Positions 1-41,025 of a stretch of DNA of 41,025 nt are shown in pieces; within the stretch, counting starts at the first letter, position 1, and each line of letters opens with the position of its first letter. Position numbers and translations under genes: made by a program. This stretch comes from Candidatus Zhuqueibacterota bacterium (GTDB lineage: Bacteria > Zhuqueibacterota > Zhuqueibacteria > Residuimicrobiales > Krinioviventaceae). The stretch spans positions 1-41,025 of the forward strand of contig JAFGJB010000239.1 of NCBI GenBank assembly GCA_016929295.1, read 5' to 3'. Under the pieces are notes generated by a model. That model saw only the letters and a program-made list of their open reading frames with translations. It was not told the DNA's origin and made no database searches.

Positions 1-180
1 AAGGCCATGGTCGTCGTCTTTGCCGCGCTCAGTTTTGTCCTGAGCCTCCTGTGGGTGCTGTTCATGGAATACTGGGGTCGTCTCGCCGGCAATCCGGAAA
101 AGCAATCCAGATTGGACAGGGTCAAAAGAGAGCTGCGCAAAGAAAAATCGATCATGGACAAGTTTCGCAGGAGACGGTGA
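1..180 (+). CDS. Chain-length determinant (Wzz-like), C-terminal fragment
   Basis: The first reading frame is open from base 1 to the TGA at 178-180 and gives the last 59 residues of a protein that begins outside the window. The visible part is a hydrophobic segment (about residues 3-23, rich in Val, Leu and Phe) followed by a short, strongly basic cytoplasmic tail ending in FRRRR. A second membrane helix at the extreme C-terminus with a short charged tail is the usual end of Wzz/GumC-type polysaccharide co-polymerases. The location, directly ahead of a sugar acyltransferase and a Wzi/Wzx/glycosyltransferase locus, supports that reading. The periplasmic coiled coil and the N-terminal helix are not in view, so the family call is an inference from topology and context. 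Another membrane-anchored export protein is possible. Confidence 0.5.
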   Translation, partial: KAMVVVFAALSFVLSLLWVLFMEYWGRLAGNPEKQSRLDRVKRELRKEKSIMDKFRRRR

Positions 181-324
181 TCGGCAATTGAGTAAAAATC
201 AAGAGATACGAGGCTAAAGGATAGTGAAAATCGTTCAGGCTTTCTGCGTGTGATGCCATTCTTCGATATTGAGCGCCGACGAACAATGGATATTCAGAAT
301 ATTGATCAAAATTTACTATTATTT

Positions 325-364
325 CTCTTTGCGGGCCTTTGCGATCTCTGCGCCTTTGCGTGAA
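325..364 (+). repeat. Short-period repeat array (CTTTGCG family)
   Basis: Four successive 8-10 nt units of the type CTTTGCG(G/A/T) stand just upstream of the acyltransferase start. Related arrays occur at 31757-31796 (inverted) and 31942-31980, and in a degenerate form near 1550-1580. The array makes the in-frame upstream ATG at 339 an unlikely start, because the peptide it would add is encoded by repeat DNA. Confidence 0.6.
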
Positions 365-365
365 A

Positions 366-1148
366 ATGAACTCAAACGAACAAATACGGTCATCAACTGT
401 GAACTCTATCTCGAAATCAGCCCACATCGGTGCGAATCCCCAAATCGGCCATTTCACCGTCATTGAAGACGACGTTCGCATCGGCGCCAACTGCGCGATC
501 GGCCACAATGTCGTCATCTGCGCCGGCACGATCATCGGCGACAATGTTCGCATCGATGGCTGCAGCGTGGTCGGCAAGCGGCCGATGCGCGCCAGGCGCA
601 GCATTTTCAAGGAAGAAAAGACTCTGCCGCCCTCCAGGATCGGCAATGATTGTCTGATCGGCGCGACCGTCGTCATCTATTGCGGCTGCGACATCGCCGA
701 GCAGGTGCTGATCGCCGATGGCGCATCGGTGCGCGAAAATGTCACGGTGGGCGCCGATACGATCATCGGTCGTAACGTCACCATTGAAAATTTCACTCGC
801 ATCGGCGTAAAGTGCAAGCTGGAGAGCAACTGCTATATCACCGCCTATTCCGATGTCGGCGATTACTGTTTCATCGCGCCCGGCGTTCATACGACGAATG
901 ACAACTATCTCGGCCGCACCGAGGAGCGTTTCAAGCATTTCAAAGGCGTCACCATCAAGCGGGGCGGCCGCATCGGCGCCAATGCCACCATATTGCCCGG
1001 CAGAGTGATCGGCGAGGACGCCGTCGTCGCCGCCGGCGCCGTGGTCAGCAGAGACGTGCCGGCGCGCAAGATCGTCATCGGCAATCCCGCGCGCATCGTC
1101 CGCGACGTGCCGATCGAACAGTTGCTGGAGCATCAGGGATGGGAGTGA
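366..1148 (+). CDS. Left-handed beta-helix (hexapeptide repeat) acyltransferase
   Basis: A 260-residue protein made almost entirely of hexapeptide repeats: (I/V)G-x-x-(A/C/V)-x-I units run from about residue 18 to 240, for example HIGANPQIGHF, RIGANCAIGHNV, IIGDNVRI and, near the end, RIGANATILPGRVIGEDAVV and VVAAGAVVSRDVP. The closing motif VIGNPARIVRDVP is typical of sugar O- or N-acetyltransferases of the LpxA/LbetaH superfamily (NodL/WbbJ/PglD-like). These trimeric enzymes transfer an acyl group from acetyl-CoA or acyl-ACP to a sugar nucleotide or glycan. The long repeat region and an insertion around residues 70-90 (KRPMRARRSIFKEEK) do not fit LpxA or LpxD closely. Next to a Wzz-like end and a Wzi gene, the probable job is acetylation of a nucleotide-sugar or surface glycan precursor. 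I chose ATG 366 because the upstream in-frame ATG at 339 lies inside an intergenic repeat array. The acceptor sugar is unknown. Confidence 0.85.
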   Translation: MNSNEQIRSSTVNSISKSAHIGANPQIGHFTVIEDDVRIGANCAIGHNVVICAGTIIGDNVRIDGCSVVGKRPMRARRSIFKEEKTLPPSRIGNDCLIGATVVIYCGCDIAEQVLIADGASVRENVTVGADTIIGRNVTIENFTRIGVKCKLESNCYITAYSDVGDYCFIAPGVHTTNDNYLGRTEERFKHFKGVTIKRGGRIGANATILPGRVIGEDAVVAAGAVVSRDVPARKIVIGNPARIVRDVPIEQLLEHQGWE

Positions 1149-1162
1149 GCGAGGCCGGCCTT

Positions 1163-1190
1163 CCTCTCGTTGCGAGGCTCTGCCTCTCTG
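1163..1190. repeat. Dispersed palindromic repeat copy (CTCGTTGCGAGGCTCTGCCTC family)
   Basis: A copy of the CTCGTTGCGAGGCTCTGCCTC core that is tandemly repeated at 2661-2989 and seen again at 4297-4315. It lies 15 bases after the acyltransferase stop. Its right arm has diverged (CTCTCTGTTCG instead of CTCGCAACG), so only part of the hairpin can form. Confidence 0.7.
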
Positions 1191-1220
1191 TTCGCCCTGA
1201 CGCGCCAGCATGACTGTGAA

Positions 1221-1527
1221 ATGACGTGGGATGAACCGCCAATCGACGCCCCCTCACCCTGGCCCTCTCCCCCGAGGGGGAGAGGGGACATTACTGTCAG
1301 GACGCGATCGATATTATAAAGAGGCAGTGGTGCTTTGAGGTCTTGCAAGAGCCGACGAGAATAAAATGAACGCCAATGATGAAAAGAACCTCGACAAAAT
1401 CAGCCGCTCATCTCCGCCGATCCAGCCAAGCTTGTCCCCTCTTCCGACGGGGAGAGGGCCAGGGTGAGGGTGAGATAAAACGGCTGATCGCCCAGGACAT
1501 CCATCCTGGGCATAAGATGACGTGGGA
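1221..1527. repeat. Inverted REP-like pair flanked by 11-bp direct repeats
   Basis: Two about 40-bp copies of a CCCTCACCCTGGCCCTCTCC repeat lie in opposite orientation at 1249-1290 and 1434-1472. Each copy also contains its own palindrome (CCCTCTCC...GGAGAGGG). The pair is bracketed by the direct repeat ATGACGTGGGA at 1221-1231 and 1517-1527. A further 7-bp perfect stem, CCCAGGA/TCCTGGG, lies at about 1492-1511. No gene is visible in the 467 bases between the acyltransferase and the pirin. Open frames here are short and read through the repeats. The arrangement resembles a small non-autonomous mobile element, but the ends are not proven. Confidence 0.65.
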
Positions 1528-1615
1528 CAATCGTACCCGGACGTATTGCATCTTTGTGTCTCAGAGTCTTTGTACGAGGCGATTATAAATAATCCACATG
1601 AGATGAGGAAGAGAA

Positions 1616-2632
1616 ATGTATAACAGGCTCATCACCAATATCAAACCGTTGGGATTCACCTGGGAGACCAGCGATCCCTTTCTCTTTTGCGTGCATCACC
1701 TTGATCACTATCCGGCCGGCAACGAGCAACTGGGCCCCGCCGCCTCGCTGCAGGGGAGGAATCTGGGCCAGGACTTTACCACCAAAGACGGCTGGCGCAT
1801 GTACCACGGCGAGACCATACCCGGCTTTCCGGCGCATCCGCATCGCGGCTTTGAAACCGTGACCGTGGTGCTGAAGGGCTATGTTGATCACTCCGATTCA
1901 CACGGCGCAGCCGGACGCTACGGTCAGGGCGACGTGCAATGGATGACCGCCGGCGCCGGGTTGCAGCACGCGGAAATGTTCCCCTTGCTCGACAAAAACA
2001 AGGCGAATCCATTGGAGCTCTTTCAGATCTGGCTCAACCTGCCGCGTGAACGGAAATTTGCCAAACCGCATTATGCCATGCTGTGGGCGGAAGATATCCC
2101 GACATACAGCGAAAAAGATCAGCGCGGCAGATCAACGGACGTCACCCTCATCGCCGGTGCAATGGGCGAAGTCCGCGCACCGGCGCCGGCGCCCGATTCC
2201 TGGGCGGCGGACGCCGACAATCAGGTCGGCATCTGGCTGATCCGTCTGCAGGCCAATGCGCACTGGGCGATTCCGGCAGCATCGCCGGAAGTCAACCGCA
2301 CTCTCTACTTTTACCGCGGCGATCCCATCACTGTGGCCGGCATGAGCATCAAGCCGTACCACTCCATCGAGCTGCTCGCCGAACTCCCTGTCATGCTGGA
2401 AAATGGCGGTGCGGAGGCGTCGCTCCTGTTGATGCAGGGCCGACCGATCGATGAACCCGTAGTGCAACACGGTCCCTTTGTGATGAACAGCGCCGAGGAA
2501 ATACGCCAGGCGTTCAGCGACTATCGTCACACCCAATTCGGCGGCTGGCCATGGCCACGCTATGACAACGTGCATGCGTCTGACAAGGGACGATTCGCCC
2601 GCTATGCGGACGGTCGTGAGGAAGTGCGATGA
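1616..2632 (+). CDS. Pirin family protein (bicupin)
   Basis: A 338-residue cupin protein of the pirin family. Residues 50-125 carry the family signature: an N-terminal cupin with HPHRGFETVT, then the GDVQWMTAGAGLQHAEMF motif. The four metal ligands known in pirins appear to be present as His74, His76, His118 and Glu120. Bacterial pirins bind Fe or another transition metal; some are quercetin 2,3-dioxygenases and others regulate metabolic enzymes. The sequence does not show which applies here. The C-terminal half (about residues 210-300) looks like the second, metal-free cupin. The protein is somewhat longer than many pirins (about 230-300 residues). ATG 1616 is preceded by GAGGAAGAG, a good ribosome binding site. 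The gene stands alone between two repeat clusters, so no operon partner is evident and its link with the polysaccharide genes may be accidental. Confidence 0.92.
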   Translation: MYNRLITNIKPLGFTWETSDPFLFCVHHLDHYPAGNEQLGPAASLQGRNLGQDFTTKDGWRMYHGETIPGFPAHPHRGFETVTVVLKGYVDHSDSHGAAGRYGQGDVQWMTAGAGLQHAEMFPLLDKNKANPLELFQIWLNLPRERKFAKPHYAMLWAEDIPTYSEKDQRGRSTDVTLIAGAMGEVRAPAPAPDSWAADADNQVGIWLIRLQANAHWAIPAASPEVNRTLYFYRGDPITVAGMSIKPYHSIELLAELPVMLENGGAEASLLLMQGRPIDEPVVQHGPFVMNSAEEIRQAFSDYRHTQFGGWPWPRYDNVHASDKGRFARYADGREEVR

Positions 2633-2660
2633 GCAGAGTCGATACGCCCTGCGCTTTCAA

Positions 2661-2989
2661 TCTCGTCGCGAGACTCTGCCTCGCCACGCAGCGTGTGAGG
2701 GCGCAGAAAGATATGCGTCGAACGCTTTGCATTATCCCCTCGTTGCGAGGTTCTGCCTCGCAACGCTGCTAGCGAGCGAGCAGGAGAAAGATATGCGTGG
2801 AACGCTCTGCGTTCCGTCGTACCCCTCGTTGCGAGGCTCTGCCTCGCAACGTTGCTAGCGAGTGAGCAGGAGAAAGATATGCGTGGAACGCTCTGCGTTC
2901 CGTCGTACCCCTCGTTGCGAGGCTCTGCCTCGCAACGCTGCTAGCGAGTGCGCAGGAGAAAGATATGCGTGGAACGCTCTGCGTTCCGT
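2661..2989. repeat. 86-bp tandem repeat array with two hairpins per unit
   Basis: Four tandem units begin at 2661, 2738, 2824 and 2910. The last three start exactly 86 bases apart and are nearly identical; the first is shorter (77 bases) and diverged. Each full unit contains two inverted repeats, CGTTGCGAGG/CCTCGCAACG around CTCTG and GGAACGC/GCGTTCC around TCT, joined by GCTAGCGAGTGAGCAGGAGAAAG-like DNA. The array fills most of the 432 bases between the pirin and the following lyase-like gene. Open reading frames across it translate repeat DNA. Single copies of the first palindrome occur at 1163-1190 and 4297-4315. Confidence 0.92.
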
Positions 2990-3064
2990 GTTAGCCTTTT
3001 AATAAATCAGATAGTCTTCGCACCCTGGCCGAGCCTGGGTGCGAGGGAAACACCGGATAGTGAA

Positions 3065-4255
3065 ATGAAGTACAAGCTCATAAAATACGGTATACAACTT
3101 TGCTCTCTTGCCGCATGCACAGCATTCGCCACCAGTTGGGAATGCGAGATCCTGCCGCCGGAACAGCGCATCGAATACGATGCACAAAGCGGCGCCAAGA
3201 TCATTTTTGTCACCACCCGCAAGGCAGCGGATACGAATCTCTATTTCCACGATCGCTGCTTTTTATGGGACAACAAAATGCTGCTGTTCCTATCGGATCG
3301 ATTCGGCCGCCCGGAGATAATGGCCTGTCTGCTCGAAACCGGCGAATTAGTGCGCCTGAATCCGCAGGATGAGCCGGCAGCGCATCCGTTGGCCTCCCTG
3401 AAAGGAGACAGGCTGTACGTCACGCGGGAGAAGCGTATTTACCAGTGGCAACTGGAGATATCGACCAAATCGAAGACGGTAGTGAAAATCACTGAAGAGA
3501 AGCTGGCGGACATTCCCGGCGAGCAAAAATCCGGTTTGGCCGAAAACAGCGACGCGACGCTGCTGGCCTTCGCCTACAGCATCGATGATGATGATTATAT
3601 CGATCTATATGATATCAAGAGCGCCCACGTGCGCACCATCGCCAGGCTGGACTTTCGCATCGATCATCTGCAATTCCATCGCCAGCGGCCCGATGTCCTG
3701 TCGTTTTCGCGCAGTTATGGCAGCGATTGGGCGCCGCTGGATGCGAACGAACCCCGGCATGCCCGATTCTGGTTTTTGAGCCTGAACAGTCGTCTGCCGG
3801 TACCAGCGTTTTATCAGGTGCCCGGAGAGCTGGCGACGCACGAGTGCTGGTGGGTGAATGACCAGATCACATTCATCGGCGGCCATCACAGAGTGGGTGA
3901 TCGGGAAGAGGGACATGTCAAAGTGCTCGACATCCGCACTGGCGACATCCGCATCATCGGCGCCGGCGCCTGGTGGGAGGAGGGGACGGCCTCCCAGCTC
4001 GCCCAGGTGAACTGGTGGCACGCCTCGGGCAGTCCGGACGGCAAATGGGTCGCCGCTGATAACTGGCACGGCATCATCGCGCTCTTCAATGCTAAAACGA
4101 CGGAGAAGAAGATCCTGACGACCGGTCATCGGATTTACGGCGGCGGCGCCCATCCGCACGTCGGCTGGGATCTGCAAGGTGAGATGGTCGAGTTCACCTC
4201 CAATAAACTGGGCAATCCGGACGTGTGCATCGGCGTTGTGCCGAAAGAGTGGTAG
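3065..4255 (+). CDS. Oligogalacturonate lyase-like beta-propeller protein (PL22-like)
   Basis: A 396-residue exported protein with an N-terminal signal (about residues 1-22, KYGIQLCSLAACTAFATS) and a propeller-type repeat structure. Motifs match polysaccharide lyase family 22: ATHECWW with His259, WWHASGSPDGKWVAAD with His319, and AHPHVGW with His363 and His365. The first matches the place of the family's catalytic histidine and the others its metal-binding histidines. Known PL22 enzymes cleave unsaturated oligogalacturonides by beta-elimination and are usually cytoplasmic, so a signal peptide is unusual. A glutamine ligand I recall just before the HxH pair appears to be Gly here, so activity or substrate may differ. 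ATG 3065 was chosen because the longer in-frame extension to 2948 is encoded by the tandem repeat array and would bury the signal peptide. It may act on an exported or scavenged uronic-acid glycan. Confidence 0.7.
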   Translation: MKYKLIKYGIQLCSLAACTAFATSWECEILPPEQRIEYDAQSGAKIIFVTTRKAADTNLYFHDRCFLWDNKMLLFLSDRFGRPEIMACLLETGELVRLNPQDEPAAHPLASLKGDRLYVTREKRIYQWQLEISTKSKTVVKITEEKLADIPGEQKSGLAENSDATLLAFAYSIDDDDYIDLYDIKSAHVRTIARLDFRIDHLQFHRQRPDVLSFSRSYGSDWAPLDANEPRHARFWFLSLNSRLPVPAFYQVPGELATHECWWVNDQITFIGGHHRVGDREEGHVKVLDIRTGDIRIIGAGAWWEEGTASQLAQVNWWHASGSPDGKWVAADNWHGIIALFNAKTTEKKILTTGHRIYGGGAHPHVGWDLQGEMVEFTSNKLGNPDVCIGVVPKEW

Positions 4256-4296
4256 GGGGGAGAATAGGATCGCGCGCTCGATAGGCGGCTGTTGAT

Positions 4297-4315
4297 CTCG
4301 TTGCGAGGCTCTGCT
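4297..4315. repeat. Dispersed palindromic repeat copy
   Basis: CTCGTTGCGAGGCTCTGCT matches the core of the 86-bp tandem unit found at 2661-2989. It lies in the 99-base spacer ahead of the Wzi-like gene. Confidence 0.65.
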
Positions 4316-4354
4316 TCATGTATTTGATCGTGAGCGAGTAAATCTTACAAGGAT

Positions 4355-6031
4355 ATGATAAGAACGAATTTTCTCACATACTGTGTCATCTTTTGTCTGC
4401 TTGCGCCGACTATTCTCTGTCAGACAGTCTTTGTGCCCTCAACGCACTGGGTCTACGATTTCCTCGATCGCCTGGAAGCCAAGCGCATCACGCCCATCGT
4501 CCTTGCCGGCACCCGGCCGATGACGCGCGCCGAGATCGCCCGCCATCTCGACCGGGCCGATGAGGCGCGCGGCAAATTGTCGAAAACCGAGCGCGACCAG
4601 CTAGACTTTTTACTGTTCGAATTCCAGGAGCATGCGACAAAAAAATCATCCCAGAAGACTCGCATCAAAAAATTCACCGAGCTGTCATGGATGAACGCCT
4701 GGTGGCCGGAATTTTTGTATCCACTGGGACGCCATCTGCTGGAGATCGATGCGGGTTCTCTAGAGATCAATTTCGATCCGATTTTCTATCGCAGCCGTCT
4801 TTATGCGAATGACGATACGTTGCAGGCACAGGAGCGCGTCAATATTGATACCAATGGCTTTTTGCTCTGGGGCACGGTCGGACCATACGTCGGCTATTAC
4901 ACCGACGTACGCGACTCACGAGAGTGGGGCACGCGCTCCTATCCCGCGGGCAACACGACGGAGGAGGGGCTGGGATTTGTGCAGGGCAATGGCCGGCAAA
5001 TTTACCACGATGAGACAGTCGCCTATGTGCTGTTCTCGCGCAACTATCTGCATCTGCAGTTTGGCAAGGATACGAATATCTGGGGGCCGGCCTACGGCGG
5101 CCAGCTCTTCCTGTCCGAGCATGCGACCAGCTATGATCAGCTCAAGCTGCAGCTGGTTTTCAAGCGCATCAAATTCACCTATCTGCTCGCCTGGCTGAAG
5201 CACTACACGCCCGGCTATTTCAGCGGCGACCCGATCACCAAGATGATGGCCGCCCATCGGTTCGAATTTTCGCCGCATCGGCTGATTGATATCGGCCTGC
5301 AGTCAGCGGTCATCTATGGCGGTCGCTCCTTTGAGCCGAGCTATATGAATCCGGTGATGTTCTATCGCTCTGCCGAGCACTATTTGGGCGATCTGGACAA
5401 TGCGGCCATGGGCCTGGATGCCGAGCTGAAGCTGATCCCGCGGACGAAATTATACGGCGAACTGTTCATCGATGATCTGACCACCGGCAAGATTGGCACC
5501 GGGTTTTACGGCAACAAGGTCGGTTATACCGCCGGCGCCCTCTGCGTCGATCTGTTCGGACTGCCCAATCTCGATCTGCGCGCCGAATACACCGCCGTGC
5601 GACCGTTCACCTATTCGCACAAGGATACGGTGACGGCGTATGCACATTTTTCGACGTCACTGGGGCATTGGAGTGGGCCGAACGCGGCTCTGTGGACGGG
5701 GCGACTTTCTTATCGTTTTTCCAGAAGAATAGTGACCCATCTGACCACACAGCTGCAAAAGAGTGGTGCAAATACACCGGATGAGAATGTGGGCGGCGAT
5801 CTATGGCGTCCGCATGATCCTGGCACGGATGCTGAATATGTCGATTTTCTCGCCGGCATACAGCGATCTTGCACTACTGTTCGCGCCGAGATGAGCTATG
5901 AATTCATTCGCAACGGTTTCATTGAAATGGCTTACAGCTCTGAATCTCGTGCATCGGAACAGGCTCTGTCTGGCATTCCCATCTCGGGCAAACGCGAGGA
6001 AATTGTATTGAATTTGAGTTTTAACTTTTAG
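4355..6031 (+). CDS. Capsule assembly Wzi family outer-membrane protein
   Basis: A 558-residue protein with a Sec signal peptide (residues 1-22, hydrophobic and ending near LCQT), followed by VFVPSTHWVYDFLDRLEAK, RPMTRAEIARHL and a long beta-strand-rich part with many alternating aromatic residues, ending in a phenylalanine (LNLSFNF) as outer-membrane barrels do. The N-terminal 'two-site' region and the FGKDTNIWGPAYGGQLFLSEHA stretch (about residues 235-255) are typical of the Caps_assemb_Wzi family. In Escherichia coli, Wzi is an 18-stranded barrel lectin that anchors group 1 capsule to the cell surface. ATG 4355 follows AAGGA at good spacing. The gene ends 12 bases before the flippase and probably starts the plus-strand polysaccharide transcription unit. 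The family is confident; which glycan is bound is unknown. Confidence 0.88.
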   Translation: MIRTNFLTYCVIFCLLAPTILCQTVFVPSTHWVYDFLDRLEAKRITPIVLAGTRPMTRAEIARHLDRADEARGKLSKTERDQLDFLLFEFQEHATKKSSQKTRIKKFTELSWMNAWWPEFLYPLGRHLLEIDAGSLEINFDPIFYRSRLYANDDTLQAQERVNIDTNGFLLWGTVGPYVGYYTDVRDSREWGTRSYPAGNTTEEGLGFVQGNGRQIYHDETVAYVLFSRNYLHLQFGKDTNIWGPAYGGQLFLSEHATSYDQLKLQLVFKRIKFTYLLAWLKHYTPGYFSGDPITKMMAAHRFEFSPHRLIDIGLQSAVIYGGRSFEPSYMNPVMFYRSAEHYLGDLDNAAMGLDAELKLIPRTKLYGELFIDDLTTGKIGTGFYGNKVGYTAGALCVDLFGLPNLDLRAEYTAVRPFTYSHKDTVTAYAHFSTSLGHWSGPNAALWTGRLSYRFSRRIVTHLTTQLQKSGANTPDENVGGDLWRPHDPGTDAEYVDFLAGIQRSCTTVRAEMSYEFIRNGFIEMAYSSESRASEQALSGIPISGKREEIVLNLSFNF

Positions 6032-6043
6032 AATGAACGTGTC

Positions 6044-7561
6044 ATGCCGATCCATGAAAATACCCTTGATAAATTGACGAACTCGCGACTTTTAGCCCGC
6101 AATGCGCTACTCAATGTCCTCGGACAATCGTTGCCTCTGCTGGTGGCGCTATTTGCAATTCCTATGCTGGTGAATGGACTTGGCACGGAGCGTTTTGGCG
6201 TCCTTGCCATCACATGGGCTGTGCTCGGTTATTTTGGCCTTTTCGATCTGGGACTGGGTCGCGTCATTACTTTGCTCATCAGCAGCAAGCTGGGGCAGGA
6301 GGAATATACTGGCATTCGCCCTATCTTGAACACAGGCCTGTTGTTCATGTTTCTCATCGGCTTCGTCTCCACAGCGATCGTCCTCTTCATCGCACCGGTT
6401 CTTGTTTTCAAGGTTTTGAAAATCCCCATGTCGTTGCAGGGGGAATCAGTCCATGCCTTTCGAATTCTCGCTCTGGCATTGCCATTCGTCACGCTCACTG
6501 CAGGTCTTAGAGGTGCTCTGGAAGCGTGGCAAAAATTTGGCATCATCAATTTCATCCGCACTGTAAATGGCATCTATACTTTTTTAGCACCGTTGGCTGT
6601 GCTGCAGTTCACGACTAACTTGCGTCACATCGTTCTGGTCCTCGCAATGGGACGCGTGATCGTCTGCGGCGTCTATTTTTATATGAATCGGATGAATACC
6701 CCTGTGGACGGCGAATTTGGTCTAAAACTGGCACTGGTTCCATCCATGTTCAAACTGGGAAGCTGGATTTCCATTAGCAATATCATCGGGCCAATAATGG
6801 TCTATTTTGATCGATTTTTAATTGGCGCCTGGTTATCAATGACAGCAGTGAGTTTTTATGTTACGCCTTATGAAATCATCACAAAACTGCAGGTTTTTCC
6901 AACGGCTGTCGCTGCTGTTGTTTTTCCGGCATTGTCTTCAGGATATGAAATCGACAAAAAGCGCACAGAAATAATTTACAGTCGCGGTTTGCGTTTATTG
7001 GCCGTTTTATTTTTCCCGATTGTTTTCACCGTCATTTGCTTTGCCTATCCCGGGCTCAGACTATGGCTCGGCGATGAATTCGCAAAAAACAGCAGTTTGG
7101 TGCTGCAATGGCTCGCCATTGGTGTCTTTATGAATGCTGCAGGGCAAATAGCGCTCTCGTACATCCAAGCCGCCGGTCGTCCGGATATCACCGCCAAGTT
7201 GCACCTCATTGAAGCCCCTTTCTATCTTTTGATATTGTGGCTATTGACAAAATATTTTGGCATTCCTGGCGTCGCCATGGCATGGACGTTCAGGATCTCA
7301 GCTGACACGATCGTATTGTTGTGTCTGGTGCACTTTACTTTGAAGAAAAAGTATGCGGTTTTCCGATCTCTATTACAGTGGCTTGGAGCGGCCATAGTGG
7401 CCTTTTCAGTCGCATTTTGGCTAAAGGGCAGCACTCTATATATTTATTATACCTGCATATTGCTATTATGGGCAGCAGCGAGTCATAAATTCATGTTGAG
7501 TCGTGAGGAAAAAAGATATTTGCACAGTAAAACAGGTTTGCGGATTCCGCGCGTGATATGA
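6044..7561 (+). CDS. Wzx-type polysaccharide flippase
   Basis: A 505-residue, strongly hydrophobic protein with about 12-14 predicted membrane spans and the typical opening of the MOP/MATE polysaccharide exporters: ARNALLNVLGQSLPLLVALFAIPMLVNGLGTERFGVLAI, with the conserved LG-x-E-R/D-FG near residue 46. Wzx proteins move undecaprenyl-diphosphate-linked repeat units from the cytoplasmic to the periplasmic face of the inner membrane. The length is normal for the family. It starts 12 bases after the Wzi-like gene and is followed by methyltransferase and glycosyltransferase genes in the same direction. A second flippase of the same superfamily lies on the opposite strand at 17258-18544, so the locus may make two glycans or have replaced one. 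Confidence 0.9.
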   Translation: MPIHENTLDKLTNSRLLARNALLNVLGQSLPLLVALFAIPMLVNGLGTERFGVLAITWAVLGYFGLFDLGLGRVITLLISSKLGQEEYTGIRPILNTGLLFMFLIGFVSTAIVLFIAPVLVFKVLKIPMSLQGESVHAFRILALALPFVTLTAGLRGALEAWQKFGIINFIRTVNGIYTFLAPLAVLQFTTNLRHIVLVLAMGRVIVCGVYFYMNRMNTPVDGEFGLKLALVPSMFKLGSWISISNIIGPIMVYFDRFLIGAWLSMTAVSFYVTPYEIITKLQVFPTAVAAVVFPALSSGYEIDKKRTEIIYSRGLRLLAVLFFPIVFTVICFAYPGLRLWLGDEFAKNSSLVLQWLAIGVFMNAAGQIALSYIQAAGRPDITAKLHLIEAPFYLLILWLLTKYFGIPGVAMAWTFRISADTIVLLCLVHFTLKKKYAVFRSLLQWLGAAIVAFSVAFWLKGSTLYIYYTCILLLWAAASHKFMLSREEKRYLHSKTGLRIPRVI

Positions 7562-7624
7562 GCGGGGACGAATTGAAAGAATAGTGTGCTAATGGGTGTT
7601 CAGAAACGGTAAGGTGCGGCAGAA

Positions 7625-8242
7625 TTGGATACTATTTTTAAAATTGATCTACAGCAACGCTTGCAACAAGCGGGCGAGATAGCTATCGAGCTCGGTTGTG
7701 GTCAGGCGAAAACTAATGGTCGAATTGGCATCGACCGCGTTGATTTGTCATCTGTCGATATCGTGACCGATCTCGAGCACGGTCTAGCTTTTTTCCCGGA
7801 TGAATCGGTGGATAGCGTCCATGCTTATCACTTTTTGGAGCATGTTGAAAATCTGCAGCTACTTTTGCGCGACATACACAGGGTGTGCAAACCAAACGGT
7901 CGCGTTTTGTTGCGGGTGCCGCACTTTTCCAATCCGTATTTTTATTCTGACTATACGCACAGACGATTTTTTGGCCTCTATTCTTTCGAATATTTCGCCG
8001 GTGAACAGAAACGATTTAACAGAAGAATTCCAAACTTTTATTCCGATTTCCATTTCATAACGCGCGAACTGAAACTCGTGTTTTATTCTCAATGGCTTGG
8101 CCGAAAATTTCCACGCAAGGCAGCGCAGTTAATTTTCAATCTCAATTCGTGGTGGCAGGAATTTTATGAGGAAAATTTTTGCTATATTCTACCTTGCTCA
8201 GAGATTTTTGCTATTCTGCAACCGGACAAGTCTCATGGCTGA
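7625..8242 (+). CDS. Class I SAM-dependent methyltransferase
   Basis: A 205-residue protein with motif I AIELGCGQAK (about residues 18-27), an acidic residue after motif II (IGIDRVDL), DIVTDLEHGLAFFPDESVDSV and the motif AYHFLEHVENLQLLLRDIHRVCKPNGRVLLRVPHF that typifies the Methyltransf_11 group. It should transfer a methyl group from S-adenosylmethionine to a small molecule or sugar. In this setting it may methylate a nucleotide-sugar or lipid-linked glycan, which is inference. The reading frame opens at a TTG (7625); the nearest upstream ATG (7593) runs into a stop after six codons, so TTG is the likely start, with AAGG about 12 bases upstream. It ends in the first codons of the next gene. 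Confidence 0.82.
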   Translation: MDTIFKIDLQQRLQQAGEIAIELGCGQAKTNGRIGIDRVDLSSVDIVTDLEHGLAFFPDESVDSVHAYHFLEHVENLQLLLRDIHRVCKPNGRVLLRVPHFSNPYFYSDYTHRRFFGLYSFEYFAGEQKRFNRRIPNFYSDFHFITRELKLVFYSQWLGRKFPRKAAQLIFNLNSWWQEFYEENFCYILPCSEIFAILQPDKSHG

Positions 8243-9503
8243 TGACAAATTGATAAATTTGAACAGATATTCGCATGTGCCGTTGATCATCGTGGCGGTG
8301 CTGCTCTTCTTGCCGCTGTCCTGCTCAGCCAGTCTCCTGTTCATTTTGGCATTTTCTCTCCTCCTCATCCTAAAATATCCACCTGACGCCGGCATATTTG
8401 AAAAGTTGCTTTGGGGCGCTTTCTTGCTGAGAATGGCCATTCTGTTCTTGAACGAATCATTTTCTCTCATCCCCGAACAGAGTGATGATTTGATGTACAA
8501 CAGAGTAGCCATGGAGATCGTTGATAATGCGTCGCGGAAGTTGCCACTGCTCTATGGCAATGTGCATTCCTATGGCATTAGGAGCTATGCGACATTTTTA
8601 AGTCTCATCTATGGTGTGTTTGGTGAAATACACATGCTGGCAAAATTGGTGAACAGCTTTCTCGGTCTGCTCTCTGGAATTGTCATCTATAAAATTGTGC
8701 TCGAAATCTTCCCGGAGCGTAAAATTGCTCTGATTTCCGCTGCATTCGCTTTCTATCTGCCTTCTCTCATCGCTTTCACGTCTTTTGTCATTCGTGACGC
8801 GATTATATTGTATCTCACCTATCTGTTGATCTATCATTTCATCTTGTTTTATAAAGGCAAACGTCGAACGCTGCACGCTGTCAGTTTCATCGTTCTTTTC
8901 ATGCTCATCAGCATTTTCAGAATTCAGAATCTCTATCTCTATTCGGCATTTTTTATATTTTTCTCTCTTCTGCTGCTCTTTCGTTCAGGCATGAAAAAGA
9001 GTATCAAAATGAGCATTGCCGCATCCATCTTGTTCATCTGCAGCATCATTCTCGCCGTGAATTTTGACGCCATTTTTACTGTACTGACTTATCCTTTTCG
9101 CGCCCAGCCTCTGCGCGCTGAGGGCGGATCAGCTTATTTGACCTCCATGACGTACAATAGCGTATTTGATATCATCAAATATCTGCCAGTTAGATTCATC
9201 TATTTCACTTTTGGACCGTTTCTGTGGGATGCCAGAGGGGCGTTTTTGCTGCTGTCAGCGCTGGAAGGTATATTGGTGCTCGCTGCAACTATGGCCACGC
9301 TATTATATTTTCATCATGTTTCCGACCGTGAAAATCAGAATTTGCAGCTATTTTTAATTACCTTTTGTCTGGTCGGTCTGGTTGCCAATTCTATTGTCGA
9401 TTCAAATTTTGGCACATCTGTACGACATCGCATGAATTACGTCATCTTTTTTTTCATTTTTGCCGCCGCGTATTTACATAATAAAAGATTCAGGATTTTA
9501 TGA
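8235..9503 (+). CDS. Polytopic GT-C-type glycosyltransferase or Wzy-like polymerase
   Basis: A 422-residue membrane protein with about 10-11 hydrophobic spans. After the third span comes a loop EQSDDLMYNRVAMEIV (about residues 77-92), with the paired acidic residues seen in the first periplasmic loop of GT-C enzymes such as the GT39/ArnT group. The next helices (LAKLVNSFLGLLSGIVIYKIV) also resemble that group. GT-C enzymes transfer sugars from polyprenyl-phosphate donors on the outer face of the membrane. No other clear Wzy candidate is present on the plus strand, so it could instead be the repeat-unit polymerase. I prefer ATG 8235, which overlaps the methyltransferase end by eight bases, over ATG 8166, which would give a 77-base overlap. 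It ends in an ATGA overlap with the GT2 gene. Confidence 0.65.
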   Translation: MADDKLINLNRYSHVPLIIVAVLLFLPLSCSASLLFILAFSLLLILKYPPDAGIFEKLLWGAFLLRMAILFLNESFSLIPEQSDDLMYNRVAMEIVDNASRKLPLLYGNVHSYGIRSYATFLSLIYGVFGEIHMLAKLVNSFLGLLSGIVIYKIVLEIFPERKIALISAAFAFYLPSLIAFTSFVIRDAIILYLTYLLIYHFILFYKGKRRTLHAVSFIVLFMLISIFRIQNLYLYSAFFIFFSLLLLFRSGMKKSIKMSIAASILFICSIILAVNFDAIFTVLTYPFRAQPLRAEGGSAYLTSMTYNSVFDIIKYLPVRFIYFTFGPFLWDARGAFLLLSALEGILVLAATMATLLYFHHVSDRENQNLQLFLITFCLVGLVANSIVDSNFGTSVRHRMNYVIFFFIFAAAYLHNKRFRIL

Positions 9504-10417
9504 AAAGCGACGTGCTGTTTTCAATTATAATCGTGCATTGGAATACATTTGCATTGACAAAAAGATGTCTTGAATCAATTTACGACAAAAACAAATCGTA
9601 CAATTTTGAAATTATTCTTGCGGACAATGGCTCGACCGATGGCAGTGGTTTTCACCTGCACGAATATTTTCCCCATATTGTTCTCATACGAAACGAGGAT
9701 GGTCGTGGCTATGCTGCGGCAAATAATGATGGTATCCGCAAAGCGCGCGGCGAGTTCATCTTGTTGATGAATAGTGACGCATTCATGAAAAGCGAAAATC
9801 CGTTGCAGCAGCTCGATCGGACATTTCTCCAATATCCGAAAGCCGGCATCATCGGCGGCGTCCTTTTCTTCCCGGATGGGAAAGTTCAGGCGTGCGGCAG
9901 ATCGTTCTTGACTTTCAAACGGTTGATCAAACAACAACTTTTATTTCGCAGCAGATTTGCCTCAATAACTGTTCCTGAGCGACCATTCGTGACTGACTAT
10001 ATTGATGGGGCTTTTCTCGCCATCAAGCGATCGGCCATTGACAAAATTGGCCTGCTGAATGAAGAATATGACCTGTACGCCGAAGATATGGACTGGTGCC
10101 TTCGCGCCTGGCAGTGTGGCTATCAGGTGATGGTGCAGCCGTCCATCGCGGTAACGCATCTCCGCGGCGGCAGCACTCGTCTCAGATTTGCTGAAGTATT
10201 ATTTAGCAATATAATCAACAACTGCCGTTTCATGCAAAAATTCCAGGGTGAGCAACACGCAAAGCTGAGCTATGATGTATACTTGCTGGGTACGCTGATG
10301 CGGATTCCCCTCTCGTTGTTGCGACGATCGCCTTTGGCGCGCGACTATTATCGCGCTTTTTGCCGCTGTCTGTTCATGCGGCGCAAGTTGTATTCGTTGT
10401 TGCGAGGCGCCCTATGA
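9500..10417 (+). CDS. Glycosyltransferase family 2 (rhamnosyltransferase-like)
   Basis: A 305-residue GT-A fold enzyme. The N-terminus FSIIIVHWNTFALTKRCLES, the nucleotide-binding ILADNGSTDGSG (about residues 38-49), the acidic LLMNSDAF in place of a DxD, and the acceptor-side YAEDMDWCLRAWQCGY (ED-x-D, about residues 193-208) are typical of the WbbL/RfbF-like GT2 branch. Members commonly transfer rhamnose or a related sugar from a nucleotide donor to a lipid-linked acceptor in the cytoplasm. The donor cannot be read from the sequence. Both ends are ATGA overlaps (9500-9503 with the GT-C-like gene, 10414-10417 with the next GT4), implying translational coupling. Confidence 0.88.
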   Translation: MKSDVLFSIIIVHWNTFALTKRCLESIYDKNKSYNFEIILADNGSTDGSGFHLHEYFPHIVLIRNEDGRGYAAANNDGIRKARGEFILLMNSDAFMKSENPLQQLDRTFLQYPKAGIIGGVLFFPDGKVQACGRSFLTFKRLIKQQLLFRSRFASITVPERPFVTDYIDGAFLAIKRSAIDKIGLLNEEYDLYAEDMDWCLRAWQCGYQVMVQPSIAVTHLRGGSTRLRFAEVLFSNIINNCRFMQKFQGEQHAKLSYDVYLLGTLMRIPLSLLRRSPLARDYYRAFCRCLFMRRKLYSLLRGAL

Positions 10418-11556
10418 AGACAATCGGCCTGAATGCGCTGCTGCTATCACCGCAGGCCGGAGGTATTGGCGTATACATGCAAAACCTCATCGATCGCATC
10501 GGACTGGAAAAGCACCCCGACTGGCAGCTCAAAATATTCGTATCCGCAGAGGAATATAAGCGGTCGCCCCTCACGTATCAAGCGAAAAAGTTTGTACCTC
10601 TGTCTATATATTCGTCTCGGCCATTTCTGCGGCTTTGCAAAGAAACGTGCAGGTGGCAGGAGATTATCAGAAAGAATGCTATTGATCTTTTTCATTCGCC
10701 AATTTCTTACATCTCGCCTGGAGTGAAAATTCCATACCTTCTCACCGTTCATGATTTGCGTTATGCCCATTTTCCGGACAGCTACAAGAAAATTCGTTGG
10801 CAATTCCTGCAATACGCAATTCCTCACTCGCTCGAACGAGCCGAGAAAATAATTGCTGTCTCCAATTTTACCAAAAATGACGTGATCTCTTCTCTGGGGA
10901 TCAGTCCTGAAAAGATCGTAGTGATTCACGAGGGAATTGATGCAAAGCTTTTTTCGCGCCATTATGATGATGCAGAGGCTGAGCAGATTCGCACAAGGTA
11001 TCAACTGCCACCGCAGTATATCTTATCCGTTGGTCATCTGGAACCGCGAAAGAACTATGTTCGTTTGCTGAAGGCATTTTCTATTTTGAAGCATAAAGTC
11101 ACTGCTCTGCCGGCGATGGTGATTGTCGGGAAAAAAAACTGGCGGGCTGAACAGGTGAACAAAGCGATTCGCCGATATCGACTGCAGAAAGAGGTGCTGA
11201 TGCTCGATTTTGTCGACTCACCTAGTCTGCCTTTTCTGTACCAAAATGCCGTCGCATTCATTGCACCCTCTGTTTTTGAGGGATTTGGCTTCACACCGTT
11301 GGAGAGCATGGCCGCCGGTGTGCCGGTGGCTGCTGCGAATACCTCGTCTTATCCGGAAATTTGCGGCGATGCGGCTCTTTACTTTGATCCTTATAGTCCG
11401 GAGGATATGGCCGAAAAAATTCATCAGCTCCTGGCAGATGCAAAACTAGGACATGATTTGGTGCAGCGAGGATTGGCGAACATTCAAAAATGGACGTGGG
11501 ATGCATGTGTCTCCACGACAGTGAAATTGTATGAACATTGCCTTCAATCAATATGA
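10414..11556 (+). CDS. Glycosyltransferase family 4 (mannosyltransferase-like)
   Basis: A 380-residue GT-B enzyme. The N-terminal domain begins MKTIGLNALLLSPQAGGIGVYMQNL and has LLTVHDLRYAHFP near residue 110; the C-terminal domain has the donor-binding ILSVGHLEPRKNYVRLLKAF and the EX7E motif EGFGFTPLE followed by SMAAGVPVAAANTSSYPEICGDAALYFDP. This fits the retaining GT4 branch that includes WbpY/WbdA-like mannosyltransferases of O-antigen and exopolysaccharide assembly. I chose ATG 10414 because it forms an ATGA overlap with the previous stop; the longer frame from 10360 would overlap the GT2 gene by 58 bases and has no family match in its first 18 residues. Confidence 0.88.
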   Translation: MKTIGLNALLLSPQAGGIGVYMQNLIDRIGLEKHPDWQLKIFVSAEEYKRSPLTYQAKKFVPLSIYSSRPFLRLCKETCRWQEIIRKNAIDLFHSPISYISPGVKIPYLLTVHDLRYAHFPDSYKKIRWQFLQYAIPHSLERAEKIIAVSNFTKNDVISSLGISPEKIVVIHEGIDAKLFSRHYDDAEAEQIRTRYQLPPQYILSVGHLEPRKNYVRLLKAFSILKHKVTALPAMVIVGKKNWRAEQVNKAIRRYRLQKEVLMLDFVDSPSLPFLYQNAVAFIAPSVFEGFGFTPLESMAAGVPVAAANTSSYPEICGDAALYFDPYSPEDMAEKIHQLLADAKLGHDLVQRGLANIQKWTWDACVSTTVKLYEHCLQSI

Positions 11557-12728
11557 GAAAGATTAAAGTACTAAATATCCAATCGCGCATTTGCATTGGC
11601 GGGCCGGCGATTCAAATAGAACTGGTCGCTAAATATCTGGACAGGTCTCGCTTTGATATGTGTTTTCTCGGCGGATCCATCGAGAAAGGAGAAACCAGTC
11701 GTTTTCATGATATTCAAAAGACAGGCGTGAAAATTGAGTTGATCGACATCATGCAGCGAAGCACTCATCTACTCAACGATATACTCTCGGTCTGGCGGAT
11801 CTACCGGTACATCCGCAAGGAAAAACCTGATATCGTTCATACCCACACGGCGAAGGCCGGAGCTGTCGGGCGGTTGGCAGCTTTCATCGCCGGTACACCG
11901 GTTATCCTGCACACATTTCACGGCCACTCCTTTGCAAACTATTTTTCTCGCCCTATCACGACATTTTTTATACTCATTGAAAGAATCCTCGCTAAAATCA
12001 GTACGAGGATCATCGCTATCAGCCAGTTGCAAAAGAGGGATTTGACCGAGATATATAAAATTGCCCATGCTGACCATGTTGCTGTCATTAAAATTGGCCT
12101 TGAGCTGGAGCCCTACTTGATGAGCGACAAGACAGGCGATCTGAAACGCAGTCTGCGACTTGCCAATGATGCGATACTTGTCGGGACGGTCGGACGCCTT
12201 GTTCCGATTAAAAATTTTGCCATGGTGCTGCGTGTGCTGGCGACCCTAAGGAGGCGGGATCCAAGAGTACATCTCTGTATCGCCGGCGATGGTCCCGAAC
12301 GCCATCGATTGGAGGAGCTTGCCAAGGAACTTGATCTGCATCAGGCTGTTCATATGCTCGGTTGGATTTTTGATATGCCATCCTTCTACGCCGGCATCGA
12401 TATTTTTGCGCTCACATCGCTCAACGAGGGCACACCTGTGTCCATTCTCGAAGCTATGGCGTCGCGCTGTCCAATAGTTACAACATCCGTCGGCGGTGTG
12501 CCGGATGTGATCAAGAACAATGTAACTGGTTATTGCTGCGCCAGCAATGATGTGATCTCTATGTCCAATCATATCAACTCGATCATCAGTAATCGCAATA
12601 TGGCACGCGATATCTGTGAGACAGCTCGGCAATTTGTGATCCAGGAGTATTCGAAGGAAAATTTTATCTCCGAGATTGATAACCTTTATTATAGATTGTT
12701 CTGCGAAAAGGTTGACGTAAAAAGATGA
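11553..12728 (+). CDS. Glycosyltransferase family 4
   Basis: A 391-residue GT-B enzyme beginning MRKIKVLNIQSRICIGGPAIQ. It shows the conserved HTHTAKAGAVGRLAAFIAGTP and HTFHGH block (about residues 93-135), the donor-side VGTVGRLVPIKNF and CIAGDGPERHRLEELAKEL, and the EX7E motif EGTPVSILE with AMASRCPIVTTSVGGVPDVI. The HTHxAKAGxxGR...HTxHGH pattern is common in GT4 enzymes that add GlcNAc, Gal or FucNAc-type sugars to lipid-linked repeat units. The donor is not readable. ATG 11553 overlaps the previous stop as ATGA; an alternative TTG at 11538 is less likely. The 3' end again overlaps the next start as ATGA (12725-12728). Confidence 0.88.
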   Translation: MRKIKVLNIQSRICIGGPAIQIELVAKYLDRSRFDMCFLGGSIEKGETSRFHDIQKTGVKIELIDIMQRSTHLLNDILSVWRIYRYIRKEKPDIVHTHTAKAGAVGRLAAFIAGTPVILHTFHGHSFANYFSRPITTFFILIERILAKISTRIIAISQLQKRDLTEIYKIAHADHVAVIKIGLELEPYLMSDKTGDLKRSLRLANDAILVGTVGRLVPIKNFAMVLRVLATLRRRDPRVHLCIAGDGPERHRLEELAKELDLHQAVHMLGWIFDMPSFYAGIDIFALTSLNEGTPVSILEAMASRCPIVTTSVGGVPDVIKNNVTGYCCASNDVISMSNHINSIISNRNMARDICETARQFVIQEYSKENFISEIDNLYYRLFCEKVDVKR

Positions 12729-13810
12729 GGATTCTTTTCTTGTCCCAAACGACCGCTGTCGGCGCTGCGAGTCGTATGCGCATTTATGCTTATCTCTCTC
12801 AGTTAAAAAACGACAGCATCACCTACGATCTCGTCCCAGGGACGACCGAGTCACAAGATAGCGCTTTTTTGCAGTCACCGACGTTGTGGATCAAAATCGG
12901 CTGGTTTTTGAGCAAGGTCATGCATCGATTATTATGCCTCACTCGCATTCGTTCCTATGATTGCGTTGTCCTGCAGCGCGAGACTCTCCCTTACTTTTTT
13001 CCTTTTACAGAGATTTTGTTGAGCAAATTTGCGCGCAAACTTGTGTTTGATTTTGACGATGCGATCTTTGTATATCCGAAAAGAAAGACGTTTTTAAAAA
13101 AATTAGTGATGGATGAGAAAAATGTTATTCGAATTTTACGGCGCTGTGACCGCGTCATCGTGAGTACAAATTATCTTCGGGATTTTTGTGTGAGTTACAA
13201 CAATGATGTCCGAGTCATACCCACCTGCGTCACGTTAAGCGAGTTTAGGGAAATGAAGAAGGCGAAAAATGATGGAAAACTTGTCATTGGCTGGATTGGC
13301 AGCTACTCCACTCGCGGATATCTCTCTCTTGTTGCGAGCGTGTTGCGGAAACTGGCACTCAAATATGATTTTCAGTTCATCATCATTGGCGCCGGCGATA
13401 TCAAGTTTGACGGCATCGACGTGTCATGTAAAAAATGGCAGAAAGAATCAGAAGTAGAGGATCTCTTGAGTTTTGATATCGGCATCATGCCGTTACCTGA
13501 CAATAAATGGACGCGTGGCAAAGCCGGTTATAAATTGATCCAGTATATGGCAGTTGGTGTTCCGGCCATAGCATCCGCTGTTGGTGTGAATGTTGAAATC
13601 ATACAGGACGGCGTCAGCGGTTTTCTCGCATCCACCGATCAGGAATGGCTGAGCAAGCTGGAGCTTCTTTTAACCGACAGTAGCCTGCGGCAGCGGTTCG
13701 CGAAACAGGGTCGATACATTGTCGAACAGTGCTACTCCACGGAAGGCAACCTGAATACATGGGTGAAAGCGGTGTCTCAATTTGATGGTCATAAGCCATG
13801 CCGCGAATGA
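12725..13810 (+). CDS. GT-B glycosyltransferase, divergent GT4-like
   Basis: A 361-residue protein. The N-terminal region (MRILFLSQTTAVGAASRMRIYAYL, YDCVVLQRETLPYF, LVFDFDDAIF) and the C-terminal part (KLVIGWIGSYSTRGYL, FQFIIIGAG, IGIMPLPDNKWTRGKAGYKLIQYMAVGVPAIASAVG) match a GT4-like group in which the usual EX7E donor motif is replaced by RGKxGYKLIQY. The second glutamate is Gln and the first is not evident, so either this subgroup binds its donor differently or it has reduced activity. The family is recognised only at superfamily level. It is the fourth gene in a chain joined by ATGA overlaps, so it is most likely a working part of the same assembly line. Confidence 0.75.
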   Translation: MRILFLSQTTAVGAASRMRIYAYLSQLKNDSITYDLVPGTTESQDSAFLQSPTLWIKIGWFLSKVMHRLLCLTRIRSYDCVVLQRETLPYFFPFTEILLSKFARKLVFDFDDAIFVYPKRKTFLKKLVMDEKNVIRILRRCDRVIVSTNYLRDFCVSYNNDVRVIPTCVTLSEFREMKKAKNDGKLVIGWIGSYSTRGYLSLVASVLRKLALKYDFQFIIIGAGDIKFDGIDVSCKKWQKESEVEDLLSFDIGIMPLPDNKWTRGKAGYKLIQYMAVGVPAIASAVGVNVEIIQDGVSGFLASTDQEWLSKLELLLTDSSLRQRFAKQGRYIVEQCYSTEGNLNTWVKAVSQFDGHKPCRE

Positions 13811-14916
13811 AGATTTTGCAGCTCACGAACGTAAGTGACATCGGTGGCGCCGAAAAAATGGTTTTGAATCTGGTCACACACATCAATCGCGACAAATTTG
13901 ATGTTTCAGTGGCCAGTCTGGATGGACGTGGCAACCTGGCGCATAAAGTTCGTTCTCAAGGTCTATTTCATATTGACCTGCAAGTTCGACATCCATTTCG
14001 GTTTCTACGAAAAGCGCCTCTGTTTTTGCGCGAGAATAGATTTGATTTCATTCAGACGCATGGGGCTCGCGCCGAGTTCTTGGGCGCCTGGCTTGGAAAA
14101 TTGGCCGGCATCCGTCATGTGATATCCACGATTCACGATGTCTATGGGATGGAACATCGCTTAAAAGTCGTGCTGACTCGAGTGACAACTCGCAGAATAG
14201 ATCGCTGGGTGGCAGTGACGCCGATGATCAAAGAAATGGCGATCAAAAAATTTCATGTACCTGCGAAAAGTATAGAACTCATTGAAAGTGGCATTTCATT
14301 TAATGACAGCGAGCTCGCAGATGTTGAGGATATCAGGAAAAAATATCAGATTCCACAAGATGTCACTATCATCTTATCTGTCGCAAATCTACGGCCGGTC
14401 AAGGGGCACCAGCATATTTTACGCGCGATAACGCTGTTTGATGTGGAGATCCGACGTAAAGTAAAATTTATGTTTGTCGGTGTCGATCAATCCCATGGAA
14501 TCTATCAAAAAATGGCACGCGACTTGGGCGTCGCCGAGCAGGTGATTTTTGTTGGCTTTGTCGATGATGTAAAACCCTATCTCGCTGCCGCGAACATTTT
14601 TCTCCTTGCCTCTGAATCTGAAGGTCTGCCCCTATCATTGTTGGAAGCGATGGCCGCGCGATTGCCCGTCGTTGCTTCACGCGTGGGTGGAATACCGTTT
14701 GCAGTTCGGCATAACGATTCCGGCGTGTTGATTCCACCTGGCTCAGCAGAATCCATACATCAGACAATTTTACAGTTAATAGGCAACCAGCAACAATGTG
14801 AAGCGATGGCACTGAACGCGCAACAAATAGTACGTAGCAGGTTTTCGACGGAGAAAATGGTAAAATACTATGAAGCGCTCTACGAATCAATTTACAATAA
14901 TCTCCATCACCCGTAA
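13807..14916 (+). CDS. Glycosyltransferase family 4
   Basis: A 369-residue GT-B enzyme. MKILQLTNVSDIGGAEKMVLNLV gives the glycine-rich N-terminal loop with the GGAE motif of GT4 enzymes; FIQTHGARAEFLGAWLGKLAG and ISTIHD follow near residues 80-115. The C-terminal domain has LSVANLRPVKGHQHILRAI and the EX7E motif EGLPLSLLE with AMAARLPVVASRVGGIP. Its sugar donor is unknown. ATG 13807 makes a 4-base ATGA overlap with the preceding stop, like its neighbours; ATG 13798 is an in-frame alternative adding three residues. A perfect 11-bp hairpin begins five bases after the stop, probably marking the end of the coupled group. Confidence 0.87.
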   Translation: MKILQLTNVSDIGGAEKMVLNLVTHINRDKFDVSVASLDGRGNLAHKVRSQGLFHIDLQVRHPFRFLRKAPLFLRENRFDFIQTHGARAEFLGAWLGKLAGIRHVISTIHDVYGMEHRLKVVLTRVTTRRIDRWVAVTPMIKEMAIKKFHVPAKSIELIESGISFNDSELADVEDIRKKYQIPQDVTIILSVANLRPVKGHQHILRAITLFDVEIRRKVKFMFVGVDQSHGIYQKMARDLGVAEQVIFVGFVDDVKPYLAAANIFLLASESEGLPLSLLEAMAARLPVVASRVGGIPFAVRHNDSGVLIPPGSAESIHQTILQLIGNQQQCEAMALNAQQIVRSRFSTEKMVKYYEALYESIYNNLHHP

Positions 14917-14920
14917 CGTG

Positions 14921-14956
14921 TCAATTGCAGTAAGGCAAAAAATTGACTGCAATTGA
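14921..14956 (+). terminator. Hairpin after the coupled glycosyltransferase genes
   Basis: TCAATTGCAGT at 14921-14931 and its exact complement ACTGCAATTGA at 14946-14956 form an 11-bp stem with a 14-base loop, five bases after the stop of the last GT4. The following bases (TTTCATTG) are only weakly T-rich, so it may be a weak terminator or an RNA-stabilising structure. Confidence 0.45.
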
Positions 14957-15011
14957 TTTCATTGCAAGACCAAAAAAGGACATGCAGGATATCATTCCGG
15001 CAGTAAATTGA

Positions 15012-16016
15012 ATGAACACTATATTGGCACATGAAGACGCTGTCATCAGGATTACAGAGATCAATTCTGTATCAAGGCGTATTGAGGTTGAGATCAATGA
15101 GCCGTCAGTTTTCTCACCGCGAAAACGATGGATAACGCGATATCCAATAGAGCTCATTGAGGCGGTGCTGAAGGTCAAGGGTCCGGCCTACCTCTGCGAC
15201 GAGATTGCGCGTGATGAAGATCCAAGCTATGTGGAGAGCGATATATTTGCCTCTCTCTTCGGATATGTTTCGAAGAATGATATGGATGGTAAACGACTCC
15301 TCGATTTTGGCTGCGGCTCCGGTGCATCAACCATGATAATCAGTCGTGAGTTGCCGAACTGCCGCATCTATGCTGTCGAATTGGAAGAAAAATCACTTGC
15401 TCTGGCGCAGCTTCGCGCGGCATACTACCATTTCGAAAACCTCATGATGCTTCGCTCACCGGCGCCCGACCGGCTGCCGGAGCAAATCCAGCAAGTTGAT
15501 TATATTCTACTTTCAGCAGTCTATGAACACTTGCTTCCTGATGAAAGGCAGAGCCTACTTCTGCAGATGTGGCAGCATTTGGCTCCAGAAGGTATACTGT
15601 TCATCAATCAGACGCCGGACCGTCGCTTCCCAATAGAGACACACACGACAGGCCTGCCATTCATTAATTATCTGCCCAACTTTGTCGCCGGTCCATTTGC
15701 CCGCATCTTTTCAAAAAGAGGTTTGCGCGGCGCTTCTTGGGAATCTCTGTTGCGGAAGGGTATTCGTGGGGCTACACCGACTGAGATAATGCGATTACTT
15801 TCTGCCTCACCTTATCCGCCCATCCTTCTCACACCTGCCTCACAAGGCATCAGGCGGCAAAGTGACATATGGTATAGTTCTGCTCGAAAACGGATGTGCG
15901 AACGCTATACTGGTCTGCAAAAGCAAGTTGTTCTCACGTTGATGTCATGTATCACTTTATGTGGCGTGCCTGTCGCGCCCTACATTTCTTTAGCGATTGG
16001 AAAAAGTAGTGACTAG
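15012..16016 (+). CDS. Class I SAM-dependent methyltransferase
   Basis: A 334-residue protein with the SAM-binding motif RLLDFGCGSGAS (about residues 95-106), an acidic end of strand 2 in RIYAVELEEKSL, and VDYILLSAVYEHLLPDERQSLLLQMWQHLAPEGILFINQTPDR (post-I to motif III). The 90-residue N-terminal part and the C-terminal tail are not recognised. The family methylates small molecules or glycans; in this place a sugar or lipid-linked intermediate is a reasonable guess only. It starts 95 bases after the last GT4, beyond a hairpin, so it may be transcribed separately. The ribosome binding site before ATG 15012 is weak. It faces the minus-strand glycosyltransferase across a 139-base convergent spacer with no clear terminator. 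Confidence 0.8.
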   Translation: MNTILAHEDAVIRITEINSVSRRIEVEINEPSVFSPRKRWITRYPIELIEAVLKVKGPAYLCDEIARDEDPSYVESDIFASLFGYVSKNDMDGKRLLDFGCGSGASTMIISRELPNCRIYAVELEEKSLALAQLRAAYYHFENLMMLRSPAPDRLPEQIQQVDYILLSAVYEHLLPDERQSLLLQMWQHLAPEGILFINQTPDRRFPIETHTTGLPFINYLPNFVAGPFARIFSKRGLRGASWESLLRKGIRGATPTEIMRLLSASPYPPILLTPASQGIRRQSDIWYSSARKRMCERYTGLQKQVVLTLMSCITLCGVPVAPYISLAIGKSSD

Positions 16017-16155
16017 CTTGTCAATCAAGTGCCGTTCTACTGGCTCATATCAATGAAAATCTGTTTTCGAATCAGGGAGCATAAAAGGATGAGGTGATCT
16101 TGGCACAATGCTCTGCGATTGTCGATGCATTATATCATCCGACAAAAAGTGGTTT

Positions 16156-17244
16156 TTATACTATATTTTTTACCATAAAATTTAATCTTTGCTGTTCTTT
16201 TGCATAAATATCAATTTTATCAACCTTGCTCCTTGGGACTTTTTTGCCTTTCCATTTCTGAACAAATTGTTCTATCAAGCTGATGCTATTGACTACATTG
16301 TTTTCCGAATTTTCCAGCTCGAGTATAAATGGTGCGCCATCCATGAAATCGGTATCACGGTAGCCAATGATAATTGGGAGCCCATAAGCCAGGTATTCCC
16401 TCACTTTCAATGTGCACGCCTCATTCATTTCTTTACGATGTAGTGCGAGTGAGCCGATGCCGATATCTGCTTTGCACATGATATGCGAATAATCATCTTT
16501 CTTTAGGAATCCTGTAAAGCTAACATTTGGCAGGATTTTTTCATGTGATTTTTCTGTGCCAATGATGTAAAATAGCCAATCTTTAAATATTTCTGCCATC
16601 TGCAATATTTTATCCACTCCATGCCAGTTTTGTCCTTCGGATCCGATGAATAGCAAAATTGGTTCTTTATGAACGAATTCATGCGTAACCATGGGATAAC
16701 TCTTCAAAGATATTCCATTTGCTAGAACGAGTCTGGGGGCCTTCAATTGAACAAAATTGGGGTGGCCAGATAGCTCATGCGTGACAAAAATTAATCCTGC
16801 TGCATGATTAAAAATCAACTTCCGCGTCTGCTTCAGGATGACATATTTGAACCACGACCGTTTTCTTATCTCAATAAGATCATTTCCGTTTATCTCGACA
16901 AAAATCTTTATTCTCCTAGATAGCTTTAGGAAACCAGGCAAAAAATGTTGGTATCTAAAATATACAAACGACGGATTGAGATCAATGATCCTTTTTATCA
17001 TGTTACGAAAACTCGCCAACTTTTCGCCAAAGTTTGCAAATGAAAATCTGTGTACCTTGATGTCAGTTCCTAATTTTTGTGATAGATCCCTTGCAAGGCC
17101 TGGATTTTTTGTGAGAAGAAATATATGCACGTCGATTTGCTGTGATTTCCAGGTGAGAATTATGCTGATCACTTTTTTAATGACACCGCTTTCAACAGAG
17201 TCGTTCCAATACAATATGTAGGCAATATTTTTTATTCGTTCCAT
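16156..17244 (-). CDS. Glycosyltransferase family 4-like (minus strand)
   Basis: A 362-residue GT-B protein. The N-terminal domain starts MERIKNIAYILYWND with FVYFRYQHFLPGFL and IFVEINGNDL near residues 90-125; the C-terminal domain has ILLFIGSEGQNWHGVDKIL, FYIIGTE and an EX7E motif EACTLKVRE followed by YLAYGLPIIIGY. It is therefore a GT4-type enzyme, donor unknown. It starts 13 bases after the stop of the minus-strand flippase, forming a two-gene unit. The coding DNA is visibly richer in A+T, with many Ile, Lys, Phe and Asn codons ending in A or T, than the WecA, C25 or Wzi genes, which suggests separate acquisition. Confidence 0.8.
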   Translation of the reverse strand: MERIKNIAYILYWNDSVESGVIKKVISIILTWKSQQIDVHIFLLTKNPGLARDLSQKLGTDIKVHRFSFANFGEKLASFRNMIKRIIDLNPSFVYFRYQHFLPGFLKLSRRIKIFVEINGNDLIEIRKRSWFKYVILKQTRKLIFNHAAGLIFVTHELSGHPNFVQLKAPRLVLANGISLKSYPMVTHEFVHKEPILLFIGSEGQNWHGVDKILQMAEIFKDWLFYIIGTEKSHEKILPNVSFTGFLKKDDYSHIMCKADIGIGSLALHRKEMNEACTLKVREYLAYGLPIIIGYRDTDFMDGAPFILELENSENNVVNSISLIEQFVQKWKGKKVPRSKVDKIDIYAKEQQRLNFMVKNIV

Positions 17245-17257
17245 GACACAGTGAAGC

Positions 17258-18544
17258 TTAGCTCTTATTGAGAAAGTAAATATTTGTTAAATATAGCAAT
17301 ATGTACATCAAGGACAACGAAACAGCGAAAATTTTTATTGTCGCAAAAAAAGAGATACCTAATGACGCTGGAATTATTAACGAACCGAGCATTATTAAAA
17401 GCCGCAAGACATCCCATGCGAGCTGAATTTCTTGTCTATTCAGTAAGGTTAAATTGGTTGAGAGCGGAACAGCAATAAATTGGAAGAAAAATAAAGCAGT
17501 TAAATTTTTCACCACGAGACCAGAGGAATACCAGGAATGGCCAAAAAGTAGGGGAAAAATCATCTCGGCGGTGAGAAAAAGGGCTGCGAAAATTGCAAGA
17601 CTTGTGACCAACAAATATCTTGCAGCTTTCGTGAACAGGATTTTCACTTGCGCGGGATTTTCCGCGTATATTTTCGCCGTACTCAGATATACTTGTGAGA
17701 CAGCTTGCCCTAATATTGTAACCGGCATACCGACAACCATGATGGCCAGAGAATAGTAGCCAAGTTTTTCTGCTCCGAAAAATTTTGCGATGATGAAAAA
17801 TGGCAAATAATTGCCCAAATTATTTGCTAATGCAGCCCAACTCGAAAAGAGAGGGAATTTTCGATATTTCTTCATTGTGCAAATGAGGCTTTTTGCTTCG
17901 ATTTTTTGAGTTATACCGTCATTCTTGAAAAAGCTGAATATCAAAATAAACGCACCTGCTATCTGCTTTGCCAATGCCCCGACGAGCAATCCAATTGATT
18001 GAAAATGAAGTATGCCGAGCATGACTTGGATAACGCCGCCACTCGCACTTTGCAGAATTCGGCTATTGGATACGATGCCGAACCGCTTTTTACGTATACA
18101 CCAATATAAGAGAGCATTGAATACACCTGAAAATAGCAAACCCACAACAACAAATAGTGCGTAACTGGATATGGAAGAAAGGCCTATTTTGTCAAGCCCT
18201 TTCGGTGCGGACCATAATACCATTCCAACTACAAAAACTGAGACAAAGACCATCAGGATGGAGATTATAAGCAGATTTAAAGCACGATTTTCTGTATCGG
18301 CCATGGGGATTGCCAATTCATATCTGAACGCCGAAACCAGGGTTAAAATTATAATCAAGGAATTTAATAAACTTAATAATCCAATATCAGCGGGTGCATA
18401 CAGCCGGGTCAGAAGAGGTGCAATGAGACTATTTATCAGTTGGGATATCAATGTGCCGCTTGCTAAAACACGCACACTTTTTGCGAATTGACTCTTACGA
18501 AAATATGAAAAAAGTCTCGGGATTGCTTTTAGATTTGCGGTCAA
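17258..18544 (-). CDS. Second polysaccharide flippase (Wzx/MOP superfamily)
   Basis: A 428-residue hydrophobic protein with about 12 membrane spans and the opening VRVLASGTLISQLINSLIAPLLTRLYAPADIGLLSLLNSL, a clear mark of the MOP-type O-antigen/teichuronic acid exporters (RfbX, TuaB-like): L-T-R-x-Y-x-P-x-(D/E)-x-G. It presumably flips a lipid-linked glycan across the inner membrane. It is shorter than the plus-strand flippase and not obviously a recent duplicate of it. Its strand, its AT-rich codon use and its pairing with one glycosyltransferase set it apart from the main locus. It is read away from WecA, with a 384-base divergent spacer between them. Confidence 0.88.
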   Translation of the reverse strand: MTANLKAIPRLFSYFRKSQFAKSVRVLASGTLISQLINSLIAPLLTRLYAPADIGLLSLLNSLIIILTLVSAFRYELAIPMADTENRALNLLIISILMVFVSVFVVGMVLWSAPKGLDKIGLSSISSYALFVVVGLLFSGVFNALLYWCIRKKRFGIVSNSRILQSASGGVIQVMLGILHFQSIGLLVGALAKQIAGAFILIFSFFKNDGITQKIEAKSLICTMKKYRKFPLFSSWAALANNLGNYLPFFIIAKFFGAEKLGYYSLAIMVVGMPVTILGQAVSQVYLSTAKIYAENPAQVKILFTKAARYLLVTSLAIFAALFLTAEMIFPLLFGHSWYSSGLVVKNLTALFFFQFIAVPLSTNLTLLNRQEIQLAWDVLRLLIMLGSLIIPASLGISFFATIKIFAVSLSLMYILLYLTNIYFLNKS

Positions 18545-18928
18545 ATGAACTCCGGACTGCTATTTGCCCTCTTTGTTCATTTTAAAATAGCAATCTTTGT
18601 TCCCTATGCCAAGAAAATTTTGCCTTTCCAGCAAACTCATAAAAAGCTGTATAATATGAAAAAATATAACTATATTTCCTCTCAAGAAAACGCCCACACG
18701 GGGACGATCCAGTGGCATCTGATTGTTTTCCAATAGGTTGAGTCTCGTATCATCTCATGCAATCTGTTCCTTTGTGAGACTTTATATCCGCGTCGTACAT
18801 ATTTTCACGGCGCAGCGCGCGCGCGACAGGGCGATTTGAGAGTTGGTATAATATTTGTACATCTATCCAAAATTAAACGGAACTGGCAAGAGGAATAGCA
18901 CCATAACGCTCAACAGGTAAAACGGCGA
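18545..18928. other. Divergent intergenic region between flippase and WecA
   Basis: The 384 bases between two divergently read genes hold no convincing gene; a 63-codon plus-strand frame at its start has no recognisable features. AT-rich at the flippase side, it should carry promoters for both directions. The best plus-strand promoter candidate is listed separately. A GC-rich run of alternating CG dinucleotides lies at about 18812-18824. Confidence 0.5.
18823..18852 (+). promoter_or_regulatory. Candidate sigma70-type promoter for the WecA gene
   Basis: TATAAT at 18847-18852 is a perfect -10 hexamer. GCGACA at 18823-18828, 18 bases upstream, matches four of six -35 positions. It lies about 75 bases ahead of the WecA start. 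Confidence 0.4.
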
Positions 18929-19903
18929 ATGATCAACTATTTCCTATACTTTTTCATCCCTCTATTGATATCCCTACTGGCGACGCCGCTGTTCAAACGC
19001 TTTGCCATCAACCATCACGTCGTCGCGCGGCAGAACCATCGCACCGTGCACGCGGGGCAAATCCCGAAACTGGGCGGTGGCGCTATCTTTCTGGCGTTCA
19101 TCGCCGGCGTGCTGCTTTTTCTTTTCACCAAACCGGAGCTCGCTTTAGCGCACGGCAAAATGGTCGGCGCCCTCGTCCTTGGCGCGACCATCCTGTTCGT
19201 CCTCGGCGCCCTGGACGACAAGGCGGACCTCAACTGTAATCTCAAGCTGGTCACCGAGATCATCGTCGCTTCCCTGGCCGCTCTGGCCGGCTGGCGCATC
19301 GACGCCCTGCTGCTGCCGGCAGCGCAGGAGCTGTCTCTCGGCCTGCTGTCCTATCCGGTCTCGGTCCTGTGGATAGTCGGCGTCGCCAATTCGTTCAACA
19401 TGATCGACGGCCTCGATGGCCTGGCCGCCGGCGTGGCCACAACCGTTCTGCTCTCTTCGCTGGCGATCTCCGCGCTGTTCGGCAACGTGCTCTTGCCCAT
19501 CCTGTCGATCATCCTGGCGGGCGCAGTCCTCGGCTTTTTGCGCTACAACGTCAATCCGGCCTCCATCTTTATGGGAGATTCGGGCAGTCTGCCGCTGGGA
19601 TTTGTCCTGGCCTGCCTGACCCTGAACGCCGCCACCTATGACGCCGGCAAAGCCGTGTTCCTCATCCCGCTGCTGCTGCTGGGTCTGCCGCTGACCGACA
19701 CCTCACTCGCTATCCTGCGCCGCGTGCGCAAAGGCATTCATCCCTTCCACGCTGACCGCGAACATGTGCATCACCGACTGGTGGCGCTCGGCCTGTCGCA
19801 GTCCGGCGCCGCGCTGGCGCTCGTCGGCCTCACCGCCATCCTCGGCATCATGGCCTACCTCGTCGCCCACGGCATCCAAATGGATATGAAATTGCTAAAT
19901 TAG
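18929..19903 (+). CDS. wecA: WecA-type undecaprenyl-phosphate sugar-1-phosphate transferase
   Basis: A 324-residue polytopic protein of the MraY/WecA family, which joins a HexNAc-1-phosphate from a UDP-sugar to undecaprenyl phosphate and so starts glycan assembly on the cytoplasmic face. The family motifs are present in order: HxGQIPKLGG (HAGQIPKLGGGAIF), GALDDKADL with Asp96/Asp97 for Mg2+ binding, NSFNMIDGLDGLAAG with Asp160, IFMGDSGSLPLG, and the C-terminal HADREHVHHRL with His279, His281 and His282. The HxxHHR form is typical of WecA/TagO/WbpL rather than MraY. About 10-11 spans are visible and the length is normal. DNA here is GC-rich, unlike the preceding minus-strand pair. It is the only initiating transferase in the window and probably serves the upstream polysaccharide genes. 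Confidence 0.93.
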   Translation: MINYFLYFFIPLLISLLATPLFKRFAINHHVVARQNHRTVHAGQIPKLGGGAIFLAFIAGVLLFLFTKPELALAHGKMVGALVLGATILFVLGALDDKADLNCNLKLVTEIIVASLAALAGWRIDALLLPAAQELSLGLLSYPVSVLWIVGVANSFNMIDGLDGLAAGVATTVLLSSLAISALFGNVLLPILSIILAGAVLGFLRYNVNPASIFMGDSGSLPLGFVLACLTLNAATYDAGKAVFLIPLLLLGLPLTDTSLAILRRVRKGIHPFHADREHVHHRLVALGLSQSGAALALVGLTAILGIMAYLVAHGIQMDMKLLN

Positions 19904-20030
19904 TTTGGAACTTGTGCGCCAGGTTGCTATTTTAACTTGCATGTAGAACGTTTTTCGACCATTCGCATTGGATAAATAATATGACCGCCGAGCGCTTGGC
20001 GCGGCCTTTGGCCGCAACCAAAAAAAGAGA

Positions 20031-20125
20031 ACACGAATTCTCACGAATGATACACGAATGACCACGAATTTCAAAATCAATCATTTTGAATTCGTGAAAA
20101 TTCGTCGAAAATTTGTGGAAATTCC
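20031..20125. repeat. Inverted pair of CACGAAT short-period arrays
   Basis: CACGAAT occurs at 20032, 20042, 20053 and 20063 (10-11 base period). It is followed by the same motif in the opposite orientation (ATTCGTG/ATTCGTCG/ATTTGTGG, about 20088-20118), so the two halves can fold into an imperfect hairpin. The central part ACGAATTTCAAAAT...ATTTTGAATTCGT is an almost perfect inverted repeat. No gene is visible in the 409-base interval between WecA and the C25 peptidase. Confidence 0.75.
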
Positions 20126-20189
20126 TGTTTAGTATTTTTTTGACTCTAGACTTTGCCAAAAAAACACAATGTTGTAGATTTGTAATACA

Positions 20190-20256
20190 GAGAATCCGCA
20201 AAGAAAAACCGCATGCTCATTTTTTTCTCGGCGGTTCTCGGTGAGCTCTGCGGTTT
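20190..20256. repeat. Inverted pair of CTCTGCGG-type short-period arrays
   Basis: GAGAATCCGCAAAGAAAAACCGC (20190-20212) is followed by CTCGGCGGTTCTCGGTGAG and CTCTGCGGTTT (20227-20256), the same type of unit in the opposite orientation. The element ends about 57 bases before the C25 peptidase start and would lie in its leader RNA. Confidence 0.55.
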
Positions 20257-20312
20257 CAATCTGCTGGGCGATATGGCGAGTCACCTGATCGGGAGAATCT
20301 GGTTTATCCTCT

Positions 20313-23300
20313 ATGAAAAAGCTCTTCTGCCTGTGGGCAGTTTTTTATTTCTCAACCATCCTCTCCGCCGCAAGCCCTTATTTTCAGATCCTCGAAAAAT
20401 CGGAAAATCGGCTGGTTGTGGAATGGAGCGGACCCGAGCTGGGGTGGCGTACGGTTCAAGTCGGTGCGCGAACCTGTGAACTGCCACAGCTCGGTTCCCT
20501 GCCCCTGACGAGCACTCCCGGCTTTCCGCAGCTGCCGCTCGATGCCATCACCTTCGAGAATGGCGGCCAGACTCTTGCGGTGACGGTCCTCGATTCGGTG
20601 TATGAGCATTTGTCAGCCGGACGCATCTGCCCGGCGGCGACAATGCTCATCGATGCTGAAAAAACTGCCACGCATTACCGTGAAGACGCGCTCTTCGAAC
20701 AGGACCGATTCTATCCTTCACGTTTTCTTGTTTCCGACCAGGCGCTGTTTCGCGGGCGGCCGTTCGTCAGACTGCAGGTCAATCCAATCAAATACAATCC
20801 GGTGAGCGGCGAGATTCGCCTGCTGCGCTATCTCAAAATCGAGGTGACGACCGCCGGACGATCGTTCAAGTCCTTTTTCAGCTCGCCTCTTGACAGAGAG
20901 CTCGACAAACAGATCCTGCGGTTGGGACGCAGCGAGGTCATGACGGATCTGCGTAAGCCGATCAGCAGCGAGTCGCCGCCGCGCGTTAAAATCTCTCTGG
21001 TCGATGAGGGCGTCTATAAAGTGACAGCCGCAGCGCTCGATGCGCTGGGCGTCAGCCTCGGGGAAATCGTGCCGCAGCACATCAAGGTTTTTCAACAAGA
21101 TCAGCAGATCGCCTGCCAGGTCACCGGCGCCGAGGATGGCGTCTTTAACAGCGGCGACGAGGTTCGCTTTTTTGCCTGGCGGCTGGCCGGCGAAAACGAC
21201 TATTACTTTGCCCACACCGACACCAACGTATACTGGCTGCAATGGGATGCCGGCGCTGGTCTGCGCTATCGGTCGGTCGAGAGCGACGAGCCCGGCGAAT
21301 TTCGCTATTCCTTGCCGGCTGTGCGCCATTTTGAGCAGGACCGCGAATATTATCAGGGCGATTCGAACAGCGATATTCAGAACAGCCACGTCGTGCCCGG
21401 TGAAGGCTGGGTGTGGGATAAAGCCATCGATCCGGGTGAAAAATTTCGCACCACCTTTGATCTGCCCGGCTATGTGGTGTCGCAGGAGACGGCGACATTC
21501 ACCATGCGTCTTCGCGGCCAGACCCTCGATGCGCAACCCGATGCGCATCATCTGCGCCTCTTCATCAATGGCAGCTTGCAGCTCGAGACGTTTTTTGATG
21601 ATCGACAAGAGCTAAAGCCGACGCTGAATATTGACGGCGCCATTTTACGAGAATCAGCGAACGTCCTCGAGATTGAATCCGTTTCGCAGGGCGATCGCCT
21701 GTCGCGGTTTTATTTTGACTGGTTCAGGGTGAATTATGAGAAGAACCTGACGGCTGCCTCGGGATACGCCTTTGCCGGCTCTGCCGGCGCTGTTGACGGT
21801 GGTCTGTGGGTGAACGGCTTTTCGTCACCGGATGTGTCGATATGGGATATCCGCAATTCCCTGTCCATACAGCCGCACAGCAGCGGCACCAGCTGGGTTG
21901 CTGATTGCATCGTGCAGTCAGCCGGATTGACGGCCGGTAATTTTTCGCGATTTTATGTCAACAATAGATCTGTCTATGAGGGGACGCGCGGCCTGTCCGT
22001 CGTCGTCCTGCACCCTGCGGATGGCCGGGTGTTGTTGAGAAAGAGCTTTGACACCTACGGCTCGCCCGCACACTCTGACAGCCTGGTGACAGTGCTCGAA
22101 GGCCTGGCGGATGACACTATCATCATGGCCGGCATTCGCGATGATGGCGCCAACAATCTGACGCCGGCAGCGCGCGCGGCGTTGGGTCGTTTTGGCAGCA
22201 AGACCGTTGCGGCGTTGCAGTATCGCGATTCATGGGCGTTCATCGGCCGCAAGGGCGCTGTCGAACCGCTGGCGGAGGAGCATAAATCAGCCGTCGAAGG
22301 GAGCGCCGAGGCAGAGACGCTGCTGACATTTGCGAGCGGCGATTCGACGATTAATGTGCAATTCGCGCCGTCGACGGACGGCGAATTCGTCCTGTACGAG
22401 TCAGCGGCTTTAAAATCACCGGCGAAAATGCAATGGCGACAGCACAATCCGCTCGCGGCGATCACGGCGGCGGACTATGTCATCTTGTCGCATGAAAAGT
22501 TCCTCGAGCAGGCGCAGCGTCTGGCTGATTATCGCCGCAGCTTTAATAATTACACCACGGCCGTCATCACTGTTGAGGACATCTATGACTATGCGAACCA
22601 CGGCATCGCCGATCCCGCTGCTGTGCAGCAATTCCTGAAAAATGCCTATCTGAACTGGCGTCCCGCGCCATCCTATGTGCTGCTCTTTGGCGACGCCAGC
22701 TGGGATGAGAAGGGAAAACTGTCGAGCGAGTTTTCAAACTATGTGCCGTCGCTGGGAAATCCGGTCAGTGACGCCCTGCTCGTCTGTTTTGATGGCGACG
22801 ATGATTTTCTCCCCGATCTCAGCATCGGCAGAATCCCGGTGAAAACTCGCGCCGAAGCGCAGGCCGCAGTTGACAAGATCATCGAATACGAGAATATGCC
22901 GTCCGCTCGCTGGAAAAAAAGATTTCTCTTCATCAGCGGCGGCCTGGACGAGACCGAGCAGAGGCTGTTTCGTCAGCAATCGATGAAACTGGCCGACGAT
23001 TTTATCAGGACAACCCCGACTTTTGGCGACGCCATCTTTATCAGCAAAGGTACGAATGAGGCGGCAGCCGATGAGCGCTCTCTCATCCTAGACGCCATCA
23101 ATACCGGCACGCTGTGGACGAATTTCATCGGCCATGCGGCCAGCCGGACGTGGGAATTGATGTTCAATAATCCTGATATCGAGGAGCTCGCCAACAAAGG
23201 CCGCTATCCGTTCATTTCCAGCATGACTTGTCATACCGGTCGTTTTGGCGAGCCGACGCAGGACAGTTTTGGCGAAGCGTTTCTGCTGGCGCCGCAAAAG

Positions 23301-25982
23301 GGCGCCATCGGCTTTCTCGGCACCTCCGGCTGGGGTTATTCCTATGAAGACTATCTCTATCTGCGGCAGCTCTACCCGAAAGTGCTGACCGATTCGCTGC
23401 GCTGCATGGGCGACATCATCACGCTGACAAAATTTGATCTCTGGGGGCGATACGGCGGCGGCGACCACATTCAAAACCTCATCCTGCAGTACAATTTGCT
23501 AGGCGATCCCGCTCTCAGGCTCGGCTTGCCGCTCGAGCCGGATCTCGCCCTTGAATCGCAAGATATCAAGGTGAATCCGTCGGTTCCGAGCGAAGCCGAC
23601 TCGACGGCAGAAATAATAGTGCATATGCAAAACTGGGGTCTGGCGGTGCAGGATAGCATCGATCTGTTGCTCGAAATCGAGCAACAGGTGACAAAAAAGC
23701 AGCTGACGCAGCGCCTGACCGCACCGCCTGTCGTCGATTCGTTGATCTGCACCTGGCCGCTCAGGGATATGGCCGGACCAGTGGAAATCCGCGTCACACT
23801 TGATCCGGACGATAAAATAAAGGAGAGTGACGAAGGCAATAACGCCCAGACGACCCAGGTCACGGTGCTGACGAGCACCTTTGCGCAGGTGGCGCCGCCC
23901 AACAACGCTCGCATCCCGCTCGATGCGGTGGTATTGAAAATCCAGACGCCGCAGCAATATTTTGAACAGGAGGCGCGATATCTTTTTGAGATCGACACCA
24001 CCGCTGCCTTCGACAGCCCGGCTGCGCGACAGTCGCCGGCCATTCCGGTGCATCCGCTGCTGATCAAATGGCGCGTCGACGACCTAGTCGCCGAGCACAA
24101 GTATTTCTGGCGCGCTCGCCGCCAGGATCGTGAATTTGATCATGCTTTTCTGCCATCGTTCTATACCAGTCGAGAGCCCTTTTTTGGCTGGCAACAGGCG
24201 CATCAAAGCGACGCCGCCCATAACGTCACTATCAATACGGAGTGGGGGAAGGGCGCCGAGCTGGCGAGGAAAAAAATAACCATTCTCCTGCAGTCCGCCT
24301 GGACCAACTCTGTCGGCTATGCGCTCATAGAGATCGATAACCAGACGGCCATGCCGACGGGACGGGGACTCAACGTGGCCGTCCTCAATCAAAATAGCGG
24401 CGCCATCGAAAAGGCCGGCCATTTTGACACCTACGGCGATGTCAATGCCTCGGCCGAGCTGGCCCGCTTCATCGAGACGATAGCGACGGGTCGCACTGTC
24501 CTCGCGGCGGTGAGCGACGAGGGCAGCATCAACCTGACGGAAGCGGCAATTCAAGCTCTGGAGACCATTGGCAGCGCTAAAATTCGCGATCTTGGTTATA
24601 GAGATATGTGGGCGATCATTGGCAAAAAGGGCGCACCGCGCGGCAGCGTGGCCGAGGGCTGGGAGTCCGCCCGGCCGAACGGCGCCGTCGTTTTAAGGGA
24701 TACGCTCTCCATGCGACACAGCCGCGGACGCATGCTGTCCGAGCGCATCGGACCGGCCACAGCCTGGTCATCGCTGAGCTGGGATGTGACGGCCGGCGAT
24801 TCGTGCGATTTCTATCTCAATGTTTTGGGCTATCAGAAATCGTCGCGGGATACGGTTCTGCTCTCCGAACATATTCGGGGGAGCAATTTTGATCTTGCAT
24901 TTCTGAACGCCGACGACTATCCTTACATAGTGCTGGATGCTCACTTTTCCACCTCCAGTGCTTCGCAAAGCCCGCTCTTGAAGAGCTGGCGGGCGCAGTT
25001 TACGCCCGCATCGGATATCACCATCGGACGCCAGCTGGTCACGCAAAGCGCGGACACCGTGCTGGTCGGCGGCGCTGTCACTTTTTATCTCGATGTCTAT
25101 AATATTGGCCTTGCAACAGCGAAAAATGTCTCAATTGTCTTGCAACAGGTCAATCAGTCGGGCGGCATTCGTCTGGGTGAAATTGCGATCGATTCCATTG
25201 CCGTTGATCGCTATGCGCCGATCGACTTCAACTGGCAGGCGGGGAGTGTGCCCGGAGAAAAGCGGTTGGCAATTATTGCCGATCCGGACAATCAATTAGC
25301 CGAACTGTCAAAAGCCAACAACTCGGTGATCACCTCGGTCTATGTGCATGCGGATACGGTGAAACCTGACATTCGCATCACCTTTGATGACCGCGAGATT
25401 TTCGATGGCGACCTTGTCGCCTCCGAGCCACTCATCGTCGCCAGACTGATCGACAACGATCCCGAGTTACTGGCCGACACGACGCGCATCAGGGTCCATC
25501 TGGATGGCCAGATATTGTCTTTCAAAAATCAGCAGGTGCTGTCGCTGCAGGAATCGAGCGAACCGGACGTTCAGGGGGAGCTCGTCATTCGTCCCCTACT
25601 GAGTGATGGCGAACACATCCTCGACCTGCAGCTCAGCGACATGAGTCGCAACATGATCGAAAAAAAGGTGAGCTTTACCGTGGAGAGCGACCTGGCACTG
25701 CGGAATTTATTGAACTATCCGAATCCCCTGTATAAAGACACCGAGTTCTATTTTAGTCTGACTCGCCAGGCCCTGGTGCGCATCAAAATCTATACGGTCG
25801 CCGGTCGACTCATCCGCACGATTGCGCCAGGAGTGGTCGATGTGGGATACAATCGCATCTATTGGGATGGCCGAGATCAGGAGGGCGATGAGCTCGCAAA
25901 CGGCGTCTACCTCTATCATATCATTGCCGAGAACGAACGTGAATCTGTCACCGAGAGCAGTAAAGTGATCATCATGCGATGA
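20313..25982 (+). CDS. C25 gingipain-like peptidase with two ILEI/PANDER-like domains and T9SS C-terminus
   Basis: A 1889-residue exported protein. Order: Sec signal (1-20); PorU/gingipain-type N-terminal part with a propeptide-like region (about 20-500); ILEI/PANDER-like domain 1 (about 522-660; VYEGTRGLSVVVLH, FDTYGSP, YRDSWAFIGRKGA); C25 catalytic domain (about 720-1072) with IGHAASRTWELMF (His941) and SMTCHTGRFGEP (Cys973), the His/Cys dyad at gingipain-like spacing; CARDB-like domain (about 1075-1186); Fn3-like region (to about 1290); ILEI-like domain 2 (about 1322-1449; GRGLNVAVLN, FDTYGDV, GYRDMWAIIGKKGAP); a second CARDB-like domain (about 1567-1677); and a FlgD-like sorting domain (from about 1795; NLLNYPNPL, ANGVYLYHI). 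It should be secreted by a type IX system and act at or outside the cell surface as a cysteine peptidase. The canonical GHG is GHA here. PorU, the T9SS sortase, also belongs to C25, but PorU proteins lack a sorting domain, so a cargo protease is more likely. Confidence 0.9.
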   Translation: MKKLFCLWAVFYFSTILSAASPYFQILEKSENRLVVEWSGPELGWRTVQVGARTCELPQLGSLPLTSTPGFPQLPLDAITFENGGQTLAVTVLDSVYEHLSAGRICPAATMLIDAEKTATHYREDALFEQDRFYPSRFLVSDQALFRGRPFVRLQVNPIKYNPVSGEIRLLRYLKIEVTTAGRSFKSFFSSPLDRELDKQILRLGRSEVMTDLRKPISSESPPRVKISLVDEGVYKVTAAALDALGVSLGEIVPQHIKVFQQDQQIACQVTGAEDGVFNSGDEVRFFAWRLAGENDYYFAHTDTNVYWLQWDAGAGLRYRSVESDEPGEFRYSLPAVRHFEQDREYYQGDSNSDIQNSHVVPGEGWVWDKAIDPGEKFRTTFDLPGYVVSQETATFTMRLRGQTLDAQPDAHHLRLFINGSLQLETFFDDRQELKPTLNIDGAILRESANVLEIESVSQGDRLSRFYFDWFRVNYEKNLTAASGYAFAGSAGAVDGGLWVNGFSSPDVSIWDIRNSLSIQPHSSGTSWVADCIVQSAGLTAGNFSRFYVNNRSVYEGTRGLSVVVLHPADGRVLLRKSFDTYGSPAHSDSLVTVLEGLADDTIIMAGIRDDGANNLTPAARAALGRFGSKTVAALQYRDSWAFIGRKGAVEPLAEEHKSAVEGSAEAETLLTFASGDSTINVQFAPSTDGEFVLYESAALKSPAKMQWRQHNPLAAITAADYVILSHEKFLEQAQRLADYRRSFNNYTTAVITVEDIYDYANHGIADPAAVQQFLKNAYLNWRPAPSYVLLFGDASWDEKGKLSSEFSNYVPSLGNPVSDALLVCFDGDDDFLPDLSIGRIPVKTRAEAQAAVDKIIEYENMPSARWKKRFLFISGGLDETEQRLFRQQSMKLADDFIRTTPTFGDAIFISKGTNEAAADERSLILDAINTGTLWTNFIGHAASRTWELMFNNPDIEELANKGRYPFISSMTCHTGRFGEPTQDSFGEAFLLAPQKGAIGFLGTSGWGYSYEDYLYLRQLYPKVLTDSLRCMGDIITLTKFDLWGRYGGGDHIQNLILQYNLLGDPALRLGLPLEPDLALESQDIKVNPSVPSEADSTAEIIVHMQNWGLAVQDSIDLLLEIEQQVTKKQLTQRLTAPPVVDSLICTWPLRDMAGPVEIRVTLDPDDKIKESDEGNNAQTTQVTVLTSTFAQVAPPNNARIPLDAVVLKIQTPQQYFEQEARYLFEIDTTAAFDSPAARQSPAIPVHPLLIKWRVDDLVAEHKYFWRARRQDREFDHAFLPSFYTSREPFFGWQQAHQSDAAHNVTINTEWGKGAELARKKITILLQSAWTNSVGYALIEIDNQTAMPTGRGLNVAVLNQNSGAIEKAGHFDTYGDVNASAELARFIETIATGRTVLAAVSDEGSINLTEAAIQALETIGSAKIRDLGYRDMWAIIGKKGAPRGSVAEGWESARPNGAVVLRDTLSMRHSRGRMLSERIGPATAWSSLSWDVTAGDSCDFYLNVLGYQKSSRDTVLLSEHIRGSNFDLAFLNADDYPYIVLDAHFSTSSASQSPLLKSWRAQFTPASDITIGRQLVTQSADTVLVGGAVTFYLDVYNIGLATAKNVSIVLQQVNQSGGIRLGEIAIDSIAVDRYAPIDFNWQAGSVPGEKRLAIIADPDNQLAELSKANNSVITSVYVHADTVKPDIRITFDDREIFDGDLVASEPLIVARLIDNDPELLADTTRIRVHLDGQILSFKNQQVLSLQESSEPDVQGELVIRPLLSDGEHILDLQLSDMSRNMIEKKVSFTVESDLALRNLLNYPNPLYKDTEFYFSLTRQALVRIKIYTVAGRLIRTIAPGVVDVGYNRIYWDGRDQEGDELANGVYLYHIIAENERESVTESSKVIIMR

Positions 25983-26521
25983 GGGTGTACGGAGTGACCC
26001 CACAGAGAGATCGCGTCGATGTGGATAAGTTGTTCAATAGTGGCATATAGCTGTTTTCCACTTTTCTTCGTCCTGGCGCTGCAAGACGAGCAGTGCAGTC
26101 GCTAAAGCGCGAATCATTGAAGGGGATTTTTGCGACTCTTAATATGATGCAAGTCTATAAAAAACAATGTCGATTAATCGGGCAAAAGCGTGATATTTTG
26201 GCATAAAAGACCGTAAATCGCAAGTCTATGTTTTTCAAAGAGCGAATGTAAAATTTTAAATTTTACTTGACTTTTTGTAAAGAATGAAATTCTCGTCGAA
26301 AATGTGGATAACTTGGGGATATGCAAAGTATTGATATGTCCATGCTGTCAAACGCTATATATAGAGGAGTGATAAACGACACGCCGACATCTAGTCAGCA
26401 ATGGCCGACCACTGTCGATAGGGGCTTTTTTGAAGAATGCGTTGATTTTTTCAGCAAAAATTGTTTACATTAGCGAACAATACGGCATGAAAGTGAACTG
26501 ATTTCGGGATTCGCATGATCT
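25983..26521. other. AT-rich intergenic region with two DnaA-box-like sites
   Basis: No gene is visible in these 539 bases. TGTGGATAA, the complement of the DnaA box TTATCCACA, occurs exactly at 26020-26028 and 26303-26311 in the same orientation. Between them lie a perfect 19-base palindrome GTAAAATTTTAAATTTTAC (26248-26266) and two copies of GCAAGTCTAT (26149-26158 and 26220-26229). The region is much richer in A+T than its flanking genes. It probably holds the promoter of the following membrane kinase. A replication role is possible but dnaA, dnaN, parA and similar genes are absent from the window. Confidence 0.5.
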
Positions 26522-28024
26522 ATGTCACTATCTGATTGGCTCTTTTTGGCGCTTTTCACGGCTTTGCTCTTTCTCATCGTGGTGATCGCAGAGCTGGTAC
26601 GACGCTATCTGCATTGGCATCCGGAGACGACGCGCAAAATCGTCCATATGGCGGTGGGCATCATGGTGGCGACCACCCCTTTCCTGTTGCAGTCCATGTG
26701 GCCGATGGTCATTCTCGGCGTGCTCTTTGCAATCATCGATTTTTTCGCCGTGCGCCGCGGCTTTTTGAACGGCATGCACGGCACTCGACGTCACACCTAT
26801 GGCACCGTCTTTTACCCCGTCTCCTTTGTCATTCTCACCGTCACTTTGTGGGATAATCACAAGCTCATCCTGGTCACTGCCATGCTCATCATGGCAATTT
26901 CAGACGCTGTGGCAGCGATCGTCGGCGAACGGGCGAAAAAGCCGATCCTGCTGCGCCTCGGTCCGGAGACGAAATCCGTGCAGGGTTCTGCCGCCATGCT
27001 GCTGACGACCTTTTTGATAGTTATCATCTCGTGTCAGATGGCGATGTCTCTGGGCTACTATAATTTGTCGCCGGCTCGCATCGTCTGGATCGCGGCCGTC
27101 GTCGGCATCATGGCCATGGCATCCGAGGTGATCTCAAAGCAGGGTTCGGACAATCTCACGGTGCCGCTGGGCTCCGCTTTTGCCATGTTCTATCTGCTCA
27201 CCGAATCGACGCATGATGGCCTGATCTTTTCGTTCGGCATGTGGCTGGCGCTGGTCATCGCCCTCATCTCCTACCGATTGCATTTTTTGGATGGCGGCGG
27301 CGCGGTCGCGCTGTTTTTATTAGGTACGCTCGTCTTTGGCGTCGGCCGCTGGACTTTCTCGGTGCCGATTTTGGCGTTTTTCATCCTCTCCAGCCTGCTG
27401 TCCAAGATGGGAAAAAAGCGCAAGACCACATTACAGAGCGTCTTTGAGAAGAGTGGTCGCCGCGACGCTGCACAGGTGTTGGCGAACGGCGGCGTCGCCG
27501 GAGTTTTGCTGATTTTGTGGTATTTTCTGCAGAGTGATTATTTTTATATCCTCTATGTCGCCTCGCTCGCCGCGGTCACGGCCGACACCTGGGCGACGGA
27601 GATCGGCGTCATGGCCAGAGTGCAGCCGCGCTCGGTGCTCACTTTCAAGCGCGTTCCCATGGGAACGTCCGGCGGCATTTCTTTGCTGGGAACGCTCGGT
27701 TCCGCCCTGGGCGCCTTTATCATCGTTCTCTTTGGCTTTTTGTTCAGCCCGCATTCGTCGCCGCGACTCTTCGGCTATCGCGAGGCCGGTCTGGTGCTGT
27801 TCGCCGGCGTCCTGGCCGGATTGGTGGACAGCTATCTCGGCGCCACCATTCAAGCGCAATTCCAGTGCACATTATGCGGCAAGGTGACGGAAAAAAAACA
27901 GCACTGCAATAACCGGACTACATTCTTCAGGGGCTTTATCTGGATCAACAACGATGTCGTGAATGGGCTTTGTGCGGCGAGCGCGGTGCTCATTGCCTGG
28001 ATCGCTGATCTGCTGATAACTTAG
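26522..28024 (+). CDS. Fused isoprenoid-alcohol kinase (VTE5-like) and DUF92 isoprenyl-phosphate kinase (VTE6-like)
   Basis: A 500-residue polytopic membrane protein that appears to be two enzymes in one chain. Residues 1 to about 225 resemble the phytol/dolichol kinase (VTE5/SEC59) and CdsA-like family: RKIVHMAVGIMV, GTRRHTYGTVFYPVSF and AMLIMAISDAVAAIVGERAKK. From about residue 254 the chain is DUF92/TMEM19-like: LDGGGAVALFLLG, ASLAAVTADTWATEIGVM, LTFKRVPMGTSGGISLLGTLGS and QCTLCGKVTEKKQHC. In plants, VTE5 phosphorylates phytol using CTP and VTE6, a DUF92 protein, adds the second phosphate, giving phytyl diphosphate. The fused protein could convert a free isoprenoid alcohol to its diphosphate in the inner membrane. 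The window shows no photosynthesis genes, so a farnesol, geranylgeraniol or polyprenol substrate is more plausible than endogenous phytol. ATG 26522 has only a weak ribosome binding site. Confidence 0.8.
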   Translation: MSLSDWLFLALFTALLFLIVVIAELVRRYLHWHPETTRKIVHMAVGIMVATTPFLLQSMWPMVILGVLFAIIDFFAVRRGFLNGMHGTRRHTYGTVFYPVSFVILTVTLWDNHKLILVTAMLIMAISDAVAAIVGERAKKPILLRLGPETKSVQGSAAMLLTTFLIVIISCQMAMSLGYYNLSPARIVWIAAVVGIMAMASEVISKQGSDNLTVPLGSAFAMFYLLTESTHDGLIFSFGMWLALVIALISYRLHFLDGGGAVALFLLGTLVFGVGRWTFSVPILAFFILSSLLSKMGKKRKTTLQSVFEKSGRRDAAQVLANGGVAGVLLILWYFLQSDYFYILYVASLAAVTADTWATEIGVMARVQPRSVLTFKRVPMGTSGGISLLGTLGSALGAFIIVLFGFLFSPHSSPRLFGYREAGLVLFAGVLAGLVDSYLGATIQAQFQCTLCGKVTEKKQHCNNRTTFFRGFIWINNDVVNGLCAASAVLIAWIADLLIT

Positions 28025-28128
28025 CGCTGGGACGCGAAAACAGCGAAGGTCGAGTAAGAGGACTGGCGCGTTGCACTCTATCTTTTGCCGCCACCACGTA
28101 AAATGAACCAGCCCATTGAGGAGGTGCC

Positions 28129-29928
28129 ATGAAGCGACGTGATTTTTTCAAGACTGCCGGAGCAGTCGCTGTTGCGGATGTTTTGCTGCATGCGAATCCC
28201 GGCGCCGAAGCAGCACCCGCAAAAGTAGCTGAGGAAAAATATGCAACTCTACAAGTGCGCGATGACAAGATTTATGCAGAGACTCATACGTTGTCGGCTG
28301 TCATCGACAAAGGCTTCATCACAACGCTGAGAAGCAAACGAAGCGGCGAGTCTTTTTTACAGCATGTTGATATCACCAAAAGTGCTGCATTGCAGCTGAT
28401 CTATAGTAAAGAAGAGGTGGTGCCAATTGATGAGAGCAAATTCGGCAATATTGTGACGACATCGCTCTCAACCACGCGCGCGGAAATTGCTTTTCACGGC
28501 TGGGATGGCGATGGCATCATGATTATTTCTGTCGATGTGGAATCAGGCGATCTGTTGATCGAGCCTTCTGCTTTTTCTTCGCGCCCGGGCGTGCGCGCCT
28601 GTCGTTGGAACTTGCGAGACTTTCGCTCTGACCTCGAACTGGTGGCGCCATTCTTCCAGGGTATCAAACTCGCGCTGAGCGATCCCCTCATTAAAAATAC
28701 ACGATGGCATTGGCCCATGTTTTGGGAGGCGGGCTTGGTCATATTGCAATCGAAGAACGGCGGCTTCTGGGTGCACACGCAGGATAATCGCTATCGCTAC
28801 AAGGCGCTGCAAGTCGGTTCGGCGACGGCAGCGACCTGTCTCGGATTCGACTCCGAAGCCTATGGCCCGATCGATGAAAACAAAAGTGCCGGCGGACTGG
28901 TATGGCGTTTGAATGTATTTGAAGGCGACTGGATCCATCCGGCGAAGCAGTATCGCCAGTGGCTGTGGCACGCCTATCGCCTGGGAGACGAGGAGCACCG
29001 TCGTCGGCCGTGGATTCATGATGTCTCGTTTGCTGTGAGTTGGTGTCCTACTGACGTCGCCATTCTGCAGGCCATCGCAAAAAAGCTTGATCCCCGCAAG
29101 GTTCTGCTGCATCTTCCCAACTGGCGTACGGATCCATACGATGAGAATTATCCGCAATACATTGCCAGCGATGCGGCCAGAGCGTTCATTCAACAAGGCC
29201 AGGATATGGGATTTCATGTGATGCCGCATTTCAATGCCGTTGATATGGATCCATCGCATCCGAGCTATGCCTTGTTACATGATTTCCAGTACCGCGACAT
29301 TGAAGACAAGACACTGGGCGGCTGGAGCTGGTACCAGGGTCGCGGTCTCGGTGTGCCGGAATCAAATGCCAGTCGATTGAAAAATCGCGATAAAAAGGTG
29401 ATGATCAAGGTGCATCCCGGTCTTGCGATGTGGCGATCCATTCTCGGGCGGGCGATCTTGAATGCGGTGCGGACGGATCATTTTGATACGGTTTTCATCG
29501 ATGTGACGCTGGTGTCGCACAACTTGCACACCTGTCTGGTGGAGGGTATGACATCGACAGAAGGTATGCGGAAATTGATCAATCATGTGGCGGAACTTGG
29601 CGAAGGCCTGGTTGTCGGTGGCGAGGGCTTGAACGAGATCACCATGCAAGGCCAATCATTTGCGCAAGCGCATCTGTTCAAGAGCTGGCAAGCGTCGATT
29701 GAGGGCCTCGAACGAACGGGCGGCTGCAATTTGAACGAACGGCTTTTCGGCAGACTCTGCCACACCATCGGTTATTCCGGACTGGGCGGCCGTACTCCGA
29801 ATGAGGAGCTGAGGATGAGAATGCAGCTGGAGCACGGCGCCATCCCAACGGTGACGATTCGTTCCGCAGCGGATATCATCGATCCTAATCCGGCTGTGAA
29901 GCGTATGCTGGAACTGGCCTCCAGTTGA
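28129..29928 (+). CDS. Tat-exported glycoside-hydrolase-like protein
   Basis: A 599-residue protein starting MKRRDFFKTAGAVAVAD, a twin-arginine (RRDFFK) signal with a hydrophobic stretch and an Ala-rich cleavage region near residue 30. The N-terminal half (about 45-290) looks beta-rich. The C-terminal half reads like a TIM barrel: VLLHLPNWRTDPYDENYP, GFHVMPHFNAVDMD, VMIKVHPGLAMWR, FDTVFIDVT, VVGGEGLNE and FGRLCHTIGYSGLGG. The Asp of VFIDVT and a Glu of GGEGLNE are candidate catalytic acids, as in alpha-galactosidase-like (clan GH-D-like or DUF6259-type) proteins. I cannot assign a CAZy family from sight. A strong ribosome binding site (GAGGAGGT) sits at ideal distance. It is followed 40 bases later by the gamma-glutamyltranspeptidase-like gene in the same direction. 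Confidence 0.6.
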   Translation: MKRRDFFKTAGAVAVADVLLHANPGAEAAPAKVAEEKYATLQVRDDKIYAETHTLSAVIDKGFITTLRSKRSGESFLQHVDITKSAALQLIYSKEEVVPIDESKFGNIVTTSLSTTRAEIAFHGWDGDGIMIISVDVESGDLLIEPSAFSSRPGVRACRWNLRDFRSDLELVAPFFQGIKLALSDPLIKNTRWHWPMFWEAGLVILQSKNGGFWVHTQDNRYRYKALQVGSATAATCLGFDSEAYGPIDENKSAGGLVWRLNVFEGDWIHPAKQYRQWLWHAYRLGDEEHRRRPWIHDVSFAVSWCPTDVAILQAIAKKLDPRKVLLHLPNWRTDPYDENYPQYIASDAARAFIQQGQDMGFHVMPHFNAVDMDPSHPSYALLHDFQYRDIEDKTLGGWSWYQGRGLGVPESNASRLKNRDKKVMIKVHPGLAMWRSILGRAILNAVRTDHFDTVFIDVTLVSHNLHTCLVEGMTSTEGMRKLINHVAELGEGLVVGGEGLNEITMQGQSFAQAHLFKSWQASIEGLERTGGCNLNERLFGRLCHTIGYSGLGGRTPNEELRMRMQLEHGAIPTVTIRSAADIIDPNPAVKRMLELASS

Positions 29929-29968
29929 TACGCTGCAGTTAGTCGCAAATTAAAAAAGGATATATGCT

Positions 29969-31651
29969 ATGCGGATACTCATAAGAACGGTGATTCTATT
30001 CATCTGCCTCACATGCCTAGGGGCTCAAGCAATACAACGGTATCGCTCGGAAGTGATCGCCAAAAACGGCATGGCCGCCACAAGCCATCCGTTGGCGACG
30101 CAGATCGCCATCGATATCCTGAAACAGGGCGGCACCGCCGTCGATGCGGCCATCGCGGCGAATGCGGCGCTCGGCTTTATGGAGCCCATGAGCTGCGGCA
30201 TCGGCGGTGATCTGTTCGCCATGGTGTGGGACGCCCGCACAGAAAAGCTCTACGGCCTCAATGCCAGCGGCCGGTCGCCGAAATCGTTGACCCTGGATTA
30301 TTTTCGCGACAATGGCTACGAACAAATTCCGCTGCGCGGCCCGCTCTCCTTGTCCGTGCCCGGTTGCGTGGATGGCTGGTTCGAACTGCACGATAAGTTT
30401 GGCGTCCTGCCAATGGCGGCCATTTTGCAGTCGGTGATCGCCTATGCCGAGGAGGGCGCGCCGGTGCCGGAGATCATCGCCGGCCATTGGGCGAATGGCA
30501 TCAAGAACTATGGTGATCAACCGAATTTCGTCGCGACTTATGGCGTGAACGGCGCAGCGCCGGCAAAGGGAGAGCTGTTTCGCAATCCCGCACTGGCGAG
30601 GAGCTATGCGACCATCGCAACAAAGGGCCGCGATGCTTTTTATCGGGGTGACATCGCCAGGACAATAGACGCCTTTGTCAGGGAGATGGGCGGCTTTTTA
30701 TCATACGACGACCTCGCCGCGCACCGCTCCGAGTGGGTGACGCCGGTCAACACCTCGTACCGTGGCTATGATGTGTGGGAACTGCCGCCGAACGGCCAGG
30801 GGATTGCGGTGCTGCAGATGCTGAACATTTTGGAACGATTTGATCTCAGGGCCTTTGGCTTTGGCAGCGTCGATCATATCCACGCTTTCCTGGAGGCGAA
30901 AAAGCTCGTCTTTGAAGATCGCGCCCTGTTTTACGCCGACACAGATTTTTCTCACGTGCCGATTGAAAAACTCATATCAAAGGAGTATGCGGCGGAACGA
31001 TTCAAGCTTATTGATATGCGTCGCGCCGGGACAGATTATCAGGCTGGCGAGATCAGCGCGGGCGAGACGATCTATCTCTGCACTGCCGATAAAAATGGCA
31101 ACATGGTGTCGCTCATCCAGAGCAACTATTACGGATTCGGCTCAGCCCTGGCGCCCGATGGTCTCGGCTTTGTGCTGCAAAATCGCGGCGCGCTGTTCAC
31201 GCTGCAGGAGGGACACGCCAATGTCTACGAGCCGGGCAAACGGCCGTTTCACACCATCATTCCGGCATTCGTCACCCGCGAGGGTGCGCCTTATATGGCA
31301 TTCGGCGTCATGGGCGGCGATTTCCAGCCGCAGGGGCAGGTGCAGGTGTTGATCAATATGATCGATTTCGACATGGACCTGCAGGAGGCCGGCGACGCGC
31401 CGCGCGTTGCGCACGAAGGATCCAGTACACCACGGGATGAGAAGAGAGCAGTCGATGGGGGAGAGGTTGGCCTGGAAGATTATTTTGACGCGGCTGTGGT
31501 CGAGCAGCTGCGCGGCCGCGGCCATCGCGTGCAGGTGAGCAACGGCGCCATGTTTTATGGCGGCTACCAGGCGATCAGATATGACGCGGAACACGGCGTC
31601 TATATCGGCGCCACCGAGATTCGCAATGATGGACATGTGGCGGGATACTAG
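29969..31651 (+). CDS. Gamma-glutamyltranspeptidase-like enzyme, periplasmic
   Basis: A 560-residue Ntn hydrolase precursor with a Sec signal (residues 1-22, LIRTVILFICLTCLGAQA). Family marks: NGMAATSHPLATQIAIDILKQGGTAVDAAIAANAALGFMEPMSCGIGGDLFAMV at the start of the large subunit, and AGETIYLCTADKNGNMVSLIQSNYYGFGS at the processing site, where Thr367 would become the N-terminal nucleophile of the small subunit. The following TTH of classical GGT is TIY here, and the later GGDFQPQGQVQ block is typical of the YwrD-like branch. GGTs hydrolyse or transfer the gamma-glutamyl group of glutathione and similar peptides; this branch may use other acyl substrates. ATG 29969 has AAAAGGA about eight bases upstream. 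Probably co-transcribed with the preceding hydrolase-like gene. Confidence 0.88.
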   Translation: MRILIRTVILFICLTCLGAQAIQRYRSEVIAKNGMAATSHPLATQIAIDILKQGGTAVDAAIAANAALGFMEPMSCGIGGDLFAMVWDARTEKLYGLNASGRSPKSLTLDYFRDNGYEQIPLRGPLSLSVPGCVDGWFELHDKFGVLPMAAILQSVIAYAEEGAPVPEIIAGHWANGIKNYGDQPNFVATYGVNGAAPAKGELFRNPALARSYATIATKGRDAFYRGDIARTIDAFVREMGGFLSYDDLAAHRSEWVTPVNTSYRGYDVWELPPNGQGIAVLQMLNILERFDLRAFGFGSVDHIHAFLEAKKLVFEDRALFYADTDFSHVPIEKLISKEYAAERFKLIDMRRAGTDYQAGEISAGETIYLCTADKNGNMVSLIQSNYYGFGSALAPDGLGFVLQNRGALFTLQEGHANVYEPGKRPFHTIIPAFVTREGAPYMAFGVMGGDFQPQGQVQVLINMIDFDMDLQEAGDAPRVAHEGSSTPRDEKRAVDGGEVGLEDYFDAAVVEQLRGRGHRVQVSNGAMFYGGYQAIRYDAEHGVYIGATEIRNDGHVAGY

Positions 31652-31756
31652 CGGTTAGAATCGATCACAGAAATCACAGTTCAGACCTCTTCATGTAAAA
31701 GGTCAGTTTCTGGTAGCTGCGATGATAAGAATGTTGCATTAAAATATTATCTTCTT

Positions 31757-31980
31757 CACTCACGCAAACTCGAGCGGCAAAGGATACGCAAAGAACAAAA
31801 ATATTATTTTTCTAGTGGTAAGCGAACTGACAATGACACATGTCAGATTGTCCAGTCGTGCTCGAATAGTATATGTTAATTAGCAACTTACCATGTGCTG
31901 CAAATTTTGCCAACGAAAATTATTTTCATTTCTTTCAAGAACTTGACGTATCTTTGCGTCTCCGCGTCTTTGCGTGAGTT
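31757..31980. repeat. Inverted pair of CTTTGCG short-period arrays
   Basis: An array of CGCAAAG-type units (31757-31796) and an array of CTTTGCG(T) units (31942-31980) are complementary over roughly 40 bases, with about 145 bases between them. They belong to the same sequence family as the single array at 325-364. The 503-base region between the GGT-like and RNA methyltransferase genes shows no gene; a 6-bp stem CTGACA/TGTCAG lies between the arrays at about 31828-31847. Confidence 0.65.
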
Positions 31981-32154
31981 CAGAAAATTGCACAATCGAG
32001 GCATCATGCAAAGTGAAATTATATTTTTTCTTAACATATTATCTTTTGCTGCTTTTTAATCGACTTTGCCAGAAACTGAGGTTTTACCTCTTCATTTGCT
32101 TTTTCATTGTGATTGCTGGAGAATAGCTTTATATTCCCCAGGATTTCAGGGATT

Positions 32155-33348
32155 ATGATGGATTTTTCAGTAGCGAATAAAATTCTTCTCACCTGCGCCA
32201 GGGGCGTTGTCCCTTTTCTGCAAAAAGAGGTCGAACGTCTGGGATTTCCGGTGCAGCAGTCTTTGCAATTGGGCCTGTTCACCCGGGGGACACTCAATGA
32301 CGCGATCGCGCTGAATTTGTCACTGCGAACGGCGAACCGGGTGCATTTTCTCTTGCACGAGTTCCGGGCGGAAAATCCCGACCATCTTTATCAGCAACTG
32401 GTCAAGCTGCCATGGGAAGGGATCATTGATTCGCGCGGTTACGTGAGCGTCACCTCGTCGGTGATGAACGATGCGGTCTCTGACAGTCGTTTTGCCAATT
32501 TAAAGTGCAAAGATGCGATCGTCGATCGAATCGCTGCCAAAAAGGGAGAGCGCCCCGATTCCGGTCCCGATCACTCCAGGAGCGCGGTCTATTTGTATTG
32601 GAAAGAAAATGACTGCGCCATTTATGTGGACACAACCGGCGAGTCGCTTTCTCGACGCGGTTATCGGAAAATTCCGTTGCAGGCGCCCATGCAGGAGACG
32701 CTGGCGGCTGCTGTGTTGTTGGCCGCTGACTGGCGCGGCGATGGCCATTTTGTCAATCCCATGTGCGGCAGCGGCACGCTGGGCATTGAGGCGGCGCTGA
32801 TCGCTCTGAACAAAGCGCCAGGTCTGCTGCGGCATAATTTTGGCTTTATGCATGTCAAGGGATATGACAAGGCCGCCTACCTGGACATCAGAAAATCGCT
32901 GCGCGCTGACATTCGCAAAAAGAGCGACTTTGACTTTGTCCTCTCCGATATTGACGGGCAAGCGGTCGCCGCCGCCCGGCAAAATGCCCGCACCGCCGGC
33001 GTGGATCATCTGCTCAAGTTCCATCGATGTGATTTCAGAGAAACGCCGGTGCCGCAGGGGCGTGGCATGGTTTTCGTCAATCCCGGCTATGGCGTACGAC
33101 TGGAGGATGAACGGTCCCTGGAGGGAGTGTACAGCGGTCTGGGTGATTTTTTCAAGCGCAAGTGCCTCGGATATACCGGCTATATTTTCACCGGTAACCT
33201 GATGCTGGCGAAACGTGTCGGATTAAAAACATCGCGCCGATTGATCTTTTACAATGGCAGCATCGAAGCCCGGCTGCTCGAGTATGAGCTCTATGACGGT
33301 TCTCGTGCCAAACCGCACACTGTTGTGCAAAAAGATGGAGCTGAATAG
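32155..33348 (+). CDS. RlmL/THUMP-type 23S rRNA guanine-N2 methyltransferase-like
   Basis: A 397-residue protein. The N-terminal part (about residues 1-165) fits a ferredoxin-like/THUMP RNA-binding region (LLTCARGVVPFLQKEVERLG, LRTANRVHFLLHEF), followed by the UPF0020 catalytic domain with RGYRKIPLQAPMQETLAAAVL, the SAM motif FVNPMCGSGTLGIEAALIAL (about 200-219) and a late motif GMVFVNPGYGVRLEDE. In RlmL/RlmKL the target-base motif is usually NPPYG; here it is NPGYG. Such enzymes methylate the exocyclic N2 of a guanine in 23S rRNA (G2445 in E. coli). Translation probably starts at ATG 32155 or 32158 after AGGG; a TTG at 32113 is unlikely. The gene is not obviously related in function to its neighbours. 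Confidence 0.88.
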   Translation: MMDFSVANKILLTCARGVVPFLQKEVERLGFPVQQSLQLGLFTRGTLNDAIALNLSLRTANRVHFLLHEFRAENPDHLYQQLVKLPWEGIIDSRGYVSVTSSVMNDAVSDSRFANLKCKDAIVDRIAAKKGERPDSGPDHSRSAVYLYWKENDCAIYVDTTGESLSRRGYRKIPLQAPMQETLAAAVLLAADWRGDGHFVNPMCGSGTLGIEAALIALNKAPGLLRHNFGFMHVKGYDKAAYLDIRKSLRADIRKKSDFDFVLSDIDGQAVAAARQNARTAGVDHLLKFHRCDFRETPVPQGRGMVFVNPGYGVRLEDERSLEGVYSGLGDFFKRKCLGYTGYIFTGNLMLAKRVGLKTSRRLIFYNGSIEARLLEYELYDGSRAKPHTVVQKDGAE

Positions 33349-33446
33349 TCGTCATTGATGTATACAGAAGACAATAATCCTGTAAACGCTGGTTTTGCAC
33401 CAGGCGTCTTAAATACGAATTTAAAAACTTGTTGCCAAAAGCCTCG

Positions 33447-34034
33447 ATGAGCCGGACAGCAGAATCAGACCTGAAACTTGTGCAGTCTGCGAAAGCGGGT
33501 AATAAAACGGCTTTTGGGACTTTGGTGAAGAAATATCAGCAAAAGGTTTTTTATTTGGCGTTTGATCTGGTGCACGATTATGATGATGCCAAAGATATTG
33601 CGCAGGAAGCTTTCATAAAATCTTTTGAAAAATTGCAGCAATTTGAAGAGAGGGCGCAGTTCTCGACGTGGCTATATCGAATCGCAGTGAATCTGGCGAT
33701 GGATCAATATCGCCGTCGCAAGAGGCGGCCGCATGAATCGCTCGACGACAATATCCATGAAATTGAGCGTCAGAAAAACGTGGAGCAGATGGCAGAGGGG
33801 CAGCGCTCGGACATGGAATTGCAAAACTCGGCACAACGGCAACAAATAGACAAGGCGCTGATGAATTTGTCGCCGAATCAGAGAGCGGCAACCGTCTTGA
33901 AATATTTTCATCAACAGTCGTCAAAAGAAATCGCCCACGTCCTGGGATGCTCCGAGAGCACAGCCAGAATTCATCTGTTCCGCGCCATGAAAAACTTGCG
34001 CAAACACCTCAAAGGTATACAAGAATCGTTATGA
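33447..34034 (+). CDS. ECF-type RNA polymerase sigma factor
   Basis: A 195-residue sigma70-family protein. Region 2: AFGTLVKKYQQKVFYLAFDLVHDYDDAKDIAQEAFIKSFEKL, FSTWLYRIAVNLAMDQYRRRKR. Region 4: LSPNQRAATVLKYFHQQSSKEIAHVLGCSESTARIHLFRAMKNLRKHL, a helix-turn-helix that reads the -35 element. The lack of regions 1 and 3 makes it an extracytoplasmic-function sigma factor (RpoE/SigW-like). ATG 33447 gives the best start; two TTG codons at 33429 and 33432 lie in frame. It ends in an ATGA overlap with the anti-sigma gene, the usual arrangement for a sigma/anti-sigma pair. Target promoters are unknown; the envelope protein genes downstream are candidates. Confidence 0.93.
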   Translation: MSRTAESDLKLVQSAKAGNKTAFGTLVKKYQQKVFYLAFDLVHDYDDAKDIAQEAFIKSFEKLQQFEERAQFSTWLYRIAVNLAMDQYRRRKRRPHESLDDNIHEIERQKNVEQMAEGQRSDMELQNSAQRQQIDKALMNLSPNQRAATVLKYFHQQSSKEIAHVLGCSESTARIHLFRAMKNLRKHLKGIQESL

Positions 34035-34822
34035 AGAGCTGTCCATTTGAAAATCTTCTCCTTCCCTATGTGCAGCGTGAATTGTCGAAAAGTGATCGTT
34101 TTCGCCTGTTGTCGCATTTGCCGACCTGTCAGGATTGCAACCAGACGCTCGCTGATCTGCAAACCGTTGATAGCAGCTTGCGACGCCACCAGCGAGAAAA
34201 AGCGCCGCACGATCTCTATGTTTCCTACGTAGAAGGACTTGAAACTCGTTTCAGACCTGAGCCGTTCTTGAAAATCAGATGGCGTCAACTGACCGAGCTG
34301 GCGGGAAAACTGTTCCTGTCGTCTTCGCCGTCGTTTCGCCTTGCCCGCGCATTCGCCATTCTACTCGTCGGTGTTTTGCTCGGCCGACAGCTTTTTTATC
34401 CCTCTACCACATCAAAAATCAACGCATTCGATTCGCAACAGACCGCGACGACGCTGACCAAAGATGATATTCAGTTCATTGCTGACTATGTGGTGCAGTC
34501 CGAGCTTCTTTTGCTGACGATCGCAAACAGCTCGGCGGATGAGCCGACAGATGACCTCATCTATTTGAACAAAGATATCGCCCAGACTCTGCTCTACAAA
34601 ACAGCTAAAGTTCAGCGCAAAGCGATCGCCCTCGAAGATGACGTGATCATCATCTTTCTAAATCGTTTGGAGCTTGTCTTGCTGGAAATTTCAAATCGCG
34701 ATGATGAAGAGATTCGCACCACATTCCGCGATATCAAGAACATGATCAAAGAATCGGATATGGTTCAAAAATCCAGGCGGCTGCAGCATCGTTTGGAGAC
34801 TACGTTAGCAGAAAGTGCCTGA
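34031..34822 (+). CDS. Zinc-finger anti-sigma factor, membrane-anchored
   Basis: A 263-residue protein with a cytoplasmic anti-sigma domain (His29-x3-Cys33-x2-Cys36, sequence HLPTCQDC, the ZAS motif HxxxCxxC), one membrane helix at about residues 100-120 (LARAFAILLVGVLLGRQLF) and a C-terminal domain of about 140 residues rich in acidic and helical segments (ALEDDVIIIFLNRLELVLLEIS). In this family the zinc domain holds the partner sigma factor inactive until an envelope signal acts on the outer domain. ATG 34031 overlaps the sigma stop as ATGA, so synthesis is coupled. A longer in-frame reading from 33947 would overlap the sigma gene by 88 bases and is not needed. The signal sensed is unknown. 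Confidence 0.88.
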   Translation: MKSCPFENLLLPYVQRELSKSDRFRLLSHLPTCQDCNQTLADLQTVDSSLRRHQREKAPHDLYVSYVEGLETRFRPEPFLKIRWRQLTELAGKLFLSSSPSFRLARAFAILLVGVLLGRQLFYPSTTSKINAFDSQQTATTLTKDDIQFIADYVVQSELLLLTIANSSADEPTDDLIYLNKDIAQTLLYKTAKVQRKAIALEDDVIIIFLNRLELVLLEISNRDDEEIRTTFRDIKNMIKESDMVQKSRRLQHRLETTLAESA

Positions 34823-34841
34823 TTTTGCAAAGGTTATGGGT

Positions 34842-36428
34842 ATGAAAACATGCAGCAAGATTCTTCTTTCTGTAACACTGTTCCTTCTTATAAATGATAT
34901 CTCTCCAGCTCTGCAGACGGACGGCGCGCAGCGACTCTATCTTGAGGCAAAAAGACGGTCTTTTCATCAAGAATGGGATGTGGCAGCCCAGCTCTACGCG
35001 CAATTGGTGGATGATTATCCCGAAAGTCACTATCGGGAAGAAGCGCAGTTCTGGGTCGGCTATTGCCTTGAAAAGACGCGCGACTATCGCAGCGCCTTTT
35101 TGGCATTTGACAGCCTGGAGCGTAAATTCCCCAACAGTTCCTGGCTGGATGACGCTGTGCAGCACAAGATTTCATTGGCGGAAAAACTGGCAGCCCAGCG
35201 CGGTGATCAGTACTATATGTTTTTGCGCGCTCAATTATACCACAAGAATAAAGACATTCAATATGTCGCCGCTATGGCGCTCGGACGGCTGGGAGATAAA
35301 CGAGCCCTCGGCATCCTTGAATCACTCCGAGGACATGTTGATTTTGACAGCGAAACCGACCGCCTCATCCATCAACTGGAGCAAAGCGCCGAACTTACCG
35401 ATGAAGCGATTTATGCCGAGGGTACAATCGGCAGCTTTGCGGATGAGAATCAAAAAAGAGAGCGCATTAATCCCACCAAGGATGATAAAGTACATTATTT
35501 TGCCGAGCATCGTTTCGAGCAGTATAAAAAAATGACCCGCAAAGACGATGACTGGAGCCGGGAGGATTTGATTACTTTCGGCTTGTGGCACGTACTGCCG
35601 TCGGACGATTTTGATGCGCTGATGAAAATGGATGCGGCGGCTCGAACTGCCTGGCTCGATTACTTTTGGAAAAAGCAAGATCCGACCCTCACCACCGAAC
35701 GCAATGAGTGTCGCGAAGAATTCGAATCGCGCGTCAGCATTGCCCGCCAATTCTACTCCTACTACGACGGCCTGGAAGGTTTTACCTATGCGCCATGGGA
35801 TGCGCGCGGCGAAATCTATATTAAATTTGGCCAACCACAGAGCAGAAATCAGGCTGAAGACGGCGAGCTGTGGCACTATCCGCAATTTGATAAAATTACA
35901 TTCCTCATTCGCCCCAACATCACCAATATTTTTGGGCGAGCGATATTTATCTCGTCACTCGACGGCCGCTCCATGCGTTCCGTCCCGCACAGCAGCGACT
36001 GGTCGCGCTGGCGATATTTGCACACAAAGTATATCTTTAATCCCGGCTTTTTCTATGAATATACCTTGACCGACGGCAACAGCCTTGTCAGGGACATGAC
36101 GCTGGAGGCGCGCCAGAGCGGCAGCGGATTGGCGTTGCACTACGAAATGCCGCTCGGCGAATTCAAGTTCTTTGAAAAAGACGGACTCTATCATCTATCC
36201 TATAAAGAAAGCTATGTCATCCTCGACGAGAAAATGCGCCAGGTCGTTCAGCATGAGACGACTCGCCGCATGACCAAGGCGAATAAACGAGAAATAAAAA
36301 AACAAAAATCGATCGAACAGGACATCATGGTGAATCTGGCGTCCGGTGATTATACTTTTGGCCTCAAAATCGAGGATTCGTATTCAAAAAAAGTCGGACT
36401 CACACAGATAGAAATAAGTGTAAAATAG
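34842..36428 (+). CDS. GWxTD-related exported protein with TPR/HEAT-like N-terminus
   Basis: A 528-residue protein with a signal peptide (KILLSVTLFLLINDISPALQ). Residues about 30-100 resemble a tetratricopeptide/BamD-like unit (DVAAQLYAQLVDDYPESHYREEAQFWVGYCLE, DYRSAFLAFDSLERKFPNSSW), followed by a HEAT-like stretch (YVAAMALGRLGDKRALGIL). The C-terminal two-thirds match the GWxTD group found in FCB and Acidobacteria genomes: DYFWKKQDPTLTTERNECREEFESRV and APWDARGEIYIKFGQPQS, although the name-giving GWxTD is replaced by APWDA. The function of the family is unknown; it is linked to the envelope. ATG 34842 is preceded by AAGG at eight bases; a GTG at 34815 would overlap the anti-sigma gene. It probably belongs to the same operon as the sigma/anti-sigma pair (19-base gap). 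Confidence 0.78.
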   Translation: MKTCSKILLSVTLFLLINDISPALQTDGAQRLYLEAKRRSFHQEWDVAAQLYAQLVDDYPESHYREEAQFWVGYCLEKTRDYRSAFLAFDSLERKFPNSSWLDDAVQHKISLAEKLAAQRGDQYYMFLRAQLYHKNKDIQYVAAMALGRLGDKRALGILESLRGHVDFDSETDRLIHQLEQSAELTDEAIYAEGTIGSFADENQKRERINPTKDDKVHYFAEHRFEQYKKMTRKDDDWSREDLITFGLWHVLPSDDFDALMKMDAAARTAWLDYFWKKQDPTLTTERNECREEFESRVSIARQFYSYYDGLEGFTYAPWDARGEIYIKFGQPQSRNQAEDGELWHYPQFDKITFLIRPNITNIFGRAIFISSLDGRSMRSVPHSSDWSRWRYLHTKYIFNPGFFYEYTLTDGNSLVRDMTLEARQSGSGLALHYEMPLGEFKFFEKDGLYHLSYKESYVILDEKMRQVVQHETTRRMTKANKREIKKQKSIEQDIMVNLASGDYTFGLKIEDSYSKKVGLTQIEISVK

Positions 36429-36445
36429 AACTCTATTTTTTTCAC

Positions 36446-36493
36446 GCCGATGCTGTGTCCTCTCGTGCAATGGTTGCGCAACATCGGCTTTTC
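36446..36493 (+). terminator. Candidate terminator after the GWxTD-related gene
   Basis: GCCGATG (36446-36452) pairs with CATCGGC (36482-36488), directly followed by TTTTC. An inner GCAA/TTGC stem lies in the loop. It sits 18 bases after the stop, in a 233-base gap that otherwise shows no gene. Confidence 0.45.
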
Positions 36494-36661
36494 TTGCCTC
36501 AAAGTGACGTGCCTTCCCTTCACAGGCTGCCTTGTGACAAGCCCAAGAGAGTACGAGTAAAAAAAAGAAATTCCGCAGGCAAACTCTCTGCATGTATTTA
36601 TCTACGCACCCGAGCAGGGCGCCGTCGCAGCATTATGTTAACAGTGCATTTATAGAGGTTG

Positions 36662-39600
36662 ATGATGGATCTAAAGCTACGTTCGCTAGTTATTCTGGGG
36701 ATTTTGTTCTTTGCGGAGGTTTTTGGCCAAAATTCATGGCATAAAGTTGATGGTCCCTACGGTGGACTCGTGCATCCGCTGGCGATTGATGAAAATGATC
36801 AGCTCTATGCGGTCTTTAACAACACACTGTCGACATCCACAGATCAGGGACGAACGTGGCGGGAGATTTTTGCGAATACGGCGACATTCAGGCTGGGACT
36901 TGACTCATATCTATATGCTGAAAGCCTCGACAGCGGTCTCTATTTCTCGCAAGATCGCGGCGCAACATGGACTCTTTTGCCGGCGACGATCGATCATCTG
37001 ACACTCGATAAAATGGCGGTGGCGCGGGACGGCACCCTCTTCTTTGCCGATGGCGATCAGCTCTATGTATCATTTGATCGAGCACTGCGATGGACGCCCG
37101 CTGCAAGCTCGATTAAAGGGAATGCCTCTTTTGTCTGCGTCAGTGAGCTCGATCATCTCTACGTCTTTGGCAATGAAAAGCTGTTTTTTGCCGATAATAA
37201 TCCAGACTCTTTAAAACTTGTTCTGCAGGCGGATGACACGATTCAAACAGTGCTGGAAAATTCCAGGGGCGACATCTTTGTTTCTGTGGCCGGCAACACG
37301 CTAGGATCGATTTTAAAATCGACCGATGGCGGAGGGACGTGGACGCGAACCTCTTTGCCGTTTGCACAGTCGCTTCACGAGTCGCCACAGGGATGGCTGC
37401 TGGGCGCCAGCGCTGCACGACCAGGGAATTCCTTCATATCTACGAACGGCGGCGCCTCCTGGAATGCCGTGAATATAAATATGCCGATTTACTCCTTTGT
37501 CGTCAGCACGAACGGAAAAATTTACGCCGCTTCAGATGGCCTGTTCGTTTCAAATAACAGCGGCGGCTCTTTTACAAATATATCACCCAGTTCCGCAGCC
37601 GTATTTCGAGTGATCAGCGATGCAAAAGATCGTCTTTTCTGCATCACCGGCATTGACAAACGGTACAGTCGATTTTGGTATGCCGATGCCGGGGCGACCT
37701 CGTGGACCGAAATCGATAAAAAAAATACGTTAGGCCAACCATTGACATTTTTCGATGCGCGATTCGTCGCTGACGATCGATTGTGGCTGCTGTTGGGATA
37801 TGGGGCGGATGCGGTATCCATGTGCAAGCTCTATGAATCCAGAGATGGCGGCCGCACCTGGAGCGCCAAACGCACATTGAATGCCGGAGCAGCCGGTTTC
37901 GACGTCGATCGCCAATCGGGCACAATCTACTTCTGGGGTCAGGGCGAAAAATATTCTTATCGAACGGATGATTTTGGCGCATCGTGGATTCCGGCAATGT
38001 TGCCGTTTGAGATCGGCGCCCTGCACGCCGCCTCGGATGGCCTCGTTTTCGGCTACTCCGCGGCAGATGCACGGACAGTGAGTCGCCTGTATCGCTCCTT
38101 CAACAAGGGCGATAAATGGGACGATACGTCGACGCCCATCGACGATGGTGGAATCGCCAATCTGCATGTCGATCGCTTTGGTCATGTTTACAAACTGACG
38201 GCCGTCGAGCGAGATGGCACATTTCATCTGTCCTCGATTTGGAAATCTGGAGATTACGCGCTGAATTACAGCGACGTGACGCCGTCAGCTGGAGTGCTTC
38301 TTGAGCCGTCGACAACCATGTTCACCATGTTTAGCGACGCAAATGGCGCACTCTATGTGCGTGCATCCCACGCCATCAGCATAACTCGTGATAATGGCAA
38401 CTCGTGGAATGATATCTATTCATCAGCGACAGCCGCCATTCACTGCGTGCATTCGACGAATAGCGTCGATGTGTACATCGGCAGTATGTCCGCAGGCATC
38501 CTCAAGACAGAGCAGCCGGTGGTGAGTTTTAAACCCCGCATGGTGGAGCGGCTCGAAATGCCCGCTGTTGCCCGCACCTATGGCGTCAACTGGGTGGATT
38601 ACGACGCGGATGGATTCGATGATTTGTTCCTTGTCAATGAAGGTCCCAATATTTTATATAGAAATAATCGCGACGGCACCTTCAAACGCATCACCGCGGG
38701 GAGCATTGTCACCGATGACGAAGATTCTCGCTCGGCGACCTGGGGCGATTATAACGATGATGGATATCCCGATTGCTTTGTGGCGAACAGCAACAAAACG
38801 CACTTTAATAGCCTCTATCGCAATAATGGCGACGGGACATTCAAAAAAATCACCTCCGGAAATATTGTTGAAGATTACGGCGATTATCGCGGGTGCGCCT
38901 GGGTGGATGTGGATAATGACGGCGATCTCGATCTCTATGTCACCGGCATCAGCGATAGCTACAGAAACATTCTCTATCTGAATGATGGTACGAATCACTT
39001 TACCAAATCACAGGATGCGGTGATCGGCGAACTGAGCGACAAGACCTATAATTGTGGTTGGGCAGATTTCGACAATGACGGCGACCTTGATGTCTATCTG
39101 GCGAACGAGGGCGATGACAGGCTCTTTGAACAGGTGCGTCCCGGCCAATTTGTCCAGCTCAACTCGGAGCGGATTGCGACCAACAGCGGCGCGGCTGTCA
39201 GCTGCAGTTGGGGTGATTATGATAATGATGGTTACGTGGATCTTTTTGTGGCGAACTATAATGCCGCCAATTGTCTGTATCATAATAATCGTGGTCGTTC
39301 CTTCACCAAAATCACTGCTCCCGGAATCAGCACGGATGCAAAAATTTCAAAAGGCAGCGGCTGGGCTGATTATGATAACGACGGTGATCTCGATCTGTTC
39401 GTCTGTAATCGGAATTCTTTTCTTTTTTATGTTAACGACGGATATGGCAATTTCACTCAAACGGCGGGGCAATTCTTCTTCCATGCCGGCAATTCGCTCA
39501 GCCTGGCGTGGGGTGACGCGGAAAATGACGGTGACCTCGATCTGGCGATCGCCAGCTATGATCAACAGACGCTGATATATGAGAACATACTGGGCATGGG

Positions 39601-40201
39601 CAACTGGTTGAAAATCAAATGCGTCGGCAATAATGCAGCAAACCGGTCGGCAATCGGTGCGACCATAAAAGTGGTGACAACCAGCAACAATCAAAGAGTG
39701 ATGCAGACGCGCCACATCTCTTCGCAGACAGGGCATGCGGCGCAAAACAGTCTCATTGCCCACTTTGGTCTTGGCAGTGCTGCGAAAGTGGATTCGATCA
39801 TCATCGGCTGGCCATCCGCCAACAAACGCCAGGTGCTAGCTGAAAAGAGCGCCAATCAAAAAATCACTGTTGTCGAAACCGCCTCGGCGGCTGTCGATGC
39901 AGGGCCCCATCGCACTGCTCCGCGCGCTTTTCTTTTATTGCAAAATTATCCCAATCCGTTCAATCCTTCAACGACGATTCGATTTGACCTCCCTGAAAAA
40001 ACGCATGTGCAACTGGTGATAACCGATGTGCGGGGTCGCCTGGTGAAGACTTTGCTGAATGATGCAACGCCGGCGGGATCCTATGCGATTCAGTGGCATG
40101 GTGACGATGAGATGGAAAATGATGTGGCCAGTGGTCTCTATTTTTATCGCATTCAAACGGCCAGATTCGCGGCGTGCGCAAAAATGACCTTGTTGAGATG
40201 A
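36662..40201 (+). CDS. Double beta-propeller T9SS cargo (BNR repeats, FG-GAP/VCBS, ASPIC/UnbV)
   Basis: A 1179-residue exported protein. After a signal peptide (LRSLVILGILFFAEVFG), residues about 25-615 hold some ten Asp-box-like motifs (S/T-x-D-x-G-x-x-W, e.g. STDQGRTW, SQDRGATW, STDGGGTW, STNGGASW, SRDGGRTW), typical of sialidase/sortilin-like propellers. Residues about 626-976 contain exactly seven Ca2+-binding D-x-D-x-DG-x-x-D loops (DYDADGFDD, DYNDDGYPD, DVDNDGDLD, DFDNDGDLD, DYDNDGYVD, DYDNDGDLD, DAENDGDLD), enough for a seven-bladed integrin-like propeller. An ASPIC/UnbV domain follows (about 993-1073; NRSAIGATIKV, NSLIAHFGLG, IIIGWPSA). The end is a FlgD-like T9SS sorting domain (LLQNYPNPFNPSTTIRFDLP, SGLYFYRIQT). 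It is probably displayed on or released from the cell surface and may bind glycan or protein; no catalytic site is apparent. The start is ATG 36662 or 36665 after AGAGG. Confidence 0.92.
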   Translation: MMDLKLRSLVILGILFFAEVFGQNSWHKVDGPYGGLVHPLAIDENDQLYAVFNNTLSTSTDQGRTWREIFANTATFRLGLDSYLYAESLDSGLYFSQDRGATWTLLPATIDHLTLDKMAVARDGTLFFADGDQLYVSFDRALRWTPAASSIKGNASFVCVSELDHLYVFGNEKLFFADNNPDSLKLVLQADDTIQTVLENSRGDIFVSVAGNTLGSILKSTDGGGTWTRTSLPFAQSLHESPQGWLLGASAARPGNSFISTNGGASWNAVNINMPIYSFVVSTNGKIYAASDGLFVSNNSGGSFTNISPSSAAVFRVISDAKDRLFCITGIDKRYSRFWYADAGATSWTEIDKKNTLGQPLTFFDARFVADDRLWLLLGYGADAVSMCKLYESRDGGRTWSAKRTLNAGAAGFDVDRQSGTIYFWGQGEKYSYRTDDFGASWIPAMLPFEIGALHAASDGLVFGYSAADARTVSRLYRSFNKGDKWDDTSTPIDDGGIANLHVDRFGHVYKLTAVERDGTFHLSSIWKSGDYALNYSDVTPSAGVLLEPSTTMFTMFSDANGALYVRASHAISITRDNGNSWNDIYSSATAAIHCVHSTNSVDVYIGSMSAGILKTEQPVVSFKPRMVERLEMPAVARTYGVNWVDYDADGFDDLFLVNEGPNILYRNNRDGTFKRITAGSIVTDDEDSRSATWGDYNDDGYPDCFVANSNKTHFNSLYRNNGDGTFKKITSGNIVEDYGDYRGCAWVDVDNDGDLDLYVTGISDSYRNILYLNDGTNHFTKSQDAVIGELSDKTYNCGWADFDNDGDLDVYLANEGDDRLFEQVRPGQFVQLNSERIATNSGAAVSCSWGDYDNDGYVDLFVANYNAANCLYHNNRGRSFTKITAPGISTDAKISKGSGWADYDNDGDLDLFVCNRNSFLFYVNDGYGNFTQTAGQFFFHAGNSLSLAWGDAENDGDLDLAIASYDQQTLIYENILGMGNWLKIKCVGNNAANRSAIGATIKVVTTSNNQRVMQTRHISSQTGHAAQNSLIAHFGLGSAAKVDSIIIGWPSANKRQVLAEKSANQKITVVETASAAVDAGPHRTAPRAFLLLQNYPNPFNPSTTIRFDLPEKTHVQLVITDVRGRLVKTLLNDATPAGSYAIQWHGDDEMENDVASGLYFYRIQTARFAACAKMTLLR

Positions 40202-40211
40202 TCTTTTCCCC

Positions 40212-40246
40212 TCGACGGGCGACGCCCGGCGTCAGACGGCCGTCGA
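40212..40246. terminator. Possible shared hairpin between convergent genes
   Basis: TCGACGG (40212-40218) and CCGTCGA (40240-40246) form a 7-bp stem around a GC-rich inner region, between the stop codons of the giant surface protein (40201) and the minus-strand zinc ribbon (40257). No T-run follows on either strand, so it is only a weak candidate. Confidence 0.3.
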
Positions 40247-40256
40247 CAGCTCCGCT

Positions 40257-40436
40257 TTAGCCCATCCAGAAGCCCTTGCGATGCGAGACACCCAGGACGG
40301 CGCGGCACTGTGGACAAAAGTAGATGTAGCGCTTGCCGAGAAATGTGGATAACGCTTGGTACCATACCCGAGTAATGTCCTTTTCACAATGTGGACATTT
40401 TGGCAGGACATTGACGTTCTCTTCAGCCGGGATCAT
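40257..40436 (-). CDS. Small zinc-ribbon protein (59 residues)
   Basis: A short minus-strand frame of 60 codons from ATG at 40434-40436 to TAA at 40257-40259. It reads MIPAEENVNVLPKCPHCEKD at the N-terminus, then RYIYFCPQCRAVLGVSHRKG near the C-terminus. Two CPxC knuckles (Cys14/Cys17 and Cys41/Cys44) are spaced as in a one-zinc ribbon. Many small zinc-ribbon proteins of this kind are nucleic-acid or protein-binding accessory factors; no specific function can be given. The third bases and the well-formed Cys pairs argue for a real gene rather than chance. The ribosome binding site is not strong (GAGTAGAGC just upstream). It lies downstream of another small minus-strand frame and may share its transcript. 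Confidence 0.72.
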   Translation of the reverse strand: MIPAEENVNVLPKCPHCEKDITRVWYQALSTFLGKRYIYFCPQCRAVLGVSHRKGFWMG

Positions 40437-40466
40437 GCTCTACTCGGCTTTCATGATATGCATGCC

Positions 40467-40497
40467 ATCTGCGCATGCGTGTTCATCTGCGTTCATC
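40467..40497. repeat. Short-period repeat (TTCATCTGCG family)
   Basis: CATCTGCGCATGCGTG and TTCATCTGCGTTCATC are successive units of another short-period repeat of the kind seen elsewhere in the window. The repeat lies between two small minus-strand genes and overlaps the last codons of the upstream one. Confidence 0.5.
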
Positions 40498-40665
40498 AAT
40501 TTTGTAGCTCTTTTTATGCGTTTGTCTGTCATAGGTGACGATGCATGTTTGCGCATTGGATAATTTCATGAGAACCTGGATTTTTTCCTGCTTCTGCTGG
40601 ACGCTGGTGGAGAGAACCTGTGATGCATCTATGAGCTTTTCAGCTTCTTCACGGGAAATGTTCAT
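40483..40665 (-). CDS. Small hypothetical protein (60 residues)
   Basis: A 60-residue minus-strand frame from ATG 40665: MNISREEAEKLIDASQVLST, then a helical, Gln/Lys-rich middle (VQQKQEKIQVLMKL) and a short beta-like end (AQTCIVTYDRQTHKKSYKID). I do not recognise a family. Amphipathic helical content and a plausible upstream sequence (GAAAGAGAAA) favour a real gene, as does a good promoter 105 bases upstream. The final DERR codons and stop are formed by a short-period repeat, so the original C-terminus may have been altered. It stands just upstream of the zinc-ribbon gene in the same direction. Confidence 0.5.
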   Translation of the reverse strand: MNISREEAEKLIDASQVLSTSVQQKQEKIQVLMKLSNAQTCIVTYDRQTHKKSYKIDERR

Positions 40666-40770
40666 GAGTTTCTCTTTCGGCTTACACTAAAAAGGTCTGA
40701 TTGTAAAGCTAGAACTGCTACACACGAACGCTCTGCTTTATTCAATAGATCTCGCCTTTTTTTCATGAGC

Positions 40771-40799
40771 AATATATATTATGACGCTGCAATAGTCAA
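40771..40799 (-). promoter_or_regulatory. Sigma70-type promoter for the small minus-strand genes
   Basis: On the minus strand, TTGACT (40794-40799) and TATATT (40771-40776) are separated by 17 bases, a near-consensus pair. It would drive the hypothetical and zinc-ribbon genes with a leader of about 100 bases. The remaining DNA from 40666 to 40939 shows no gene. Confidence 0.55.
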
Positions 40800-40939
40800 A
40801 TCGTTACCTTAAAAATACATTATTATTTGCAGAAACACCAGCAAAATCTGTCGCCATCGGCCCTGCTGCGCCGTCACGCTTTTATTTTGTGTGAATCAAT
40901 TTGACTATAGATTGTATAACTCTCCTGCTGTCTGCGGTT

Positions 40940-41025
40940 TCAGTTTTCCCACGGATTGAAATCAAGATTCCAAATACTATACTTTATGCGATAGGCGCCG
41001 TCATCCTGTTTTTGCCAGATTGCCA
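40940..41025 (-). CDS. C-terminal end of an unidentified minus-strand gene
   Basis: On the minus strand the last bases of the window give an open frame without a start: AIWQKQDDGAYRIKYSIWNL, then DFNPWEN and a stop (TGA at 40940-40942). The 27 visible residues, rich in aromatic residues, look like real protein rather than chance, but the piece is too short to name. The gene would enter from beyond the right edge and end about 140 bases before the promoter of the small genes. Confidence 0.4.
   Translation of the reverse strand, partial: AIWQKQDDGAYRIKYSIWNLDFNPWEN

Follow-up and report, generated by a model that had tools for sequence, protein, structure and literature searches.

Can the two successive phosphorylations that turn an isoprenoid alcohol into its diphosphate reside in a single bacterial membrane protein? 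This question is raised by an ORF of Candidatus Zhuqueibacterota (candidate division KSB1), which starts with ATG and lies in a window (the whole stretch of DNA that was analysed) of 41,025 nucleotides. From the letters alone, it had been read as a fusion of a phytol/dolichol-kinase-like half and a DUF92 half, i.e., a one-chain equivalent of VTE5 and VTE6. The ORF is a real, conserved gene: the same fused frame is found in about 55 genomes, down to about 36% identity, and is thus neither a chance frame nor an assembly artefact. The claimed layout and domain order were both recovered, with a SEC59-type N-terminal half, a DUF92 profile match in the C-terminal half and intact motifs in both (Table 1). 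The N-terminal domain is a predicted isoprenoid-alcohol kinase and the C-terminal domain a predicted isoprenyl-phosphate kinase.

Table 1. Features of the fusion gene and of one upstream gene, in window coordinates.
Feature	Position	Strand	Remarks
SEC59-DUF92 fusion gene	26522..28024	+	500 aa, about 15 predicted membrane helices; ORF, AF2 model, conservation across the phylum
N-terminal SEC59/phytol-kinase-type domain, aa 1-228	26522..27205	+	8 helices; hhalign, CTP_transf_1 matches, motifs, helix count
R38-K-x-x-H42 charged clamp	26633..26647	+	invariant or nearly so in 46 homologues
D128-x-x-A-x-x-x-G...K151-[ST]-x-[QE]-G155, putative CTP-binding motif	26903..26986	+	invariant or nearly so in 46 homologues
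E202..S205..G208-S-D210-N211..P215	27125..27166	+	invariant or nearly so in 46 homologues
C-terminal DUF92/COG1836 (VTE6-type) domain, aa 234-500	27221..28021	+	PF01940 match; own AF2 model
D355-T-W-x-T-E-x-G362, DUF92 motif	27584..27607	+	invariant in 46 homologues
C449-x-x-C452...C462	27866..27907	+	invariant in 46 homologues
N477-D-x-V-N481	27950..27964	+	invariant in 46 homologues
PF00953 sugar-phosphate transferase, end of polysaccharide cluster	18929-19903

The C-terminal half was recognized directly, PF01940 (DUF92) being matched over residues 242-487 with an E-value of 1.1e-65 (221.9 bits for a cut-off of 27.5) and from profile position 2 to 249 of 251, which corresponds to the full-length domain. 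By this profile match, the C-terminal half is DUF92 beyond doubt, as had been proposed. The TIGR00297 equivalog was matched as well, at 114.2 bits, below its cut-off of 205.85. Among the conserved motifs of this half, the three cysteines are possibly metal-binding. No homology between the two halves was detected by hhalign (probability 1.6%, and no more than 36% when other sets were used); such homology has been published for archaea.

For the N-terminal half, the scan of this protein against Pfam and NCBIfam yielded nothing significant, because neither library contains a SEC59/dolichol-kinase model (nor PF28421). When 28 N-terminal halves and standalone paralogues were scanned singly, the most recurrent Pfam family was CTP_transf_1, matched by 11 of the 28 (best E-value 8.9e-6). 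Moreover, the N-terminal half aligns over 220 columns with the SEC59-like paralogues that occur as standalone proteins in the phylum (hhalign E-value 7e-43), and it has both the RKxxH clamp and the eight helices that characterize SEC59/COG0170 proteins such as PfPolK of Plasmodium. In the latter, an experimentally tested farnesol/geranylgeraniol (prenol) kinase, the clamp corresponds to Arg29, Lys30 and His33 (PMC10849223); PfPolK makes the monophosphate only and has no DUF92 half. With respect to the published dolichol-kinase CTP motif, DxxAxxxGxxxGx8KKTxEG (PMC5853391), the core D, A, G, K and G are kept, while the second glycine is not conserved and the glutamate is replaced by glutamine in 28 of the 46 members. 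Taken together, the paralogue alignment, the family-wide CTP_transf_1 matches and the motifs place this half, at the sequence level, as a probable SEC59/phytol-kinase-type domain. The sequence-only reading is supported as to the family, but a VTE5-type enzyme, rather than another SEC59-type lipid-alcohol kinase, is not established. An identity as CdsA was considered for the N-terminal half and rejected: within the genome of origin, CTP_transf_1 (PF01148) was scored by a separate CdsA gene only (G000:C23). A standalone SEC59-like paralogue was also observed in this genome (L053:7247-8143, G000:C270) and in about 20 relatives.

The full-length AlphaFold (AF2) model is confident over its entire length (pLDDT 91.7, pTM 0.90); its N-terminal half displays eight helices, the same as the PfPolK model, and the C-terminal half, folded separately, reaches a pLDDT of 94. 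In a Foldseek search, the top solved match of both the full model and the C-terminal half alone was the CdsA of Thermotoga maritima (4Q2G), albeit weakly (E-values 0.05-0.4, TM-scores 0.2-0.35). This agrees with a 2026 paper assigning phytol and farnesol kinases to the CdsA-type/CDP-alcohol synthase fold (PMC13397572), while DUF92 was related to the cytidylyltransferase family by HHpred in 2015 (PMC5898192). At face value, having CdsA as the nearest solved fold of both models, along with this HHpred link, might suggest that one or both halves are cytidylyltransferases, the product of DUF92 then being a prenyl or ether lipid activated with CDP, as with CdsA/CarS. We hold this to be quite improbable, as the DUF92 protein that has been characterised, VTE6 of plants, is reported to be a phytyl-phosphate kinase, and as the genome already has one good CdsA, separate from the fusion. 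In the AF2 model, the conserved positions of both halves fall at the ends of helices or in loops with many lysines and arginines; these positive loops suggest that both active sites may face the cytoplasm. PDB sequence searches returned nothing relevant, and one unnamed Yasminevirus protein was matched in a viral fold search.

A match was found in 69 of the 82 genomes of the phylum, and the complete one-frame fusion, counted by hand from the match table, in about 55 of the 82, with a few more cut by contig ends; the phylum is represented by fragmented MAGs, which bounds any claim of absence. The closest named relative is a contig of candidate division KSB1 (88% identical), and a scan of genome contigs for fusions outside the phylum returned solely a near-identical KSB1 contig. 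In each of the trees of the two half-domains, a fully supported branch sets all 46 fused sequences apart, and the two trees (unrooted) broadly agree on the inner groups. According to these phylogenies, the fusion has a single origin, and both domains would have been inherited jointly since early in the history of the phylum.

One family (f7) departs from this pattern, in that six of its eight genomes carry a DUF92 gene on its own, mostly before divIC, DUF502, a gene for a 615-aa protein and rsbW. This place is syntenic with that of the fusion elsewhere, where the block often starts with enolase, and f7 genomes have SEC59-like or CdsA-like genes that are remote and unlinked. The arrangement reads as a loss of the N-terminal half if the root of these unrooted trees lies outside the class, and it implies that the halves can part. 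It could accordingly be argued that one half only is active, the other being a scaffold or a sensor, perhaps for the eno/divIC/rsbW block, all the more so given the glutamate-to-glutamine change in the N-terminal motif. However, at the remaining motif positions of both halves the 46 members show little or no variation, and we deem such a division of roles very improbable.

Upstream of the fusion gene, the window carries a large polysaccharide cluster followed by a C25 peptidase gene and a gap of 539 bases, so that the fusion gene probably lies outside the operon of the polysaccharide genes and the peptidase. The extracellular polysaccharide cluster (4355-19903) encodes a Wzi-like protein, two flippase-like proteins and many glycosyltransferases. 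The gingipain-like C25 peptidase (20313-25982; 1889 aa) combines a propeptide, two ILEI stretches, CARDB and an FlgD-type C-terminal domain. Downstream, the window shows a DUF6259 protein and a gamma-glutamyltranspeptidase, not the eno-divIC block; the former (28129-29928; 599 aa) has a twin-arginine-like start and the latter spans 29969-31651. In relatives, the conserved block consists of eno, divIC, DUF502, a gene for an unknown 615-aa protein and rsbW, and no isoprenoid gene is among the conserved neighbours; nor are there photosynthesis genes in the window. The fourth, conserved protein of this block (615-647 aa; e.g., L033:3295-5142) has no Pfam or NCBIfam match.

Here and in several relatives, the gene is preceded by a polysaccharide cluster whose last gene encodes a PF00953 sugar-phosphate transferase. 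This brings up a polyprenol (undecaprenol-type) kinase for glycan carriers, one of the substrate options of the sequence-only reading: polyprenyl phosphate from the N-terminal half would serve WecA-type transferases, with DUF92 acting on the same long chain or as a regulator. In the same direction, no DgkA-type kinase was found in the genome of origin, and archaeal DUF92 genes neighbour uppS (PMC5898192). Yet glycan carriers are needed as monophosphates: WecA-type transferases would have no use for a half that makes diphosphates, and the work of UppP would be reversed by a second kinase. Furthermore, DgkA-type kinases are present or absent across the phylum independently of the fusion, only some families show the glycan neighbourhood, and the genome has, apart from the fusion, a standalone SEC59-like paralogue. 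This option is weakened by the monophosphate requirement and by the independence of DgkA, and we regard it as unlikely.

The genome of origin is equipped with sinks for prenyl diphosphates, in line with the proposed feeding of quinone synthesis. It encodes four UbiA-family proteins. Two of them score over cut-off: a MenA, whose gene adjoins menC and a menB-like gene (enoyl-CoA-hydratase), and a decaprenyl-phosphate phosphoribosyltransferase. A third, below cut-off, is GGGP-geranylgeranyltransferase-like, and the gene of the fourth adjoins one of the geranylgeranyl-reductase family. One UppS is also present, as is a PcrB/GGGP-synthase homologue. The latter occurs in 49 of 49 near-complete genomes of the phylum, and is therefore not discriminating; PcrB homologues can use longer chains. 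MenA, the UbiA paralogues, the PcrB/GGGP-synthase homologue and the geranylgeranyl reductase imply that prenyl diphosphates are in demand. As a side observation, the PcrB/GGGP synthase homologue, the GGGP-geranylgeranyltransferase-like UbiA and the UbiA-geranylgeranyl-reductase pair (L079, L082, L085) make up a possible archaeal-type ether-lipid set; KSB1 is not mentioned in a paper on the lipids of the FCB group (PMC7852524).

In our opinion, the protein is probably a CTP-dependent two-step prenol kinase, taking an alcohol to the monophosphate and then to the diphosphate in one chain, and feeding prenyltransferases. The architecture, its conservation, the intact motifs, the single origin and the genomic sinks were observed here and speak for this function, while the glutamate-to-glutamine change in most members and the lost second glycine of the CTP motif count against it, as do the weak Foldseek matches, a TIGR00297 score below its cut-off and conserved neighbours that include no isoprenoid gene. 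From the analogy with VTE5, FOLK, VTE6 and PfPolK, the first and third of which act with FOLK as CTP-preferring kinases on successive steps, we infer the reactions, the nucleotide, the substrate and the hand-over. Briefly, the SEC59/VTE5-type domain would bind CTP at the cytoplasmic face and phosphorylate a membrane-embedded isoprenoid alcohol; the resulting monophosphate would be handed on within the protein, and the DUF92/VTE6-type domain would add the second phosphate; and the prenyl diphosphate would go to prenyltransferases for menaquinone (MenA) and possibly for GGGP-type ether lipids. The substrate would most likely be a C15-C20 prenol (e.g., geranylgeraniol, phytol or farnesol), either scavenged or set free when the cell turns over prenyl lipids of its own. 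A broader scenario, in which the fused kinase would be ancestral to the phylum and would sustain a phylum-wide, one-protein salvage from prenol to prenyl diphosphate, by which C20 chains would be reused for menaquinone and for ether lipids of the archaeal type, strikes us as rather doubtful.

The fusion of SEC59 and DUF92 is not new in itself. Makarova et al. (2015; PMC5898192) described it in Methanosarcina barkeri (Mbar_A3310) and proposed an isoprenoid kinase step; according to the published description, this protein has the same two domains in the same order and the same predicted step, but it is archaeal, and archaeal DUF92 genes are linked to uppS. Likewise, COG1836 was tied to phytol-phosphate metabolism by a plant-prokaryote comparison in 2011 (PMC3223725). 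The argument that the fusion supports a kinase role of DUF92 outside plants is thus sound, but it had already been made for the archaeal fusion. VTE5 and VTE6 of plants and Cyanobacteria, again compared by description, belong to the same domain families and catalyse successive reactions, but they are two separate proteins of chloroplast phytol salvage, whereas KSB1 has one chain. What appears to be new is the presence of the fusion throughout KSB1, together with the lipid genes around it in the genome: in the literature searched, the fusion was not found to be reported for KSB1 or for bacteria at all. Second-kinase genes of prenol salvage have been identified in very few organisms (PMC9782597). 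One membrane protein with both steps would allow measuring both reactions, their substrate range and any channelling together, and the KSB1 fusion would put the archaeal prediction of 2015 to the test in bacteria.

Finally, plasmid records contained one half each, never both. A Roseinatronobacter plasmid (L073:4932-6251) encodes a SEC59-like hypothetical protein near a UbiA prenyltransferase, a DUF3419 protein and a PEP/pyruvate-binding protein, and the megaplasmid of Thermomicrobium roseum (L074:6001-6576) encodes a DUF92-like protein that is absent from its gene table.
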